A stretch of 64,000 bases of DNA from Acidobacteriota bacterium. GTDB taxonomy: Bacteria; Acidobacteriota; Blastocatellia; Pyrinomonadales; Pyrinomonadaceae. Shown in pieces: positions 1-64,000 of this stretch. The position numbers were made by a program, and so were the translations under genes. The notes below the pieces were generated by a model. The model searched no databases and was not told the DNA's origin. It worked only from the letters and a program-made list of their open reading frames with translations. The stretch is from assembly GCA_019639155.1 (NCBI GenBank), contig JAHBSJ010000001.1, positions 310,001 to 374,000 on the forward strand, in the 5' to 3' direction. Position 1 is the first letter of the stretch. The number at the start of each line of letters is the position of its first letter.

Positions 1-873
1 AATGGCCAACTTAGGGCCATCCAACATTTAAATGACCTCCAATCCGAATTCAAATTCGAACTTGTTCTTGAGGACGGCAAAGGTGAAGGAAAAGAAGCAA
101 TCACTGCGTTCCAAAAACTTCGAAGCTCTGGTATCGATATCATAACCGCTGGCTCAAGTGCGATGTGTATGCCTATCTTGCCCTTGGCTAGACAGGACGA
201 TGTTCTATATTTTCCAAGTGCTTCTCATCCAGACATAAATAAGGAGGTAGCGCCGCTTGTATACAGACACTTCGTAACCGCAGAGCAAGAAGCCCCCCTG
301 ATCTTGGGAAGAATATCCGAAAGCGGTAGGGGGAAAACTGCATTGGTGACGGTCAACGATGAGTTTGGCAAAGGCTTTGCGAATGTATTTAACGGGCTTC
401 GGAGTGAATTTTCAGGTGTCGAAGTCGTGCTGGACTTGACCGCGGAGCGAACTGAGACTGATTTCACAGTCCTCGTTCAACGAATAAAGCAAATAGCGCC
501 GGACAATGTTGTTATTGTGAGCTATGGTCGTTCGGCTGGCTCATTTGTGAATAAGATGCGAGAACAGAAAGTGGACAGCACCATTTATGTATCCTTTTCA
601 TACCTATTGACCGAGGCCGAAAAGACGGCGCTGTCGAATAGAGAGATCATAGCTGTGACTCTTGATGTATCTGAGTTAGACGTAAAGGAAGCAACAGATT
701 TTGGCACTATATACCTGATTGGAAACGCGGTCATTAATGAAGGGTCTTCAGACATTGGCCGAATAGCTCGCTATTTGTCCGAAGTCAAATCCTTTAATGC
801 GCAAGGTTTGGAAATTACGATTCAGTCGAATCATGATATTCTCCCGAAAGTAAAGCTCATAGAATTAAAATAA
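1..873 (+). CDS. Periplasmic-binding-protein-like sensor, 5' end outside window
   Basis: The reading frame is open from base 1 to the TAA at 871-873, so the gene starts left of the window; 290 codons are visible. The protein has the alternating beta/alpha pattern of the type 1 periplasmic binding fold of amino-acid and urea ABC receptors (Peripla_BP_6): a segment ending in ITAGSSAMCMPILPLARQD, then a hinge and a second lobe with ALVTVNDEFGKGFANVF. In that family the two lobes close on a small ligand. No permease or ABC ATPase follows; the next genes are enzyme-like and signalling-like, so here the fold may act as a ligand sensor rather than a transporter component. The signal peptide or membrane anchor, if any, lies outside the window. 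The next gene starts 4 bases downstream, which indicates an operon. Fold call moderate; role inferred. Confidence 0.7.
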   Translation, partial: NGQLRAIQHLNDLQSEFKFELVLEDGKGEGKEAITAFQKLRSSGIDIITAGSSAMCMPILPLARQDDVLYFPSASHPDINKEVAPLVYRHFVTAEQEAPLILGRISESGRGKTALVTVNDEFGKGFANVFNGLRSEFSGVEVVLDLTAERTETDFTVLVQRIKQIAPDNVVIVSYGRSAGSFVNKMREQKVDSTIYVSFSYLLTEAEKTALSNREIIAVTLDVSELDVKEATDFGTIYLIGNAVINEGSSDIGRIARYLSEVKSFNAQGLEITIQSNHDILPKVKLIELK

Positions 874-877
874 TGTT

Positions 878-1501
878 ATGAAAAAGCCAATGTTGGATGT
901 AAGGTGGTTGGCGAACGTCGAAAGATCGCAGCTAGATAGGGTTCTCTTGGAGTACGAGCTTATTTCTAGGAGCTTTGTACCTTGGCTTCTGCATGTTATG
1001 GCGAACGCGAAAGACGAAGCTGTTCGCCAATTAGTAATGCCAAATTTGTTGGAGGAAAATGGAGAGTTTGGGAAAAACAATTCCCACCACGCTCTTTATC
1101 TGAAAATGTTGGACTCCTTAGGCTTGAAATACGGTACATTTCGACATGCTAACTTCACAATCGATGCTGAGGAAGCTTTTCGCACCATTTTTCGCGGCGA
1201 GGACACCTATCGGAGCTTGTGCGTTTTAGGTCCTGCGATAGAAGCAATCTCATCTGATTTTCTCGGTCCTATGTATGATCGGGTAAAACAGTACTACGGA
1301 GACGCCCCGAGACATATGATCTACTTTCCGCTGCACCTTTGTGAGATGGAAGACGAGCACGCAAAATGCATCGAGCAAGCTTTGTCGATATTAGAAGCAA
1401 AAAACCCAAGACTTGCGAAGAACCGATCGAAGTTTGTCAAGGAGGGAATAAAGATCTTTCAAGAATTCTGGAACAATATGAGAATTGAGGTGAAAGGATA
1501 A
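878..1501 (+). CDS. Haem-oxygenase-like di-iron (iron-containing redox enzyme) family protein
   Basis: 207 residues, all-helical in appearance. The segment with EENGEFG followed by HHALYLKMLDSLG, and later EMEDEHAKCIEQ, match the spacing of metal-ligand motifs in the haem-oxygenase-like iron-containing redox enzymes (PF14518-type; relatives include TenA/PqqC-like folds). Known members are oxidases or oxygenases that bind two irons through Glu/His/Asp side chains. Substrate cannot be read from the sequence. The gene sits 4 bp after the sensor gene and 5 bp before the kinase-like gene, so it is part of the same operon. An oxidase inside a signalling operon is unusual; it could make or destroy the ligand that is sensed. 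Family call is by motif only. Confidence 0.6.
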   Translation: MKKPMLDVRWLANVERSQLDRVLLEYELISRSFVPWLLHVMANAKDEAVRQLVMPNLLEENGEFGKNNSHHALYLKMLDSLGLKYGTFRHANFTIDAEEAFRTIFRGEDTYRSLCVLGPAIEAISSDFLGPMYDRVKQYYGDAPRHMIYFPLHLCEMEDEHAKCIEQALSILEAKNPRLAKNRSKFVKEGIKIFQEFWNNMRIEVKG

Positions 1502-1506
1502 CAGCG

Positions 1507-3240
1507 ATGGACCTTTTGGAGCATATCTATCAGGATGTTTTGAGGTCTCTGAATTTCTCGATACAGGGTCATTCCCAAATCGAGGATGAACTATACGCGT
1601 TCTACGACAATTTGGCTGAATCAGCGTTATTCAAACAAAACCATAACATCAGGTTGTTCATAGGTTCTGTCTGTAAGTTAAAAGACCCCAAAAGCTGGGA
1701 CGTCGGGTCTTACGATCACGTATATTTCAAGGCATTTTTTGATATAGAAAAGGTGTCGTTGCTTAGTTTTTATGCATTTCTGCTGCAAGAGTTCAGTGCG
1801 AAATTTCTTGAGGCCGGCACGACAATAAACGCGAGCAAAGCGATTGCAGAGTCGTTTAATAAACAAATTAATTTGAGGCTTAGTCTCACCTCATATTCAA
1901 AACCGTTTTGTAAATTTGACGATCGTATTTCGGTACTTGAAATTAGAATTCCTATCGATGTCTTCAAGAAGGAGGTTCGGGATCATTTACCTGAACTTAG
2001 GAATAGGTTACATGATGCCCTCAAAGAGGTTCCGGAAAACCTAAGAGCAACCCGCCATTTAGATAACAAGAAGCGCAGATTTTACTCGCTTGAGAATGTG
2101 GGTCCGCATAACGTATACGAAATCTTTTTTAGGCAGTTATTCAATATTAGAAGAGCGACTGCGGTATTCAAAGATTTAGCCTCGACCTTAGAGAAGAGAT
2201 TTGCAAAGATTCTTAGTAACAGTTCGGGGCTCAAGCATCAAGAAATAGCAGTCGCCTGTATTTGCCTGTCGTTTTTGGCTCTGTATTTCAATGGCTCGCT
2301 GGAGTACTTCACGGGTATTGCCAATGTAAAAAGGAGAGCGCGGGGGGCAATCGAGAATCGCAATCTCGGCGGCTTGCTGGTTTGCTATAAAAGAACTGAA
2401 CCGCTTTCTCGCATGGAAAGAGCTATATTCGGAATCATTGCGGACAAGGTCACATCTGTTATTGCAGGGCAAATCTTAGTGGACGAACATAAGATCAGAG
2501 AGGAGGTTTTGAATGGAAGAGGTTACAGCATACTGAAAAGCTTTTGGGAAACGCACTTACGGGCGCTTACTCATAGCTACGATGAACTGAATTACTCAGA
2601 CGAAAAAATTTCAGCAGCCTTCAACGAACTTTATTCGGGTCCGCTGGAGCAGACACTGTCTACGGGTACGTTCGAATTAATTTCCGACTACCTGGATAAC
2701 CTCTCTAAGGCCACGGCTGAAGATAGAAATAGCCTCGCTAGCAATTGCACGGCGGTCAAGGAATCTATTCGCATAGACGGACAAGATTGGGGTAGCCTCT
2801 TTAAAGATATAGAACTTGAGCTATTAGATATACCGAATAACCGGCTTTATGTAGATCGGGCCGTCATAGTGAATATTATCAAGGGAGCTGCTTTTAATTC
2901 AGGTCAATTGGGATCTGCCCCAAAGCTGAATTATTTGATGTATGATGGTAAAGACGAGAAAACAACTGAATTCCACAAAGCCCAAAGAGTCAGCATTAAT
3001 ATCTTTGATGATGGTGAGGGATCTAATGACCTTGTCGCCGTTGCACAGAATGACCAGGGAACTACCTACGGTCGGATACACAGTGATTGGAGGAAAGCAG
3101 TCAACGGAATGGGGAGTGTTGAGTTGCATTCGAACGGAAAGTCGGTTAGCTTCACACCATCTCTTAAGGAAGTCACGAACTCCGAAGTAATTGCAGGGTT
3201 TAAGACGATAATAAACATTTATAAGCTAAGTTATGATTAA
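1507..3240 (+). CDS. Divergent GAF/GHKL-ATPase (histidine-kinase-like) protein
   Basis: 577 residues with no signal peptide or membrane helix, so probably cytoplasmic. A GAF-like segment lies near residues 250-340 (GLLVCYKRTEPLSRMERAIF). The C-terminal third resembles a GHKL ATPase: an N-box-like stretch near residue 455 (VNIIKGAAFNSG), a G1-like box near residue 500 (IFDDGEGSN), and a final GMGSVELHSNGKSVSF that resembles the end of kinase ATPase domains. No clean H-box is present; a candidate histidine is in LTHSYDELNY. The ATPase motifs are degenerate, so activity is uncertain. It overlaps the next gene by 8 bp. Receiver-like genes lie just downstream, which supports a phosphorelay or kinase-derived scaffold role. 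This is inferred from motifs. Confidence 0.5.
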   Translation: MDLLEHIYQDVLRSLNFSIQGHSQIEDELYAFYDNLAESALFKQNHNIRLFIGSVCKLKDPKSWDVGSYDHVYFKAFFDIEKVSLLSFYAFLLQEFSAKFLEAGTTINASKAIAESFNKQINLRLSLTSYSKPFCKFDDRISVLEIRIPIDVFKKEVRDHLPELRNRLHDALKEVPENLRATRHLDNKKRRFYSLENVGPHNVYEIFFRQLFNIRRATAVFKDLASTLEKRFAKILSNSSGLKHQEIAVACICLSFLALYFNGSLEYFTGIANVKRRARGAIENRNLGGLLVCYKRTEPLSRMERAIFGIIADKVTSVIAGQILVDEHKIREEVLNGRGYSILKSFWETHLRALTHSYDELNYSDEKISAAFNELYSGPLEQTLSTGTFELISDYLDNLSKATAEDRNSLASNCTAVKESIRIDGQDWGSLFKDIELELLDIPNNRLYVDRAVIVNIIKGAAFNSGQLGSAPKLNYLMYDGKDEKTTEFHKAQRVSINIFDDGEGSNDLVAVAQNDQGTTYGRIHSDWRKAVNGMGSVELHSNGKSVSFTPSLKEVTNSEVIAGFKTIINIYKLSYD

Positions 3241-3778
3241 AGCGAAAATCGTCGCGATACTGGAGAATGATCGGGACGATAGCAGAAACGAAGTATGGAA
3301 TAGAGCCAGTTGCGAATACGGCGATAGAGTCGAATTTTCAAGATATGTGACAACCAAAGATCTCACAGATTTTATTGATGAACTTGACGAAAGTAACCTC
3401 CATTTGGTCTTCGCACATAAGAGTGATTTGATAGCGATTGAAAGAGAGGCGCTTTTAGTTAATAAATGTGTCGAAAGAGGCATAGCTTTAGTAACGTTTA
3501 CTGGGGAAGCAAACACAGCATCCAAACTAGCCGGCACCCTCTTACAAGACCTATCACACTCAACGCTCGTTGAAAACCTCAACAATTTTCTGGATAGAAT
3601 TGCCGAGGTTGAAAATATTGGCTCTGAACATCTGGAGCTACTTCTGAGAATAGATCCGGAGCTTGAGAGGTTGTTGGAGCCGTTTGCAAAAGCCGGCCCT
3701 TTTGCGAACGAACCCGAGTTGCAGCAAGCGAAGGCTGTCTTGATTGCCTACGTCAACTCTTTGGGGGCGGACGCATGA
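3233..3778 (+). CDS. Small receiver-like (possibly inactive) signalling protein
   Basis: 181 residues, unrecognised by name. The pattern of hydrophobic strands with LVFAHKSDLIAIEREALLV, then GIALVTFTGEA, resembles a response-regulator receiver fold in which the usual Asp phosphoacceptor is not evident. The C-terminal third is acidic and helical. The start overlaps the preceding gene by 8 bp and the stop overlaps the next gene by 4 bp, so all three are translationally coupled. Its position between a kinase-like protein and two receiver proteins suggests an adaptor in the same pathway. A stand-alone protein of other function is equally possible. Confidence 0.4.
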   Translation: MIKAKIVAILENDRDDSRNEVWNRASCEYGDRVEFSRYVTTKDLTDFIDELDESNLHLVFAHKSDLIAIEREALLVNKCVERGIALVTFTGEANTASKLAGTLLQDLSHSTLVENLNNFLDRIAEVENIGSEHLELLLRIDPELERLLEPFAKAGPFANEPELQQAKAVLIAYVNSLGADA

Positions 3779-5547
3779 GCATTGAAGGTATCGTTCTGAT
3801 CACGAGCGTTGAGTTTACTGCTCCCAAGGACCTCGAACTAAAGGTCAACAACGAGTCGAAGAATGTTGTTCTTGAAAAAAAGTCTCCGAACGATTTTGTT
3901 AATGGGACACCTGACGGTTTCAAACACTACACAGATGGCACGATCATATTTTTGATCGACGTTCATTGTAGCGTTCTAGGTGCGGAAAAGCTGCAATTGC
4001 AAGGCGGCGTTGTCGTTTATCGACACCTACTAAATTTGTTCAAAGACAAACAGGACAAACTCAAGGTCATCTTCTACTCGCCGTTATCGAAAGATCTTCT
4101 CGTCAAACTCCGTCCAGAAAATTACGTCCTAAAGCTCCTTCCGTTTATCGAATGCAAATACGACGGTAAATTCGATTCCGATGGCCAGGCAAAGAACACT
4201 CTTAGCGGACAGATCGCGGAGTACGAACCCGCAAAATGGCCGCGTTTCAACAACGCCTCCGAAAACCTCCTTAGCGGCTGGGCGATAGCGAACAAAAAAC
4301 TGATCAAGTCGGGAAAAGACGAAGAAGCCAAAATCCCACTCAACGGAATGAAATTGCTGATTGTGGACGATGAGTTTTCGAGCTGGGCAACCACATATTT
4401 GTCTATATTTTGCATTGCAACAAGCGGGAGAGTGGATAAAAATGCGGGAGAAGTTCTTTTTCCTCCCTTCTACTCTCAAGAGGACTTTCGTCAGGAATGG
4501 TCTGTCGGCGACGGCTTTCGAACGATTCTTGAAGGCGCCGAAGCAAGTGATGCGGTTTTGTCGGATCTATACATAAAAGAAAACCATGAAGATACAAATC
4601 CGTATAAGTCCTTAGCCGACCTTGAGAAGATTTCCGGGTATCAGTTGTTCAAGGCGGTAAAGGGCAAATACCCGTACCTTCCCTACATGATGTTTACATC
4701 AAGCAATAAGGTTTGGAATGCGGATGCATTTCGGTCTGAGGGTGTTTGGGCATGGGCGGTTAAAGAGACGTCAGTTTATGTAAGTGAGGACAATAGAAGG
4801 GCACAATTCGACCATTTTATGGATTGTATCCGTAAGCTTGTTGATCCAGAGTGCCGTTTTATTGCTGATGTCTGGAAGAGGTTGTTAGAGTTGAAAGAGG
4901 AGCACTCCCAAGAGTCTTGGTGGTACACAAGAGAACCTCAGGCTCTGCAGATTTTGGAAGAATGTCTTTTCATTCTTGATACGGTTTATAGCCAACGCTC
5001 AACCTTCGAAACAAAAAAGGTAGATGAATTCCAGGGCCGCCTTTGTTCCGTCGTATTAAACAACCTTGGTGGGCTTTCTGAGATCTTGGAGATTAATCCC
5101 GCCGATACGAGAAAGCATGTTCATTTAGTAGCGTCGTATATTTGGCGGATTCGTAGCCACTACTCGCACGGGCTGTACTACCGCCAAGCATTCCCCCTTG
5201 AAGTCCTGTTTTGTGCTGACCTATTCATTGGACTTCTTTCTCTAAGTAATCAAGCATTCAGGGCGTTATCAAATAGAGAAAACTGGATACTGAAGGATAA
5301 TGGCCGACCGACAAACGCCAACGTTAACTATTTTCGGCAGTTCTTCGCAAAAAAGGATGAGTGCGACGTGACTTTCGTTGAAGGAATATGTGATTCGTTA
5401 GAAAAGCGTTTCAGTGAAGTATATGCAGATGTTATTTCCGATCATTATGACAGGAAGATTCGCGATGAAGAGAGCAAAATAACAAAAGACAATTCATCCT
5501 TGGCTGATCTTAGAGCCGTGATAAAAATGAATACTAAAAATGGATAA
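3775..5547 (+). CDS. Pseudo-receiver / receiver protein with HEPN-like C-terminal domain
   Basis: 590 residues. The N-terminal ~150 residues look like a degenerate receiver (IIFLIDVHCSVLG, VIFYSPLS). A second, canonical-looking receiver follows: V-D198-D199-E200 acidic pocket, putative phosphoacceptor D264 in VLSDLYI, T308/S309 in MMFTSS, and K330 in AWAVKETS. The last ~230 residues are helical and contain R460-S-H-Y-S-H465-G, the R-x4-H pattern of HEPN ribonucleases, in a helix followed by a hydrophobic helix as in that family. In known HEPN proteins this motif cuts RNA, often as an antiviral or toxin effector. It overlaps neighbours by 4 and 8 bp. The receiver call is good; the HEPN call is a motif-level inference. 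Confidence 0.55.
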   Translation: MSIEGIVLITSVEFTAPKDLELKVNNESKNVVLEKKSPNDFVNGTPDGFKHYTDGTIIFLIDVHCSVLGAEKLQLQGGVVVYRHLLNLFKDKQDKLKVIFYSPLSKDLLVKLRPENYVLKLLPFIECKYDGKFDSDGQAKNTLSGQIAEYEPAKWPRFNNASENLLSGWAIANKKLIKSGKDEEAKIPLNGMKLLIVDDEFSSWATTYLSIFCIATSGRVDKNAGEVLFPPFYSQEDFRQEWSVGDGFRTILEGAEASDAVLSDLYIKENHEDTNPYKSLADLEKISGYQLFKAVKGKYPYLPYMMFTSSNKVWNADAFRSEGVWAWAVKETSVYVSEDNRRAQFDHFMDCIRKLVDPECRFIADVWKRLLELKEEHSQESWWYTREPQALQILEECLFILDTVYSQRSTFETKKVDEFQGRLCSVVLNNLGGLSEILEINPADTRKHVHLVASYIWRIRSHYSHGLYYRQAFPLEVLFCADLFIGLLSLSNQAFRALSNRENWILKDNGRPTNANVNYFRQFFAKKDECDVTFVEGICDSLEKRFSEVYADVISDHYDRKIRDEESKITKDNSSLADLRAVIKMNTKNG

Positions 5548-7399
5548 AAACCGGTCAATGCCCGATAGTAACCATTGCTGTAATTTGGGCACTCCTCAAC
5601 CACCCTATTTTATCAACATCACCACCGAAAAGGAGATGCTAAGTGATAATGTTAACGGAGATCTTCCATGGTTGATTTGTGTCCACTTAAACTGGGACGG
5701 TCGGCCATTATCGAGCGACTATGGGTTTGAAATAGCCAGTATCATCAGAACCAAACTGAAATCGACCGCGCCGATCATTTTTTATAGCCCGATCGCGGTG
5801 GAATATTTTGAAAAGAAAAGCCAAAAGGACCTGAAGTATAAACTTCTATTCGGACGCGGGTCCGCATTCATTCAATCTCCGTTCACGAAGGCCGCTCTCG
5901 ACAAGGTTATCAAGGCCACCCCGCCGCTAACCCCCGCCGCATTGCACGATGTCGTGACGATGCTCTGCGATCTCAAGGGAATGGTCCTCGATAAACTGAA
6001 TCACGATCTAAAGCCCGGAAAGGATCCAGTTCCCCCCTTGGATGAGATCGAACCGTTTCTGAATTCAATCCAACGATCGGAGATCATGCTTGACGAGCAT
6101 CGAGCAAACCTTCAAATAGCTTTTGAGAGCAATTATACGTCCCGATTCTTGAATGCTAAAAAGGATTTACTCGATCGGTGCAGCGCTCGTTTGACAGCGG
6201 CAGGTGTTGATCTGGAAGCTGCAGAAGAGAGACGGTTCAAAATCTTGTTGGTCGAGGATAATGAGGATGACATTCAAAACGCCTTCAGCCATTTGCAGGG
6301 TCATTTTGATGTGTTAGTGGAACGTGACGCCGCGAGAGCTATCAAATTGCTGAAAGAGGATAAGTCAAATGAGATACTCGCTGTTGTTTGCGATTGGCGG
6401 CTCTACAAAGAAGGCTCGAAATACTGGCAGAAATATCAGGGATATGAGGTGCTCGAAGAAGCGTCGAAAACCGGTCGAGCGTTATTTGCACTAACGTCCC
6501 AGGCTGATTTCGTTATTCATCAGATCCGTAACGATCTCGGCTTTAGATTTCAGCTGATAAAGAAAGATGACTTTAGAACCGATGCTCAAAAGAATCTGCT
6601 CGTCGATTGGATCCGAAACGCCTGCCAAAACAGCATACTTGCGGAAGCCGACATTCCGACTACCGAAGCCAAAACCTGGCGTGGTGATCTCAGAGATCTC
6701 TTCTTAAGATACAGGCAGAGCCTTGAATGGGAGGATCTGATCACGATCGTTTATGCGCAGGCGGATGAAATTGTAGAGTATTTCGAAAACTCCGATGAGG
6801 CAACAGAGAGCATACCTAAAAAGTTCGGACTGTCCTTCGGAAAGAGCAATGATAGGAAGAGACTTTTTTCCGTGCTCGTGATGCGTCTCATCTGGTTTGG
6901 TCTATGGTACAAGTACGGTTTTGATCACGAATCTGCCGAATTTGACCTCGCCGGCGAAGATGGTGGGGCACCTGACGGTTTTGATCTTGTATGGGAATTC
7001 ATCGTCGGGCCAGAGGCCAAGGGACAAAAAGGTGGTGACCTACTTAAAGTAGCACTGTCAGAGGAAGACTTAGGTTCGGGGCGCATGTTCCCTCACGAAA
7101 GAGCTTGGCTTTTGAGCCGAGGGCTTCAGATCAATGTGGTTGCCAACCCGTCCGAACTCCTGCCTGAGGCTATTGAACCGGATCAAGAGCAATATGAAGA
7201 GGAAGAGGAAAAGCCCATCGAATTCACTGAAGAGATGCGGGCGGAGCTGAAAGATCTGCGAAATAAACTAACAACTCTGGCAAAAGAAACCTCTATGGAC
7301 GAAGCTCGGAAAAGCGGAAAGATATCAGACGTCGATGTGTCACGACTGCGAACATTGTCAGATATTGAGAATAGTTGGCGAAGGAACAATCCGGGTTAG
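5540..7399 (+). CDS. Pseudo-receiver / receiver protein with acidic helical C-terminus
   Basis: 619 residues with the same layout as the preceding gene: N-terminal pseudo-receiver (PWLICVHLNWDG, then PIIFYSPIA, close to the neighbour's VIFYSPLS), a helical linker, then a receiver with E239-D240 pocket, phosphoacceptor D285 in VVCDWRL, T319 in FALTSQAD and K341/K342 in FQLIKKDDF. The C-terminal ~250 residues are different from the neighbour; no R-x4-H motif was seen, and residues ~550-575 are strongly acidic (QYEEEEEKPIEF). No DNA-binding domain is apparent, so the output is probably not transcription. It overlaps the preceding gene by 8 bp and is the last gene of the operon, followed by a terminator at 7432. 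The two tandem relatives probably arose by duplication and then diverged in their tails. Confidence 0.6.
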   Translation: MDKNRSMPDSNHCCNLGTPQPPYFINITTEKEMLSDNVNGDLPWLICVHLNWDGRPLSSDYGFEIASIIRTKLKSTAPIIFYSPIAVEYFEKKSQKDLKYKLLFGRGSAFIQSPFTKAALDKVIKATPPLTPAALHDVVTMLCDLKGMVLDKLNHDLKPGKDPVPPLDEIEPFLNSIQRSEIMLDEHRANLQIAFESNYTSRFLNAKKDLLDRCSARLTAAGVDLEAAEERRFKILLVEDNEDDIQNAFSHLQGHFDVLVERDAARAIKLLKEDKSNEILAVVCDWRLYKEGSKYWQKYQGYEVLEEASKTGRALFALTSQADFVIHQIRNDLGFRFQLIKKDDFRTDAQKNLLVDWIRNACQNSILAEADIPTTEAKTWRGDLRDLFLRYRQSLEWEDLITIVYAQADEIVEYFENSDEATESIPKKFGLSFGKSNDRKRLFSVLVMRLIWFGLWYKYGFDHESAEFDLAGEDGGAPDGFDLVWEFIVGPEAKGQKGGDLLKVALSEEDLGSGRMFPHERAWLLSRGLQINVVANPSELLPEAIEPDQEQYEEEEEKPIEFTEEMRAELKDLRNKLTTLAKETSMDEARKSGKISDVDVSRLRTLSDIENSWRRNNPG

Positions 7400-7431
7400 A
7401 TTGTTGCGAGTTTTGTTTTCATTTCGCTTAC

Positions 7432-7461
7432 AGCCTGCCAAATCGGCAGGCTTTTCTTTTT
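7432..7461 (+). terminator. Rho-independent terminator of the sensor/receiver operon
   Basis: Stem AGCCTGCC / GGCAGGCT (8 bp, 7432-7439 and 7445-7452) with a 5-base loop, followed by TTTCTTTTTG. It lies 33 bp after the stop codon of the last gene of the operon. Confidence 0.85.
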
Positions 7462-7610
7462 GTCTGACTACGAATAATTCCGGCTAATCACCTGTATCGT
7501 ATCTTAGTTTTGTTGAAAACGATGCCCGACGACAGCCGACGGGTTGCCCGAATAATTCTGGGTAATCTGCTGAGTCGTAGAATAAAAATATAGCGAACAT
7601 CGCTGAGTCA

Positions 7611-7652
7611 GCTGTCGCGGCCAAGAGCTGCTTGACGGCCCCCGAATGCGGG
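7611..7652 (+). ncRNA. Candidate structured RNA element, copy 1
   Basis: GCTGTC (7611-7616) pairs with GACGGC (7634-7639) and GCGGC (7617-7621) with GCTGC (7627-7631), giving an 11-pair hairpin with loop CAAGA and a UU bulge. A second hairpin, CCCG-aatg-CGGG (7641-7652), follows at once. The same two-hairpin arrangement recurs 203 bp downstream. No known RNA family was recognised. Confidence 0.5.
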
Positions 7653-7699
7653 AGAAGTCTATCACGGGAGAGAAAAATAAAAACAAAGGAGGTGGAAGA

Positions 7700-7711
7700 A
7701 TGGGCTGGTAA
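7700..7711 (+). CDS. Three-codon ORF (Met-Gly-Trp) with strong SD
   Basis: ATG GGC TGG TAA preceded 4 bases upstream by AAGGAGGTGG (7687-7695 core), a near-perfect SD. Seven bases after the stop begins a 7-bp GC-rich hairpin with a GCAA tetraloop. It could be a leader peptide whose translation affects the hairpin, or a chance arrangement inside a structured repeat. No protein of this size can be assigned a function. Confidence 0.3.
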   Translation: MGW

Positions 7712-7718
7712 TTCTCAC

Positions 7719-7740
7719 GGGCGGGGCAACCCGCCCTCTT
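7719..7740 (+). other. GC-rich hairpin with GNRA tetraloop
   Basis: GGGCGGG (7719-7725), loop GCAA, CCCGCCC (7730-7736), then TCTT. The stem is strong and the loop is a GNRA tetraloop. The T-run is too short for a convincing terminator, so it is listed as an RNA structure. It lies just downstream of the 3-codon ORF and between the two repeat units. Confidence 0.5.
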
Positions 7741-7813
7741 CTCATCTGGGACCCCGGATAATTCCGGCAAACGGGCGTGATCGTAGAATCGGTGTTAGAC
7801 AAGAAAACTTCCC

Positions 7814-7858
7814 GCTGTCGCGGCCGCGAGCTGCTTGACGGCACCCGAATCACGGGTG
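7814..7858 (+). ncRNA. Candidate structured RNA element, copy 2
   Basis: The same main hairpin as copy 1: GCTGTC/GACGGC and GCGGC/GCTGC with identical stems and loop changed to CGCGA. The following hairpin is longer here, CACCCG-aatca-CGGGTG (7842-7858), where copy 1 has CCCG-aatg-CGGG; stem sequence changed but pairing kept. It lies 40 bp upstream of the next gene, so it could be part of that gene's leader. Confidence 0.5.
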
Positions 7859-7897
7859 AGGTCTGTTCAATCGAGAAGAACAAGTTCAAATAGACAT

Positions 7898-8314
7898 ATG
7901 GCGAAAGAACACAAATACAGCAGAGGCGGCAAACGGAAATTCAATGCTCGGGTCAGGCAACTGAAACAGCTCTTTACGAAATCACCTGCGATCTTCCACC
8001 GGGAGTGGCAGAAATTGGTTACCGGCTGGCTTTACGAGATACGCAATCGTGCAACCGACTGGGCTGAAGGCCTTGATATTCGAGACATCGACGGTCCGGA
8101 AGGGCTCGTCGAACGTGGACGACTTCAGGTGTTTGGCGTCCTCGACATCGCGAACACCGTTCTCGATGGGTGCGGACCCGAGATCGAGGCTGAGGTCGGA
8201 GCAAGAACTCGATCAACGCTGGAAAGCGAGTGCGTAAAGCAGGTTGCCTTGGTTGTTGATACACGGCTGAGCTATATGATCAACCACGCTCACTACGTTC
8301 GAATGAAGAATTAA
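7898..8314 (+). CDS. Small basic hypothetical protein
   Basis: 138 residues from the ATG at 7898. The frame stays open upstream to another ATG at 7835, but that stretch lies inside the repeat/hairpin block, so the later start is preferred. The N-terminus is very basic (MAKEHKYSRGGKRKFNARVRQ), which would suit nucleic-acid binding; the rest is helical with a VFGVLDIANTVLDGCG segment. No family recognised. It precedes the VWA lipoprotein by 39 bp and may be the first gene of that operon. Confidence 0.55.
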   Translation: MAKEHKYSRGGKRKFNARVRQLKQLFTKSPAIFHREWQKLVTGWLYEIRNRATDWAEGLDIRDIDGPEGLVERGRLQVFGVLDIANTVLDGCGPEIEAEVGARTRSTLESECVKQVALVVDTRLSYMINHAHYVRMKN

Positions 8315-8353
8315 GCGTTGGCAACAGCGAGCAACGACCGATAGAAACAATAA

Positions 8354-9127
8354 ATGAAAATGCAAAATAAACCCATGACGATCATCCGAAACATCCTTAT
8401 AGCCGCAGGCATCTCCGCGTTCCTAGCATCATGTGGCAATAACACCGGCATGGATACGCCAATAAGTCCGGCAGGCCAAACGGCACGAGTCATGAAGATA
8501 GGCCTGATGCTAGACAAATCAGGGAGCGCCGAATCGACGCGCACCAAGCAACCCTCGCTGGAAGACATTCAGCCACTGATCGAAAGAATTAAGCAAAGCG
8601 GCGGCGAGCTAGCCGTTGGTCTTATCTCGGACAACAGCAATATGCCGCTCGTCCGGCTAAGGATCGACCTGCGGCCTGCAGCTCCGACCAGACCAGATTC
8701 AAACGAGTACAGCGCTGAAAAACTGGCAGCCGCCTATGACAAATACGACGTGGACACAAAAGCATACAAAACAAAGTTCGCCGCTTGGGAGGTGGAGACG
8801 TCGAGGAGAGTCGAACGCTTTACAGCAGATGTGGCGAAGCTCTTTCAGCAAAAGCCGAACTCAAGACGCACCGATGTTATGAATGCGCTAAATAGGGTCG
8901 ATCTTTTTCTTTCGGAGAAAGATCCGTTCCCCGCCGACACGGCCAGAGTCATTATTCTTAACAGCGATGCTCAAGATAACGTCAAAGCAAAATTAATGCC
9001 GCTAACCAGCGAGGCAAGGCTGATCGTAGTGAACGGTATAGGGAGCGTCGGTTCGCTGAAAGCTTTGAATCCGGAACTTTTCGAATCTTTGGAATCAGCG
9101 ATAGATCAAATCACTCGCGGAGAATAA
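8354..9127 (+). CDS. VWA-domain lipoprotein
   Basis: 257 residues. Signal peptide with a lipobox FLASC, lipidated Cys at 27, so probably membrane-anchored outside the cytoplasm. After a short linker a von Willebrand A-like domain begins: GLMLDKSGSAEST carries the MIDAS pattern D54-x-S56-x-S58. Later strands LAVGLISDN and ARVIILNSDAQDN fit the same fold. In known systems VWA proteins bind a partner through a metal ion and often pair with AAA+ ATPases; an AAA+ gene lies three genes downstream. The next gene starts 2 bp after the stop. VWA call good, partner role inferred. Confidence 0.75.
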   Translation: MKMQNKPMTIIRNILIAAGISAFLASCGNNTGMDTPISPAGQTARVMKIGLMLDKSGSAESTRTKQPSLEDIQPLIERIKQSGGELAVGLISDNSNMPLVRLRIDLRPAAPTRPDSNEYSAEKLAAAYDKYDVDTKAYKTKFAAWEVETSRRVERFTADVAKLFQQKPNSRRTDVMNALNRVDLFLSEKDPFPADTARVIILNSDAQDNVKAKLMPLTSEARLIVVNGIGSVGSLKALNPELFESLESAIDQITRGE

Positions 9128-9129
9128 GT

Positions 9130-10251
9130 ATGCCAGCAACATTATTACAACGACATAACGAGCTAAGCCTCAGAGAGCGCGTAGTTTCCAACTTAAAGCG
9201 ACTTTCAGAAGCCCTGCACCGCCAAGCGCACGAGGCGAGGATCATCCGTCAAGAAAGCGAAAAGGACGGGAACGATCTGACCAATCTCGAAACGAATAGC
9301 CCCGAGTTTGCTGCCGCAACTCCGAGTGAAATAACCGGCTATTATGTCGTCGCTCTCGCGATCGTGGCTATATATATCCTTGACATCTTGCTGTTCGGCG
9401 GCGTCGCCAATTCGCTCGCTAACATCGCATTTCCGGGCAATGAGTCAATGCTTATTGTTGCAAAGATGGCAGTTCCTTTTGTAATAATCACCCTAGAATT
9501 CTTCCTAGCGTTCTTGATTTACTCCCGTAGTCAAGAAAACACAAGAGCTTTGGCCAACGGTGCGAAACGTCTAAATCCGTATTGGATCTTCGGAGCGATT
9601 CTAACATTAGTAATGCCGGCCTTGGCTATCGCAAGCCACCCCGATACTGTCCGATTGATTCACTCAGGCGACAGTTTGGGGACTCTCCTTCTATTCAAAC
9701 TTGTTGGGCTTGGACTTCTTGCCTTCGCTGCGCATGCCCTTGTTATCTTCTCGGGTGAACGAGGCACAAAAACAAAGGCATTCTTCTACTATCGCATCAT
9801 GCATCGTAGGCTACAGAACAGACTCAATGACCATAATCTTAATTTCGACCGGTTGTGCCTCTCTGTCGTGGGCAACTGGAACGCTTACTCTACTGAAATC
9901 GAGAGTTATAACCAACGCAATCCGGACACAACGATAGCTCCATTAAATTTCGATCCGACCACCAGGAACTTCATCGAAGAATGCGTTACCGGAGCGCCAG
10001 CTTCAGAGGTGGAAGGGGATGGTGACCTGTCAGCCCCCCATTATGAAAACGGTATGAATGGCAACGTACAGGGACAACCCGCAACTGGGGATAGTGGCCA
10101 TGCTCCTTTCGTATATTCTGCCGAAGGACAAAGCCAGAATGGATCCAACAATGGTAGAAATTCAGATCATGAGGTAGAGAACCGCGAAAACGAGTTTCTT
10201 CGTAGCGTCCTGACGAGAAGAATAAGAGACGCCGAAGACGAAGTTAACTAG
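9130..10251 (+). CDS. Four-helix integral membrane protein
   Basis: 373 residues. The N-terminal ~60 residues are charged and helical (possible coiled coil), then four hydrophobic spans: near residues 65-90 (VVALAIVAIYILDILLF), 100-122, 147-166 and 183-205 (GLGLLAFAAHALVIFSG). The last ~130 residues are soluble and low-complexity with many Gly/Asn/Ser. No transporter family recognised. It is 2 bp after the VWA lipoprotein and is probably its membrane partner. Confidence 0.65.
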   Translation: MPATLLQRHNELSLRERVVSNLKRLSEALHRQAHEARIIRQESEKDGNDLTNLETNSPEFAAATPSEITGYYVVALAIVAIYILDILLFGGVANSLANIAFPGNESMLIVAKMAVPFVIITLEFFLAFLIYSRSQENTRALANGAKRLNPYWIFGAILTLVMPALAIASHPDTVRLIHSGDSLGTLLLFKLVGLGLLAFAAHALVIFSGERGTKTKAFFYYRIMHRRLQNRLNDHNLNFDRLCLSVVGNWNAYSTEIESYNQRNPDTTIAPLNFDPTTRNFIEECVTGAPASEVEGDGDLSAPHYENGMNGNVQGQPATGDSGHAPFVYSAEGQSQNGSNNGRNSDHEVENRENEFLRSVLTRRIRDAEDEVN

Positions 10252-10271
10252 ATCGAAGGAGAAAGAATCAA

Positions 10272-11144
10272 ATGTCAATAAAATCAACAGACTCAAAAGT
10301 ACAAAGCGTTTCAGGGATCGCAGTTGCAAGCATGGCGGCCGCAGGCGTGGTAGTCGCGGCTTCGGTCATAAGTGGGATAGCACGATTTCTAAGCTCTAGC
10401 GGAAGGAAAGTGTACAACGAGACGGTCCGAATACTGCCAACGATCGCTGACGAGATCAAAGCATTCAACACAACTGATCTTAACTCTGTCACACGCCCTT
10501 CTAAGGAAACCATGTCGAATGATGTCGATCTCGCAAAAGGTCGATTCCTCGCTCATCTGGCGTCAGCACGTTTGTTCACGGACGACCCCGACGGTCTAAA
10601 GAAGCGGCTTGCGATGGTACAGAGCGCCACCTCGTTAAAGAGCTTGGCAGCGACAGAGAGCGGGGTCTTGGAATTCATCGGAAATTCTCACAACTTAGTT
10701 TTCCTAAAGAGTCTATCCACGGCATGCATGCGGGCAAGCTCAAAGATCGGATTTGGCCAAGTCGCAACTGAGCTCGCGAAAGACGGAACATCTAGGATTA
10801 TCGGATCGGACGCCGCGGGCAGAGCGGTCGTCACTGAGATCAGCCGTGACAATGAGGGTGGCTTTTCAATCGCCACCGAGGTCGTTGGCGTGATCGACGG
10901 ATCTTGCAATCAGATCTTGGACGCATTCGATGAAGCCCTTGCGAACGAAGGTGTGAGACGATCTCCCGGAAAGAAGGATTTCACGGGCGGCGTCTGTGAA
11001 CTTTCGGCGGCTAGAGAGTTCCTACGCCGTAAGGTAATGCCCGCATCGAAACAGAAGGCCGCCCAGGAATCGAAGTCAAAAACAGATTCTGGTATCAGTC
11101 GAACCCGAATCTTGAACACGCGTCCTTCAACAAAACAAAGATAG
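10272..11144 (+). CDS. Hypothetical protein with N-terminal hydrophobic span
   Basis: 290 residues. SD AAGGAG lies upstream of the ATG. One hydrophobic stretch near residues 15-40 (GIAVASMAAAGVVVAASVISGIA) could be a membrane anchor. The middle is helical; residues ~185-225 (GGFSIATEVVGVIDGSC, then ILDAFDEALANEGV) recall the short DUF2997 proteins that in cyanobacteria are encoded beside Ycf46-type AAA ATPases. The next gene here is also an AAA+ ATPase. The resemblance is by eye and weak. The C-terminus is basic. Confidence 0.5.
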   Translation: MSIKSTDSKVQSVSGIAVASMAAAGVVVAASVISGIARFLSSSGRKVYNETVRILPTIADEIKAFNTTDLNSVTRPSKETMSNDVDLAKGRFLAHLASARLFTDDPDGLKKRLAMVQSATSLKSLAATESGVLEFIGNSHNLVFLKSLSTACMRASSKIGFGQVATELAKDGTSRIIGSDAAGRAVVTEISRDNEGGFSIATEVVGVIDGSCNQILDAFDEALANEGVRRSPGKKDFTGGVCELSAAREFLRRKVMPASKQKAAQESKSKTDSGISRTRILNTRPSTKQR

Positions 11145-11178
11145 GTAAATTAAATCGACAACCCAACAGGACACAGTA

Positions 11179-12957
11179 ATGAATCAAACAACGCATACGA
11201 TTCTCGACGCATATCGCCAAGGACACTCTGCTCTCTTAGTAAGTGGAAGATCCTTATACGACCTTGTGATCGATAGCGAGGGGCGGATGTGCCCGATGAT
11301 AACTGCGCTACGGCGGTCACTGCGCAGCGAATTCGGCATGCTCATGGTGACCTATTCGCTGGCGCAAGGACTAGATTGGGATGACAGCCGAATATCAGAT
11401 GAAAGAGACCGCCAAACGATCCAAAATGCACTCAAATCAAACAACTTGCTCGAAGTACCCCAAGACCAAAATGAAGTAGCCCGAATTATTCGAGGGATCT
11501 CTCATTTGTCTCGGATGCCCATGGAAAACCTTACCTGGGCTGACGGGAACCCCCTCAGGTTTGCCTTTTGTTTAGAGTTTGCTGAACACATGATCCCTGC
11601 CCTCAATAACGGCACCCAAACTGATAACCAACTCGTAGCGATCGAGTTAGCTCATATTACAGGCCAAAGCCTCGCGTTAAGAAAAAGCGGCAACTTGATC
11701 ATTTTCCATGCTCGGGAGGGACTTGTCGACCCTCTGGTTTGCTCCACTCTGCATCCGATTAGATTAACGCAGCCAAACTTCTCAGAAAAATTCGCATTCA
11801 TTTCGAAGGCGACAGAGATTTATCCTAACGCACGCTTTGACCCGAACCTGACAAAGGAAGGGGTTGCTTATCTTACAGCGAACACCCCCAATCGATCACT
11901 AGAGTCTTTAATTAGAGCATCGTACCGGGGAGGAAAGCTTATCACTACGAAAGAGCTAACCCACCAAAAGAACCGGGATGTCGAGGAAATGTCTGAGTCC
12001 ACTCTCCTGCCATTGGACACAGACCGTGTAGCAGACCTCCGACTATTCGGGAGGAATGTAAATAAACCCCGGACGATACTTGAAGAGCTAGGCAACGCAC
12101 TCTTGCGCAGAGAGAGAACAATGCCGGCGAACATCTTGCTCGCGGGAGCCCCTGCCACGGCCAAAACTGACCTAGCTTTAATGGTTGCGCGAATCGGAAA
12201 CGTTCCCGCATATCAAATGCTTAGTCCAAAAGGCGGCATCGTTGGCGAAACGGAACGGAAGGCCCGGCTCCAGCAGATTGCACTTAAGGAATGGTCTCCT
12301 AACATAGCCTTTATAGACGAGATAACCGAGGCATTTCCGCTTGAGCGGAATGATTTCGATGGAGATTCCGGAGCTAGCAGAGCGGTCATGGCATCGCTGC
12401 TTACTGCCCTTTCTGATGAGTCTCGACGAGGGGAATCTCTTCTTATCGCCACGACAAACTGCCCTTGGCGGATGGGAGCCGCGATGCGGTCAAGATTTAT
12501 AGTAATCCCGGTACTGCAATCACTAAAGGAAGATTATCCGGGCATCATAACCGTAACAGCTGCACGTATTTCTCCGGACTTTGAAGCAACGGAAGATGAC
12601 GAAAATGTTATTAGGGCCGCGGAAATATTCTACACCAAAGGAGCCAATCCCAGACACATTCGTGGTTGTTTAAGCAACATTATGATGCTAGCCGGCACTT
12701 CGGTTCTTTCCAGTGAACTCATTTTGCAAGCGGCTTACGATTTTTGTGCCACAACGGATCTCCACTCAGCGATCTACGCCGATCTTTGGGCCATCCAGTC
12801 CTGCACCTCAAAATCATTCTTACCTTGGAGTGACAGCCTCGACGAATATCCGATTCCCCAATACCTTAGCGATGTGATCGATCCCGTGAACGGTGAAGTA
12901 AACTATCGCGTTCTTAACGAGAAAATCGAACAGTATCGCAAACACGCGAACCTATAG
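11179..12957 (+). CDS. AAA+ ATPase (Ycf46-like layout)
   Basis: 592 residues. The N-terminal half is an unassigned domain with LLVSGRSLYDLV, FGMLMVTYS and later TANTPNRSLESLIRAS, like the N-domains of Ycf46-type ATPases. The ATPase core has Walker A G323-A-P-A-T-A-K329-T330 (slightly altered from GPPGTGKT), Walker B NIAFID380-E381, sensor-1 LIATTNCP and an arginine-finger region MRSRF. AAA+ proteins use ATP to remodel partners; the gene order VWA lipoprotein, membrane protein, hypothetical, AAA+ suggests a membrane-linked complex. The next gene starts 2 bp after the stop. Confidence 0.75.
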   Translation: MNQTTHTILDAYRQGHSALLVSGRSLYDLVIDSEGRMCPMITALRRSLRSEFGMLMVTYSLAQGLDWDDSRISDERDRQTIQNALKSNNLLEVPQDQNEVARIIRGISHLSRMPMENLTWADGNPLRFAFCLEFAEHMIPALNNGTQTDNQLVAIELAHITGQSLALRKSGNLIIFHAREGLVDPLVCSTLHPIRLTQPNFSEKFAFISKATEIYPNARFDPNLTKEGVAYLTANTPNRSLESLIRASYRGGKLITTKELTHQKNRDVEEMSESTLLPLDTDRVADLRLFGRNVNKPRTILEELGNALLRRERTMPANILLAGAPATAKTDLALMVARIGNVPAYQMLSPKGGIVGETERKARLQQIALKEWSPNIAFIDEITEAFPLERNDFDGDSGASRAVMASLLTALSDESRRGESLLIATTNCPWRMGAAMRSRFIVIPVLQSLKEDYPGIITVTAARISPDFEATEDDENVIRAAEIFYTKGANPRHIRGCLSNIMMLAGTSVLSSELILQAAYDFCATTDLHSAIYADLWAIQSCTSKSFLPWSDSLDEYPIPQYLSDVIDPVNGEVNYRVLNEKIEQYRKHANL

Positions 12958-12958
12958 A

Positions 12959-14011
12959 ATGCCGAGAAACGACCTTAATTTCGGCGCGAGTACCGATTGG
13001 CTAGGTATGCAGTTGACGGGCAAAGGGTGTGTCGAGGAATTAGAGAACAAAATCGCATCGTTCTATGGAATGAAGCATGCACTTTGTGTTTCAAACGCAA
13101 CAACTGGACTCCTGGGGATTGCCTTAGCTGTGGATCTCAGAAACACTGAGTTCATTACCTCGCCGTACACGTACGGGGGAACCGTCTCAAGCTGGCTAAT
13201 GTTGGGCAATACCGTAGTATTTGTTGATATTGAGCCAGCCCACGCAACGATAGATACTGAACAAATAGGAAACGCAATTACAAGAAATACGAGGGCTATC
13301 TTAGCCACCGATATTCTTGGCAATCCTTCTCATTCGGAAGAACTTAGGAGGATCGCAGACGAGTATGGTCTCTGGTACATAGCAGATGCGGCTCAGAGTC
13401 TTGGAGCCTCCAGAGACGGCATGCCAGCAAGCGTTTATGCTGACGCCTTGGTCATCTCTTTTACCGCGGGAAAGACTTTGTTCGCCGGTGAGGGAGGGGC
13501 GATCATTACGAACAACACAGCACTTTATGAACGGCTGATCTGGACCACTCAGCACCCGTTTAGGCAGCAGCTCGAACTAGGTTTGAACGTATGCAACGAG
13601 TTTGGGATCAATGGGCGTATTCACCCTTTCGCAGCAAATTACGCGAACGCTAATTTTGATAAAGCAATATCGAATTTGCAGAGGCGTCAGGTCGAATGCA
13701 CTTCGGTCATTGAACTGTTGGAAAGCCACGACTTGATTGAAAAAACTAGGATTCACGATGAAAATATCCTTCCTTCATTCTTCCGATTGACTGTGGTTCC
13801 GAAAATGGGAATCGACAATTCTGATGTCGTATCGCTTCTTAAGTTCCACGGAATTGATTGCGTCGTCTCAAATGTCCCGGTATCAGTAATTTATCAGCAC
13901 CCGGCATTCTCTAATCAATGGAAGAGGCAGAATAGGCTAGCGAATTGTTATGAAGCGGAGCGGCAGGCCAAAGAAAGAGTTTGTCTTAATCTGATCCAGA
14001 GCGATATGTGA
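12959..14011 (+). CDS. DegT/DnrJ/EryC1-family PLP-dependent aminotransferase
   Basis: 350 residues. Typical family features in order: N-terminal WLGMQLTGKGCVEELENKIASFYG, a cofactor-binding SNATTGLLG, DEDI-like DILGNP, IADAAQSLGA with the PLP-contacting Asp, and the Schiff-base lysine K172 in SFTAGKTLFAGEGGAI. Known members aminate keto-sugars for cell-surface polysaccharides or antibiotics. The usual family length is 360-400, so this is slightly short at the C-terminus. It follows the AAA+ gene by 1 bp and is presumably co-transcribed, though a sugar aminotransferase has no obvious link with that complex. Confidence 0.85.
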   Translation: MPRNDLNFGASTDWLGMQLTGKGCVEELENKIASFYGMKHALCVSNATTGLLGIALAVDLRNTEFITSPYTYGGTVSSWLMLGNTVVFVDIEPAHATIDTEQIGNAITRNTRAILATDILGNPSHSEELRRIADEYGLWYIADAAQSLGASRDGMPASVYADALVISFTAGKTLFAGEGGAIITNNTALYERLIWTTQHPFRQQLELGLNVCNEFGINGRIHPFAANYANANFDKAISNLQRRQVECTSVIELLESHDLIEKTRIHDENILPSFFRLTVVPKMGIDNSDVVSLLKFHGIDCVVSNVPVSVIYQHPAFSNQWKRQNRLANCYEAERQAKERVCLNLIQSDM

Positions 14012-14172
14012 ACAAAGTGTAGTCAGATCTGGACTTTCAGACGCCTTGGCAACAACTCACGAAGCATAGTTCACATTCCCGATAATTACAACTAATTACC
14101 CAATAGTTACTATTTGGTAGCCTTCACAATTGGCGATTGAGTCGAATCCGATACATTACCTAGATCTGTTTT

Positions 14173-14919
14173 ATGGACTATAAACCTATGATAAATATAC
14201 TAACTGTTCTTGCTGTTCTTTTTACTTCACCATTGCTTTGGACGTCACCGGAAGCGGTTGCAGCCCAAGAGGATACCCGTTGCAATTGCGTTCTGTTTGC
14301 ACGCCAACATGTGCGATCCTTACCAACGGGGCTATACGATGAAAACGACAAACATCGCGTCATAAATTCAATGTTTCCCAGGCCGGGAACCGTAGCTATT
14401 TTTCAATATAATCACGTCGCAGTGGTCAGAAACGTAGAGATGCAGGCCGACGGATCATTGGAGGTTGTCATTGATGAAGCGAATTATATCCCGTGTCGGT
14501 ACGGATCTCGCCGAGGCCCCCTCGCTGCTCTGCGAATTGTCGGTTTCTTTGATCCAAGGTTCCGAGCAGGTGACGCTCCCCCACGAGTTCGCGAAACACA
14601 TCTCACCGCGTATGCAGGTAGGGAGTTTAAAGCTCATATCAGTGGGAGCGGGTTTGATCCTGATTCAGTCAAAGTCGTCCTGCTCGGAGGCGATTACTGC
14701 AAAACGTGGGGACGCTGTTCGGTTCCGACCTCTGTTATCACAAATCTAAGCTCAAATTCATTAGCCGCACCGCTTACCGTAAATTCACCCGGTAAGTACT
14801 CGCTCTATGTCTTCAACGAAAGAGACGGTCGCAGTTCAAATGCAATCCGTCTAACTATAGAGGGCAGTTCTCGAAGTGCTCCGGTCAAAGCGCCCGTAAG
14901 GCCTCGGTCGCCGTTTTAG
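14173..14919 (+). CDS. Exported CHAP-domain amidase-like protein
   Basis: 248 residues. N-terminal signal peptide (INILTVLAVLFTSPLLW, cleavage likely near AVAAQ). A CHAP-like (NlpC/P60-type) domain follows: DTRCNCVLFARQHV with the catalytic Cys, GTVAIFQYNHVAVVRNVE with the catalytic His, and VIDEANY as the third element. CHAP enzymes cut peptidoglycan amide bonds. Residues ~145-235 form an Ig/IPT-like beta domain (SGSGFDPDSVKVVLLGG). A shared exported function with the next gene is possible. Family by motif; the target is inferred. Confidence 0.7.
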   Translation: MDYKPMINILTVLAVLFTSPLLWTSPEAVAAQEDTRCNCVLFARQHVRSLPTGLYDENDKHRVINSMFPRPGTVAIFQYNHVAVVRNVEMQADGSLEVVIDEANYIPCRYGSRRGPLAALRIVGFFDPRFRAGDAPPRVRETHLTAYAGREFKAHISGSGFDPDSVKVVLLGGDYCKTWGRCSVPTSVITNLSSNSLAAPLTVNSPGKYSLYVFNERDGRSSNAIRLTIEGSSRSAPVKAPVRPRSPF

Positions 14920-14970
14920 TCGCTACCCAAAATCATACCCAAGTGAACAGACGAAATGGAGAAAACCACA

Positions 14971-15774
14971 ATGAAAAACACCACTATTTTAACTATCGTA
15001 TTGCTTGTCTCAATGTTTTCAACGGACGCTGTTGCTCAACCCACAGCTCGTCAGTGGGTATTGAATTTTGACCCAGACAGTGTCGACAGCGGTATCCCTC
15101 AGGAAGATAGTGGAGGTCAGAGAGACCGTCGAGAACGAAGAAACGGCCGGCGGTCTCAAATCGTTATACAGTCAATCGGCGCGGCCGCGATCATTTACTG
15201 CAATCAAACCCAAAAATGTGGAGGATTCAACGCCTCGCTATCGACTATCCCTGGCTCGACGTCACCTGAGTATGGCTCGTACCCACCACCAGTCTATGGT
15301 GGAAGGAATGACGACATACCGAGCGGGTCTACTGGTCCAGTATTCCCATTTTCCCCATCAACGACAACGGGTTCTTCGATTCCATCAGGTTGGAGTTCAA
15401 TCAGGAGAGGACAATTAACCATCATCGCCCCCTTCGGAGATTTTACTAATGGAGAACTAAGAAACGGCGTGATTTTCGGAAGAGCCTCTGGGCAAACTTC
15501 GACCAGTGTCGCAGCTAGCCTAACGCGGGGAAGCACATATCTCAAAAGCAAAGGAATGCGAGAGAAAATTCATCTTGGCAATCGAATGTGCGATCTATTC
15601 CTGTTCGAAGGGTTTTCGCCGAAGCTAAAATTGAACGAGGAAGTTGGGGTCTACATCTGCTCTAAAGCCAACGGTCTTTTCACCTACGCCCTCGCCGTCG
15701 GATCAGGTAATAATGCCGCTCGATACAGAAATGAGATCAGAGGTTTGATTTATAGCGAATTGAGCAGATTATGA
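14971..15774 (+). CDS. Exported hypothetical protein
   Basis: 267 residues from the ATG at 14971, chosen because GGAG (14958-14961) lies at ideal SD spacing; an in-frame ATG at 14956 contains that SD. Signal peptide TILTIVLLVSMFSTDAVAQ. The mature protein has an Arg-rich stretch (GGQRDRRERRNGRR), a Pro/Ser/Thr/Gly linker, and a C-terminal domain with paired cysteines (NRMCDLFLF, VGVYICSK). No family recognised. It follows the CHAP gene by about 50 bp on the same strand. Confidence 0.6.
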   Translation: MKNTTILTIVLLVSMFSTDAVAQPTARQWVLNFDPDSVDSGIPQEDSGGQRDRRERRNGRRSQIVIQSIGAAAIIYCNQTQKCGGFNASLSTIPGSTSPEYGSYPPPVYGGRNDDIPSGSTGPVFPFSPSTTTGSSIPSGWSSIRRGQLTIIAPFGDFTNGELRNGVIFGRASGQTSTSVAASLTRGSTYLKSKGMREKIHLGNRMCDLFLFEGFSPKLKLNEEVGVYICSKANGLFTYALAVGSGNNAARYRNEIRGLIYSELSRL

Positions 15775-15911
15775 CGGCCAACAATCGAACAGTTTTGATA
15801 GTGTGAACGAACATACCGTCATGATCGGTCGTGAATGATATCAACTAGAATGCTGAGAAATTGCATTTTACTATGCTCTGGTCGCGAAGAACTTGACGAC
15901 GAATCGATGAA

Positions 15912-16293
15912 ATGGTGGCATCTGAAATAAATGAGTTGATCGCGGAGTCAGGGTGCGACACCGAGGAAATATCGGACGGTTATCACACGTTCGGAGAGTT
16001 GTATGCTCATCGGGCTGAGCTGTTCATTGCTCTTTGCAGGAGGATCACCGATTGCGAAGAACCAGCGGCCAGTGACCTATCAAGCGTGTGGCGGACTTTG
16101 CGGCATTCGGACGGATCGCAATTGGAAGGATGGTTCGTGACGGGTATTGGATACAGGGAAGGGGAACAGATAACGTATCATCTGCCGGTCGAAAAATGGG
16201 CTGACACGCATTTTGCACACACACTCGACACAGCACCAGGAATTTGACGGGCATGCGAGTGAGGACGCTCTGAGACGCCTTAGTCGTTTATGA
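15912..16293 (+). pseudogene. Phage-type hypothetical gene broken by a +1 frameshift
   Basis: The frame from 15912 runs to a TGA at 16245-16247 and gives 111 residues (SDGYHTFGELYAHRAELFIALC, HSDGSQLEGWFVTGI, ITYHLPVEKW). This resembles a small phage-associated family whose members end in a W/F-DGH-x5-VL-RL tail. That tail is present here in the other frame: reading from 16240 gives EFDGHASEDALRRLSRL and a stop at 16291-16293. One extra base in the GG at 16239-16240 would explain it. Either a real frameshift mutation or a sequencing error. Family recognition is from memory of sequence pattern. Confidence 0.6.
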
Positions 16294-16599
16294 TGCGGAA
16301 CTGAAAATCTGCATGTTCTTGCTTCGGGCGTCTCTTCCAGCAATCTATTATGTTATGGCACGATCATGGTATGACTAATATTCCAAGACTAATTTGTTCG
16401 CCGGTGACTGAAGAGGAGATGAGAAGGGGAAATACCAAGTCAGACCCCAAAAACTCGGCAATAAAAAAGGGCTCCAAGACCTAGCAAGAAGTCGAGCTTA
16501 AGACTGTACAGGATCTTCAGCCCGATGTTTGAGGCATGAACCTTAAAGAACCTTAAGGAAATAAGCGTTTACGAAGTTTCGTGGACAACGGAGGCAAAT
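16294..16599. other. Non-coding stretch, nothing recognised
   Basis: 306 bp between the frameshifted gene and the next CDS. No ORF, tRNA, long hairpin or repeat was seen. The last bases carry GGAGG, the SD of the downstream gene. Confidence 0.5.
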
Positions 16600-17511
16600 A
16601 TGGGATGTGATTTTCACTGGAAAGGAAAAGCGACGGAAGAGCAGCAGCGGCTCTGCGGCTGGTTTCTTGAATCGCTTTTTGACGCGGACGAAAACGGGGT
16701 ATCTCGATATTTTGCCGAGTTTATGAAATGCGAGACCTACAGCGGCGAATACACGGGACTATTCTTCGAGGTCGGGCCGCCAGAAGATCGGGGTCCTTTT
16801 GTTCAGACTATACAGCTTAGCGGGACGACGATTCGTTCCGGATACTTTGAAGATCGGGAACCTGGGTATCGGCTTTGGGCTACTGACCAATTGTCCTTTG
16901 TTTTTATGAAGATCGGTGAGGATCTTGGCGAACTTATAACCGTTGAACCAGTGGCCGATACCGCAGAACTTAGATACGGCCGGGTGCGAGAGAAATTTCA
17001 GAGCTGTGGAGCAGAACCTAATACTCCGATGATGATTTTTCGTAGGCGGGGGCAGGATCGGTTGCTTGCAAACGAAAGTTGGCTCGCCAATTTGCTTTAT
17101 GCGACCAAGAGGCAATTCATGCCAATGTTGAAGGTGAGTGACGATTATTTGTTTTTCGCTGATATTGCAGAAAGAGGTCTAATGGACCAGCATTTTTCTC
17201 GCACAGTATTGAAACCGGAGCTCGCCGGGAAGTGGGGTTTCGGGCTCGACGAGGTTGACACGATCCTTTCCGGGCTGGATGCCTTCTTTGAAAAGAGTCA
17301 AAACAAGTACTGGGGACTCTCAGATGCGGCATTAGCCATACTTAAGCGGGCGGAGGTGTTTTCGCTTTCTGATCTGACCTATAAGAAGAAAGATTCGTTC
17401 GTATCACGAGCTAAACCCACTCCTGAGGTTTTGAATGAAATCGAAGAGGCAATGCTTTCTCTTGGATACTCATTCGAACCTGGTCGAAGCAGCTGGCTTA
17501 GCATTGACTAA
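16600..17511 (+). CDS. Hypothetical protein
   Basis: 303 residues, SD GGAGG 6 bases before the ATG. Soluble, no signal peptide or membrane span. Begins MGCDFHWKGKATEEQQRLCGWFLESLFDA; rich in aromatic residues in the first half, more helical after residue 190. No motif I can assign. It lies 152 bp before the DUF1810-PP2C gene, on the same strand, in an accessory region with a frameshifted phage gene and a resolvase. Confidence 0.55.
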   Translation: MGCDFHWKGKATEEQQRLCGWFLESLFDADENGVSRYFAEFMKCETYSGEYTGLFFEVGPPEDRGPFVQTIQLSGTTIRSGYFEDREPGYRLWATDQLSFVFMKIGEDLGELITVEPVADTAELRYGRVREKFQSCGAEPNTPMMIFRRRGQDRLLANESWLANLLYATKRQFMPMLKVSDDYLFFADIAERGLMDQHFSRTVLKPELAGKWGFGLDEVDTILSGLDAFFEKSQNKYWGLSDAALAILKRAEVFSLSDLTYKKKDSFVSRAKPTPEVLNEIEEAMLSLGYSFEPGRSSWLSID

Positions 17512-17663
17512 TCAAACGACGATATTGAGGGGGTCTGATAATCGCCTTACGGACGACGGAATTGGAAATTGACTTCGAGAAGTCGAGGACACGTATGATA
17601 GCGAGTCTTAAGATCATAGCTGAGGAATAATGGGCGGGAGGTTGCGATTCGCCAATAGGAAGA

Positions 17664-19148
17664 ATGATTAAGACGAAAAATCACAACCTGGAGAGGTTCT
17701 TATTCGCCCAACAAGACTCAATTTTTGTGGCACTTAGAGAACTGGAAGCTGGGAAGAAACAGACCCACTGGATGTGGTTTGTTTTTCCTCAGATCACCGG
17801 ATTGGGCATTAGCGAAACTTCAAAGAGATTTGCCATTCGATCTATACAAGAAGCGTCAGCGTATCTAAGACATCCTGTCCTTGGCGAGCGTCTTGTCGAA
17901 TGCACGAGAGCCGTTCTCTCGCTGGAGGATCGTTCTGCATTTGATATATTCGGCGAACCTGATTGCCACAAATTTCGATCATCGCTGACACTTTTTGCTT
18001 GTGTTGAAGGCGCGGATCCGATATTCCAATCGGCATTGGAAAAGTATTTTGAGGGGAAACCGGACACAAGAACGTTGGAAATATTGGAAGTGCTGTCTTT
18101 AAACGAACTTGGTGTCAATGTTACCCCTTCTCTTTCAAATGAACTCCCCTTTAGAGTATTCGCCCGCCGCAATTCAAAAAGCGGGAAGCCAACCTGCGGG
18201 GACTCGCTTGCAGTGAAATATTTCGAGGATGAGGAACTGCTGCTGCTTGCTGTTGCCGACGGAGTGAGTTCCAGCCCGTGCGACTGGAAGGCTGCTGAAA
18301 CAGCGTGCGAGGCGGTAGTGAAGAGATTCAATACAGCTAGCGGCACTATTGGCGAAAGAATGTTGAACGCGGCCTCGAAGGCTCACAATGCTGTCCGGCA
18401 AATTGATGGCCGGTGTGCCGGATCGATAACGTCGCTGACCTTTGTTGTTTGGCAGACGTCTTCTGATGAGATCAATGTGCTAAATGTTGGCGACTCGCGG
18501 GTCTACCTTGGACCGGACAACATGCTCGAACAGATAACATCTGACGACGTACAGCCCGTAATTTTAAAGCGAGATGGCGAAGTGGTACTTCAGGCCGGTG
18601 TTCCGGTCTTCATGAGAGGCGTGACCCGCAGTCTCGGCCAAACAGAGGCTCTGGACTTCAGCGTTTATACCCATGCATTTAGAGATAATCATCTGCTTTT
18701 ACTTGTTTCAGACGGCATAAGCAAGAACGACGCTTTTACAGCTGAGATTCCAAAGATCTTCAACCACTCGGAAACCGAGAACGGCTTTACAAACTTGGTT
18801 TTGGAAAACTCTCAGAAAAACAATGACGACGCGAGTCTGATCGCCGTTTGGCGAACCGCCGGCGATGAAACCGCCGAACTCAGATTTGCAGAATGCCTGG
18901 AACGAGTAACTGATTTTCGTGACGCTGGCATCACAGCGGCGACCGCCATTGATCGCCTGCGAACCGATCTTATGGCAAAGATGAATGACGGCCGAAATGA
19001 CGAGGTCAATGCGCTGCTCGACTACGCCGACAAGTGTGATCTCAGATTTGATAGGAATTTCCTCGGTAGTTTACTAAGTAAAGTTATCCAACAGAACAAG
19101 GACAATGCTCTGGCTCAGCGGCTTCGAGAACTAATTAGAAAGACCTAA
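17664..19148 (+). CDS. DUF1810-PP2C phosphatase fusion protein
   Basis: 494 residues. Residues ~5-140 match the DUF1810 ('calpastatin-like') family: NLERFLFAQ, KKQTHWMWFVFPQITGLG, SAYLRHPVLGERLVEC. Residues ~165-400 are PP2C-like: NSKSGKPTCGDS, AVADGVSSSP with the metal-binding Asp-Gly, GSITSLTFVVW, NVGDSRVYL, LLLVSDGISK and NNDDASLIAVW. The core metal-binding Asp residues of PP2C therefore appear present, so Ser/Thr phosphatase activity is plausible. The last ~90 residues are helical. DUF1810 usually occurs alone (about 140-150 residues); its biochemical role is not established to my knowledge. No kinase gene is seen nearby. Confidence 0.75.
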   Translation: MIKTKNHNLERFLFAQQDSIFVALRELEAGKKQTHWMWFVFPQITGLGISETSKRFAIRSIQEASAYLRHPVLGERLVECTRAVLSLEDRSAFDIFGEPDCHKFRSSLTLFACVEGADPIFQSALEKYFEGKPDTRTLEILEVLSLNELGVNVTPSLSNELPFRVFARRNSKSGKPTCGDSLAVKYFEDEELLLLAVADGVSSSPCDWKAAETACEAVVKRFNTASGTIGERMLNAASKAHNAVRQIDGRCAGSITSLTFVVWQTSSDEINVLNVGDSRVYLGPDNMLEQITSDDVQPVILKRDGEVVLQAGVPVFMRGVTRSLGQTEALDFSVYTHAFRDNHLLLLVSDGISKNDAFTAEIPKIFNHSETENGFTNLVLENSQKNNDDASLIAVWRTAGDETAELRFAECLERVTDFRDAGITAATAIDRLRTDLMAKMNDGRNDEVNALLDYADKCDLRFDRNFLGSLLSKVIQQNKDNALAQRLRELIRKT

Positions 19149-19597
19149 TCGTAAAATCCCGCGGTTTATTAATAGTATCAGAGCACTTCTATGTCATTCC
19201 GTATGCCCCGAAAGGAATGTAGGACCGCGACTAATCCCCCAAACCATTTGAGCCTGAAGAACAAATGATTATTTATTAGGCATCATCTTGATCTGCGCTT
19301 CTCATGCCAAGGAAACTTCCGATCGGAATTTGGGTGGTCGGGGTGTACGCTTTAGTAGCCCATAGAGGCTGTTTTTTGAGTACAAAATGGAGTAATTTTT
19401 ACGCCATTTTGAAAATGCCTCTTTTTATACCTAAGCGATTTGCGAGTAGGGGGTATTCTCATCGGTTCCGAAGGCCAGTGTATTTAGTAGCCCATTAGGA
19501 CTAGGATAAAATGCTTTACAATCGTATCACTAGTTTCTTAGATTAACTGACAAATCGTCGCCAGACAGGGTGATCAAATGCCCCTTGGAGGCTATCT
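19149..19597. other. Non-coding stretch with a short direct repeat
   Basis: 449 bp between the phosphatase fusion and the resolvase. No supported gene. It holds the 13-bp direct repeat listed separately and a short dyad AAAATGG/CCATTTT between its copies. Confidence 0.5.
19351..19495. repeat. 13-bp direct repeat flanking 119 bp
   Basis: TTTAGTAGCCCAT occurs at 19351-19363 and 19483-19495, and similarity continues loosely for about 7 more bases. Near a serine recombinase gene this could be a recombination scar or an att-like pair; no gene lies between. Confidence 0.45.
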
Positions 19598-20164
19598 TCA
19601 CCGCGAAAGAGTGATCACCGATCCGCGGCTGATGCCGAGGCGTCGGGCGATCTGTGAGTTGTTGAGGCCCTCAGACTTCAGGCGTTTGATTTGGTCGGTT
19701 TTTAGAGCGGCGGTTCGGGGTCGGCCGTGGGGTTTTCCTTTGGCACGGGCGTTAGCGATGCCGGCGATGACGCGTTCTCGGATCATATCCCGCTCAAATT
19801 CCGCAAAGGTGGACAGCATGCCGGCCATCGCCCGGCCTGACGGCGTGGAAAAATCCAGCGACTCGGTCAACGACACGAATACAACATCGAGGCTGCGAAG
19901 CTCATTGAGCGTGTTGACCAGGTCAACCAGGCTGCGGCCAAACCGGTCAAGTTTCCATACCAACACAGCATCGATCTCACGCCGCCTCGCCATCTTCAAC
20001 AGCTCTTCGCGTTTCGGCCGGGTCTTTGCCCCTGAGCCAACTTCTTCATATTCTACTGCCACCGTCCAATGGCGGTTCGCAACATATTCCCTCATCTGCT
20101 CAAGCTGCATGGGCAGCGTCTGCTGGTCGTGCGTGGAAACCCTCGCGTATATTCCTACTCTCAT
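19598..20164 (-). CDS. Small serine recombinase (resolvase/invertase)
   Basis: 188 residues, the usual size for this family. The N-terminal catalytic domain starts MRVGIYARVST with nucleophile Ser10, followed by conserved VWKLDRFGRSL, LTESLDFSTPSGRAMAGMLSTFAEFERDMIRERV. A C-terminal helix-turn-helix (NNSQIARRLGISRGSVIT) binds DNA. Such enzymes resolve cointegrates or invert segments through a res site; a matching dyad lies 31 bp upstream of the start. No transposase is adjacent, so it may be the remnant of a transposon or plasmid, or an independent resolvase. Confidence 0.9.
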   Translation of the reverse strand: MRVGIYARVSTHDQQTLPMQLEQMREYVANRHWTVAVEYEEVGSGAKTRPKREELLKMARRREIDAVLVWKLDRFGRSLVDLVNTLNELRSLDVVFVSLTESLDFSTPSGRAMAGMLSTFAEFERDMIRERVIAGIANARAKGKPHGRPRTAALKTDQIKRLKSEGLNNSQIARRLGISRGSVITLSR

Positions 20165-20194
20165 AGCGTCATCATAATTGGTTTCGGAATAGAC

Positions 20195-20218
20195 GTCAAT
20201 AAACTATAGTTTTCTGAC
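20195..20218. promoter_or_regulatory. Probable res crossover site
   Basis: Imperfect 24-bp dyad: GTCAATAAACTA then TAGTTTTCTGAC; the arms match at 10 of 12 positions and the centre is TA, with a perfect 12-bp core AAACTATAGTTT at 20201-20212. It lies just upstream of the divergently reading resolvase gene, the normal place for subsite I of a res site. Accessory subsites were not resolved. Confidence 0.5.
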
Positions 20219-20418
20219 ATACACAAAGCTAAAGCTGAAAGCCCCATTATCACTGCGTTTAACACTTTCGATTTTCGTAGGGTTTTTTGACACCCTGTAC
20301 GCTTTCTTCGATCAACAGTCGGAGCAAATACAGAAGTCTATGGAGTCATTGATTGCTAGGCGATAGTTTTCGCTATGTAATCGAGTCTTTCGTTAACTTT
20401 CTAAGAAAACCAATCAAG

Positions 20419-20435
20419 GTGTCATTAGATGGCAC
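20419..20435. promoter_or_regulatory. Dyad in front of the WYL-cas operon, candidate operator
   Basis: GTGTCA-N5-TGGCAC, arms match at 5 of 6 positions, 28 bp before the ATG of the WYL gene. Position and symmetry suit an operator for the WYL regulator itself, but nothing else proves it. Confidence 0.35.
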
Positions 20436-20462
20436 TTAGGATGTGCTACCATCGGAAAACAA

Positions 20463-21479
20463 ATGAAAGTTATTGATGACGGAACCAGGCGCCGTCGGTC
20501 GTTCATGTCCGGGCTGAACCGCGTTGTTGCGATACACAATGAGATCGCTAACGGAGGTTTCCCGAGAGTAGAAGACCTTGCGAAGCAGCTATCTGTGTCA
20601 CCTCGGACCATAAAGAGAGACCTTGACAACATGCGAAATAGCATGAACGCACCTATTCTGTACGACCGCCGAAAGAAGGGGTTCAGATATACCGGTTTGG
20701 GTTGGACGCTCCCTCTGCAGAAACTATCCGAAGGCGAACTGCTGGCATTTTTCATTGCTGAACGAGCCCTCAAATCGATAGGCCAATCAATCCAAGCGGA
20801 TGTGCTGAAAACGGCATTATCGAAACTTGCTTCACTTTTGCCTGATGAGGTCAGTGTGAATATCGCTTCTCTGACAGAGTCAATAAGCTACGAGGAACGG
20901 CCGATCGTTAATGTAGAGCCGCAAAAGCTAAGAACAGTAACCTGTGCTGCGATGTATTGCGAAAGCATAGAATTTTCCTACTTTTCGCCTCACAAACAAG
21001 AAATCAGTCGGCGGCGGGCTGATGTCTATTTGGTCCACAATTATGCGGGTGATTGGTATGCGATTTCCTACGACCACGCAGCAAAGGATTTTCGTGATTT
21101 CCATGTAGGACGGATGAACGATATCAAACCCTCCGGCAAGTTCTTTCAACCACAGAAAAATTGGAACAAAGAGGACTATCTTCGGCGAGGGTTTTCAATG
21201 ACACGCGGCGGCCGGCTGACGAAGGTCGGGATAGTTTTCGACAGCTATCAAGCTCAGTGGATACGCGAGCGGCAAAAGTTTCATCCGGACGAGACGCGCG
21301 AAGAGCTTCCGGATGGCTCGCTCCGTATCAGGTTCAAGATTGGAGAGGCTGGACTCGAAGCTGTCGCAAGATTCTGTCTGCAGTACGCCGGCAACTGCGT
21401 CGCTGAAGAACCGACAAAACTTCGAGAGATCATCAGAAAAAAGCTCGAACGGTCGATCCGTCAATACGACTCCACGTGA
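20463..21479 (+). CDS. WYL-domain transcriptional regulator of the cas operon
   Basis: 338 residues. N-terminal HTH of the DeoR/HTH_11 type near residues 15-75 (LNRVVAIHNEI, VEDLAKQLSVSPRTIKRDLDNM). The WYL domain spans roughly 155-245 (IEFSYFSPHKQ, YAGDWYAISYDH, FRDFHVGRMNDIK), followed by a WCX-like C-terminal segment. WYL proteins are ligand-sensing regulators often found beside CRISPR loci, usually as repressors. Its stop codon overlaps the GTG start of cas3 (GTGA), so it heads the cas operon and is translationally coupled to it. Autoregulation through the upstream dyad is an inference. Confidence 0.85.
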   Translation: MKVIDDGTRRRRSFMSGLNRVVAIHNEIANGGFPRVEDLAKQLSVSPRTIKRDLDNMRNSMNAPILYDRRKKGFRYTGLGWTLPLQKLSEGELLAFFIAERALKSIGQSIQADVLKTALSKLASLLPDEVSVNIASLTESISYEERPIVNVEPQKLRTVTCAAMYCESIEFSYFSPHKQEISRRRADVYLVHNYAGDWYAISYDHAAKDFRDFHVGRMNDIKPSGKFFQPQKNWNKEDYLRRGFSMTRGGRLTKVGIVFDSYQAQWIRERQKFHPDETREELPDGSLRIRFKIGEAGLEAVARFCLQYAGNCVAEEPTKLREIIRKKLERSIRQYDST

Positions 21480-24400
21480 TAGATGAAACGAAAATAGATA
21501 TCATCCTGGCTCTACTGTGGGCGAAGACCTCTCACGACAGTGAGAGGCTTCCCGACGCATTTCACCCATTGATATGTCACATGATGGATGTCGCCTGCGT
21601 CGCAGAGGCTATATGGAGTAGTTCGTTGCCGGATGTCACGAAAAGGCGCTTGGCGAGGCCGTTCGGTTTGGACCACGACCTTAAACGTGCCGGCACGATC
21701 ATCGCTTGGCTCGCGGGATTGCACGATCTCGGCAAATGCTCACCGCCGTTTACTCTTCGCGGCATGCATAAGCCTGACACTGATCAGACAAATCGGCTCT
21801 ACCGGCTTTATGTCAATAGCGCACTGCACTGTGATTCCTGTTCAGCCGCGAGCGAGGCGCCGCATGGATTTGTGACCTCTATAACTCTTCCAAGAATACT
21901 CGAGGAGGAGTTCTCCGTTCCGAACAGACTTGCGCGTGAATTTTCAGAGTTGATTGGTGGGCATCACGGCATTTTCGCGAATTCGACCAACTTACAGAAC
22001 ATAAAACGCGCAGGCACTTTCGCTCTAGGACGCGATGCGTGGACTGAAGCAAGAAAAGAGCATGTCCAAAAGTTGAGGGAAATTCTTTGTGTTGACCTTT
22101 CAGATCTAAAATTCGATGAGAATACGCTTGATCGTGCGACGGGAATGATCTTCGCCGGGTTGGTGTCAGTCGCCGATTGGATCGGTTCGGACGCGAGCTT
22201 TTTCGAATGCCGGATCCCAGACTCATCGAAGCCATTCGATCTCAATATAGAAGAATACCTCGCCGATTCCCGAAAACTCGCGACGAAAGCTCTGTCAAAC
22301 CTTGGCTGGAACAACTGGCCGCGTTCGACTCAGCGGAAGGACTTTGACGAGCTTTTTAGCTTTATCATGGACAAACGCGATTTGCAGCAAGAGGCTATTG
22401 ACATTGCCGAAGGCGTTGATGCTCCGGGCATTTTCGTGATCGAAGCTCCGATGGGCGAGGGTAAGACCGAGGCTGCGATGTATCTGGCGGACGCTGTGAA
22501 TGCGAAGATCGGAACACGCGGCATTTACTTTGCCTTGCCGACCATGGCGACCAGCGATCAGATGTTTGGCCGTGTGGCCGAGTTTCTGAAAGGACGTTTT
22601 GGCAACTCGGTTGAATTCGTCAACTTGATGCTCCAACACGGCCACGCGTCGCTTTCGGACGAGTTTGCGGATACCGTCAAAAGCTTTCGCCAAGTTCAGG
22701 AAAACATCAAGAACGTCTATTCAGACGAGAATGATGATCGCGGTTGGCGCCCGGACATCTCGAATGTGGCTGCGGCCGAGTGGTTCACATATCGAAAACG
22801 CGGCCTGCTTGCACCGTTTGGCGTCGGCACCATCGATCAGATACTTTTCGCTGCATTGCAAACAAAACACGTTTTTGTCCGGCTGTTCGGGCTTGCCCAC
22901 AGGACGATAATCATCGACGAGGTTCACGCCTACGATGCGTATATGACAGAGCTGCTCGAGCGCCTTTTAGAATGGCTTGCCGCTCTCGGTTCGCCGGTCA
23001 TCATCCTGAGTGCTACGCTGCCGAAAGACCGGCGAGATGCTCTGATAAAGGCATACCTTAAGGGTTCGCGGCAAGAGTTTCGAAAGACGGAAATGCCGAC
23101 CGCAACGGGCGACCGAGATGAATATCCCCGAATTTCCTACGCCTTCGCCGGCGACACAGACAAAACATTCAGCATTCGTCAAATCGAAACTTCGCTCGAA
23201 AATGCCCGCACGTTAACGATCGAATGGAAAGACGACGAGTCTTTCGTCGAGGAACTGAAGACAAAACTCGCCGGTGGCGGCTGTGCTGCCATTATTTGCA
23301 ACACGGTCGGCCGAGCCCAGGAGGTTTACGATTTTTTGAAGGCTGACGATTTCTTCTCGGGCGATGCAAGTGATGGTAAACCAAAGCTCGATCTGCTCCA
23401 TGCACGAAATCGCTTTATCGACCGGCAAGAGCGCGAAAAGCGTGTTTTGCTGCGTTTCGGCAAGGCCGGCTCGAAGGTTCCATTTACCGAGAACGGCAAG
23501 AAGGTCGAGCATGACGTCAAGCGGCCCGACATGGCGGTGCTCGTATCGACGCAGATAATCGAGCAATCGCTTGACCTCGATTTCGATCTGATGATCAGCG
23601 AGATTGCTCCGGTCGATCTTCTTCTTCAGCGCTCGGGCCGGCTCCAACGCCACGACCGCGAATCGGACAAAATAAGCGAAGACGGCAAACGCCCGATCGC
23701 ATTCCGCGACCCCAAGACCGGCGGCAAAAACCCGTCACTTTGGATCCTCCGACCGCCACTCGATGAAAGCGGCAACCTGAAACTCGTTTCCGAGGGCAAA
23801 GAGAAAGGCCTGCCCGATTTTGGTACGAGCGGCCTTGTTTATGACAAACATATCCTGCTTCGAACATGGCTGTTGTTGCGCAATCGCGAATCCATCGACA
23901 TACCGTCAGACGTCGAAGAACTGATCGAAGCGGTGTACGGCCAGAATATTCTGACAGATGAGGTATTCGAAGTGGAACGACCGCATCTTGAAATAACGAG
24001 GCAGCACTATGAATCAGAACGGGATAACGTAAGACAGCAAGCCCAAAGCCGGTACATCAATCATCCTCGATATAGAGGAGAACTTAGCGATCTAATGCTC
24101 TATGCCCGCGAAGAGGAATCGCCCGAACTTCATCCGCATAGCCAGGCGATGACGAGGCTTGTAGAGCCGACCGCACAGGTCGTCTGTTTGTGGGAAAGTG
24201 ACGGCAGGATTTACGTTGACGAAGCCTTGCAGACGGAGGTCGATCTCGAGCAACGGTCGCCTCGTGAGATCGAAAAGCTGCTGGTTATGAGTTCCGTCGG
24301 AGTGTCATCCAAAGCAGTAGTATTCGAGTTTTTTAAGGAGGAACCGCCGACGGGCTGGCAGCGTTCGCCGCTGCTCAGGCGGCACCGGATTTTGAAATTT

Positions 24401-24490
24401 GGGCCGGATGGGAAATGTGAAAAGTTCGGCCGCACATTTGAACTGCATCCTGAAAAAGGGCTGCTAATTTACAAAAAGGAGGAAAACTAA
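21476..24490 (+). CDS. cas3: CRISPR-associated helicase/nuclease Cas3 (type I-E)
   Basis: 1004 residues from a GTG start that overlaps the preceding stop. N-terminal HD nuclease: HMMDVACVAEAI, then H-D in LHDLGKCSPPF near residue 82, and GGHHGIF. Helicase core: Walker A APMGEGKTEAA near 325-335, DEVH box (IIIDEVHAYD) near 480, SATLP motif III, and LLLQRSGRLQRH motif VI. After Cascade has bound target DNA, Cas3 nicks and unwinds it 3' to 5'. All catalytic motifs appear intact. Length is somewhat above the E. coli protein (888). The next gene, cse1, begins at the following base, behind AGGAGG. Confidence 0.97.
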   Translation: MIDETKIDIILALLWAKTSHDSERLPDAFHPLICHMMDVACVAEAIWSSSLPDVTKRRLARPFGLDHDLKRAGTIIAWLAGLHDLGKCSPPFTLRGMHKPDTDQTNRLYRLYVNSALHCDSCSAASEAPHGFVTSITLPRILEEEFSVPNRLAREFSELIGGHHGIFANSTNLQNIKRAGTFALGRDAWTEARKEHVQKLREILCVDLSDLKFDENTLDRATGMIFAGLVSVADWIGSDASFFECRIPDSSKPFDLNIEEYLADSRKLATKALSNLGWNNWPRSTQRKDFDELFSFIMDKRDLQQEAIDIAEGVDAPGIFVIEAPMGEGKTEAAMYLADAVNAKIGTRGIYFALPTMATSDQMFGRVAEFLKGRFGNSVEFVNLMLQHGHASLSDEFADTVKSFRQVQENIKNVYSDENDDRGWRPDISNVAAAEWFTYRKRGLLAPFGVGTIDQILFAALQTKHVFVRLFGLAHRTIIIDEVHAYDAYMTELLERLLEWLAALGSPVIILSATLPKDRRDALIKAYLKGSRQEFRKTEMPTATGDRDEYPRISYAFAGDTDKTFSIRQIETSLENARTLTIEWKDDESFVEELKTKLAGGGCAAIICNTVGRAQEVYDFLKADDFFSGDASDGKPKLDLLHARNRFIDRQEREKRVLLRFGKAGSKVPFTENGKKVEHDVKRPDMAVLVSTQIIEQSLDLDFDLMISEIAPVDLLLQRSGRLQRHDRESDKISEDGKRPIAFRDPKTGGKNPSLWILRPPLDESGNLKLVSEGKEKGLPDFGTSGLVYDKHILLRTWLLLRNRESIDIPSDVEELIEAVYGQNILTDEVFEVERPHLEITRQHYESERDNVRQQAQSRYINHPRYRGELSDLMLYAREEESPELHPHSQAMTRLVEPTAQVVCLWESDGRIYVDEALQTEVDLEQRSPREIEKLLVMSSVGVSSKAVVFEFFKEEPPTGWQRSPLLRRHRILKFGPDGKCEKFGRTFELHPEKGLLIYKKEEN

Positions 24491-26038
24491 ATGCCGCAAT
24501 TCGACCTGAGAAAAGAATCGTGGATACCGTGCCTAACCAATGATGGACAACGCGAGATGTCGCTGGTCGATGTACTGACCGAAGCTCACAATATCCGCGA
24601 AGTTGTTGGCGATTCGCCGCCGGTGACCATCGCACTTCATCGCCTGCTGCTGGCTATTCTGCACCGCATCTATCGCGGGCCGCAGGATGAGGATGAATGG
24701 AACTCGCTCTACACAGCGGGCCGATTCGATGCTGATAAGATCACCAACTATTTTGATACTTTCCATGACCGGTTCGACCTTTTTCATGAAACACATCCGT
24801 TCTATCAAACGCCGACGGTGCGTGAAAAGGTGAAGGACGGGGCCGTCATCAAGCTCTATTTCCATAGCGGGAACAACGCGACGCTGTTCGATCATACGTC
24901 CATATTGAACCCAAGAGAGCTTTTACCGGCAGAAGCCGCTCGGCTTGTCGTTATGATCCAGGCATTTGATACCGGCGGGCAGATCACCGGCGACAACGGT
25001 GCTGATTCGGCGAAGGCCGCTCCGCTTATTCAATCAGCAATTGCACTAATTCGTGGCGAAACTCTGTTTGAGACACTGATGCTCAATCTTCACCGTTATT
25101 GCGGCGAGGATGGAGCGCCGTTCGTATTCGATGACGCCGAGGATCTTCCCGCATGGGAACGCGGCGAACCGACGATTCGTGGCAGCCGTCTGCCCAGTGG
25201 GCCGGTTGATCTTCTGACTTGGCAATCACGGCGCGTTGCCCTCGAACCCGAGGAAGACAAAGACGGCAAGCTCGTCGTTCGAAAGGCTGTCGTAATGGCA
25301 GGCCATTCATTCCCTGACGGAATGGAGACCCATACGAAGGAGACGATGATGGCTTTCCGAAAGAGCAAGGACGGCAGGATGTTCTCGGTCGGTTTTAGTG
25401 AAATTCGCGATCTATGGCGAAACAGTTTGTCACTTCTAAAGGCAGTAGATATCAGCGAAGGCAGCCGCCCGCGAATGCTCGATTGGATAAGTCAGTTGCG
25501 ATCCAACGGTTACCTGCAACGCGATAGACTGCCAGTTGATTTCTGCGGCATCGCAGCAGACAAGGCGAAATTGCTTTTCTGGAATCACGAACGCTTCGAT
25601 CTGCCGTTGGCGTATCTTGAAGACAATGATCTGACACTGCGACTGGGTGCGTGTCTTGAGTTTTCCGAAACGATCGGCTCGGCACTTCGTGCAGGAGTTA
25701 AAGTGCTTGCCGATGCACTTGAAACAGAGAGGGAAACGTTTTCAACCGAAGCAAACTTCTGGTCGCAGATGGAGTTGAGGTTCCATCGGCTTCTTGGTGA
25801 GCTGCCCGGAAAGGGTGACGAGGAAATGATCGCCTGGTTTCGGGACACACAGCGGATCGCAAAGGATGCCTTACGAAATACGGTCAACGGCCTCAGCGGT
25901 TCGGCGGCTGAGAACAAAGCGGCGGTCGCGGCAGAGAATGCTCTTCATTCAGCGATCGGCAAGGCGATCAAGGCGAAAGCCAACGAATGGGCACCATATC
26001 TGCCCGAGAGATTTGAAGCAAAAGGAGGTAATCAATGA
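24491..26038 (+). CDS. cse1: Cascade large subunit Cse1 (CasA/Cas8e)
   Basis: 515 residues, near the family norm of about 500. Typical opening FDLRKESWIPCLTNDGQREMSLVDVLTEAHNI and VTIALHRLLLAILHRIYRG, then FHETHPFYQTP. In type I-E Cascade this subunit recognises the PAM and the start of the target and recruits Cas3. The C-terminal four-helix region is near residues 380-510. It starts immediately after cas3 behind a strong SD (AGGAGG), and its stop overlaps cse2 by 4 bp. Confidence 0.95.
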   Translation: MPQFDLRKESWIPCLTNDGQREMSLVDVLTEAHNIREVVGDSPPVTIALHRLLLAILHRIYRGPQDEDEWNSLYTAGRFDADKITNYFDTFHDRFDLFHETHPFYQTPTVREKVKDGAVIKLYFHSGNNATLFDHTSILNPRELLPAEAARLVVMIQAFDTGGQITGDNGADSAKAAPLIQSAIALIRGETLFETLMLNLHRYCGEDGAPFVFDDAEDLPAWERGEPTIRGSRLPSGPVDLLTWQSRRVALEPEEDKDGKLVVRKAVVMAGHSFPDGMETHTKETMMAFRKSKDGRMFSVGFSEIRDLWRNSLSLLKAVDISEGSRPRMLDWISQLRSNGYLQRDRLPVDFCGIAADKAKLLFWNHERFDLPLAYLEDNDLTLRLGACLEFSETIGSALRAGVKVLADALETERETFSTEANFWSQMELRFHRLLGELPGKGDEEMIAWFRDTQRIAKDALRNTVNGLSGSAAENKAAVAAENALHSAIGKAIKAKANEWAPYLPERFEAKGGNQ

Positions 26039-26589
26039 TAGAAACAGCAGCACAAACAAACGAACAAAAACACGAAAGTGGGCTCATCGCATATCTGCAC
26101 GGCCTTGCGAAAAGGAAGGATCGGGCTGCCCTGGCACATCTTCGCCGCGGACTTGGGAAAAAGCCCGGCGATGCGATGGAGATGTATCCCTACGTCGGGA
26201 GATTTGCGGGCGAACGGTCAAACGAGGCACACGAACGAGCCGTTTTTCTGACGGCCGCTCTTTTCGCAGATTATCCTGACGCGCCGCAGAATGCCGGCGA
26301 TCTTGGAAGTTCGGTAAAGCAGATCGCAGAGAAGTCCGACAGCATCGAGCGCCGTTTTGTCGCATTGCTCGATGCAGATGCCAAGGACCTGCATTACTAC
26401 CTTCGGCAGATGTTCGGACTGCTAAAAGGTAACTCGGTTCCCGTGAATTGGGACCGGCTTTTTAAGGACGTTCGGAACTGGTCCCACGACGACCGCTTTG
26501 TGCAACGCAACTGGGCGCGTTCGTTCTGGGGCAGCAGGGAAACTAAGGAAAATAACGATTCAGAAACAACAGGAGGAATAGAACAGTGA
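26035..26589 (+). CDS. cse2: Cascade small subunit Cse2 (CasB/Cas11e)
   Basis: 184 residues, all-helical; family members are 160-200. Recognisable features are GLIAYLHGLAKRKDRAALAHLRRGLGK near the start, RRFVALLDADAKDLHYYLRQM in the middle, and VNWDRLFKDVRNW toward the end, which is the usual Cse2 ending. Two copies in Cascade stabilise the R-loop. Start ATG overlaps the cse1 stop (ATGA) and its stop overlaps the GTG start of cas7. Confidence 0.93.
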   Translation: MIETAAQTNEQKHESGLIAYLHGLAKRKDRAALAHLRRGLGKKPGDAMEMYPYVGRFAGERSNEAHERAVFLTAALFADYPDAPQNAGDLGSSVKQIAEKSDSIERRFVALLDADAKDLHYYLRQMFGLLKGNSVPVNWDRLFKDVRNWSHDDRFVQRNWARSFWGSRETKENNDSETTGGIEQ

Positions 26590-27701
26590 TCTTGGAACTA
26601 CATCTAATTCAAAACTTTGCACCGTCAAACCTTAACCGCAGCGACACCGGAGCGCCGAAAGACTGCACATTCGGCGGCGTCCGCCGTGCCCGCATCTCAA
26701 GCCAATGCTTCAAGCGGGCAATGCGTACTTACTTTCGTGATAAGTTCGAAAAGCCGGAAAATCTCGCCGAGCGTTCGACGCGGCTGATCGATAACATCGC
26801 CATGCGTCTCGTTGCCGACGGGAGAGATGAGGAGCAGTCACGAAAAGTAGCTCTTGAAGCACTTACCTCTATCGGCCTAAAGGCATCAAAAAAGGATGCT
26901 GCAAAAACAGAGTATTTGCTTTTCATGGGCCGGGACGAATTGGGACGTATAGCGAACACCTGCAACGACCATTTTGACGATCTTGCTAAAGACAAGCCCT
27001 CAGATGAAACGAAGAAAGCCGTCAAGAAGGCTCTGATGGATCTGATGAACGAAGGCAAGGCTGCCGATCTCGGTTTGTTCGGTAGAATGCTAGCCGATTT
27101 GCCGGAGAGGAATCGCGATGCCGCATCGCAGGTGGCTCATGCGATATCGACTCACAAGGTCGGGCTGGAGTTCGATTTCTTTACCGCCGTCGACGACCTT
27201 CGGCCTGAAGACACGGCCGGCAGCGATCATCTCGGTACGGTCGAGTTCAATTCGGCGTGTTTCTATCGCTACGCCAACGTCAACATCGACAAGCTCCGCG
27301 AGAATCTGCAAAAGGACGAGGAGCTGACCAAAGCGACCGTTGCCGCCTATATCCGAGCGGCTGTCGAAGCTCTCCCGACCGGCAAGCAGAACACGTTCGC
27401 AACGCACGAGAAGCCCTCGCTTGTTTACGCGGTTGTTCGCGATTCGGGGATGATGTCGCTGGCAAATGCGTTCGAGGCGCCGGTTTATTCACCGCAGGGC
27501 GGGCTTGTGGACAGGTCGATCGAAGCTCTCGCTGAGCACTACGGCAAGGTTACCGGCATATACGGCGATAATGCTGCATCTCGCCTCTTTATCACCACCG
27601 GCGATGCTGACAAAGCGGCCGCATTGGGCGACAACGCCGGCACTTTCGATGCCCTTCTCGACCGCACCATGTCTGCGATCTTTAACAGCAGGGAGGGTTA
27701 G
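26586..27701 (+). CDS. cas7: Cascade backbone subunit Cas7e (CasC/Cse4)
   Basis: 371 residues from a GTG start behind AGGAGGAATAGAACA. Family hallmarks: LELHLIQNFAPSNLNRSDTGAPKDCTFGGVRRARISSQCFKRAMR at the N-terminus, read in parts, and LGTVEFNSACFYRYANVN in the middle, and a GKQNTFATHEKPS loop. Six copies in the E. coli complex coat the crRNA spacer. Overlaps cse2 by 4 bp and is 2 bp from cas5. Confidence 0.96.
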   Translation: MILELHLIQNFAPSNLNRSDTGAPKDCTFGGVRRARISSQCFKRAMRTYFRDKFEKPENLAERSTRLIDNIAMRLVADGRDEEQSRKVALEALTSIGLKASKKDAAKTEYLLFMGRDELGRIANTCNDHFDDLAKDKPSDETKKAVKKALMDLMNEGKAADLGLFGRMLADLPERNRDAASQVAHAISTHKVGLEFDFFTAVDDLRPEDTAGSDHLGTVEFNSACFYRYANVNIDKLRENLQKDEELTKATVAAYIRAAVEALPTGKQNTFATHEKPSLVYAVVRDSGMMSLANAFEAPVYSPQGGLVDRSIEALAEHYGKVTGIYGDNAASRLFITTGDADKAAALGDNAGTFDALLDRTMSAIFNSREG

Positions 27702-27703
27702 CT

Positions 27704-28408
27704 ATGGCACACATACTATTCATTCGGCTTGCCGGGCCGATGCAGTCCTGGGGAACTATGTCTCGCTTTACGCGTCGCGATACCGGCAAGGAGCCATCGA
27801 AATCGGGCATCATCGGCCTGATCTGCGCCGCGATGGGCATCGACCGCGAAGACGACAGCAACACCGATCTGCAGAAACTCGCACAGGCGGCATTGGGCAT
27901 TCGCGTCCTTCGTCAAGGCGATATGCAAAGCGACTACCACACCGCAAGCAAGATCGCCAAGGCGGAAAAGGGCGTCAAGGACACCGAGCTTTCTACGCGG
28001 TTCTTCCTTTCGGATGCTGATTTCATCGCGGCATTGGAATCTGACGACCGCGGCCTGCTCGAACGCGTTCACGATGCCCTGAAGCATCCGGTCTGGCAAC
28101 TTTTCCTCGGCCGAAAAGCATTCATGCCTTCGCTGCCGATCCACGTAGCCGACGACGCGGCGATCATCGAAACCAAGTCCGGGCTGAAAAGTGAGCTCGA
28201 AAACAGCGAACTGCTGTCACGGCTCGGCATCATCTACGACGCGAGGCGCCACGACAACCCGCAGCGGCTGGTGATCGAGGACCCGAACGGCAGCGAAGTG
28301 CGCAATGACGTACCGCTGTCATTCGCCGATCGTCGATTCACGGTCCGCCGAGTTGCCACGTCGTTCGTTGGTAATCAAGGAGGTGAAAATAATGGAACTC
28401 TATCTTAG
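27704..28408 (+). CDS. cas5: Cascade subunit Cas5e (CasD)
   Basis: 234 residues. Conserved opening HILFIRLAGPMQSWGTMSRF, then TRRDTGKEPSKSGIIGLICAAMGIDR, and LGRKAFMPSLPI in the middle. Cas5e caps the 5' handle of the crRNA. A RAMP protein without its own nuclease role in I-E systems. Its end overlaps the start of cas6e by 17 bp, and the SD of cas6e lies inside it. Confidence 0.96.
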   Translation: MAHILFIRLAGPMQSWGTMSRFTRRDTGKEPSKSGIIGLICAAMGIDREDDSNTDLQKLAQAALGIRVLRQGDMQSDYHTASKIAKAEKGVKDTELSTRFFLSDADFIAALESDDRGLLERVHDALKHPVWQLFLGRKAFMPSLPIHVADDAAIIETKSGLKSELENSELLSRLGIIYDARRHDNPQRLVIEDPNGSEVRNDVPLSFADRRFTVRRVATSFVGNQGGENNGTLS

Positions 28409-29102
28409 CCGTCTCTTTTTGGATCATCGTTCGCGGGCCGTAATGAAAGATGTTGCCGATCCGCGGATGCTACACAAAACGATATCTCGATGCTTTCCGA
28501 TGGCAGATGCCCATGAGAAGCAGTCTGCCTCGGAGCGTGAGACGCCGCGAAGTACGTTCAACATACTTCACCGGCTCGAACGTCGTCCCGATGGTTTTGT
28601 GCTTTACGTTCAATCCACAGGAAAGCCCAATTGGTCGCTGCTGACGCCGGGCTATGCAAACCGCATCGACGAAAAGTCTATCGACAGGCTTTATTTGGAG
28701 ATACGCAATGGCTCACGGCTGCTTTTCCGGCTCGCGGCTAATCCGACGAAACGGGTCGGAAAAAGCGATGAAGGCAATGCGAAATTCCGGGATGAGAAAC
28801 GCCGCCGTATCGACATCCGCGATGAAGAAGGCCGCCTCCGCTGGCTTGAACGCAAGGGTATTGAATGCGGGTTTGCGCTTTCCCATGTCACTGCTCGCAA
28901 TGAGGTCCGGGCGGTCGATACCGTGCCAAGGCCATCAGTGCGATTCGGGCACGACAAGGGGCGCGTTACGCTCGGCTCGGCTGTTTTTGATGGCGTTCTC
29001 GAGGTTGTAGATGCTGCCGCGTTTCGAGATGCACTGGCAAAAGGGATCGGCACGGGCAAAGCTTACGGCTTCGGCCTGATGTCCGTAGCTCCTGCACGTT
29101 AG
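28392..29102 (+). CDS. cas6e: CRISPR RNA endonuclease Cas6e (CasE)
   Basis: 236 residues from the ATG at 28392, chosen because AGGAGGTGA ends 5 bases upstream; an earlier in-frame ATG at 28305 lies inside cas5. Conserved start MELYLSRLFLDHRSRAVMKDVADP and MLHKTISRCFP with the His that in Cas6e acts in cleavage; C-terminal glycine-rich loop GIGTGKAYGFGLMSV binds the repeat hairpin. It cuts the precursor at the repeat stem. The array repeat has such a stem. Confidence 0.96.
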   Translation: MELYLSRLFLDHRSRAVMKDVADPRMLHKTISRCFPMADAHEKQSASERETPRSTFNILHRLERRPDGFVLYVQSTGKPNWSLLTPGYANRIDEKSIDRLYLEIRNGSRLLFRLAANPTKRVGKSDEGNAKFRDEKRRRIDIRDEEGRLRWLERKGIECGFALSHVTARNEVRAVDTVPRPSVRFGHDKGRVTLGSAVFDGVLEVVDAAAFRDALAKGIGTGKAYGFGLMSVAPAR

Positions 29103-29138
29103 TGCATTTGTCGCAGACGCCTCTGAGCGTCGCATATT

Positions 29139-29168
29139 GGCGGGTCAAGATGGCCCGCCTATTTTTAT
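29139..29168 (+). terminator. Terminator-like hairpin between cas6e and cas1
   Basis: GGCGGG (29139-29144) and CCCGCC (29154-29159) form a 6-bp stem with a 9-base loop, followed by TATTTTTAT. It lies in the 75-bp gap between interference genes and adaptation genes, the largest gap in the operon. It may lower cas1-cas2 expression. Stem is short, so partial termination is more likely than complete. Confidence 0.55.
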
Positions 29169-29177
29169 CGAGGAAAT

Positions 29178-30146
29178 ATGAAATTGAAAGACCTTGCAAC
29201 TCTGCCCAAAGTCCGAGATAGCTACAGCTATCTTTACGTCGAACATTGCCGTATTGAGCAGGATGCCAAATCGATCGCTTTCTATGATCTTGACGGAAAG
29301 ACAAGCGTTCCTGCGGCCAATCTTTCGCTTTTGATCATCGGCCCCGGAGCTGCCATCACGCACGAGGCGGTTAAATCGCTCGCCGACAACGGCTGTCTGA
29401 TAATGTGGTCGGGCGAAGGAGCGGTTCGGTTTTACGCAATGGGATTGGGCGAGACTCGCGGCAGCCGGCGTCTGCTGCGTCAGGCATATCTAAGTTCGCT
29501 GCCGACGCTTAGGCTTCGCGTCGTTAGACGGATGTACGAGATGCGATTTGCCGAAGAGCTCTCCTTGGATCTCACGCTTGAACAGATACGCGGGCGCGAA
29601 GGCGTCCGAGTCCGCACCGCGTATTCCCGGGCATCGGCCGAAACAGGCGTGCCCTGGAATGGACGCTCATACAAAAAAGATTCCTGGTTCGATGCCGATC
29701 CGGTCAATCGAGCACTTTCGGCGGCAAATAGTTGTCTATACGGGATTTGCCATGCGGCGATAGTTTCCGCCGGATATTCGCCGGCTCTCGGCTTTATCCA
29801 TACCGGCCGCATGCTCTCTTTCGTCTACGACATCGCTGACCTCTACAAAGCCGACATCACGATCCCGCTGGCCTTCCAGATCGTCCGTGAGTCCGAGGAC
29901 AACCTAGAACGGCGCGTTCGCCATCAATTGCGAGATATGTTCAACGAAACACGATTACTCTCACATATCATCCCTGATATTGAGCATGCACTTGATATCA
30001 GCACCGACGATGCCGAGGTCGCATTCGACCTGGAAGATTTCGCCTTAGGCGGCCTTTGGGATGGCGGCGACCGCTCCGTCCCGGGCGGAGTGAACTATGC
30101 CGATGAGACTGAAGAGAACGCAAATAGGGAGGGCGAAGGATCATGA
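29178..30146 (+). CDS. cas1: CRISPR integrase Cas1 (type I-E)
   Basis: 322 residues. Hallmarks: SLLIIGPGAAITHEAVKSLADNGCLIMWSGEGAVRFYA, read in parts, in the beta domain, then metal-binding residues in the helical domain: E in ANSCLYGICHAAI region, H in LGFIHTGRMLSFVYDIADLYK and D in the same stretch. Cas1 with Cas2 inserts new spacers next to the leader. SD GAGGAAAT precedes the ATG; the stop overlaps the start of cas2 (ATGA). Confidence 0.97.
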   Translation: MKLKDLATLPKVRDSYSYLYVEHCRIEQDAKSIAFYDLDGKTSVPAANLSLLIIGPGAAITHEAVKSLADNGCLIMWSGEGAVRFYAMGLGETRGSRRLLRQAYLSSLPTLRLRVVRRMYEMRFAEELSLDLTLEQIRGREGVRVRTAYSRASAETGVPWNGRSYKKDSWFDADPVNRALSAANSCLYGICHAAIVSAGYSPALGFIHTGRMLSFVYDIADLYKADITIPLAFQIVRESEDNLERRVRHQLRDMFNETRLLSHIIPDIEHALDISTDDAEVAFDLEDFALGGLWDGGDRSVPGGVNYADETEENANREGEGS

Positions 30147-30439
30147 TAGTTCTACTGCTCGAAAAGGTACCGCCTTCCCTTCGCGGCGAGATCACCCGCT
30201 GGATGATCGAACTAAGATCAGGTGTTTTCGCCGGCCATCTGTCCGCATTGGTCCGCGATAAGCTGTGGGACCATATCTGCAGCCGAACCCGCGGTGGCGG
30301 AGCTATGATGCTCTACAACGCTGCAAACGAACAGGGCTACAACATCCGTACCCATGGCGAAACTTCCAGAAAGATCCGCTCCTTCGACGGTCTGCTGCTC
30401 GCTACTGTACCCCAAAAGGAAAAAAACGCCCCTACCTGA
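30143..30439 (+). CDS. cas2: CRISPR adaptation protein Cas2e
   Basis: 98 residues. I-E type Cas2: MIVLLLEKVPPSLRGEITRWM, GVFAGHLSALVRDKLWDHI, and GYNIRTHGETSRKIRSFDGL. It forms the dimer that bridges Cas1 dimers in spacer capture. Starts 4 bp before the end of cas1. The array leader begins just after its stop. Confidence 0.96.
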   Translation: MIVLLLEKVPPSLRGEITRWMIELRSGVFAGHLSALVRDKLWDHICSRTRGGGAMMLYNAANEQGYNIRTHGETSRKIRSFDGLLLATVPQKEKNAPT

Positions 30440-30505
30440 TCTAAGGCGACATTGTGTACGACACTTAGCTTGAAAAAATATGCTGAAACATAGTATTTTC
30501 CATGT
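30440..30505 (+). promoter_or_regulatory. CRISPR leader
   Basis: 66-bp AT-rich stretch between the cas2 stop and the first repeat. A weak promoter is possible: TTGAAA at 30470-30475 and TAGTAT at 30491-30496 (spacing 15, shorter than ideal). The degenerate repeat sits at the far end of the array, which agrees with the leader being here and transcription running on the + strand. Array growth is expected at 30506. Confidence 0.7.
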
Positions 30506-33500
30506 AATGTCTCCACGCACGTGGAGATGAACCGTCAACGCCAAGCTGCCGACCCGCCCGCTCTTGAATGTCTCCACGCACGTGGAGATGAACCTTCGTT
30601 GAGCGGCATCCTGAGCACGCTGAAGCAAATGTCTCCACGCACGTGGAGATGAACCGGTTGACTATGATGCGACGGCAGATAATACGCGAATGTCTCCACG
30701 CACGTGGAGATGAACCTCCAGCCATAATCGTCGTTAGCAAGGCAAATTAAATGTCTCCACGCACGTGGAGATGAACCTTCCGCTACTTCCAAGCCCTCGC
30801 CCCGCTATGAATGTCTCCACGCACGTGGAGATGAACCTAGAGCCATATCAACCAGCGGACCACCGTTACAAATGTCTCCACGCACGTGGAGATGAACCGA
30901 CAACTCCGTTGAGGATCGGTTTTCGACGGGCAATGTCTCCACGCACGTGGAGATGAACCTGCGGCCGCCCGTTTGGAGTTGAGTTTCGGAGAATGTCTCC
31001 ACGCACGTGGAGATGAACCGTCCGAAGGCTGGGTAACAAAGAACGGCTCGAAAATGTCTCCACGCACGTGGAGATGAACCGTGATCCACGCTAAGCGCCG
31101 TCACGGTGTTGTTAATGTCTCCACGCACGTGGAGATGAACCGGATATATCCCGCGAATGGAGTTTTTCCCGATCAATGTCTCCACGCACGTGGAGATGAA
31201 CCGTATGACAAGGAAGCCGACATCTACCGCCCGTAAATGTCTCCACGCACGTGGAGATGAACCGGCGCGTATCTATGATCTTAGCGAAGAGATCAAAATG
31301 TCTCCACGCACGTGGAGATGAACCGCTCGGCATTGAGTTTGACGGCGACGAGGTGCCAATGTCTCCACGCACGTGGAGATGAACCGTCTGTCGCCGGGCT
31401 GCCCGTAGGGACACTTGCAATGTCTCCACGCACGTGGAGATGAACCTTGCGCGAGGAAGTTAAGAAAGCGTCAGGGCACAATGTCTCCACGCACGTGGAG
31501 ATGAACCTCGTTCCAGCTCGAACGCCCGTGCGGCGAAGGGAATGTCTCCACGCACGTGGAGATGAACCTCCGTATGCCTCGGAGCACCGGAGCAGCGTCG
31601 AAATGTCTCCACGCACGTGGAGATGAACCGCTCACCAGGGCTGACCTCGCCGGTGCGTCAGAAATGTCTCCACGCACGTGGAGATGAACCGACCACGCTG
31701 ACCGTTTCGCGAAAGAGCGACTTAATGTCTCCACGCACGTGGAGATGAACCTTCGGGGCTGGAGATTTTCAAAGCAGAGTATCAAATGTCTCCACGCACG
31801 TGGAGATGAACCTTCTCATGCAGAAATCTCTGAATGTCGTTGAACAATGTCTCCACGCACGTGGAGATGAACCGTCAGGTCGAGCGTTCGATCTCACGGC
31901 TCAATGAATGTCTCCACGCACGTGGAGATGAACCGCCTCCGACCGTATCGGCAATGGAAGCCATTGCAATGTCTCCACGCACGTGGAGATGAACCGACAT
32001 CGCGACCGTTGCGCCGGGCGGCTCGTTCAATGTCTCCACGCACGTGGAGATGAACCGGGCAACTCGAAGATGCGTTAGTTGACTTTTGGAATGTCTCCAC
32101 GCACGTGGAGATGAACCTTTGACGGCATCGGCAACGGGTGTGGCGGGTGAAATGTCTCCACGCACGTGGAGATGAACCTATCCCGGAAGACGAGCGTGAC
32201 GCGGTGATCACAATGTCTCCACGCACGTGGAGATGAACCTAGGGTTGCTGACGTAATCCGCTCTCTCAAAATAATGTCTCCACGCACGTGGAGATGAACC
32301 GCGACGTGGGTCGGGCAAAACCCAAAGGTGCGGAATGTCTCCACGCACGTGGAGATGAACCTGCCTATCCCGAAGGACCAGCAGATCATCGACGAATGTC
32401 TCCACGCACGTGGAGATGAACCTCGCCGATCTGGCTGTCGATCGCGAACGCCTCGAATGTCTCCACGCACGTGGAGATGAACCGCCGAGCTCGGCCTTAC
32501 TAAAGCTGATTACGATAATGTCTCCACGCACGTGGAGATGAACCGTTGTTCGGTTAATTGTTCGAAGAATCCGTAATAATGTCTCCACGCACGTGGAGAT
32601 GAACCGGCGATCCTTGTTGTCGAGGCGGTCGGTTTCACAATGTCTCCACGCACGTGGAGATGAACCTCGCGAAACACGCCGGCGACGATCGGCATCAGAA
32701 ATGTCTCCACGCACGTGGAGATGAACCGGAACTTGGCTGGACACCGGAAGCGGTGATGGCAATGTCTCCACGCACGTGGAGATGAACCGTAATCCTATAA
32801 TACTTGGCGAGAGAATTTACAAATGTCTCCACGCACGTGGAGATGAACCGCGAACGCAGATTTACCCGCGCCCGATCTTGCTAATGTCTCCACGCACGTG
32901 GAGATGAACCGTAAATGAGCAACTGGCGGTGAGCCTGGCGGGCAATGTCTCCACGCACGTGGAGATGAACCGAAAGGCAAGACGATAGATAAGATGTGGC
33001 AAGCAATGTCTCCACGCACGTGGAGATGAACCGCAAAAGATAACCGACCTCGTTCCCGATGACGCAATGTCTCCACGCACGTGGAGATGAACCTGCTTTC
33101 GCCTTGCACTTGCCCTCGGTTATCTGAATGTCTCCACGCACGTGGAGATGAACCTGATACGCAATCGAGCAGGGCAGCCGATACAGCAATGTCTCCACGC
33201 ACGTGGAGATGAACCTGGCGACATTGGTCGGGACGTGGATGGAGCGATAATGTCTCCACGCACGTGGAGATGAACCGCCGATATACTCACCGCCGCGATT
33301 CACTCCGCCAATGTCTCCACGCACGTGGAGATGAACCTACAGTCACGGTGCTGCATACGGACGGGACGACAATGTCTCCACGCACGTGGAGATGAACCTC
33401 GACGCCACGAATCGCCGTCATTTGCACAGCTAATGTCTCCACGCACGTGGAGATGAACCGCAATCGCCGCGTTAAAAGTTAATTACCGGGAAAATGTCTC

Positions 33501-36500
33501 CACGCACGTGGAGATGAACCTTCAGGGGAGAACTTCGAACGCAGTGACAAGACAATGTCTCCACGCACGTGGAGATGAACCGTCTTGGACAAAGGCAATC
33601 TACTTTCTGACAAAAATGTCTCCACGCACGTGGAGATGAACCGCCTTTCTGCAACTCTTTCTGCATCGCCGTTCGAATGTCTCCACGCACGTGGAGATGA
33701 ACCGATCGACCCCAAGCAATGGCGTCGGCTGCTTATAATGTCTCCACGCACGTGGAGATGAACCTACACCTGCGGTAACGCACACTGTATGCCCCAAAAT
33801 GTCTCCACGCACGTGGAGATGAACCTACGCAGAGCGAGCGTTTTACGCCATTGAGCGAATGTCTCCACGCACGTGGAGATGAACCTATATCGGCGGCATC
33901 GCGTCTATGTCGCGTGAGAATGTCTCCACGCACGTGGAGATGAACCTGGAACTGATTGATTGCTTCCGCCCTGTCGATCAATGTCTCCACGCACGTGGAG
34001 ATGAACCGGTCACGGCGTATGAGCGTCCGGCTGAATCGTTAATGTCTCCACGCACGTGGAGATGAACCGCAATCTACCGATCCGCACGGCAAAGACCATT
34101 TAATGTCTCCACGCACGTGGAGATGAACCGTCGAACCACTCGCCGAAAAGGTACCGGGCCGAAATGTCTCCACGCACGTGGAGATGAACCTAATACAGTG
34201 CTTGATACGAGTATCAGCGTTCAAATGTCTCCACGCACGTGGAGATGAACCTCGTGCGGATTCGGGATAGCCCGGGCCGACGAAAATGTCTCCACGCACG
34301 TGGAGATGAACCGAGATCGAGATCCGATACACCGACGGCGACTGGAATGTCTCCACGCACGTGGAGATGAACCTGTTGAACTCATCAGTCTCGCGACGCC
34401 TCGAATAATGTCTCCACGCACGTGGAGATGAACCTATACTATGGAGCGTTTAGTGGCAAGGCTAGAAAATGTCTCCACGCACGTGGAGATGAACCGCTGG
34501 CTCAGAAGTTAGAGGAAGGGTATTAGTAAATGTCTCCACGCACGTGGAGATGAACCTTCTCACCATACCGACTCGTCATTTCAAATCCAATGTCTCCACG
34601 CACGTGGAGATGAACCGTTAATGCCGGATGCAGTGCAGGTATCCGGGAAAATGTCTCCACGCACGTGGAGATGAACCTCCAGCGAACTTCGGATATAGTG
34701 ATGCGTGACGAATGTCTCCACGCACGTGGAGATGAACCGAAGGGAGTGGCCTGGCAAAAGTACGCGTATAAAATGTCTCCACGCACGTGGAGATGAACCG
34801 CCCGATTCATGATATTAGCCCCTTGATACAGAAATGTCTCCACGCACGTGGAGATGAACCGATGCTGCAGTACGGCGGCATGGGTGCTCAGTAAATGTCT
34901 CCACGCACGTGGAGATGAACCGGTATGCCAAAGAACAAGATCGAAGATCTCAGAAATGTCTCCACGCACGTGGAGATGAACCTGCAAGGTTACTAAATTA
35001 GTCGCACTTTGTCAAAATGTCTCCACGCACGTGGAGATGAACCGGCGATAGCGTAAGAGATGGGGTGATACATAACAATGTCTCCACGCACGTGGAGATG
35101 AACCTTATGGCAGTGAAACAGATCACTTCACGGATACAATGTCTCCACGCACGTGGAGATGAACCTCCATCAAACGCGCCAACGACAGGTTCCCTGTCAA
35201 TGTCTCCACGCACGTGGAGATGAACCTCCTCAAGGTGACTCGATGGAATCGCATGTTCGAATGTCTCCACGCACGTGGAGATGAACCTCGTCAATGCGAA
35301 ATTCCACGACATCGCCGTCAATGTCTCCACGCACGTGGAGATGAACCTTAGGTGTTGGCGGGTTAGACGCTACCGCAGACAATGTCTCCACGCACGTGGA
35401 GATGAACCTACGGCATGCGTGTAATGGCGTTTCGCCGCGACAATGTCTCCACGCACGTGGAGATGAACCTTTCCTTGATGTCATCGCCGCGATCTCCCCG
35501 CCAATGTCTCCACGCACGTGGAGATGAACCGTCAACGCCGTAGAAGTCAGGCTCGATATTCTCAATGTCTCCACGCACGTGGAGATGAACCGCATCTGTG
35601 GAATCACGGCTTCGGACAGCCGCCAATGTCTCCACGCACGTGGAGATGAACCGGCCGCGTTTGGTCTTTACATCGTCATCCATTTCAATGTCTCCACGCA
35701 CGTGGAGATGAACCGGTCCCGGCGGAGACCGAGGTGTTCGTCAAAAAAATGTCTCCACGCACGTGGAGATGAACCTTGGGGAGTCCAGATTAAACAACGA
35801 CAAGCTCAAATGTCTCCACGCACGTGGAGATGAACCGTCCGTCATTGCTCGCCTCAAGACGGCAATAAGAATGTCTCCACGCACGTGGAGATGAACCTCG
35901 CACAGAATCCCGGCAGGTTATGGCGTGGCAATGTCTCCACGCACGTGGAGATGAACCTTACGATAGTTGCCGGTCGAGGTGGGAATATAAAATGTCTCCA
36001 CGCACGTGGAGATGAACCGTATGTTCGCGATACTTGTTGCTCGATACTGATAATGTCTCCACGCACGTGGAGATGAACCTGCAAAGAACCGGGCCGCGTT
36101 TTGTGCACTTTTAATGTCTCCACGCACGTGGAGATGAACCGTTTGAATTTGTCGGGATTTGTTTTCAAAATGCAATGTCTCCACGCACGTGGAGATGAAC
36201 CGGCGGACTTTCCGCGGTATGCCCGGCAGCTTGAAATGTCTCCACGCACGTGGAGATGAACCGTGTTCGAGGTTTTTGCAGCGATGTAGCCGCTGAATGT
36301 CTCCACGCACGTGGAGATGAACCGTGTTCGAGGTTTTTGCAGCGATGTAGCCGCTGAATGTCTCCACGCACGTGGAGATGAACCTATCGTCCAACTTCGT
36401 TTCATAATCGTTCCTTAAATGTCTCCACGCACGTGGAGATGAACCTTTGCAGAAAAACAGGTCGTCGGCCAAGCGATCAATGTCTCCACGCACGTGGAGA

Positions 36501-36811
36501 TGAACCTGCGTCAATGAGTGCGAAGATAGCTCGAAGCCGAATGTCTCCACGCACGTGGAGATGAACCGACCCGGCCTGCTCCAAATACGAGAACTGATGC
36601 AATGTCTCCACGCACGTGGAGATGAACCGTAACAGACATTGACAACATCGAACCCGAAGCCAATGTCTCCACGCACGTGGAGATGAACCGACCGGGCACC
36701 GATGAGCCCGTGAACCGCGTGAAATGTCTCCATGCACGTGGAGATGAACCGAAGCCGTCCATGCGGAGCTCTGAACTTCGGAAAATGTCTCCACGCACGT
36801 TGAGACGGATC
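30506..36811 (+). CRISPR. Type I-E CRISPR array, about 104 repeats and 103 spacers
   Basis: The 28-bp repeat starts AATGTCTCCACG, continues CACGTGGAGA and ends TGAACC; TCTCCACG/CGTGGAGA form the hairpin cut by Cas6e. Period is 61 bp, with some 60-bp units (for example the spacers before 30810 and 30992). Every spacer read begins with G or T, so the unit may be viewed as 29+32 like E. coli I-E. Count is by hand: 103 spacers, consistent with the total length. Spacers at 36263-36295 and 36324-36356 are identical. The repeat at 36724 has one change (CCATGCACG) and the last, 36784-36811, is degenerate in its 3' half. Confidence 0.99.
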
Positions 36812-36904
36812 TTTAACAGAACTATCGCTGCAAGGTTCCGGTACAACCGGCATGGGATTGCGTCAATACGATCTCATGTCGATAGCCGATCTTCCGAGCC
36901 CAAC

Positions 36905-37948
36905 CTACTCGGCAATATTCGCCTGATTTGATCCGTCGGTGGCGATGTTGACCTGTTTGGCGTTGTTTATGGTGACGGGGCTATAGCGTCTGTGGTCTCG
37001 GAGTGCCCGCAGTGTCCGGATGTATATTCGGTGCCATTTGTCAGCCATCTGGGTCGCCTGCTCCAGAGCCTCCTTTTCAGAAACATACTGCGGAAACCAG
37101 TCTCCTTCATCCCAGCTTTTCCCCTCTGGCGGATCGGCAATTCTGGATTTCCATTTCCTGTATTCGGGGTGTTCCAATCGAGGCGGCGTTTCTGCCCTCA
37201 AGACCGACTGTTCAACCCAGTACTGCCATTTAAAGAACGCCTGGACAAGCATATCGATTAGGCTCAATTCAATGCCGCTTTTTGGTTTCGATTCGTCCAA
37301 CATTGATTCTCTGATGCCGAGATACTCAGCGATCTTCCAGGCGTTCTTTAGCTGAGCCGTTGGAAACATCGCATTAGCGGCGAAGTGGCCGCTTTCAAAT
37401 TCTTTCCGGCCCTCGGCTTTGATCATTTCCCACACCCGCTCAGCCGCACGCGGGGCGACGTCCCACAGCTTTGCGAGGTCATAGAAGCATGTGCCCTCAG
37501 CAGGCAGTTGAACCAAGAGTCTGAATTGAGCCTTCGCCTCCTCGGCGTTTTCACACTTCTTGAATGCGACCCTTCGAGCCTCTTCGAAATCCAGCGAGCC
37601 GCCGCTCTCGGACATAAAGAACGTCATCCGAGTCTTCACGGACTCTGTCAACTGCCGTATCAATGAGCTGTATCCGACCGACGCCTCCAGCGACTCTGTA
37701 AAGATCTCCGTCTTTGAGTCTTTGGGAATGAAATCAGCTTCGTCGACCGCATCGAATAGTTCGTCAACGGTCTCTACGGATTTTTCCGTTTCCCGAGCCA
37801 TCGCCAGCCCGAGAGATCTTTGAGTGCTTAGCGGCATGTTAGCCATATATTGCGGATCGATCTCTTCGTCAAGATCTATGAAAATATCATTAGGCGGTAT
37901 ATCTAATTGCTCTGAGGTCCTTTCTAACTCTTTCGTCGGTTTTTTCAT
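36905..37948 (-). CDS. Hypothetical mobile-element protein
   Basis: 347 residues from the ATG at 37948, chosen because GGGAGA lies 6 bases before it; an in-frame ATG at 37966 overlaps that SD. Acidic, helical, no signal peptide. Features: ENAEEAKAQFRLLVQLPAEGT, DLAKLWDVAPRAAERVWEMI that may be a winged-helix-like segment, and a C-terminal SPVTINNAKQVNIATDGSNQ repeat-like tail of a type seen in phage and element proteins. No function assigned. Last gene of the minus-strand element operon and adjacent to the distal end of the CRISPR array. Confidence 0.6.
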   Translation of the reverse strand: MKKPTKELERTSEQLDIPPNDIFIDLDEEIDPQYMANMPLSTQRSLGLAMARETEKSVETVDELFDAVDEADFIPKDSKTEIFTESLEASVGYSSLIRQLTESVKTRMTFFMSESGGSLDFEEARRVAFKKCENAEEAKAQFRLLVQLPAEGTCFYDLAKLWDVAPRAAERVWEMIKAEGRKEFESGHFAANAMFPTAQLKNAWKIAEYLGIRESMLDESKPKSGIELSLIDMLVQAFFKWQYWVEQSVLRAETPPRLEHPEYRKWKSRIADPPEGKSWDEGDWFPQYVSEKEALEQATQMADKWHRIYIRTLRALRDHRRYSPVTINNAKQVNIATDGSNQANIAE

Positions 37949-37975
37949 GTCTTTTCTCCCTGTCATTCTTGAATA

Positions 37976-38296
37976 TTAGAATTCTTCCGGATGTCCGAAG
38001 TTCTGCTCTTTGAATTGCCTAAGCTGTTCTCTCGAGATCCGAAGCAGTTCGATGGATCGTCTCATCAGATTGCGATTGTTGGCCCTATAACGACGCGATT
38101 CTCGTACAGCTTCGAGGACCTCCTCCAATTTCGCCTTGGGGATATACAGCTTTCGCTGCCGGCCGTAGCGTCGGGTAATGAAATAGTGGGCCTCATGCAT
38201 CTGTCCCTTGGTGCATCGGCAGTTCGCTTTTCCGCAGCGAACCATCTGCCGGTAAACCCCGCCATTCGTGATCAAGTCATTTTTCTTAGGTAACAT
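37976..38296 (-). CDS. DUF6788-like small protein
   Basis: 106 residues. The N-terminus has the family pattern with a Cys cluster: GGVYRQMVRCGKANCRCTKG, then MHEAHYFITRRYGRQRKLYIP. Cys spacing suggests a metal-binding knuckle. The second half is a basic helix (RESRRYRANNRNLMRRSIELL). Members are common on mobile elements; role unknown, nucleic-acid binding plausible. Spaced 9 bp from the next gene and 4 bp from the previous one. Confidence 0.7.
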   Translation of the reverse strand: MLPKKNDLITNGGVYRQMVRCGKANCRCTKGQMHEAHYFITRRYGRQRKLYIPKAKLEEVLEAVRESRRYRANNRNLMRRSIELLRISREQLRQFKEQNFGHPEEF

Positions 38297-38300
38297 TTTT

Positions 38301-39425
38301 TCAGTTTTTGTTTTCAGTCGTCAGGTTTTCGTTTTGGTTCGTTAGTATCTTTTTTTCGAATATGCGGTTTTCACGCCAACGGATCAAATAGTCTGCAATA
38401 TCACTGCCCGCCTTGAGTTCTTCCTCCGTAGCATTTTTTTCAATGATGTCCGATACGATCACGTGCATGCCATGGCCTTTGGCCTCTTTGGCTATCTGCC
38501 GCCATTTCTCAATCCATTTGCCTTTCGAATCGGCGTCGGGAAACAACCACACTTTGCGGTTGGGTCCGATCTTTCTTAGCCTAGCCGCGTTCAGCCAACT
38601 CCCTGAGCCGCAGGCCAACCAGACCATCTCGGGAAATACCCCCTTTTCGATCGAGCAGATCACGGCAGTCTTTTCGGATTCGACGACACCAACGGGTAAA
38701 CCAGGGTACTTTGACAACAGGTGTTCGCCAAAAAAGACCTCCTTGTCCTTTTCGAAATCATCATTGATACTGCCGTCTCGTTTCAGAAAGTGTTCCAACG
38801 ACGATATCGAACTGGGGTCTTTGTCGGTCGACACCCGTTTTCCCGTATTGCGGTCGTACTTTATAAGCTTTGCTTTGCAGAATCTGCCGGATCGTTTGAT
38901 CACAGGGAAGACGCAGTAGTCCTGTTTTGTGCCGATACGATAATCTTTGATGGCGTCCCAGACTGCGGCGGTTTCGTCAGGGAAAAGATTCAGAAGAAAA
39001 GCTACAAATGCGTTTCGATCATAGTCCCCAAGTGTATCCAGCAAATGCTTCTCTTCGAGGTGATCCGGCCGCTTGTCGGATCGATATGTGCGTCCGTTTG
39101 CTCGCGTGGAGATCGTCTTGTCTCGGTCCCTTTTCGAATTGGTCCGTATATTGTGACCCATCTTTCTACTGCCTCGATCGAACCGCTCTCGTGGGGCGTC
39201 TTGGAAGTACTGTTTCCATGTGAGTTCGTATCCGCAGCTTGATTCGTGATCACACCTTCCGACGTTGTCCGGCAGGTATTCGCCCGTCGCCTGTTCGACC
39301 ACACACTTGAATGACTTCCGGCCGCACCTGGGGCACGGGTACTTCTTCGAGCCTTTCTCCAATGAATAAGGAAAGTTTGTCATAGCCACAAAAAAGTTGT
39401 TTGTTTTTACCGTCATTGTCGTCAT
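38301..39425 (-). CDS. DUF6371/toprim-like primase-associated protein with zinc finger
   Basis: 374 residues. A zinc-ribbon-like N-terminus (YPCPRCGRKSFKCVV, then GRCDHESSCGY) resembles the zinc finger of phage and plasmid primases. A toprim-like region follows: PVGVVESEKTAVICSIEKG with the conserved Glu, LACGSGSWLN, and KVWLFPDADSKG with the Asp pair. DUF6371 proteins of mobile elements have this arrangement. Probably helps start replication of the element together with the helicase gene upstream. Several ATGs lie near the start; the first is used. Confidence 0.7.
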   Translation of the reverse strand: MTTMTVKTNNFFVAMTNFPYSLEKGSKKYPCPRCGRKSFKCVVEQATGEYLPDNVGRCDHESSCGYELTWKQYFQDAPRERFDRGSRKMGHNIRTNSKRDRDKTISTRANGRTYRSDKRPDHLEEKHLLDTLGDYDRNAFVAFLLNLFPDETAAVWDAIKDYRIGTKQDYCVFPVIKRSGRFCKAKLIKYDRNTGKRVSTDKDPSSISSLEHFLKRDGSINDDFEKDKEVFFGEHLLSKYPGLPVGVVESEKTAVICSIEKGVFPEMVWLACGSGSWLNAARLRKIGPNRKVWLFPDADSKGKWIEKWRQIAKEAKGHGMHVIVSDIIEKNATEEELKAGSDIADYLIRWRENRIFEKKILTNQNENLTTENKN

Positions 39426-39494
39426 TCTCTTGACAGAAGCTGAACATCAGACCGATGACGCAAATGACAAAAATGACGGTAAAAACAGAAAAAA

Positions 39495-40967
39495 TTATTT
39501 CTCAAGGTAGATCACTACACCGGCACTAAACTTCTTTTTATCGAACCCCAAAGTGCCAAGCCGTTTGGCAAGGGTAACTAAGCTGACCGTCCGAAAGCCG
39601 CTTTCGATGCAAAACCTTTGATACTCGTTATAAAGTGCCTTCAATGGTGTCGAGCAGTTGACCGAACGCCGATATCCCTCATCCTTAAGGAACATCGCTA
39701 CGGAGTCCCTCTCCAGCCTGAATTGGTTTAGAATCCGTTCTCCGGCGTCACATTTGGAGAAACCGTTCTGCTTGATTAATCGATCCAGGCCAGCAAGGAT
39801 CCAATTGAAAACCCCTGAAAGCTCAGATTCGATGATCCTCTTAGCAAGGAACGGGTCTCTTCGTTCCTCCGGGATGGTCACGTCAAAGGGAATGATCAGA
39901 AAGCGCCTAAAGAATGCCCGTGTATGCTCAATGTCCTTGGGCAGTTGATTGCAGTTGAAGACCAGTCTCGCGTAGTCAGTTAGGATCATTGGCTTACCGT
40001 ATGGAAGCCTGGCCTCAATAGGTTCGCCGCTTGAAAGTTGTTTGAAACGATCTGTCAACAGGCGGTTTGAGATCTCAGACGCGTAATTCAAAAGCTTGTT
40101 CGCAAGCATTGCGCGGTAATATTGATCGTTGCAGATCGATTCCAGCGAGACATTTGATATGTTCTCTTTCCCAAATACAGCATTGATTACATCGAACACA
40201 ACAGACTTGCCGTTGGCTCCCTCCCCGTAGAGAATGAGCGTCTTTTCAAGCTTCAAATGTCTTGCAAACACGTAGCCGAAGAATTCCGCCAGAACGTTCT
40301 GCTTTGAAATATCGGGGACGATCTTTCCTTCAACGTTCTTAGTAACGAGAACCTCATCAAGGAATGCCTTCCATTGCGGGCACTCAGTATTCTCGTCATA
40401 GGCGAACGAGAGCTGATACTTGAGGAAATGCCGCGGATCGAATGCCAATCTCCTTGGTCCAGACGGAGTGATCTCCAACGTACAGTTCTGCAAGTTGATA
40501 CGGGCCGTATCGCTCTCTCGTTGGCTTTTCTCAAGTTTGGCAGTATCGAAGAATTGCACCTGCATCTCCTTTCTCCGCCGATGATATTTAGACGCGATTA
40601 CGTCAACGCCCAATCTTATTGAGGCTTCTACAAGGAAATGACCAAGCTCGTCTTGTTCAATTTGCCGCCAGTATTCGCCGTTATACGCGTAAATGAACCC
40701 CTGATCTTTACAGAGTTCGCAGTTCAGCTGTTTAGCAGTTGAGAGGATCTCATCAATTGTCACGACGATCTCGAGCTTTCCGGTGACAGCATCTCCGTCC
40801 TTTCTGCCGCTTACCTTTCGAAAATCCACGGCTTCAAGATTGTCCAAGATATCCTGTAGAACCCTTGAATGCTCTCGCCGTCCCGACCGGCTCATAGCCA
40901 ACTCCGCTGCAACATGTTCACGGATCGATTCTTCGTTGATTTTGCTCGTCGATTCGCACTTAGTCAT
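39495..40967 (-). CDS. Phage/plasmid primase P4-family helicase (SF3, D5-like)
   Basis: 490 residues. The SF3 helicase core lies near residues 235-390: Walker A LILYGEGANGKSVVFDVI, B-region LANKLLNYASEIS, and motif C RLVFNCNQLP, then RAFFRRFLIIPFDVTIPEE. This is the P4-type C-terminal domain used by many satellite phages and integrative elements for self-replication. The N-terminal ~200 residues show no clear primase active site; a D5_N-like segment precedes the helicase. The C-terminus looks like a winged helix. Start overlaps the HTH gene by 8 bp. Confidence 0.88.
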   Translation of the reverse strand: MTKCESTSKINEESIREHVAAELAMSRSGRREHSRVLQDILDNLEAVDFRKVSGRKDGDAVTGKLEIVVTIDEILSTAKQLNCELCKDQGFIYAYNGEYWRQIEQDELGHFLVEASIRLGVDVIASKYHRRRKEMQVQFFDTAKLEKSQRESDTARINLQNCTLEITPSGPRRLAFDPRHFLKYQLSFAYDENTECPQWKAFLDEVLVTKNVEGKIVPDISKQNVLAEFFGYVFARHLKLEKTLILYGEGANGKSVVFDVINAVFGKENISNVSLESICNDQYYRAMLANKLLNYASEISNRLLTDRFKQLSSGEPIEARLPYGKPMILTDYARLVFNCNQLPKDIEHTRAFFRRFLIIPFDVTIPEERRDPFLAKRIIESELSGVFNWILAGLDRLIKQNGFSKCDAGERILNQFRLERDSVAMFLKDEGYRRSVNCSTPLKALYNEYQRFCIESGFRTVSLVTLAKRLGTLGFDKKKFSAGVVIYLEK

Positions 40968-41247
40968 GTCGGTTTCCCTCCGTTGCTGTTTCTACCAAAA
41001 CATCGGCGTCATCGATCCTCCTTGGAAAGGGCGGACCTTCACTACTAAGTCCATCTGCATTCTTGGTGTTTTGGTGAATGTACCGTTCAAGAAGCTCTGA
41101 AGTGAAAAGTACCCTTCGGCCGCATCTAAAATGAGGCAACCGTCCCCGTGCAAGTTCACGGTCGATCGTCACAATAGAAACGCCAAGCCGCCTAGCGGCT
41201 TCTTTTCGATCGAAGGTGCTGTTTGGTCGAATTCGATGATCAGACAT
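40960..41247 (-). CDS. Excisionase-type helix-turn-helix protein
   Basis: 95 residues. N-terminal MerR/HTH_17-like motif: FDRKEAARRLGVSIVTIDRELARGRLPHFRCGRRVLF, read in parts, followed by a wing-like strand and a disordered acidic tail. This is the pattern of small Xis-like DNA-binding proteins of integrative elements. It is the first gene of the operon with the D5-like helicase; an intergenic region of about 400 bp in front could hold the operon promoter and excision sites. Confidence 0.8.
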   Translation of the reverse strand: MSDHRIRPNSTFDRKEAARRLGVSIVTIDRELARGRLPHFRCGRRVLFTSELLERYIHQNTKNADGLSSEGPPFPRRIDDADVLVETATEGNRHD

Positions 41248-41646
41248 TCTCGTTTTCTCCTGCCATTTTCGTGTCTAGAGTCGCCTCGAATAAGCGAGGA
41301 CTGTCTAAAGCAATAACAAGAATTGGAGTTCTTCGTCGATGGACATTCAAAAAAAATATGTCCTTTTGATGACTTTTTTAATTTACAAGACGAAGGATTG
41401 CCTGTTAGCTTCCTAAGAAATGCTGAAAACGGACACGGCAAATCATCAGCTAATCGTGAGGGGAAGAACACGCCCGAACTCCGTATAGGAACTCAGCCAC
41501 GTTCATTTATTTCATCCGGGAAATGCGCTAAATGTGCATCTTATGTGAGGTATGGTATTTGAGGGAAAGCTCAAAATTGACTTAGGAGAATTGGACAGCC
41601 CTCTAAACAGGAATTGCGGAGTTTTCACCCCCGAACGACGACATTC
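41248..41646. other. Intergenic region of the element, probable control region
   Basis: 399 bp between the Xis-like gene and a hypothetical gene, both on the minus strand. No supported ORF; AT-rich with A-runs. It probably contains the promoter for the replication operon. No origin repeats were recognised. Confidence 0.4.
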
Positions 41647-42672
41647 TTAACGAGTATTTTGCTGCGACCTCGATCGATTTAGACTGATTCTTCTTGCTTT
41701 GAGAATTCCTCGACTTTTCTTGATTAAGTTTTTCATGTACTCCGGCGTGTAGTCATACTGTTGCGCAAGGTTTCTATACGCAAGCTCAGCCGGCCTTTCG
41801 TTGCCCTGAAATGACCTAATCTCCAGCGCTAGATCCAATTCGCGGAATTCGATCTCACAGACCTCCTTCCACTTATTTCGCCAATCACCGTCGTTTTCCC
41901 CGCAGTCTTTGCTGAATTCTTCCTTTTCCTGAGAGTATCGATTAAACACATCTTGGTAGCGAGTAAGAAGATGTTCATACTCTGCAACCCTCTCTTCATG
42001 AGAACGCCTATCGAACCAAGCCTTCTTATCCGTGGTGGCCGAGCCAAGCGCTTCCGCAAGTATTTCTTCTGTGTCTTCAAGTTGAGGTAAGATAGCAAAC
42101 CTAGCGTTTGGGAATTGATCAATAAACGGCTTAAGAGATATTCCCTTTACAAAATTGAACTTCGTTCGTGGAGCCACGATTTCATTAATGCCATCTTTTG
42201 GCGATCGCGCAGACGGTTCAATTGTCTTCTTAATTATGCTGACGAAAGATAGGATGCAGTTTAGGTTTGCTGACCTATGAATCGAAATACTAAGTCTATT
42301 CAAATATTCCACAAGAAGACTGTGCGTCCAATGTCCGATGTGAAAATCAATGTCGTTCTCTCCAATATCAAAGAGATCACGCACATCTTTATCATTGAGA
42401 ACGTCTTGAATCTCGCCATATATTCCGATTGCGAGGTGCATGAGCGGGGTCTCGTGTTTGAATTTCGACACTAGATCTTCTAGCTCAAGCACCCATATAA
42501 TTTCGTCGTCCTCGTGGAGCTCGAGGACCGTCTCCCTTATCCGCAAGATATCAGAATCAGGTAATGGATTCGCAGTTCTATGCGATTGACATTCTGCTAC
42601 CGCGTCAAGAACAATGTCGCGAATTCGATCACGCGTTCTGAAGGGTCTATCTGATGATTCGTTAATATTCAT
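41647..42672 (-). CDS. Hypothetical element protein
   Basis: 341 residues from the ATG at 42672, preceded by AAAGGA; an upstream in-frame start at 42714 would overlap the integrase stop. Acidic helical protein with a coiled-coil-like segment (HEERVAEYEHLLTRYQDVFNRYSQEKEE) and a basic C-terminus (LKARRISLNRSRSQ) after a possible HTH (AQQYDYTPEYMKNLIKKSRG). No family recognised. It sits right behind the integrase gene. Confidence 0.6.
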   Translation of the reverse strand: MNINESSDRPFRTRDRIRDIVLDAVAECQSHRTANPLPDSDILRIRETVLELHEDDEIIWVLELEDLVSKFKHETPLMHLAIGIYGEIQDVLNDKDVRDLFDIGENDIDFHIGHWTHSLLVEYLNRLSISIHRSANLNCILSFVSIIKKTIEPSARSPKDGINEIVAPRTKFNFVKGISLKPFIDQFPNARFAILPQLEDTEEILAEALGSATTDKKAWFDRRSHEERVAEYEHLLTRYQDVFNRYSQEKEEFSKDCGENDGDWRNKWKEVCEIEFRELDLALEIRSFQGNERPAELAYRNLAQQYDYTPEYMKNLIKKSRGILKARRISLNRSRSQQNTR

Positions 42673-42710
42673 TCCTTTATCTTCCCTTTCGTTCTTACCT
42701 GCCAACAAGG

Positions 42711-43937
42711 TCACTGGGCAAATCTATCCGGGACCTCAATTACCCCGCTTTCACCAATTTTCTGCTCAGCCAAATATCCATCCAAAGCAACGGCTGAAGC
42801 GGTGACCGATTCATTGGTCAGATTCAAATACCTCAGGAAGGTTTTCAATTGTGTGTGCCCGGTGATCTTCATTACCTCCGAGGCGGGTACACCTGCGCGG
42901 ATCAGCCTTGTTGTCGCGGTGTGCCTGAGGTCATGAAACCGCAGATCACTAAGGCCGCATTCCTGACGGAGCGATTTCCAGGCATTCTTGACGGTCGAGG
43001 TAATACCAAAAACGAGACCACGCACATCCTTAGGAGACCTATCCCACAGATTCTCTAGTTCCTTGACCGCCCTTTCCGTAAGGCCGACCAGTCTGGTTCT
43101 CTCGGTCTTCGCATTTTCGGCTTTGATCGTGATTTGCCTCAACGGTAGATCCACATCCTCCCACCGAAGCTTGAATAACTCTCCCCGGCGCATCGCAGTA
43201 TCCACGGCGAGAATTATGAGCGGGCGAATATGGGCACGCCGCCCTACACTCGCATCCAAAAGTCGCCTCTCCTCATCGATCGACAATACTCGATCCCTCT
43301 CAACCTCTGCCGCCGTTGATATCAACTTTGTACCAGTTTCGAAAGGCGAGACCATGATCGCACCCTCCGACTTGGCGAAATTCAACATCGCTCGCAACAA
43401 TTCCAGTTCGCGATTGACCGAAGCGATCTTCCTCGGCCGGGTAACGACCTTCTTTTTCTTGACGTTCTTCTTTACGTACGGATCGTAAACGAGCACATTG
43501 GTCGGGATCTCTACAGGGGTGTTGAGCCGCTGGAGCTTATAATGTTCGATGTCGCTCGGCCGAATCTTTCGCACTCGCTTATGGCCGATCGCGTTTACCA
43601 AGGACTTCAACGCTGAAAGGGTAGGCCCGATGGACCTCTTTCCGGCGACCTTGATCCCGTTTTGATATATCGCTGGAATCAGGCGAATCTCTTTGTACCG
43701 ATCTGCGAGTTGAGCAACTGTGATTTGATCTGACTCCAGGGCAGATTGGCCACTAGTCTCAAGTTCAGCCCGCATTGACTTGATCAGCTCTTTGGCGTGG
43801 GTTCTACTGTCTGCTTTGCGAAGTTTTTCTTTTCGTTTCCCGGTTGACTCATCAATATACTGTACCCTTGCGTAAAGGCATCCGTTTATGACCCGAATAC
43901 TCCCGTCTCTGTGTCTGATGGAACTCCTATTGTTCAT
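42711..43937 (-). CDS. Tyrosine recombinase (phage-type integrase)
   Basis: 408 residues. N-terminal arm- and core-binding domains (GSIRVINGCLYARVQYID, then SAM-like helices), and a C-terminal catalytic domain with R in AMRRGELFKLRWEDV, H-x-x-R in FHDLRHTATTRLI, H in ITGHTQLKTFLRYLNL and the nucleophile Tyr in the same segment. All catalytic residues visible are present. The gene reads away from the tRNA remnant at 44113-44158, the normal arrangement at an element edge. It should insert the element into tRNA-Asn. Confidence 0.95.
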   Translation of the reverse strand: MNNRSSIRHRDGSIRVINGCLYARVQYIDESTGKRKEKLRKADSRTHAKELIKSMRAELETSGQSALESDQITVAQLADRYKEIRLIPAIYQNGIKVAGKRSIGPTLSALKSLVNAIGHKRVRKIRPSDIEHYKLQRLNTPVEIPTNVLVYDPYVKKNVKKKKVVTRPRKIASVNRELELLRAMLNFAKSEGAIMVSPFETGTKLISTAAEVERDRVLSIDEERRLLDASVGRRAHIRPLIILAVDTAMRRGELFKLRWEDVDLPLRQITIKAENAKTERTRLVGLTERAVKELENLWDRSPKDVRGLVFGITSTVKNAWKSLRQECGLSDLRFHDLRHTATTRLIRAGVPASEVMKITGHTQLKTFLRYLNLTNESVTASAVALDGYLAEQKIGESGVIEVPDRFAQ

Positions 43938-44112
43938 TCTTTGCGGCCCATCTGTCTAGACATTTTTCCTCTATTTTTTCCTCTAATAGCGTGATATTAG
44001 CAGAAAACGTGCGAAATCACAAGATAGCAATAGATTCGCTATCTCTTGTATCTGCACAAGTTAGGATGCTTTTAGCTAGCTCTGGATAGTTAGAGAAAAT
44101 GCGTTTGCCTCA

Positions 44113-44158
44113 ACTGTTAACCGAAGGGTTGTAAGTTCGAGTCTTACCTGCGGAGCCA
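44113..44158 (+). other. Attachment site: 3' remnant of tRNA-Asn(GTT)
   Basis: ACTGTTAACC carries the anticodon loop with GTT; then GTAAG-TTCGAGT-CTTAC forms a perfect T-arm (44131-44147), followed by the acceptor 3' strand CTGCGGA, G and encoded CCA. A matching 5' acceptor strand (TCCGCAG) is not found upstream and the anticodon stem does not pair, so only the 3' half is tRNA. This is the remnant expected when an integrase inserts at a tRNA 3' end, leaving the full gene at the other end of the element. Confidence 0.8.
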
Positions 44159-44166
44159 ATATTTTT

Positions 44167-44199
44167 GGGCATTTCGTGAAATCGCGAGATGCCTTTTTT
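44167..44199 (+). terminator. Terminator behind the tRNA remnant
   Basis: GGCATTTCG (44168-44176) and CGCGAGATGCC pair imperfectly (GGCAT/ATGCC plus an inner TCG/CGA-type extension), followed by TTTTTTG. Probably the original terminator of the tRNA-Asn gene. Confidence 0.6.
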
Positions 44200-44541
44200 G
44201 CTTGGATCCACTCCAGACAAGAACTTTCCTCTGTGACGCCAATATCACGTAGCAGATCAGATACGTAAATGAAAATATGATCTCGCGGAGGTGCGTGCGG
44301 CGGTAATTTCACGCTCCATATCCCGGTATTCCGGAGAAAGGATAGTCGGCGATCTACGATGACCTTGGCAGAAAAGACCTTAGGCGGTGGGTGTCCCGAG
44401 TACTGTGCATTCCGCAAGTTTTTTCACGGGTGCACTGCGAATTTTTTCGCAGCATTACGGTTATAAGTCAACTGATACGTCTGTTTTCTTGATGATCTTC
44501 GGCTAAAACGAGAGGCATACTTGTTGCGCGGTGAAAATGCG
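44200..44541. other. Intergenic region before the response regulator
   Basis: No supported gene. A minus-strand frame through here and the tRNA remnant yields only the well-known tRNA-antisense peptide. Probably holds the promoter of the response-regulator gene. Confidence 0.4.
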
Positions 44542-45171
44542 ATGTTACGGACAAGCATAGCGTTGGTTGATGATCATAAGGTACTTCTCGACGCCCTTCG
44601 GCTCTTGATCCAACCGGAATTCGATGTCGTTGGTGCCTTTGAAGATTGTCAGCTTATGCTGGACCATGCGGCGGCACTGCAGCCTGATATCGTCGTACTC
44701 GATATCAGCATGCCGTTGATAAGCGGACTAACGGCAGCAGAGCGGTTGCGGAAGCTGCTCCCAAAGACCAGGATAATATTCTTAACAGCCAATGAGGACC
44801 TCGAAACTGCTGCAGAGGCATTTCAGTTAGGTGCGTCCGGATACGTGATAAAGTCCGCGGCGGGAACGGAACTAATTGCCGCTTTACGCGAAGTAGCTAG
44901 GGGCGGTTTCTATGCATCGCCAAGGCTCACTGACGGCATGGTAGGTTCTTTTGTGCGGCAGTTCAAGCAGATGAAGAGACCGCATAAACTGACGTCCAGA
45001 CAGAAGGAGGTTCTAAAGCTTCTTGCCGAAGGATTTTCAATGAAGCAGGTCGCCCTAAAACTAGACATTACGCCGCGCACCGTGGCATTTCACAAGTACA
45101 CGATGATGGATCAGCTTAACATAGGATCAAATGCTGAGTTGATGAGTTTCGCCCATTCACACTTAAATTAG
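44542..45171 (+). CDS. NarL/FixJ-type response regulator
   Basis: 209 residues from the ATG at 44542; TTG codons at 44521 and 44524 could extend it. Receiver domain 1-120: SIALVDDHK acidic pair, DIVVLDISMP with the phosphoacceptor Asp, FLTANED, and GYVIKSA with the Lys. C-terminal LuxR-type HTH (LTSRQKEVLKLLAEGFSMKQVALKLDI, read in parts, then TPRTVAFHKYTMM). Phosphorylated forms dimerise and bind inverted repeats. It is a good candidate to bind the CTGT-N8-ACAG sites found before nearby genes. Confidence 0.92.
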   Translation: MLRTSIALVDDHKVLLDALRLLIQPEFDVVGAFEDCQLMLDHAAALQPDIVVLDISMPLISGLTAAERLRKLLPKTRIIFLTANEDLETAAEAFQLGASGYVIKSAAGTELIAALREVARGGFYASPRLTDGMVGSFVRQFKQMKRPHKLTSRQKEVLKLLAEGFSMKQVALKLDITPRTVAFHKYTMMDQLNIGSNAELMSFAHSHLN

Positions 45172-45241
45172 CCCGCCACTGACCCCACTTTTTTATTTCA
45201 CCGACCTGTAAACGATCGCTTCCCGGCAAGAAAGTCCAATG

Positions 45242-45257
45242 CTGTCAGTTTTGACAG
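45242..45257 (+). promoter_or_regulatory. Palindromic operator, site 6 (CTGTCA-N4-TGACAG)
   Basis: CTGTCAGTTTTGACAG is a perfect 6+6 dyad with a 4-base spacer, 113 bp before the receiver-only gene at 45371. The core CTGT-N8-ACAG is the same as in five sites located before minus-strand genes between 53.7 and 61.2 kb. Confidence 0.65.
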
Positions 45258-45370
45258 TAGCGCAGTCGATTGGAATCGAACAGACTAAAGCTGTTGAGAA
45301 AGTGGTCGGCCTTTTAGTTTCATTTGATCCGCCGTTGTTTGGTGTACCTCATTAACGGAGAAAAAGCACC

Positions 45371-45802
45371 GTGGCTGAGAAAAAAGGTCAAAAGCCGACA
45401 AGAGTGATAATCGCCGATGATAATAAGGAGATGCTGGAAACCGTAGCGGACTTTCTGGGATCTACATCAGAGTTCGACATAGTCGGTATGTCTGCGGATG
45501 GAAAAGCGTTGATCGATGCCGTTCTGGAATTAAAACCTGACCTTGGGATAATCGATATTTCAATGCCGATATTGAATGGCATCGCAGCCGCTGCCGAGAT
45601 AAAACGGCTCGGTTCGGACATGAAGATAATTTTCCTTACTGTTAACGAGGATCGGGATTTCGTGCAAGCCGCGTTTGAAACAGGGGCGTTGGGTTATGTG
45701 GTGAAGCGAAAGATGGCCTCTGACCTCCGGCCCGCTATTCATGCTTGTCTCAATGGCCGAAGATTTGTTTCCTCCGGATGTGGTGCCGGCCCGGACATCT
45801 GA
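45371..45802 (+). CDS. Single-domain response regulator
   Basis: 143 residues from a GTG start. Receiver only: VIIADDNKEM, DLGIIDISMPILNG with the phosphoacceptor Asp, IIFLTVNED, and GYVVKRKM with the Lys. It ends after the last helix (ACLNGRRFVSSGC) without the LuxR HTH. It is clearly related to the neighbouring regulator (DISMP, FLT-NED). It may be a phosphate sink or a truncated copy. An operator-like dyad lies upstream. Confidence 0.88.
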   Translation: MAEKKGQKPTRVIIADDNKEMLETVADFLGSTSEFDIVGMSADGKALIDAVLELKPDLGIIDISMPILNGIAAAAEIKRLGSDMKIIFLTVNEDRDFVQAAFETGALGYVVKRKMASDLRPAIHACLNGRRFVSSGCGAGPDI

Positions 45803-45900
45803 CATCCACCATTTCCCCCGCATCCGATCATCCGGCTCGTTCTAAACGGGCCGCTTTCAATTTCAAAGGCAAATGCGGACAGATTGGTGAAACGCGGCCG

Positions 45901-47097
45901 CTACATCAACATCTTCAACAGCCTGTCGAGGAGCTCTTCGAGGGAGAAAACGAACAGGAGCAATGGAAGCAGCGGCATCAGCGTAATGAACGTCATGTAG
46001 ATAATGTCGGTAATGCCAAATGGCACCGGTTTCGTCTGCTCTATTATCGAGTAGCTGTTGCCCAGATCGGCCAGTGACTGGAGATCACTCGTTCCCAACA
46101 ACTGTTTATACGTTGGATCGTCACCCGATATCCACTTTGAGTTAAACTCTTCGACATATTTGCTTGCAAAGGTACCGAAAACCCCTCCCCGATCCCATTT
46201 AGCTTGGATAAGCTTGGGTGCAAACAACGCCAGCGGGGCGAGGACAGCGGCGAGGACCAGTATAACGACCCCGGCGGCTTCGAGTTTGTACTCGCGAGGG
46301 TCAGAGCCGAAATGGATCACCTGACCCGCAACGAACCCGGAGAGAATAGCACCTTGAGCGATCATCCAGTAAGTGAAGGAATAAGCACATTTGTTCAGGA
46401 ACCCGAGACCGGCAACGCGGTCAGAGTGGGTCGGCAGCAGATAGAGGTTGAGACGCGAAACCCGCAGCAGAAAGACAAACCAAATAAAGATACGAAAATA
46501 CCAGCGTAGGAACAGAAATTGAAAAACAGGCAAACTGACAAACACGAGCCAATAGCCGGCCAAGGTCAGATTCCAGCGGATTCCGTCCGGGGCAGCATAC
46601 CACGTGGAGATCGCCCCTGATGCTGATGCCATTAGAGTGCCGTAGAAGACAGGCCCGGCCACATAGACGGCTATCAGCAGGAGGAGCTCGGCAACTGTGC
46701 TGTCGCGCATTCGGGACGCGGATCGTATCGCGGCCCGAAACCTCGGAAGATCGCCATCAGTGATGATCCTGCGACGAATAAAATTCTTGATCCGCGGGGA
46801 AATATGCTTCTCGACAAGTGTTTCAGCAGCAAGCAGCAGCGGCAGTGCGGCAAGGAAGCGGACGTGATTCTCGACGTCCTTGAAAAACGGTATGTCGACG
46901 CCGCCGGCTGTTCGGCCGTCTATCATCGAAAGCAGCATCAGCGGCAGCCACGTGAAGGCAGCGAAAGCGACGATCCGACGAATGGACGGTTCAAGCCTTT
47001 CATCGCAGAGTTTTAGCCGACGGAGAATACGATAGAATGGCCCGCCCTTTACCAGCGAAAAATCCGGGATCTCTTGTGAGTGGTCGATATCCGTCAT
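45901..47097 (-). CDS. Integral membrane protein
   Basis: 398 residues with about six to eight hydrophobic spans, for example AFAAFTWLPLMLLSMI, LAALPLLLAAETLV, AELLLLIAVYVAGPVFYG, LTLAGYWLVFVSLPVFQFLFLRW, GVVILVLAAVLAPLALFAP and IYMTFITLMPLLPLLLFVF. A conserved-looking loop LYLLPTHSDRVAGLGFLN lies in the middle. No transporter family recognised; similar proteins occur as hypotheticals. It is the last gene of the minus-strand sulfatase operon, 9 bp after the maturase. Confidence 0.7.
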   Translation of the reverse strand: MTDIDHSQEIPDFSLVKGGPFYRILRRLKLCDERLEPSIRRIVAFAAFTWLPLMLLSMIDGRTAGGVDIPFFKDVENHVRFLAALPLLLAAETLVEKHISPRIKNFIRRRIITDGDLPRFRAAIRSASRMRDSTVAELLLLIAVYVAGPVFYGTLMASASGAISTWYAAPDGIRWNLTLAGYWLVFVSLPVFQFLFLRWYFRIFIWFVFLLRVSRLNLYLLPTHSDRVAGLGFLNKCAYSFTYWMIAQGAILSGFVAGQVIHFGSDPREYKLEAAGVVILVLAAVLAPLALFAPKLIQAKWDRGGVFGTFASKYVEEFNSKWISGDDPTYKQLLGTSDLQSLADLGNSYSIIEQTKPVPFGITDIIYMTFITLMPLLPLLLFVFSLEELLDRLLKMLM

Positions 47098-47106
47098 TGT
47101 CGATAT

Positions 47107-48462
47107 TCAGTGTTCCATTCGGCGACGATGTCCGGCCATGGCCTCGTTAACTCCGACGTCAGATCCGCGCGGTGAAGTTCGATCGACCAATGCCATGATG
47201 TCGGCCGGAGCCCGCCCCTGCGTCAGCAGCTCGGCCATCGTCGAAAAGGCCGGACGCGTGCGCCTGAAGAAAAATTCAAGACCGGGGCAGAGATAGTTAT
47301 GGCCCGGCTCACCATCTCTCGAAAGCGAAAACCTGTCCTTAGGGCATCCGCCATTACATAAAGAAAGAAACTCACATTGTCTGCACTGGGCGGTCAACGA
47401 GTCGTATTTATCGTTTCCAAAGCGACGCTGCCGGGGCGATGCGACCATCTCCAGCATGTGAGCATCGTGTATGTTGCCGAGTTTGAAATCAGGCTCGACG
47501 TAGTGGTCGCAAGAATATACGTCTCCGTTGTATTCCAGAACCGGTCCCAGCCCGCAGGTAGGAGCATGAACGCACAAGGAGTGCTGGCCGAAGTATGCCT
47601 CGAGCGTGACGTCAAAAAGCTGGACAAAAACCGAGGCGACGTCGTTGCGAACCCACTCCTCAAAGACGTCGAGCATGAATTGCCCATATTGCTTCGAGCG
47701 GACCGATCTCTCGGTCACCAACTTTCCCTCTTGTTTATAGAGCAAACGATCTCGCCCCGCTTTGGCCGCCCAACCTTCATTCGCGATCGCAATGGTTTTC
47801 GTTGTCGCCCGCTCGACAATAGGAATGAACTGTATCCACTGAGCGTCAAGCTCGTCACGGAAAAAGCGGTAGACCTCACGGCCGTGCCTTTCGTTCCCGG
47901 CATGAACGGTACACAAAATATTGAAGTCGACCTCGTGACGACGAAGCACCTCCCAGCCCTTCATCACGCGATCGAAGGTACCCTTAGCGCCGCGATCCAC
48001 ACGATATTGATCGTGCATTTCACGCGGGCCGTCAACACTCAGGCCGACAAGAAAATTGTGTTTCTTGAAGAAAGCACCCCATGCGTCGTCGAGCAGAATT
48101 CCATTGGTTTGAAATGTGTGAAGTACGCTCTGATCCGGTTTCTTGTATTTCTCGACCATGTCGATCGCCTTCTGAAAAAAATCCAGCCGCATTAGTGTGG
48201 GTTCACCGCCTTGCCAGGAAATGGCCACCTCCGGTGTCTTGTGCGATTCGAGCAACTGGCGTATGTGTTCCTCAAGCGTATCATCCGACATGCGGTTCTT
48301 TTCCGTCGGATACAGAGCTTCCTTAGAGAGGAAGAAACAGTATGTGCAGTTGATATTGCAGGTCGATCCTGTCGGCTTAGCGAGCAGATGAAATGCGGGA
48401 GGAGGATCTAAGATCTCTTTACGAGAGCTTCTATCAATGACTTTCGCCCTTTTCTTTTTCAT
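47107..48462 (-). CDS. Anaerobic sulfatase-maturating enzyme (radical SAM)
   Basis: 451 residues. Radical-SAM signature C35-N-I-N-C39-T-Y-C42 near the start, then GGEPTLM, and a SPASM region with CGLGPVLEYNGDVYSCDHYVEP, read in parts, and QCRQCEFLSLCNGGCPKDR toward the C-terminus for auxiliary clusters. Such enzymes convert the active-site Cys or Ser of sulfatases to formylglycine without oxygen. The gene directly follows an arylsulfatase with a Cys-type CSPTR motif, its likely substrate. The pair is separated by a strong hairpin. Confidence 0.95.
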   Translation of the reverse strand: MKKKRAKVIDRSSRKEILDPPPAFHLLAKPTGSTCNINCTYCFFLSKEALYPTEKNRMSDDTLEEHIRQLLESHKTPEVAISWQGGEPTLMRLDFFQKAIDMVEKYKKPDQSVLHTFQTNGILLDDAWGAFFKKHNFLVGLSVDGPREMHDQYRVDRGAKGTFDRVMKGWEVLRRHEVDFNILCTVHAGNERHGREVYRFFRDELDAQWIQFIPIVERATTKTIAIANEGWAAKAGRDRLLYKQEGKLVTERSVRSKQYGQFMLDVFEEWVRNDVASVFVQLFDVTLEAYFGQHSLCVHAPTCGLGPVLEYNGDVYSCDHYVEPDFKLGNIHDAHMLEMVASPRQRRFGNDKYDSLTAQCRQCEFLSLCNGGCPKDRFSLSRDGEPGHNYLCPGLEFFFRRTRPAFSTMAELLTQGRAPADIMALVDRTSPRGSDVGVNEAMAGHRRRMEH

Positions 48463-48505
48463 TGCCTTTCACTCCGCCCATGCCTGATCGCGATCTACCA
48501 AGAAA

Positions 48506-48530
48506 GCCGGCGGCCTCTTCGGCCGCCGGC
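48506..48530 (-). terminator. Perfect 10-bp hairpin between sulfatase and maturase
   Basis: GCCGGCGGCC and GGCCGCCGGC pair over 10 bp with a 5-base loop. On the minus strand it is followed by TTTCTT. The tail is weak, so it could be a partial terminator or a processing/stability hairpin that gives less maturase than sulfatase. Confidence 0.6.
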
Positions 48531-48543
48531 GTGATGGGTAATA

Positions 48544-50916
48544 CTATCCCTGGGCTGTCTTCGCGGCAGCCACGTACTTCACGCGAACATTTTCGATGGT
48601 GCCGTTGAATTTGAACGGTGCCTTTTCACGGTAATCAAGCGACACGGGTGATCCGAGTGCGATACCTATGTCCAGGCAGTCGTTGGCAGTAAAGAGCAGC
48701 GGAGCACTGATCGGAACCTGGCCTGAACCAACCACGTTGCCGTTAACCCTCAACGTGATGTTGAGCGGCCCGGCTTTCTTCATGACCGCATATGCCGTCT
48801 CGATCTCGATCCTGACCTTTCCAACGGGCAACCTCTCGGTCGAACGGATCTTTGTTCGCTGGACGATGAACAGGTTGTACTCGTAGCACAGGTATCCGTC
48901 ATCAACAAAGCACGTCAACCCGGCGCTGTTAGCACCGAGTTTGTACAGAACACCATTGGCATTCTCGGGAATTACGGCGTCGATGGTGACGACATTGGGC
49001 TTATTACCGAGAGCCGGAGCGCAGAACTCAGGCATGCGAATGATGTCCCCGCTGAAGTTCCACTCACTGTAAGGCGGTGATATCCGCATCTCCGGATGCA
49101 TGATCGGTACGAATAGGCCGCCGCCGATCGGCAACGCATTATTCTTTGTCGCTTCGATCAGGAAGATCTCCTTCAACTGCGCGAGTTTTTCCGGCATCTC
49201 TGCAGCCAGGTCTTTCGACTGGGTCCAGTCTTCGTCGACGTGGTAAAGCTCCCAGACATCGTCGTCGGGCGTCCACTGGAGGATCTTCGGATCGATGCCC
49301 GCAACCCACGGAATTCGCGGGCCAAATGCAGAGGCCATCCAACCATCGTGATAGACGGAGCGGCTGCCCATGACCTCGAAATACTGTGTACGGAGCCGGC
49401 CCTCAGCGTGCGGATCAGTGAACGTGTACGCAAGGCTCACCCCATCGATCGGGTCCTGCTGGACGCCATTCACAACCCGCGGAGCTTCGATCCCGAGGAT
49501 CTCGTAGATGGTCGGAACGATGTCATTGCAGTGATGGAACTGGGATCGCGGCGTGGCATCATGCCGGATCTTCGCCGGCCAACGAACAGCCATCGGGTTC
49601 CGCGTTCCGCCGAAATGTGATGCAAGGAGCTTGGTTCCCTTGTAGGGAGTGCTGCCTGCCCACGCCCAGCCGGCATGATACTGGTTGTCCGTCAGCGGCG
49701 AACCGAGGACGTCCAATCCGCCGAGCTCCTCGAGTGCGTCGATGTGCTGCCTGACGGTTGAGGGTATTCCGCTCTGAGCAAGGAGTTCGCTGATGGTTCC
49801 GTTCTGCCCTTCCGACGATGAACCGTTGTCACCCCAGATGTAGAAGATCAGAGTGTTGTCACCGTACCCCAGTCGCTCAACCTCATCTACGAGGCGTCCG
49901 ACCTGCACGTCAACATGTTCCGCATAACCCGCGGCGACCTCCATAAGCCGTCGCTGGAAGGGCTTTTCGTCCTCAGGTATGTCGTCCCATGCCGGCATGG
50001 TTTCATGGCGGGGCGTTAGCTCGGCATTCGGAGGGATCCATCCTTTTTCCTTTGCCCGCGCAAAGACGCGTTCGCGATAGGCATCCCAGCCGTCGTCGAA
50101 CTTGCCCTTGTACTTGTCTGCCCACTCCTTCATGATGTGGTGCGGACCGTGGATCGCTCCGCTGGCCCAGTACATGAAGAACGGCTTGTCTGCCTGAAGT
50201 GCCCGATGGGTGCGCAGCCAGCGGATCGCGTCGTCCGCGAGGTCTTCGCTAAGGTGATAACCCTCTTCAGGTGTCTTCGGCGGGAGTACGCTTGTTGTAT
50301 TTCGAACAAGATTCGGCTCATACTGCGATGCCTCGCCCGCCAGGAAACCGTAGAAATACTCAAAACCGAGCCCCGTCGGCCAGCTCTCGAACGGCCCTGC
50401 GATCGTTGTTTCTTCTGCGGGCGTATTGTGCCATTTGCCCCACGCTGCGGTGCAGTAGCCGTAATCTTTCAAAACCTTCGCAACCAGCGCACTGCTCGTT
50501 GGGATGTGTCCCGAATATCCGTCCCAATCATTCGCAAGCTCGGCGATCTGACCGTTGCCTACGCGGTGATGATTTCGGCCGGTCAAGAGCGAGGCTCGGG
50601 TCGGCGAGCACATCGCAGTGGTGTGAAAGCGATTGTACGCGATGCCTTCTCCGACGATGCGGTCCATCGTCTTTGTCGTCACCTCACCGCCGAACGTCGT
50701 CGGCAGCCCGGGGCCGGCATCATCGATCAGGATCACCATGATGTTCGGAGCATCTTCCGGTAAGAATTTTTCGGTCGGCATTGGGCTGTACACTGACTCC
50801 TGCATGGTACGGCCGGCAGTGCTTCCCGACTTTTTCGCAGGGAAAGGAAGCGAGTCCCGCTTAACAGCTTTGCCGCTCAGGAACTCCTTCGTTTTAGAAT
50901 TATTGTCGTCTGACAT
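48544..50916 (-). CDS. Arylsulfatase (Cys-type)
   Basis: 790 residues from the ATG at 50916; GGAGGA sits just upstream, while the longer GTG start at 50931 would contain that SD. Sulfatase core: NIMVILIDDAGPG metal-binding Asp pair, AMC103SPTRASLLTGRN with formylglycine precursor Cys103 in C-S-P-T-R, WGKWHN, and FYIWGDNGSSSEG. A C-terminal domain has ENANGVLYKLGANSAG and a lectin-like beta sandwich. No signal peptide was seen, so a cytoplasmic enzyme or an unusual export route. It hydrolyses sulfate esters; substrate unknown. Confidence 0.93.
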   Translation of the reverse strand: MSDDNNSKTKEFLSGKAVKRDSLPFPAKKSGSTAGRTMQESVYSPMPTEKFLPEDAPNIMVILIDDAGPGLPTTFGGEVTTKTMDRIVGEGIAYNRFHTTAMCSPTRASLLTGRNHHRVGNGQIAELANDWDGYSGHIPTSSALVAKVLKDYGYCTAAWGKWHNTPAEETTIAGPFESWPTGLGFEYFYGFLAGEASQYEPNLVRNTTSVLPPKTPEEGYHLSEDLADDAIRWLRTHRALQADKPFFMYWASGAIHGPHHIMKEWADKYKGKFDDGWDAYRERVFARAKEKGWIPPNAELTPRHETMPAWDDIPEDEKPFQRRLMEVAAGYAEHVDVQVGRLVDEVERLGYGDNTLIFYIWGDNGSSSEGQNGTISELLAQSGIPSTVRQHIDALEELGGLDVLGSPLTDNQYHAGWAWAGSTPYKGTKLLASHFGGTRNPMAVRWPAKIRHDATPRSQFHHCNDIVPTIYEILGIEAPRVVNGVQQDPIDGVSLAYTFTDPHAEGRLRTQYFEVMGSRSVYHDGWMASAFGPRIPWVAGIDPKILQWTPDDDVWELYHVDEDWTQSKDLAAEMPEKLAQLKEIFLIEATKNNALPIGGGLFVPIMHPEMRISPPYSEWNFSGDIIRMPEFCAPALGNKPNVVTIDAVIPENANGVLYKLGANSAGLTCFVDDGYLCYEYNLFIVQRTKIRSTERLPVGKVRIEIETAYAVMKKAGPLNITLRVNGNVVGSGQVPISAPLLFTANDCLDIGIALGSPVSLDYREKAPFKFNGTIENVRVKYVAAAKTAQG

Positions 50917-51006
50917 CTTTTTGTCCTCCACTGTTCATATCCGCCTCGCCGCCGGCTTGCCCTCATTATTTGGAGCCCCGTTTACGTGAGAAACGGACGC
51001 TTGAAA

Positions 51007-52497
51007 TTACTTCACCATTTCGAGATCCCCCGGCTTCCAAGTTTTGTCAAACCACGGCTGCAGCGGGCCGTAGAGACGCACCACCACGTTGTAGCTCTTG
51101 CCGGGCATGGTCTGGATCCAATTGCCCTCGCAGCCTGCGGGGGCCTCAGGACCGAACCACATGGTATAGGAACCGTCGGCATTCGGCTTGACCGAGGGAT
51201 TGTTGCTATCGAGTCCGGCAAGCTTCTGGTCGGTTTCCAGCATCGAACGGTGCTGCCCCGAATAGACCATGAAAGACCAGAAGTTGTTCACCGGAACAGG
51301 AGCCGGAAGTGTGACCGAGTAGGTCCTGCCGCCATCGAGGTACTGGCCGTCCGCGTCCCGGGCAGCGATCGCATAAGCGGAGCCGGTGCCCACCTTTGGT
51401 GCCGCCATCGCTGGGGTGATCCCCGTAGCGTAGTAGTGGAAGAAGATCCGGTCATCGAGAACGCGTTCCCCGTTGTCCATGAACTCGTAGCTCCCGCCCG
51501 CGAACGCGGAATTCCACTTCCGGTCGGGGTAAAAGTACACGTTTGGCTTACGCGGCGCGAATGTCAGAGCGCGGGCCGTGGCGTTCCCCACCGCCACCGC
51601 TTCGGTCAGGATCTTCCTCATCCGCTCGTCCGGATCAAAAGGCCGCCCCTTCTTGATGCCGATCGAGGCGAAAAGTCCGACCAGTTCCGGGTCGAAGGCA
51701 TCGCAGGGCTCGTACTGGATGACGGCGTTCAGCTCTTCGTAGAACGTGAAATTGTTGGCATGTATCGTGTTGAACTGCTTGCCCGACAGATTCAGGAACC
51801 GCTGACGGGGAGGATCGTCGGCCTGCGACAGCGGATACATGCGGAATTTCGCCTTGAGTGCATCGGCGGTTCCCTTGAGATCGCCGTCCTGGACGAACGC
51901 ACGGAAGAAGAAATTGTTGCGGTAGGTCGGTGTTCTCGCGACGTAGTAGCCCTCGGGGATCTCCCCCTTGTAATCGCGATGGACGAACAGATACTTCCCG
52001 CCCTTGCCCTGATCCGGGCCGGTCATGCCGACGTCAGTGATCCAGCGGAAGAAGGCGTCATCCACGGGACCCAGAACGCCGGTCGGGATCTCCGCCACGA
52101 CGGGTTCGTCCTTGACATTCAGTTCCGTCATTGCATAGACAGTGGTGGAGTTTGGCGTAAGGAAGAGGGAACGGGCGTCCATCAATTCCTCGAAGATGCC
52201 AAGGTCACCGGGGTTGAGCCCCGCTTCCTTCAAACCTTCGAGCGCCGCATAGACCGAAGCCGCGGGAATCCCGTTTAGAAACGTTTCCACGCCGCGGGCG
52301 AAGTCGAGGAAATCGTAGGTCTTCTTGACGGTGGCATTACTCGGCATCCCGTCGAAGAACTCAAGATCACCGAGAAATTTAGTGTGGACGTTGTCCGGGG
52401 TCTTGATCCCTTCCGGAACCTTGGCGGCGAACTTGGGTTCTGGCGCCGATTTTGCCGGACTGTCTGTATTTGTTACATCATTTCTACTTTCTTTCAT
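51007..52497 (-). CDS. DUF1254/DUF1214 protein (first copy)
   Basis: 496 residues from the ATG at 52497, preceded by GGGAGGAAATGAA; the GTG at 52512 would include the SD. DUF1254 region: GVETFLNGIPAASVYAALEGL, SLFLTPNSTTVYAMTELNVKDEPVV, read in parts, and GKGGKYLFVHRDYKGEIPEGYY. DUF1214 region: SVTLPAPVPVNNFWSFMVYSGQHRSM, read in parts, ending GEGNWIQTMPGKSYNVVVRLYGP-like. The function of this family is not established; members are often next to outer-membrane or transport genes. A second copy lies at 56228-57628. No signal peptide seen. Confidence 0.88.
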   Translation of the reverse strand: MKESRNDVTNTDSPAKSAPEPKFAAKVPEGIKTPDNVHTKFLGDLEFFDGMPSNATVKKTYDFLDFARGVETFLNGIPAASVYAALEGLKEAGLNPGDLGIFEELMDARSLFLTPNSTTVYAMTELNVKDEPVVAEIPTGVLGPVDDAFFRWITDVGMTGPDQGKGGKYLFVHRDYKGEIPEGYYVARTPTYRNNFFFRAFVQDGDLKGTADALKAKFRMYPLSQADDPPRQRFLNLSGKQFNTIHANNFTFYEELNAVIQYEPCDAFDPELVGLFASIGIKKGRPFDPDERMRKILTEAVAVGNATARALTFAPRKPNVYFYPDRKWNSAFAGGSYEFMDNGERVLDDRIFFHYYATGITPAMAAPKVGTGSAYAIAARDADGQYLDGGRTYSVTLPAPVPVNNFWSFMVYSGQHRSMLETDQKLAGLDSNNPSVKPNADGSYTMWFGPEAPAGCEGNWIQTMPGKSYNVVVRLYGPLQPWFDKTWKPGDLEMVK

Positions 52498-52522
52498 TTC
52501 ATTTCCTCCCACGTATCTTGTT

Positions 52523-52927
52523 TCACATACGTTTTCTCTCGCTTGGCTTGATGAAGCGCGAAGCGATCCGATTAACGATCCCTCGCAGGATCAGATATGG
52601 CACTATGGCCAAAATGAACGCGACCAGGATCATTTCGAAAGGATAGACCCAGCGTTCGGCAATGAGTTGGTAAATAATATCGAGCACGATCGCGGCGACG
52701 AGCACCTTTCCGACCGACTTCCAACCATCCATGAGCATCTCGCGGCGATGCTCCGGTTGAGTGAACATTGCCCAAAAGTAAGCGGGGCTGCCCGCTTTCG
52801 CATCTTTCAAGCCCGCGATAATTGCGAAGATGGCAGCCATCAACGGCTGCATATATAGCCTCAGGTGCATAGGCCCGGTGACCCTCGCTCCCAGGTTCTC
52901 AATGATTCTGGTGATCACGTCTTCCAT
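52523..52927 (-). CDS. Small membrane protein
   Basis: 134 residues with three or four hydrophobic spans: LYMQPLMAAIFAIIAGL, VGKVLVAAIVLDIIYQLI, and PFEMILVAFILAIVPYLILRG. No family recognised with certainty. Lies 1 bp after the DUF202 gene and 25 bp before the DUF1254 gene, in the same operon. Confidence 0.7.
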   Translation of the reverse strand: MEDVITRIIENLGARVTGPMHLRLYMQPLMAAIFAIIAGLKDAKAGSPAYFWAMFTQPEHRREMLMDGWKSVGKVLVAAIVLDIIYQLIAERWVYPFEMILVAFILAIVPYLILRGIVNRIASRFIKPSERKRM

Positions 52928-52928
52928 T

Positions 52929-53336
52929 TCAAAACCCTCCCAATCCGAAGAAAATATTCAGTATGGTGAACAGTCCAACTAACAACACACCAAATGCACC
53001 AACGAGTGAGATAGAGAACTGCGGCCGAATTTCGGAGTAGGCCTGCACGGCCTTTCGCGTGTGAACGAACTGCACGATGGCAAGCACCAAAACTCCCATC
53101 CCCAGAAAGATCAGGAATAGTCCGAGGTTGCGGGGAGCATTCTCACGCATTCCCGAACCGGTTCTTTCCTGGAGTGTCTGGAGAAATTTGAAGATCGTGA
53201 AACCAAAACTTATGAGCGACAGCGATGTGCGGATCCACGCCATCAGCGTCCGCTCAAGAGCCATCACGGTCCGACCAAAGCCCATTTCCGTTCGTTCGGC
53301 GGCGAGTTGATTCGATGTAAGAGCTGTGTCATTCAT
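52929..53336 (-). CDS. DUF202 (YidH-type) membrane protein
   Basis: 135 residues from the ATG at 53336, which overlaps the preceding stop (ATGA); a longer frame upstream runs into that gene. Family signature MALERTLMAWIRTSLSLISFGFTIFKF, read in parts, then two more spans (LGLFLIFLGMGVLVLAIVQF, GAFGVLLVGLFTILNIFFG). Inner-membrane protein of unknown role. Confidence 0.88.
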   Translation of the reverse strand: MNDTALTSNQLAAERTEMGFGRTVMALERTLMAWIRTSLSLISFGFTIFKFLQTLQERTGSGMRENAPRNLGLFLIFLGMGVLVLAIVQFVHTRKAVQAYSEIRPQFSISLVGAFGVLLVGLFTILNIFFGLGGF

Positions 53337-53701
53337 TTTATTGCTTCGGCCTCCTCGGTCTTTTGTGCGGACTGCCACGGCCAATGTCCCTCGATCTCGA
53401 CGCTCAGCGACCAGCTCAGGAATGTCCGTATCAATACCAACAGCCCGAGGACCGCCGCATTCATCAGGGTCGGTTCGAGTGCTACCGTTCGGATTATGTC
53501 CGCGGCAACCAAGAACTCCAGCGAAAGGATCAGCATCTTCCCGAGCCGGTGCTTATATTGTCGGAAAGCGTCAGGAACCTTTTGATTTACATGGATCAGA
53601 AACCTGACCGTACCGAACAGGCTGGCTATCACGATGACGACCACGGCCGCCACTTCAATTCCAGTTGCCGACCATTCGGTGAACAGCTTTATGGATTCCA
53701 T
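53333..53701 (-). CDS. DUF1622 membrane protein, first gene of the sulfatase operon
   Basis: 122 residues. Spans ATGIEVAAVVVIVIASLFGTV and LGKMLILSLEFLVAADIIRTV, and a third VLGLLVLIRTFLSWSLSVEIEG; the last segment, with FLSWSLSVEIEG, is typical of DUF1622. Role unknown. The operon 53701 to 45901 contains seven genes with small gaps or overlaps, and the only large palindrome lies 71 bp before this start. Confidence 0.88.
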   Translation of the reverse strand: MESIKLFTEWSATGIEVAAVVVIVIASLFGTVRFLIHVNQKVPDAFRQYKHRLGKMLILSLEFLVAADIIRTVALEPTLMNAAVLGLLVLIRTFLSWSLSVEIEGHWPWQSAQKTEEAEAIK

Positions 53702-53771
53702 TGGTTGCCTCCTTCGGATCTTCGGAGATCCATTGATCTGAGCTTAGTGTTGCCGATTTTCAGGTACCGGA

Positions 53772-53792
53772 TAACTGTAAGAACTGACAGGT
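53772..53792 (-). promoter_or_regulatory. Palindromic operator, site 1
   Basis: TAACTGT-AAGAACTG-ACAGGT on the + strand; read toward the gene it is ACCTGT-N8-ACAGTTA. It lies 71 bp before the DUF1622 start, ahead of the seven-gene sulfatase operon. Confidence 0.7.
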
Positions 53793-53871
53793 TGGCGGCT
53801 GCTAAAATGAAAGAGAGCGGCGGCTTTTGCGTAAAGCCGACGCTCTTTGTTGCATGTGTAAACGATCGCCG

Positions 53872-54774
53872 CTAGAAGGTTTTGCCGAACGAGACGACAA
53901 CGGTCACACCCTGCGTCCTCGAACCGGCACCGTACTCCGGAAAGACCCTAACCAGAAAATTGAATTTCTTTGCGGGCAGGATCACGCCAAACTCGGGCCC
54001 TACGGCATGAACCCTGTCCTTTTCCCCTACGTTGAGCGGGGTTACGTCCGGGCCGCTGTCGTTAGTCAGCTGGAACTGTGAATATCCGACAACACCGAAC
54101 TGATACAGCTGTTTGCCGCTATTCCTTACGAACGTCTTGCCGACGCCGTACTCGAATGTCACGTTATTTCCGACCTTAACGTCACTCTTCCGTTTTTTGT
54201 GGTGTGCTTCCCAAACGCTCGACGCGTTGATCTGCCAAAGCCCGGTTTTCCCCGGATTATAAGTTCCTCCCAGGGTGAACTGATGGCCCCAGTAGTCTGA
54301 CGTCGTGCTGTCGGATCCTGTCGGAGCACTCACGCCATAAGCTGCCCTTACCTTTCCTTTCTTCATCGTCCAACCGAGGCTTAGCGGCTCTATGTAAATG
54401 TCGCCAATGCCGCCACCCTCCACGCCAACGCCGATCCGCGGGATGGTTACCGCCGAATTCACGATCGGTACCGTTATCGACGCAGAATATGTGGCCCCGA
54501 GGATCTTCTTTTTTGGCGTGTAGGCAAGTACATTCATGTCGGCGACCAGATCCAGGCCGAAATCTATCGGCGCCTTGTTTCCGTCCTTATTCTTGTATGT
54601 ATCAGTAGGATAGACCGTAAAAAAGTTTGCGTAGGTGAATCCCGGTGCCGGCTGCTCCGCGGTGTTCAGTCCGCGTAAGCCCGGCAAATACAGGCCCCTT
54701 TCCTGCCCAACGACGGTCGCCGCACACATGGCCGCGACCGCGACCAGAAACAATATCTTTGTATATCTTTTCAT
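53872..54774 (-). CDS. Outer-membrane protein, Phenol_MetA_deg family
   Basis: 300 residues. Signal peptide ILFLVAVAAMCAATVVGQ. The mature chain is an amphipathic beta-barrel pattern: GLYLPGLRGLN, FFTVYPTDTYKNKDG, IDFGLDLVADMN, GIGDIYIEPLSLGW, AYGVSAPTG, and a terminal VTVVVSFGKTF with an aromatic end, as in outer-membrane barrels. Members of PF13557-type transporters import hydrophobic or aromatic compounds. It has its own upstream operator. Confidence 0.78.
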   Translation of the reverse strand: MKRYTKILFLVAVAAMCAATVVGQERGLYLPGLRGLNTAEQPAPGFTYANFFTVYPTDTYKNKDGNKAPIDFGLDLVADMNVLAYTPKKKILGATYSASITVPIVNSAVTIPRIGVGVEGGGIGDIYIEPLSLGWTMKKGKVRAAYGVSAPTGSDSTTSDYWGHQFTLGGTYNPGKTGLWQINASSVWEAHHKKRKSDVKVGNNVTFEYGVGKTFVRNSGKQLYQFGVVGYSQFQLTNDSGPDVTPLNVGEKDRVHAVGPEFGVILPAKKFNFLVRVFPEYGAGSRTQGVTVVVSFGKTF

Positions 54775-54853
54775 TGCTTTGCCTCCCCAAACGGATCTAA
54801 GGGCTGTTCGGGGGTCTCCCTGGGAATATATTCATTTAGATCGAGAACCTTTT

Positions 54854-54874
54854 TAACTGTAATAATTTACAGGT
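54854..54874 (-). promoter_or_regulatory. Palindromic operator, site 2
   Basis: TAACTGT-AATAATTT-ACAGGT; CTGTAA/TTACAG is a perfect dyad. It lies 80 bp before the outer-membrane gene at 54774, in the same orientation as site 1. Confidence 0.7.
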
Positions 54875-54927
54875 CGGCAGAAATTGCTTCGTACTTCGCT
54901 ACCGGGTCCCGGCCTTGATCCTACGCA

Positions 54928-55947
54928 TCATTTTCTTGGGAACAGCGGGGTCACGGTCAGTCGAAAACCGCAGCCTTCGGGGCCGGTCGGCGAGCTTGCG
55001 ACCCAGCAACGCAAGGTTCCGCCAAAGCTGACAGGCTGCTTTCCGAATCGAACGAGTTTCGCGACCGATAGGTGTAGGGGAACGTTCCATTGATCCGCTT
55101 TCCAATCGTATGTGGACTCGGCATTCAGCGTATAGGTCCACGCGGTTTTGGTCGAGTACGACAAGAACGGCTGAAAATTGCTCATGCTGAACGATGGACG
55201 GGTGTCGCTGCCCGCTACCGACCAGAAGTGACCTGCAAGTGAACCGACAGACCACGGTCCCTGCTGTTTGAGAATAAGGAACGTTGGCCCCAGACTCAGC
55301 TTCTTTGTGCCAAGATGTTGGTTCGTTGCCGTCGGTATCATTACTTGCGGCCCGATCGCCCAAATGACCGGCTCGGTCTTATTCGGTGAAAAGAAAAATG
55401 CCTGTGTTATATCACCAAGCCCGAATTGGCTTGAACCGTCAGCGACGACGTCTTTCTGGCCCATGATCGGAATGATCGTTCGCGAGATGAGGTTCCAGTC
55501 CTTGTTAAGTGTTATCGGGATCACGGGCTGAACATTCAACGTCTGGCGGAAGCCGTGGCCGTTCGGGCCCATGCCGAAATCCCAGTTGCTTTGAAACGGC
55601 AGGCTGATAAGCGACGAGACGGGATTGGACAGTTTCTTTGCCAACGCCGCCGGATCGTCCTGCGAGGTTTGCCGAACGCTGCCGCGGAACGACGACTCCT
55701 CGCCTGGTCGCCTCACGGAAAATTCGGGCTCGTAAACAGCTCTCCTGTCCGATCGGGATAGGCTGGCGACCGTGTCCGCCTTTTTCTTTCTTATCTTATC
55801 CTTGACGGGTTCTTCTGCCGTTCCGGTCACTTCGGCCTTTTCCGCTGTTGTTCCTTTAGTCTCTTGCTGGCAAAAAACACCGATCGTCAGCGGCCCTGCC
55901 AACAATACGGCCATAACGACACATTTTAGATCTGATCTCTTGAACAT
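54928..55947 (-). CDS. Outer-membrane transporter-like beta-barrel protein
   Basis: 339 residues. Signal peptide (VVMAVLLAGPLTIGVFCQ), a charged Lys-rich linker, then a barrel pattern: VSSLISLPFQSNWDFGMG, NVQPVIPITLNKDWNLISRTI, FGLGDITQAFFFSPNKTE, LTVTPLFPRK at the end. It resembles the family often labelled neuromedin U/transporter by automatic pipelines, i.e. a PF13557-related barrel. Own operator upstream. Confidence 0.75.
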   Translation of the reverse strand: MFKRSDLKCVVMAVLLAGPLTIGVFCQQETKGTTAEKAEVTGTAEEPVKDKIRKKKADTVASLSRSDRRAVYEPEFSVRRPGEESSFRGSVRQTSQDDPAALAKKLSNPVSSLISLPFQSNWDFGMGPNGHGFRQTLNVQPVIPITLNKDWNLISRTIIPIMGQKDVVADGSSQFGLGDITQAFFFSPNKTEPVIWAIGPQVMIPTATNQHLGTKKLSLGPTFLILKQQGPWSVGSLAGHFWSVAGSDTRPSFSMSNFQPFLSYSTKTAWTYTLNAESTYDWKADQWNVPLHLSVAKLVRFGKQPVSFGGTLRCWVASSPTGPEGCGFRLTVTPLFPRK

Positions 55948-56014
55948 GACCTCATCCTCCGGTTCGATGGAAGTTCCATATGATTTTAAGAATCCCGCCG
56001 CTGGGCCGATGCGG

Positions 56015-56035
56015 TAACTGTCAAAAGTTACAGGC
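56015..56035 (-). promoter_or_regulatory. Palindromic operator, site 3
   Basis: TAACTGT-CAAAAGTT-ACAGGC. Core and orientation as in sites 1 and 2; 68 bp before the barrel gene at 55947. Confidence 0.7.
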
Positions 56036-56227
56036 CTTTCTGATCTGTATTGGCTTGAAGCTCACCAACGCGAGATCTCACGCCCTTTCTTGGCCGACGC
56101 GGGTTCCGAATGGCCAAACAAAATTGACCCGAACTGCGATCTTCAATGACGGCAAAGCCCTGTGAAGTTTGCAGTTCGGGCCACTCACAAAAGATGCGGG
56201 CCGTGCGGGTTCGCTCTTTTACTTCGT

Positions 56228-57628
56228 TTACGAAACCGCTTCCAATACCGGCAGATGCCCCTCGCCGCGCAGTATGTGCTCCGTCGGATAGTAGAGACGG
56301 AGAGCCATGAAGAACGGGCCGTCGGGAGCGGGAAGCCAATTCGCTTCTTTGTCGGCTCCCGGAGATGCGTGCTGAATATACAGGGTCACGCCGCCCTCCT
56401 CGTCACGTTTGAGGTCGGGCAACATCGGCGAATTGATCAGATAACGGTTGAGCGGGTTAGCAACCAGCAGGCTTTCAGGCAGCTTATACATAGTCAGCGA
56501 CCAAAATGCATTGACCGGCTTTTCATGCCCGGGTTCGAACCTCAGCCTATACGCGTGGTTGCTTCCATCGAGCGGGTTCCCATTCGAATCCAGGGTGTAT
56601 GTGGGATACATCGCTTCTTCCTTTGAATTGCCGTAAATACCCAGTATCGATGCCGCCATGCGATACAGATAATTGTTCTTCAGGTGCTCTCTGGTGCCGA
56701 AAATGTCACCCGAGGTCACCTCACCGGTGTCCACTTTGGTTCTCTTGAATTCCTCGTATTCCCGCAAGCCGTCAGACATTCCGTCCTCTAGTGCCTGCTT
56801 GAATGAAGCCGGCAGTTGGTTTACGTCCAAATGCCTGCCTGCACCGACGCCGATCCTGGAAAAGCGTTCCATCAGATCGACCTCCGATGGCACCGTCGGT
56901 GTGAACCGGAGGACAAAGTTCAGGATATTGAAGAACTCGATCGAGGATCTTTGCTCCGCCGGCGTGAGCGGCTTCATAAAGTCGATGGCCGGCGCCGACT
57001 TTCGCGGTTCGCCCATAAACTCCGAGAGCGGTCGTGCATTGTAACCCGCCTGTACCTGTTTCACATTGTCGAGGTCATTGGGATTGAACAGCTGGGTTCG
57101 AAAAGCGCCCATCACAAGTTCGGTCTCCGCACGGATGATCTTCTTGATCCCCGCCGGAGCTTCTCCGTTCCAATTAGGCCCTGCAATTAGGAAATTCCCG
57201 CCGTCGTTGCCCGTGGTCCGAGTGCCTATATATTCAAAATTGTGCGTGAAGGCGTCGATCAACTGCACGCTGAAATAGCGGTTCTTTTCAATTTCGGGAA
57301 TTGTTAGGACGATCGGCTCGGCACGAAGGTCCATTCCTATAAAGGAATATGGCGTGTCCGAGTTGGGCGTCTGCACGGCTTTGTCCTCAGGCGTGTAGAC
57401 ACGTGGAACATTGCGGATCTCGTTCCAATGGGCTTTGAATTCCGGACCCGTCTCATCGACAAAATATGCGTACTCAATGCGGTAGCTATCAACCATTGGA
57501 AATCCATAGACAAACGCCTCCTTTGCAATTGCACGAACCTCTTCGGGACTGATGTCTGCAGCGGTTTTAGCACCGCTTGCTGCTGCATTAAAACTTATAA
57601 TGTCTGTTTCTGTGATCATTTTATTCAC
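56228..57628 (-). CDS. DUF1254/DUF1214 protein (second copy)
   Basis: 466 residues. DUF1254: EEVRAIAKEAFVYGFPMVDSYR, read in parts, DKAVQTPNSDTPYSFIGMDLRAEPIVL, FSVQLIDAFTHNFEYIGTR. DUF1214: FWSLTMYKLPESLLVANPLNRYLI and a final WLPAPDGPFFMALRLYYPTE. The same family as the protein encoded at 51007-52497 but only distantly similar, so an old duplication. No clear signal peptide. It has its own operator (site 4). Confidence 0.9.
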   Translation of the reverse strand: MNKMITETDIISFNAAASGAKTAADISPEEVRAIAKEAFVYGFPMVDSYRIEYAYFVDETGPEFKAHWNEIRNVPRVYTPEDKAVQTPNSDTPYSFIGMDLRAEPIVLTIPEIEKNRYFSVQLIDAFTHNFEYIGTRTTGNDGGNFLIAGPNWNGEAPAGIKKIIRAETELVMGAFRTQLFNPNDLDNVKQVQAGYNARPLSEFMGEPRKSAPAIDFMKPLTPAEQRSSIEFFNILNFVLRFTPTVPSEVDLMERFSRIGVGAGRHLDVNQLPASFKQALEDGMSDGLREYEEFKRTKVDTGEVTSGDIFGTREHLKNNYLYRMAASILGIYGNSKEEAMYPTYTLDSNGNPLDGSNHAYRLRFEPGHEKPVNAFWSLTMYKLPESLLVANPLNRYLINSPMLPDLKRDEEGGVTLYIQHASPGADKEANWLPAPDGPFFMALRLYYPTEHILRGEGHLPVLEAVS

Positions 57629-57703
57629 TGCCTCCGATCGTTCTTATGAGGGCATGAAATGCCGCCCCCTGCGATGATAATGGGATTGCAGCAGCGATAA
57701 GAT

Positions 57704-57724
57704 AACTGTTAGTTTGTACAGGTA
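57704..57724 (-). promoter_or_regulatory. Palindromic operator, site 4
   Basis: TAACTGT-TAGTTTGT-ACAGGT, 76 bp before the DUF1254 gene at 57628. Confidence 0.7.
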
Positions 57725-57811
57725 TCCGGCAATTACCTGAGCGCAGATCTCGTTACAAAATTCCTGATGTTTGTAACGGGAAGATGACCGCCTTTTTTTA
57801 AGATGAGACGT

Positions 57812-59563
57812 CTAGCTTTTCGGCAAAGACACGCGGGCTTCAATTTTGGTACCGGCATCCGGGACAGAATCGACCGTTAACGTGCCGTCGACAGCGCGAA
57901 TGCGTTCCTGCATACTTATCAGGCCCAATGATTCCCTGGATCTGGCCAATTGTGTATCAAACCCGCTGCCGTTATCCGTGATCACCAGCCTGAGAATATT
58001 GTCGGTGACGGTCAGGTCGACGTTTGCAGCACTCGCACCACTGTGCTTTATGACATTCTGCAGCGACTCTTGTGCGATCCTGTAGATGCAGAGAGAGATG
58101 TCATTCGGCAATGAACGGGGAACGCCCACCGCTCTAAATCCTACTCTTAGGTGGTGGGCCGCCTGAACTTCACGGCAAAAACCGCGAAGTGCGGATTCAA
58201 GGCCAAGTTGGCTGATCTTTGACGGGTGCAGTTCGTGAGAGATGCGGTGAATTTCGGTCGAGAGCTGTTGGACCTGTCCCGTAAGTTTTTCGACCTGTTT
58301 CTTTATCCCGTCTCCATCCTTGTTCACCAGCGATTGAAGTTGGATGGACAGAATGGCGAGGCTTTGGCTCAGACCGTCGTGAAGTTCGCGGGCGAGCCGG
58401 GCCCGTTCCTTTTCCTGCGCGTCGATCAATCTATGGCTCAGATCATGAGCCTCGGCCTCCGCCTGCTTTCTACGCGTTATATCGACGGAAGCTCCGCGGA
58501 TCATCTTTCTGCCGTCGTCTTGATCTTGCGAACGGCCGATTGAGCGCACCCAACGAATATCACCATTCTGCAGCCGGATACGGTATTCGGCCTCATAAGT
58601 ATTCCCAGATTCGATCGCTGCTTGCAGTTGAGATTCGAGGGCCTCCCGATCATCAGGATGTACCTTTTCCATGTACAGGCCGATCGTGATCTCATCGCCA
58701 TCTTCGAATTTATAAAGTTCCCGCATCTTCTGATTGACCCAGACATTGTCTGTACTCAGGTCGCGGGCCCATATACCGACATTTCCGGCATTTGCCGAAA
58801 GGCTCAGTTGCTCAAGGGCCTCGGTCAATTCGACCTCTCGATTAGTGAGTTCATGGGCGAGATATTTCGAACGCCTCAGGTCATAGTCGAACTCAAGCGT
58901 CATCGCCAGGACGACGAACATTAGAGCAGGACTGGCAAACGGGGGTAGTTTTACCGACAGCCAAATTATAGCCCCTGCCATCATGAGGCCGGTCAAACTC
59001 AATAGGGCGGCTCCGCCGCCAAAGACAAGCGCTTTGCGGCGTTCGCCGCGTTGCCATACCGACCTGCATGCGTCGATCGTATAAACAAGAAGCAGAACCA
59101 GCGAAAGGGCCTGAACCAGATGCCAGGGATTGGCAACTCCGATAGGATATGAAAGTTTCTCGCCCAATACGGTGATCTGTTCGATCGCTGTGACCTCCCG
59201 ATATTGAATATTCACGGGCATTGCGAAGTTTATGAACATCCCAAACGTTCTGAGCCCTATGACCGACCAAAATAGCCATTCTCTTCCGCCTCGCAGGTGG
59301 ATACGCAAAAATATCGCCAGTGATACGACCGTTCCCCAGCTGGCGATCTGGCTCCAACGGGCAATTTCACCGAATTCAACCGGCGACGTGTTGTGCAGCC
59401 AGGCAACTTCGAAGAGGGAATATGACCCGCCAAAAAAACAGATGCTTGCGATAGCGAGCGGATCTGGCTGTGAGCGGTCCCCGATCCATAACCGCAGATT
59501 GATCAGTCCCAACGTAAAACAGATGATGGAAACCGCTAAAACGCTGTGGCTAATGATGTCTAT
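57812..59563 (-). CDS. Membrane sensor histidine kinase (NarL-type partner), probable ATA start
   Basis: About 584 residues if started at 59563. N-terminal membrane module with about seven spans, a PAS domain near residues 250-370 (IRLQNGDIRWVRSIGRSQ), then a HisKA_3 dimerisation domain (EKERARLARELHDGLSQSL, with phospho-His) and a GHKL ATPase (ALQNVIKHSGAS N-box, VITDNGSGFD G-box). HisKA_3 kinases pair with NarL-type regulators. A TTG at 59512 would cut off the first membrane span; upstream of it the frame stays open as DIISHSVLAVSIICFTLG, and GGAGGTGATCCA lies at proper SD distance from an ATA. So the start is probably ATA, or ATG mis-read. Confidence 0.85.
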   Translation of the reverse strand: MDIISHSVLAVSIICFTLGLINLRLWIGDRSQPDPLAIASICFFGGSYSLFEVAWLHNTSPVEFGEIARWSQIASWGTVVSLAIFLRIHLRGGREWLFWSVIGLRTFGMFINFAMPVNIQYREVTAIEQITVLGEKLSYPIGVANPWHLVQALSLVLLLVYTIDACRSVWQRGERRKALVFGGGAALLSLTGLMMAGAIIWLSVKLPPFASPALMFVVLAMTLEFDYDLRRSKYLAHELTNREVELTEALEQLSLSANAGNVGIWARDLSTDNVWVNQKMRELYKFEDGDEITIGLYMEKVHPDDREALESQLQAAIESGNTYEAEYRIRLQNGDIRWVRSIGRSQDQDDGRKMIRGASVDITRRKQAEAEAHDLSHRLIDAQEKERARLARELHDGLSQSLAILSIQLQSLVNKDGDGIKKQVEKLTGQVQQLSTEIHRISHELHPSKISQLGLESALRGFCREVQAAHHLRVGFRAVGVPRSLPNDISLCIYRIAQESLQNVIKHSGASAANVDLTVTDNILRLVITDNGSGFDTQLARSRESLGLISMQERIRAVDGTLTVDSVPDAGTKIEARVSLPKS

Positions 59564-59565
59564 TT

Positions 59566-59577
59566 TGGATCACCTCC
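59566..59577 (-). promoter_or_regulatory. Unusually long SD before a non-standard start
   Basis: GGAGGTGATCCA complements 12 bases of the typical 16S rRNA 3' end (TGGATCACCTCC). Its GGAGG lies 9 bases before ATA (59563-59561), which opens the kinase frame. No ATG, GTG or TTG occupies that spacing. Confidence 0.65.
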
Positions 59578-59705
59578 GGCAAACAAATAGAGCAGGGATC
59601 GCAATAAGTTTATTCCCAAGGGTGTTATTCGCAAAGTGACGTAAATACCCAATATGTTCCGGTTCCTCTCTCTGTGGCCATGGAAACCTCAAAATGCAAA
59701 GACGA

Positions 59706-60437
59706 TCACCGCTTCTTCAATTTGAATGAAGTATTCAGCGCAAGGCCGAAAATATTTGTGTTCGCAACACTACATGTGACGCAGTGCTGCCTTTCATACA
59801 GAAACTCGAGCGAGACCCTGCGTACCAAAGGCACCACCAGCCCTGTGCTGAATTTGAACACGTTCCATTTCCGGTACCTTTGGTCCCATTCCGCTTCTGC
59901 AGCAATGTAAGGTGTTATTTCTCGCGTCCTTATTCGGAAAGGCCGTTCCAACATCGGGCGATTCCGATAACGAAAATGGTAGTCTCCGTTGACCCAGCGA
60001 AACTCCGACCGATTCCTGTTGCTCAACAAAAGATCGCGCGGCAACGCGTAACGCAGCGTCGCGTCAAGCATCAGCTTTTTCTCAACAGATCTTACTTCCG
60101 CTTCGTTCGCGATCGAGTACTCGTAGGTCGCTGCCAGAACAAGAAGATGCTGCTTATCCTTATCAAATGAGTCGAGGAAGCGTCGAAAGACCGGCTTCAT
60201 ACGGAAACTTATGCCTGCTCCCACCTTACCTTTCGCGGAATCAATTTCCTCGCTTTTTTCCCTTCCCGCGTAAAGGTCCAAACGCACCTTTTCACTGAGT
60301 TCAAGCGCAATTGCGACCGTCGGGTCCAATTCAGTTATCGCAGAAGAGCTTTGGCCATGGACCTTCACCGCGACGATCAACAGGAGCATTGACGCTAGGA
60401 CGAAATATCCTCGAATTGACGGCGGCGGAGATAACAT
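59706..60437 (-). CDS. DUF2490-like outer-membrane protein
   Basis: 243 residues. Signal peptide FVLASMLLLIVAVKVHGQ. The chain has the DUF2490 pattern: VRLDLYAGREKSEE, KLMLDATLRYALPRDLLLSNRNRSEFRW, read in parts, FRYRNRPMLERPF, ITPYIAAEAEWDQRYRKWN. Barrel proteins of unknown function. It follows the exported gene at 60465 by 27 bp and is probably under operator site 5. Confidence 0.75.
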   Translation of the reverse strand: MLSPPPSIRGYFVLASMLLLIVAVKVHGQSSSAITELDPTVAIALELSEKVRLDLYAGREKSEEIDSAKGKVGAGISFRMKPVFRRFLDSFDKDKQHLLVLAATYEYSIANEAEVRSVEKKLMLDATLRYALPRDLLLSNRNRSEFRWVNGDYHFRYRNRPMLERPFRIRTREITPYIAAEAEWDQRYRKWNVFKFSTGLVVPLVRRVSLEFLYERQHCVTCSVANTNIFGLALNTSFKLKKR

Positions 60438-60464
60438 ACCGGATCATCGCTGATCTGCGACCCT

Positions 60465-61046
60465 CTATTTCCAGATCCTGAGGTTGTTCAAATTCCAAGG
60501 ATTTTGAAGAGCCTCGATCTCAAGTTCACCGTCTTTATTAAGAGTAAGCCGAGCGGCCGGTATCAAGGTGCCGGAACTCTTGCCCTTTTCATTCCTAATG
60601 AATATCTCACCCATGGCGAGCGAGTAATCCATTGTTCGGGCGCCTGCCCACTGCTCCGCAAAGCGGATGGGCCGGTCCGTTACGAAACGAACGTTAAGGG
60701 TGCCATCTTTCATTTTGAACAAGCGGATGTACTTAAGATCAAATCCCAGAGTTCCCGTGATGTCGATCCGCCCCTTCGAACCCATTTTCTCAAGAGCATT
60801 TACCAGGCCCTCGGTGCCCTTTTCTCCAAAAGCTTCGATCAGTGCCTGTTGATCCTCAGCAGTGGAAAACTTGGATATGTATATGTTCACACTAACCATT
60901 CGCCCCAGTTGGGTGGAGGTGCCGGCGGCTGTTGCCGTGATAGATAATGATCTAGGCGTCTGAGCAAAGGCGGTCGTGCCGGCTGTCAGCAGCAAGCACA
61001 TGACCGCGGTATAGAGGTTTTGTAGAATTTTTCGTGAGTGTTTCAT
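60465..61046 (-). CDS. Exported hypothetical protein
   Basis: 193 residues. Signal peptide LYTAVMCLLLTAGTTAFAQ. The mature part is beta-rich (VSVNIYISKFSTAEDQQAL, RIDITGTLGFDLKYIRLFKM) with no motif recognised. Preceded by operator site 5 and followed by the DUF2490 gene in one operon. Confidence 0.7.
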   Translation of the reverse strand: MKHSRKILQNLYTAVMCLLLTAGTTAFAQTPRSLSITATAAGTSTQLGRMVSVNIYISKFSTAEDQQALIEAFGEKGTEGLVNALEKMGSKGRIDITGTLGFDLKYIRLFKMKDGTLNVRFVTDRPIRFAEQWAGARTMDYSLAMGEIFIRNEKGKSSGTLIPAARLTLNKDGELEIEALQNPWNLNNLRIWK

Positions 61047-61145
61047 ATAGATAAAACCCCGAACTGATATTTATCGAACACCGGTTCATTATTCGAACAC
61101 GAATGAATGAACTGCGCTGAAGATAACATCACTTCAAAAGGTCTT

Positions 61146-61166
61146 TAACTGTACATTTTGACAGGT
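61146..61166 (-). promoter_or_regulatory. Palindromic operator, site 5
   Basis: TAACTGT-ACATTTTG-ACAGGT, 100 bp before the exported protein gene at 61046. Confidence 0.7.
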
Positions 61167-61340
61167 CAGGCGATAGGCAGCCGCAAATGAGGAGCGGCAG
61201 CTCCGCTTGAAGGTGTCCGCCTCACTTCGCCGGCGGCTTGAATGCTCGTTGAAAACGATCGTGAAGGTGCTCCTTTTTGCAGTTACTCTCAGCGGACCGT
61301 GAACACATTCCCGATCCAGCTTTATTGGGCCAATTTCAAA

Positions 61341-61375
61341 AAAGGGCGTTCGCATTGCGAACGCCCTTTTTCTTT
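61341..61375 (-). terminator. Strong rho-independent terminator, possibly bidirectional
   Basis: GGGCGTTCGC and its complement form a 10-11 bp stem with a tiny loop, with AAAAAA before and TTTTTCTTTT after, so it works on both strands. It ends the minus-strand operon of the TPR protein (stop at 61418). Confidence 0.85.
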
Positions 61376-61417
61376 TCTGCTAAAACTGCGTGAATTATGA
61401 CCGGCTTTTCATAAAAG

Positions 61418-62107
61418 CTATTGCGGCCGCGGGTTCAGAGCCGGGTTTGACGGGTTGACAGCTCGGAGTTTGTCCTCAGTAGCTTTACGGTTCGCCTCGT
61501 CGCCTGCCTCTTTGTATGCGAGCATCAGGTTCTGCAACGTGATCTCGTGATCGGGTTTCTCAGCAAGAGCCGCCTTGAACTCTTTAATGGCGCGGTCGAG
61601 GTCGCGGGGTTCCCGAAGGAAGAATGTCAGGCCGAGGTCGGTCCGGACGTTCAGATTCTTAGGGTCGATCTCGAGAGCCTTGACGTACCACTTTTCGGCT
61701 TCGGCAAACTGCTCGCCGTCAAAACGCGCATTTCCCAGCTTGATAAGCGGCTCGGCCTCTTTCGGTCTCAGTTTGATCGCCTGTTCGTAGAATTTAGCTG
61801 CATCTTCAAAACGCTGTATCTGATAGAACAGGTCGCCGGCGGTCATCTGAGCTTCGTAATTCTGCGGCTCGTTGCGTGCTTTATCGATAGATTCAGCGAT
61901 CTGCGGCATCGCCGTGTCCGAGTTTCCGCCGGGGGCAAGCGGCGGATGGCCCGGCGGGAGAGTCGGGTCGGAACCGGGAGCCGCGGTATTTGCCGCCGCG
62001 GGAGCCTGGCCGACGTATGACCGGTTAACGTTGTTAGCAAAGGTAAAGCCGATGATCGAACCTACGAGCAGGCCGATCACTCCATACATCAAATTTTCTT
62101 TGTTCAT
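61418..62107 (-). CDS. Membrane-anchored TPR protein
   Basis: 229 residues. N-terminal membrane span (LMYGVIGLLVGSIIGFTFA), a Pro/Ala linker, then three or four tetratricopeptide repeats from about residue 80 to 210 (YEAQMTAGDLFYQIQRFEDAAKFYEQAI, read in parts; AEPLIKLGNARFDGEQFAEAEKWYVKALEI, read in parts). TPRs bind partner proteins. The gene starts 3 bp after the oxidoreductase gene, so the two are co-expressed, and may form a complex at the membrane. Confidence 0.85.
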   Translation of the reverse strand: MNKENLMYGVIGLLVGSIIGFTFANNVNRSYVGQAPAAANTAAPGSDPTLPPGHPPLAPGGNSDTAMPQIAESIDKARNEPQNYEAQMTAGDLFYQIQRFEDAAKFYEQAIKLRPKEAEPLIKLGNARFDGEQFAEAEKWYVKALEIDPKNLNVRTDLGLTFFLREPRDLDRAIKEFKAALAEKPDHEITLQNLMLAYKEAGDEANRKATEDKLRAVNPSNPALNPRPQ

Positions 62108-62110
62108 TTA

Positions 62111-64000
62111 CTACTTGATCTCGATGCCGATAGATTCCAAAAAGCGGTTTGGCCGCTCTCCGCCGATGAGAGCAAAAACGAGATCGTTCTCTATTATCTC
62201 AATTTCCCGCTTTGTCGGCACGTCCTCAAGTACGACTTCCCGCTCGCGCATCTCTTTGATACCGACGCCGAAACGCAGATCGAGCAGCCCGCGTTCGGCG
62301 CAGCTGTAAAGCTGGAGCTTGTTGCCGAATTTAACCGTCGGCGCCAAAAAATCGCGGACGAGAACCGTTACCTGATTCATATCTTCAGGTTTACGGGGCG
62401 AGATCGAGTTGCCGTCGCGGACGCAGACCAGATCAACCGCCGCTTCGACGGCGACGTTGCCGCCGCCCACGACGACGATCTTTTTGCCGCGAAATGCCAT
62501 CGGTTCTGACAGGCCGTAATGCACCTTCTGCATCTCGCGGCCGTCTAGAGTGACCGTCATCTTTTCCTCGTCCTTAAGACGCAATTTATTCGGGGCACCG
62601 CGGAGTCCGATCGCGATAATAACGCGGCGTGAGCGATACGTCCGCTGCGATTTGTCGGCGGCGAGTTCGGTATTGATCACGAAGCCGTCGCCTGCTTCCG
62701 CACGCGTGACCGACTTGCAGCTTTCGTATTCGTTTATCTTGGCGCCGCGGTCCTCAAGGCTGCCGAGCCAAATTGCTAGGATGTTCTCACGTTGGTCGCC
62801 GGGGATCTTCCGCTGAAGCTGATCGACGACGTCAGCACGAAACTCGGCGCCGAGCTGATCCGCAGCGGGTTCAAGATGCTGACGGCTGACTGCCGCCCAG
62901 TCGCCGGAGCCTTTGGAACGCAGGAACGCGGCGACGCGGCGTTTCATCTCTTTGGCCGCTTTTTCGCGGAGCATCGGTGACAGCTCGCCGCGAAGCTGCT
63001 GCGGTATCTTTGCGATTAGTTCGTCGTGCACTGCCGACGCATTTTGCTGGATCAACGCACCAACCGCGGGCCCCGCGGTGTCTATGACAGGCGAATCGTC
63101 GTCCGCAGCATCGCCGCCGTATTTCGCCTTTGCGAGTCCGAGCCCGACCGCAGGAATGCCGCCGTCCCAGTCCTTAGTGTCGGGTTTGAAGAAGATGTAT
63201 TTCCCTTTCGGATACAGATCAATGGTCGAGAGTATGTTGTTCTGTTCGATGCCGACATAACGCAGCCCTGCGTCGTGGGCCGCAGCGACCGCCGAAGCTC
63301 CGCCGGGGCCGATGCCGATGATCGCGACATCGTATTCCGCCTTCGGATCGGGCAGTGCAGCGGCGAGCTCTTCGCGGATCCGTGCGATGACCTCGGCTCC
63401 TTCTTTTACGGCATTTTTGATCAGCGGCACACCCGATACGTCGCCTATGATGTAGCAGCCGGGAACGTTCGTTTCAAAGGTCGCACCGTTGCGCGTCGGT
63501 GTCGGGAGTGAACGGACCTCTTTGGTCGTGTTGATAACGATGCAGGCCTTTGGATTTACGGGACATTCCGCCTGACACGCCGTGTCCTCCATACATAGAT
63601 CCGGAGCCACAGCCGAAGCTCTGCCGTCGACGATGGCCAGCACGTCGTGCGGACAGGCGTCAACGCACGCCTGACAGCCGATGCACCGGTCGGGGAAAAT
63701 GATCGGATGCGGATAACTCGGGCCGCGGTATTTGTCTAGCTCGAGCTCGCGAAGCTCGTTCTGGTCTAGCGTGCGGATCTTCGGGGCCGAGGCATCCATG
63801 ATGTCACGTCGGCGAAAGAAAGTGGCCGCACGTGCCGCATCGCCCGCGACCGCAACAAATCCCAACACACCGACGAACGCCAAAATACTCAGCCAGCCTA
63901 CGAGCGACAACCCGCCGTAGGTTGCCGCATCAGCCGGAACGAACAACCTGTTTCCCGCGACCAGAAGTGCCGCGATCGCAACGCAGAAAATGATGTGCAG
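62111..64000 (-). CDS. FAD/NAD(P) oxidoreductase with 4Fe-4S domain, 5' end outside window
   Basis: The frame is open to the window edge (630 codons visible); a TTG at 63946 is possible but upstream residues (HIIFCVAIAALLVAGNRLF) form a membrane span, so the real start lies beyond 64000. A second span (WLSILAFVGVLGFVAVAG) is followed by a ferredoxin domain: CIGCQACVDACPHDVL and a second cluster CMEDTACQAECPVNPKAC. Then an FAD/NAD-binding region with VAIIGIGPGGASAVAAAHDAGL and a second GxGxxG-type motif, VVVGGGNVAVEAAVDL. Possibly an electron-transfer protein at the membrane. Confidence 0.85.
   Translation of the reverse strand: MHIIFCVAIAALLVAGNRLFVPADAATYGGLSLVGWLSILAFVGVLGFVAVAGDAARAATFFRRRDIMDASAPKIRTLDQNELRELELDKYRGPSYPHPIIFPDRCIGCQACVDACPHDVLAIVDGRASAVAPDLCMEDTACQAECPVNPKACIVINTTKEVRSLPTPTRNGATFETNVPGCYIIGDVSGVPLIKNAVKEGAEVIARIREELAAALPDPKAEYDVAIIGIGPGGASAVAAAHDAGLRYVGIEQNNILSTIDLYPKGKYIFFKPDTKDWDGGIPAVGLGLAKAKYGGDAADDDSPVIDTAGPAVGALIQQNASAVHDELIAKIPQQLRGELSPMLREKAAKEMKRRVAAFLRSKGSGDWAAVSRQHLEPAADQLGAEFRADVVDQLQRKIPGDQRENILAIWLGSLEDRGAKINEYESCKSVTRAEAGDGFVINTELAADKSQRTYRSRRVIIAIGLRGAPNKLRLKDEEKMTVTLDGREMQKVHYGLSEPMAFRGKKIVVVGGGNVAVEAAVDLVCVRDGNSISPRKPEDMNQVTVLVRDFLAPTVKFGNKLQLYSCAERGLLDLRFGVGIKEMREREVVLEDVPTKREIEIIENDLVFALIGGERPNRFLESIGIEIK

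Follow-up and report, generated by a model that had tools for sequence, protein, structure and literature searches.

A predicted two-component regulon with a lux-box-like operator in Acidobacteriota and other phyla

Within the window, the whole 64-kb stretch of DNA analysed here, which comes from a soil acidobacterium, six copies of an inverted repeat built on CTGT-N8-ACAG precede the genes of a compact island. These sites are very probably the operators of the NarL/FixJ-type response regulator encoded at 44542..45171 on the plus strand, and together they would constitute a kinase-activated, class-II circuit that switches on the island operons. The first-pass annotation had proposed that six or more units form one regulon, with this regulator as its controller. 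Comparative genomics strongly supports both propositions, through the number of sites, their linkage to the regulator and their placement before orthologous genes.

Operator sites in the window and the genome

The five long sites are ACCTGTCAGTTCTTACAGTTA (53772..53792), which reads towards the DUF1622 gene, ACCTGTAAATTATTACAGTTA (54854..54874), GCCTGTAACTTTTGACAGTTA (56015..56035, with C as its last base), ACCTGTACAAACTAACAGTTA (57703..57723) and ACCTGTCAAAATGTACAGTTA (61146..61166), all on the minus strand. Four of them lie exactly where they had first been placed, while the one given at 57704 begins one position earlier, at 57703. A position check confirmed their single orientation, and the distances to the minus-strand starts that follow, originally put at 68-100 bp, are 71 bp (start 53701), 80 bp (54774), 68 bp (55947), 75 bp (57628) and 100 bp (61046). 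The sixth site, CTGTCAGTTTTGACAG (45242..45257, plus strand), is indeed upstream of the plus-strand receiver gene at 45371, and its orientation relative to that gene is the same as that of the five minus-strand sites. The description of the motif as a palindrome holds for its symmetric part, CTGTNA-N4-TNACAG, but not for its flanks, where ACC stands opposite TTA.

The window contains six CTGT-N8-ACAG sites against 0.59 expected, about ten times chance, and none of 100 shuffles of the window reached that number. Genome-wide counts were obtained by pattern searches. Over the 3.2-Mb genome, AACTGT-N8-ACAGGT occurs four times, each time in the island, and its reversed control not at all; with at most one mismatch, ACCTGT-N8-ACAGTTA finds a single stray besides the five island sites, and at two mismatches its copies show no excess over the reversed control. 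The first-pass annotation had suggested such a scan and had named random occurrence without upstream bias as the outcome that would count against a regulon; instead, the extended site is confined to the island. In a complementary scan of the 64 kb with a weight matrix trained on other genomes only, the six sites, read in their gene-directed orientation, scored highest (20-29 bits, versus a shuffled maximum of 15), and the only other high scores came from the same six sites read on the opposite strand. A single other stringent site exists in the genome (contig 21, position 189853), just 3′ of a tRNA-Leu gene between converging genes; no gene start follows it, and it was taken as chance.

The regulator and its candidate kinase

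The product of gene 44542 combines a Response_reg domain (Pfam, 88.6 bits) with a GerE domain (56.5 bits), the composition that defines the NarL/FixJ type, and its best PDB match is NarL. Across 16 orthologs, the phospho-acceptor set of the receiver (D54, T82 and K104) is invariant and the recognition helix, TVAFHKY, nearly so. Its domains, its orthologs and a presence that tracks the number of sites make this protein the probable site binder, and a Pfam survey of the island found no other recognisable DNA-binding protein. The promoter of the regulator gene itself is without a site. A plasmid search with the regulator returned distant NarL-type proteins only, the best at 37%.

The partner is probably the membrane PAS/HisKA_3 histidine kinase (Pfam) encoded at 57812..59512 on the minus strand, because homologous HisKA_3 kinases adjoin the regulator in many relatives and because the best NCBIfam models of the two proteins, found independently, are MctS for the kinase and MctR for the regulator, though both matches stay below the equivalog cutoffs (158 bits against 700 for MctS and 144.5 bits against 300 for MctR).

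Site number follows the regulator

In 118 genomes of the order, counts of the stringent motif, CTGTYA-N4-TRACAG, average 7.8 sites per genome in the 13 regulator-positive genomes versus 0.4 in the 105 others. At least three sites are present in 12 of the 13, compared with 2 of the 105 (p ~1e-13, shared ancestry ignored). One of these two exceptions (G099) turned out to hold a more distant regulator homolog; the other (G027), with three sites and no regulator detected, is an assembly only 74% complete. Conversely, a genome scored as negative (G078) has a regulator fragment cut by a contig end, and reassigning it together with G099 brings the association of site and regulator to p ~2e-14, again with shared ancestry ignored. 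The regulator occurs in about one genome in ten. A close ortholog of the exported-protein gene at 60465 is present in eight other genomes of the order, and each of these also possesses the regulator (p ~7e-10, shared ancestry likewise ignored). Several related genomes have two or more regulator paralogs and many sites. The N8 spacing is specific, with 57 sites, whereas other spacings give 0-2 on the same contigs.

Distant carriers, found through the subfamily pattern TVA[FY]HKY[TS], place the regulator subfamily in other phyla and groups, among them Gemmata, Gemmataceae, Limisphaerales, Terracidiphilus and Rokubacteria. In Gemmata (9.3 Mb) both sites of the genome fall in the regulator locus, one of them before the kinase gene there; a Gemmataceae genome (7.3 Mb) and a Limisphaerales genome (5.8 Mb) each have their sole site within it; and Terracidiphilus has two of its three there. 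Altogether, ten distant regulator loci contain seven sites where 0.06 are expected. The genomes of five distant carriers (loci L189, L193, L198, L202 and L204) are without a stringent site.

Genes of the island and their orthologs

The plus-strand site opens on a single-domain, receiver-only response regulator (45371..45802, plus strand; Pfam, 12 orthologs aligned), a conserved partner gene. All other target genes lie on the minus strand. The first of the sulfatase operon encodes a DUF1622 membrane protein (53333..53701; Pfam), followed by a DUF202 membrane protein (52929..53384; Pfam), a small membrane protein without a Pfam or NCBIfam match (52523..52927), DUF1254/DUF1214 protein a (51007..52512; Pfam), an arylsulfatase-like protein (48544..50931; Pfam Sulfatase, with an arylsulfatase match in the PDB), an anaerobic sulfatase maturase of the radical SAM/SPASM type (47107..48462; TIGR03942, 474 bits against a cutoff of 349) and a membrane protein without a Pfam match, probably the distal operon gene (45901..47097). 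The remaining sites precede an outer-membrane barrel (53872..54774; Pfam Phenol_MetA_deg), an exported protein without a Pfam match (54928..55947), DUF1254/DUF1214 protein b (56228..57628; Pfam) and a pair formed by an exported protein of an unnamed family, without a Pfam or NCBIfam match (60465..61046), and a DUF2490 protein (59706..60437; Pfam). Two barrels had been listed among the controlled genes; the domain match bears out the first, while the second, at 54928, is listed here as an exported protein. For the exported protein at 60465, the predicted structure (mean pLDDT 81) matched nothing in the PDB at E <=0.001.

The closest named relatives belong to the Pyrinomonadaceae and to other group-4 Acidobacteria, most of them assembled from metagenomes. 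When the order and class were searched with DUF1254 protein b, the exported protein and the regulator, and the regions compared, the same module recurred. In a member of the same genus (L091), it comprises the regulator, a site, the receiver gene, sulfatase, DUF202/DUF1622 genes, kinase, barrel, DUF2490 gene and exported gene; eight CTGT-N8-ACAG sites fall within 20 kb. A site between regulator and receiver gene is found in this locus and in three more (L096, L100 and L115), and orthologs of the receiver-only gene are preceded by a site in four other genomes. The target most consistently preceded by a site is the exported protein at 60465, with five other genomes. Sites also precede orthologs of the barrel (G048, G118), the DUF1622 gene (G048, G056), the exported protein at 54928 (G006, G050), the sulfatase (three relatives), the maturase (G048), the small membrane protein (G051) and the distal membrane protein; the ortholog of DUF1254 protein b in G078, 78% identical, has its site in the corresponding position. 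The presence of DUF1254 is not enough for sites to occur: the G076 genome lacks the regulator, and its DUF1254 locus has none. Elsewhere, the site-preceded genes extend to DUF4136, PsiE, OmpA, DUF3300, porins, an FGE-type sulfatase maturase, phosphoketolase and serine dehydratase. The sulfatase goes together with a maturase that has its own site, of the radical-SAM type in G048 and of the FGE type in G118, which suggests sulfate-ester use as one branch of the regulon.

Promoter geometry and the direction of control

When 56 sites, part of them chosen through the motif, are aligned with their downstream genes pointing the same way, a TTA appears on the right flank, and positions +31 to +36 from the dyad read as a −10-like T-A-n-A-n-T. 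Site selection fixes the CTGT and ACAG columns of this alignment but not the inner TNA/TNA, the TTA flank or the −10. An A at +32 together with a T at +36 is found in 43 of the 56 promoters, versus no more than 11 for the pair at each of the other offsets; the presence of homologous promoters inflates the significance values. The pattern is seen in all six window sites, as in the −10-like CAGACT downstream of the plus-strand site and the TATCTT downstream of the site at 61146, both at the fixed offset. In the planctomycete sites, the fixed −10 geometry was not clearly seen. Since the −10 box stands at one fixed distance from the site, the dyad is predicted to lie ~43 bp before the transcription start, where it would replace the −35 element; the fixed orientation of the sites is likewise explained by the set geometry of the promoter that comes after each of them. 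A dyad near −43 is the usual position of a class-II activator. Taken together, the fixed −10 distance and the dyad position indicate class-II activation.

Would the same arrangement suit a repressor? A palindrome over the −35 region could also block the polymerase. However, these promoters keep their −10 and have no consensus −35 at the expected spacing, the operator occupying its place, as in activator-dependent promoters. A related proposal leaves the sites as they are and changes the controlling partner, to the receiver-only protein or to an unlinked NarL-type paralog. Several genomes do hold multiple paralogs and receiver genes, but the receiver-only protein has no DNA-binding domain. We consider it unlikely that the regulator represses or that one of these proteins is the real partner, and we favour activation by the regulator at 44542.

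Relation to known systems

That no known regulator has this site, as first stated, is incomplete: its half-sites and spacing are those of the lux box and its core that of the LexA box. The E. coli SOS box shares only this core, CTGT-N8-ACAG, which several papers give as the SOS-box core and which has the same spacing in the enterobacterial LexA box. Two LexA-type genes exist in the genome, and under SOS control the island genes would be damage-inducible. No CTGT-N8-ACAG lies upstream of the LexA-type genes, however, and outside the island the genome has no extended site. The number of sites follows a response regulator present in about a tenth of genomes, no repair genes were seen among the targets, and the dyad sits at an activator position. 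With presence at LexA genes, targets, distribution and position all at variance, it is very improbable that the sites are LexA boxes, and a LexA regulon was rejected.

The resemblance to the lux box goes further. LuxR has a GerE-type DNA-binding domain, as does the regulator at 44542; LuxR adds an acyl-homoserine-lactone domain, in place of which the island regulator has a receiver. The 20-bp lux box ACCTGTAGGATCGTACAGGT has the half-sites and spacing of the island sites (PMC4444344), and the centre of lux boxes lies at −42.5 (PMC4471428). The Vibrio fischeri element agrees in its outer half-sites (ACCTGT-N8-ACAGGT), spacing and dyad at ~−42.5, nearly that of the island, but differs from the island's inner TCA/TGA and right-flank TTA. 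On the matrix of the relatives, it scores 9.6-11.2 bits, versus 20.7-27.3 for the window sites. The receptor domain of quorum-sensing LuxR proteins, Autoind_bind (PF03472), is absent from the genome, and the six weak matches in the order include no site-rich genome. Quorum-sensing LuxR was rejected, and true lux boxes of an acyl-homoserine-lactone receptor are as improbable here as LexA boxes; the likeness likely arises from similar GerE domains reading similar half-sites. The PhoB pho box (CTGTCAT repeats) also has the half-site CTGTCA and a 4-bp gap, but Pho boxes are direct repeats (PMC3333781). In the island the sites are inverted repeats and the regulator linked to them is of the GerE type, and a PhoB regulon was rejected.

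Scattered repeat copies, or a structural or terminator element without a regulator, might account for similar short palindromes within one region, but are hardly credible, as the N8 varies between copies, the place before starts and the −10 are fixed, and the motif recurs before non-homologous genes and beside the same regulator in other phyla.

Within the NarL/FixJ family, NarXL, DevR/DosR and MctSR likewise couple a receiver-GerE regulator to a HisKA_3 kinase. The island pair differs from them in falling below the MctR and MctS cutoffs, and its operator and target genes were not found described: a search of the open-access literature returned no description of the operator or of the DUF gene combination.

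Proposed circuit and significance

The sites, the promoter geometry, the conservation before orthologous genes and the co-occurrence and linkage with the regulator are observations; from them we infer that the regulator is phosphorylated, binds the sites and activates instead of repressing, that the kinase is its partner and that there is feedback. The membrane PAS/HisKA_3 kinase, probably that at 57812-59512, would phosphorylate the regulator at 44542, whose phosphorylated dimer would bind CTGTCA-N4-TGACAG-TTA with its dyad ~43 bp before the transcription start and, standing in the −35 place, would recruit RNA polymerase. Activated in this manner would be the sulfatase/maturase/DUF1254/DUF202/DUF1622 operon, two exported or outer-membrane proteins, the second DUF1254 gene and the exported/DUF2490 pair. 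The receiver-only protein at 45371, itself behind a site, would be activated too; it could feed back on the kinase and may serve as a phosphate sink.

It is reasonably likely that these elements represent a non-quorum-sensing, receiver-type subfamily with an operator of lux-box architecture, governing an undescribed signal-response regulon in Acidobacteriota, Planctomycetota and Verrucomicrobiota that would co-activate sulfatases and the host's maturase with DUF1254 and envelope proteins, under receiver-only feedback. The two-component regulon itself appears new, its mechanistic kind being already known; what is unusual is its breadth across phyla and its lux-box-like operator. In these soil phyla, whose members are mostly uncultured, few pairs of regulator and operator are known. 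The present pair is defined well enough from sequence for regulon prediction in any genome, and it would group DUF1254, DUF202, DUF1622, DUF2490, DUF4136, DUF3300 and the unnamed exported family into one co-activated response, so that a shared function of these families becomes testable.

Genomic neighborhood and possible reach of the probable regulon

An integrative element spans window 39495-44160, next to the response regulator gene, and includes a D5/DUF5906-type helicase (39495-40967) and a phage-type integrase (42711-43937). It also holds an apparent 3′ tRNA fragment at about 44117-44160, where ARAGORN found no intact tRNA; this tRNA-like fragment, which ends ~380 bp before the start of the regulator gene, may be an attachment site. 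In two high-GC bacteria, a single open frame seems to hold both the kinase and the regulator homolog (L189 2791-5640 and L198 2177-4591), possibly encoding a fused two-component protein.

Within the sulfatase operon, the arylsulfatase-like protein (48544-50931) carries a Cys-type CSPTR motif, and its gene adjoins that of an anaerobic sulfatase maturase (47107-48462). The FGE-type maturase of a relative (G118) has an operator of its own. The exported protein at 60465-61046 belongs to a family with many relatives throughout the class, for which no Pfam or NCBIfam entry was found; its predicted fold, of about nine β strands and one long helix, had no match in the PDB.

A perfect CTGTCAATAATGACAG copy elsewhere in the window's own genome (L158 5853-5868), with a tRNA-Leu gene immediately 5′, is flanked by converging genes and is probably a chance occurrence. 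In other genomes of the family, the same operator stands in front of phosphoketolase and serine dehydratase genes (L162 8171-10597 and L165 3544-5172), which suggests that the regulon also extends to central metabolism.
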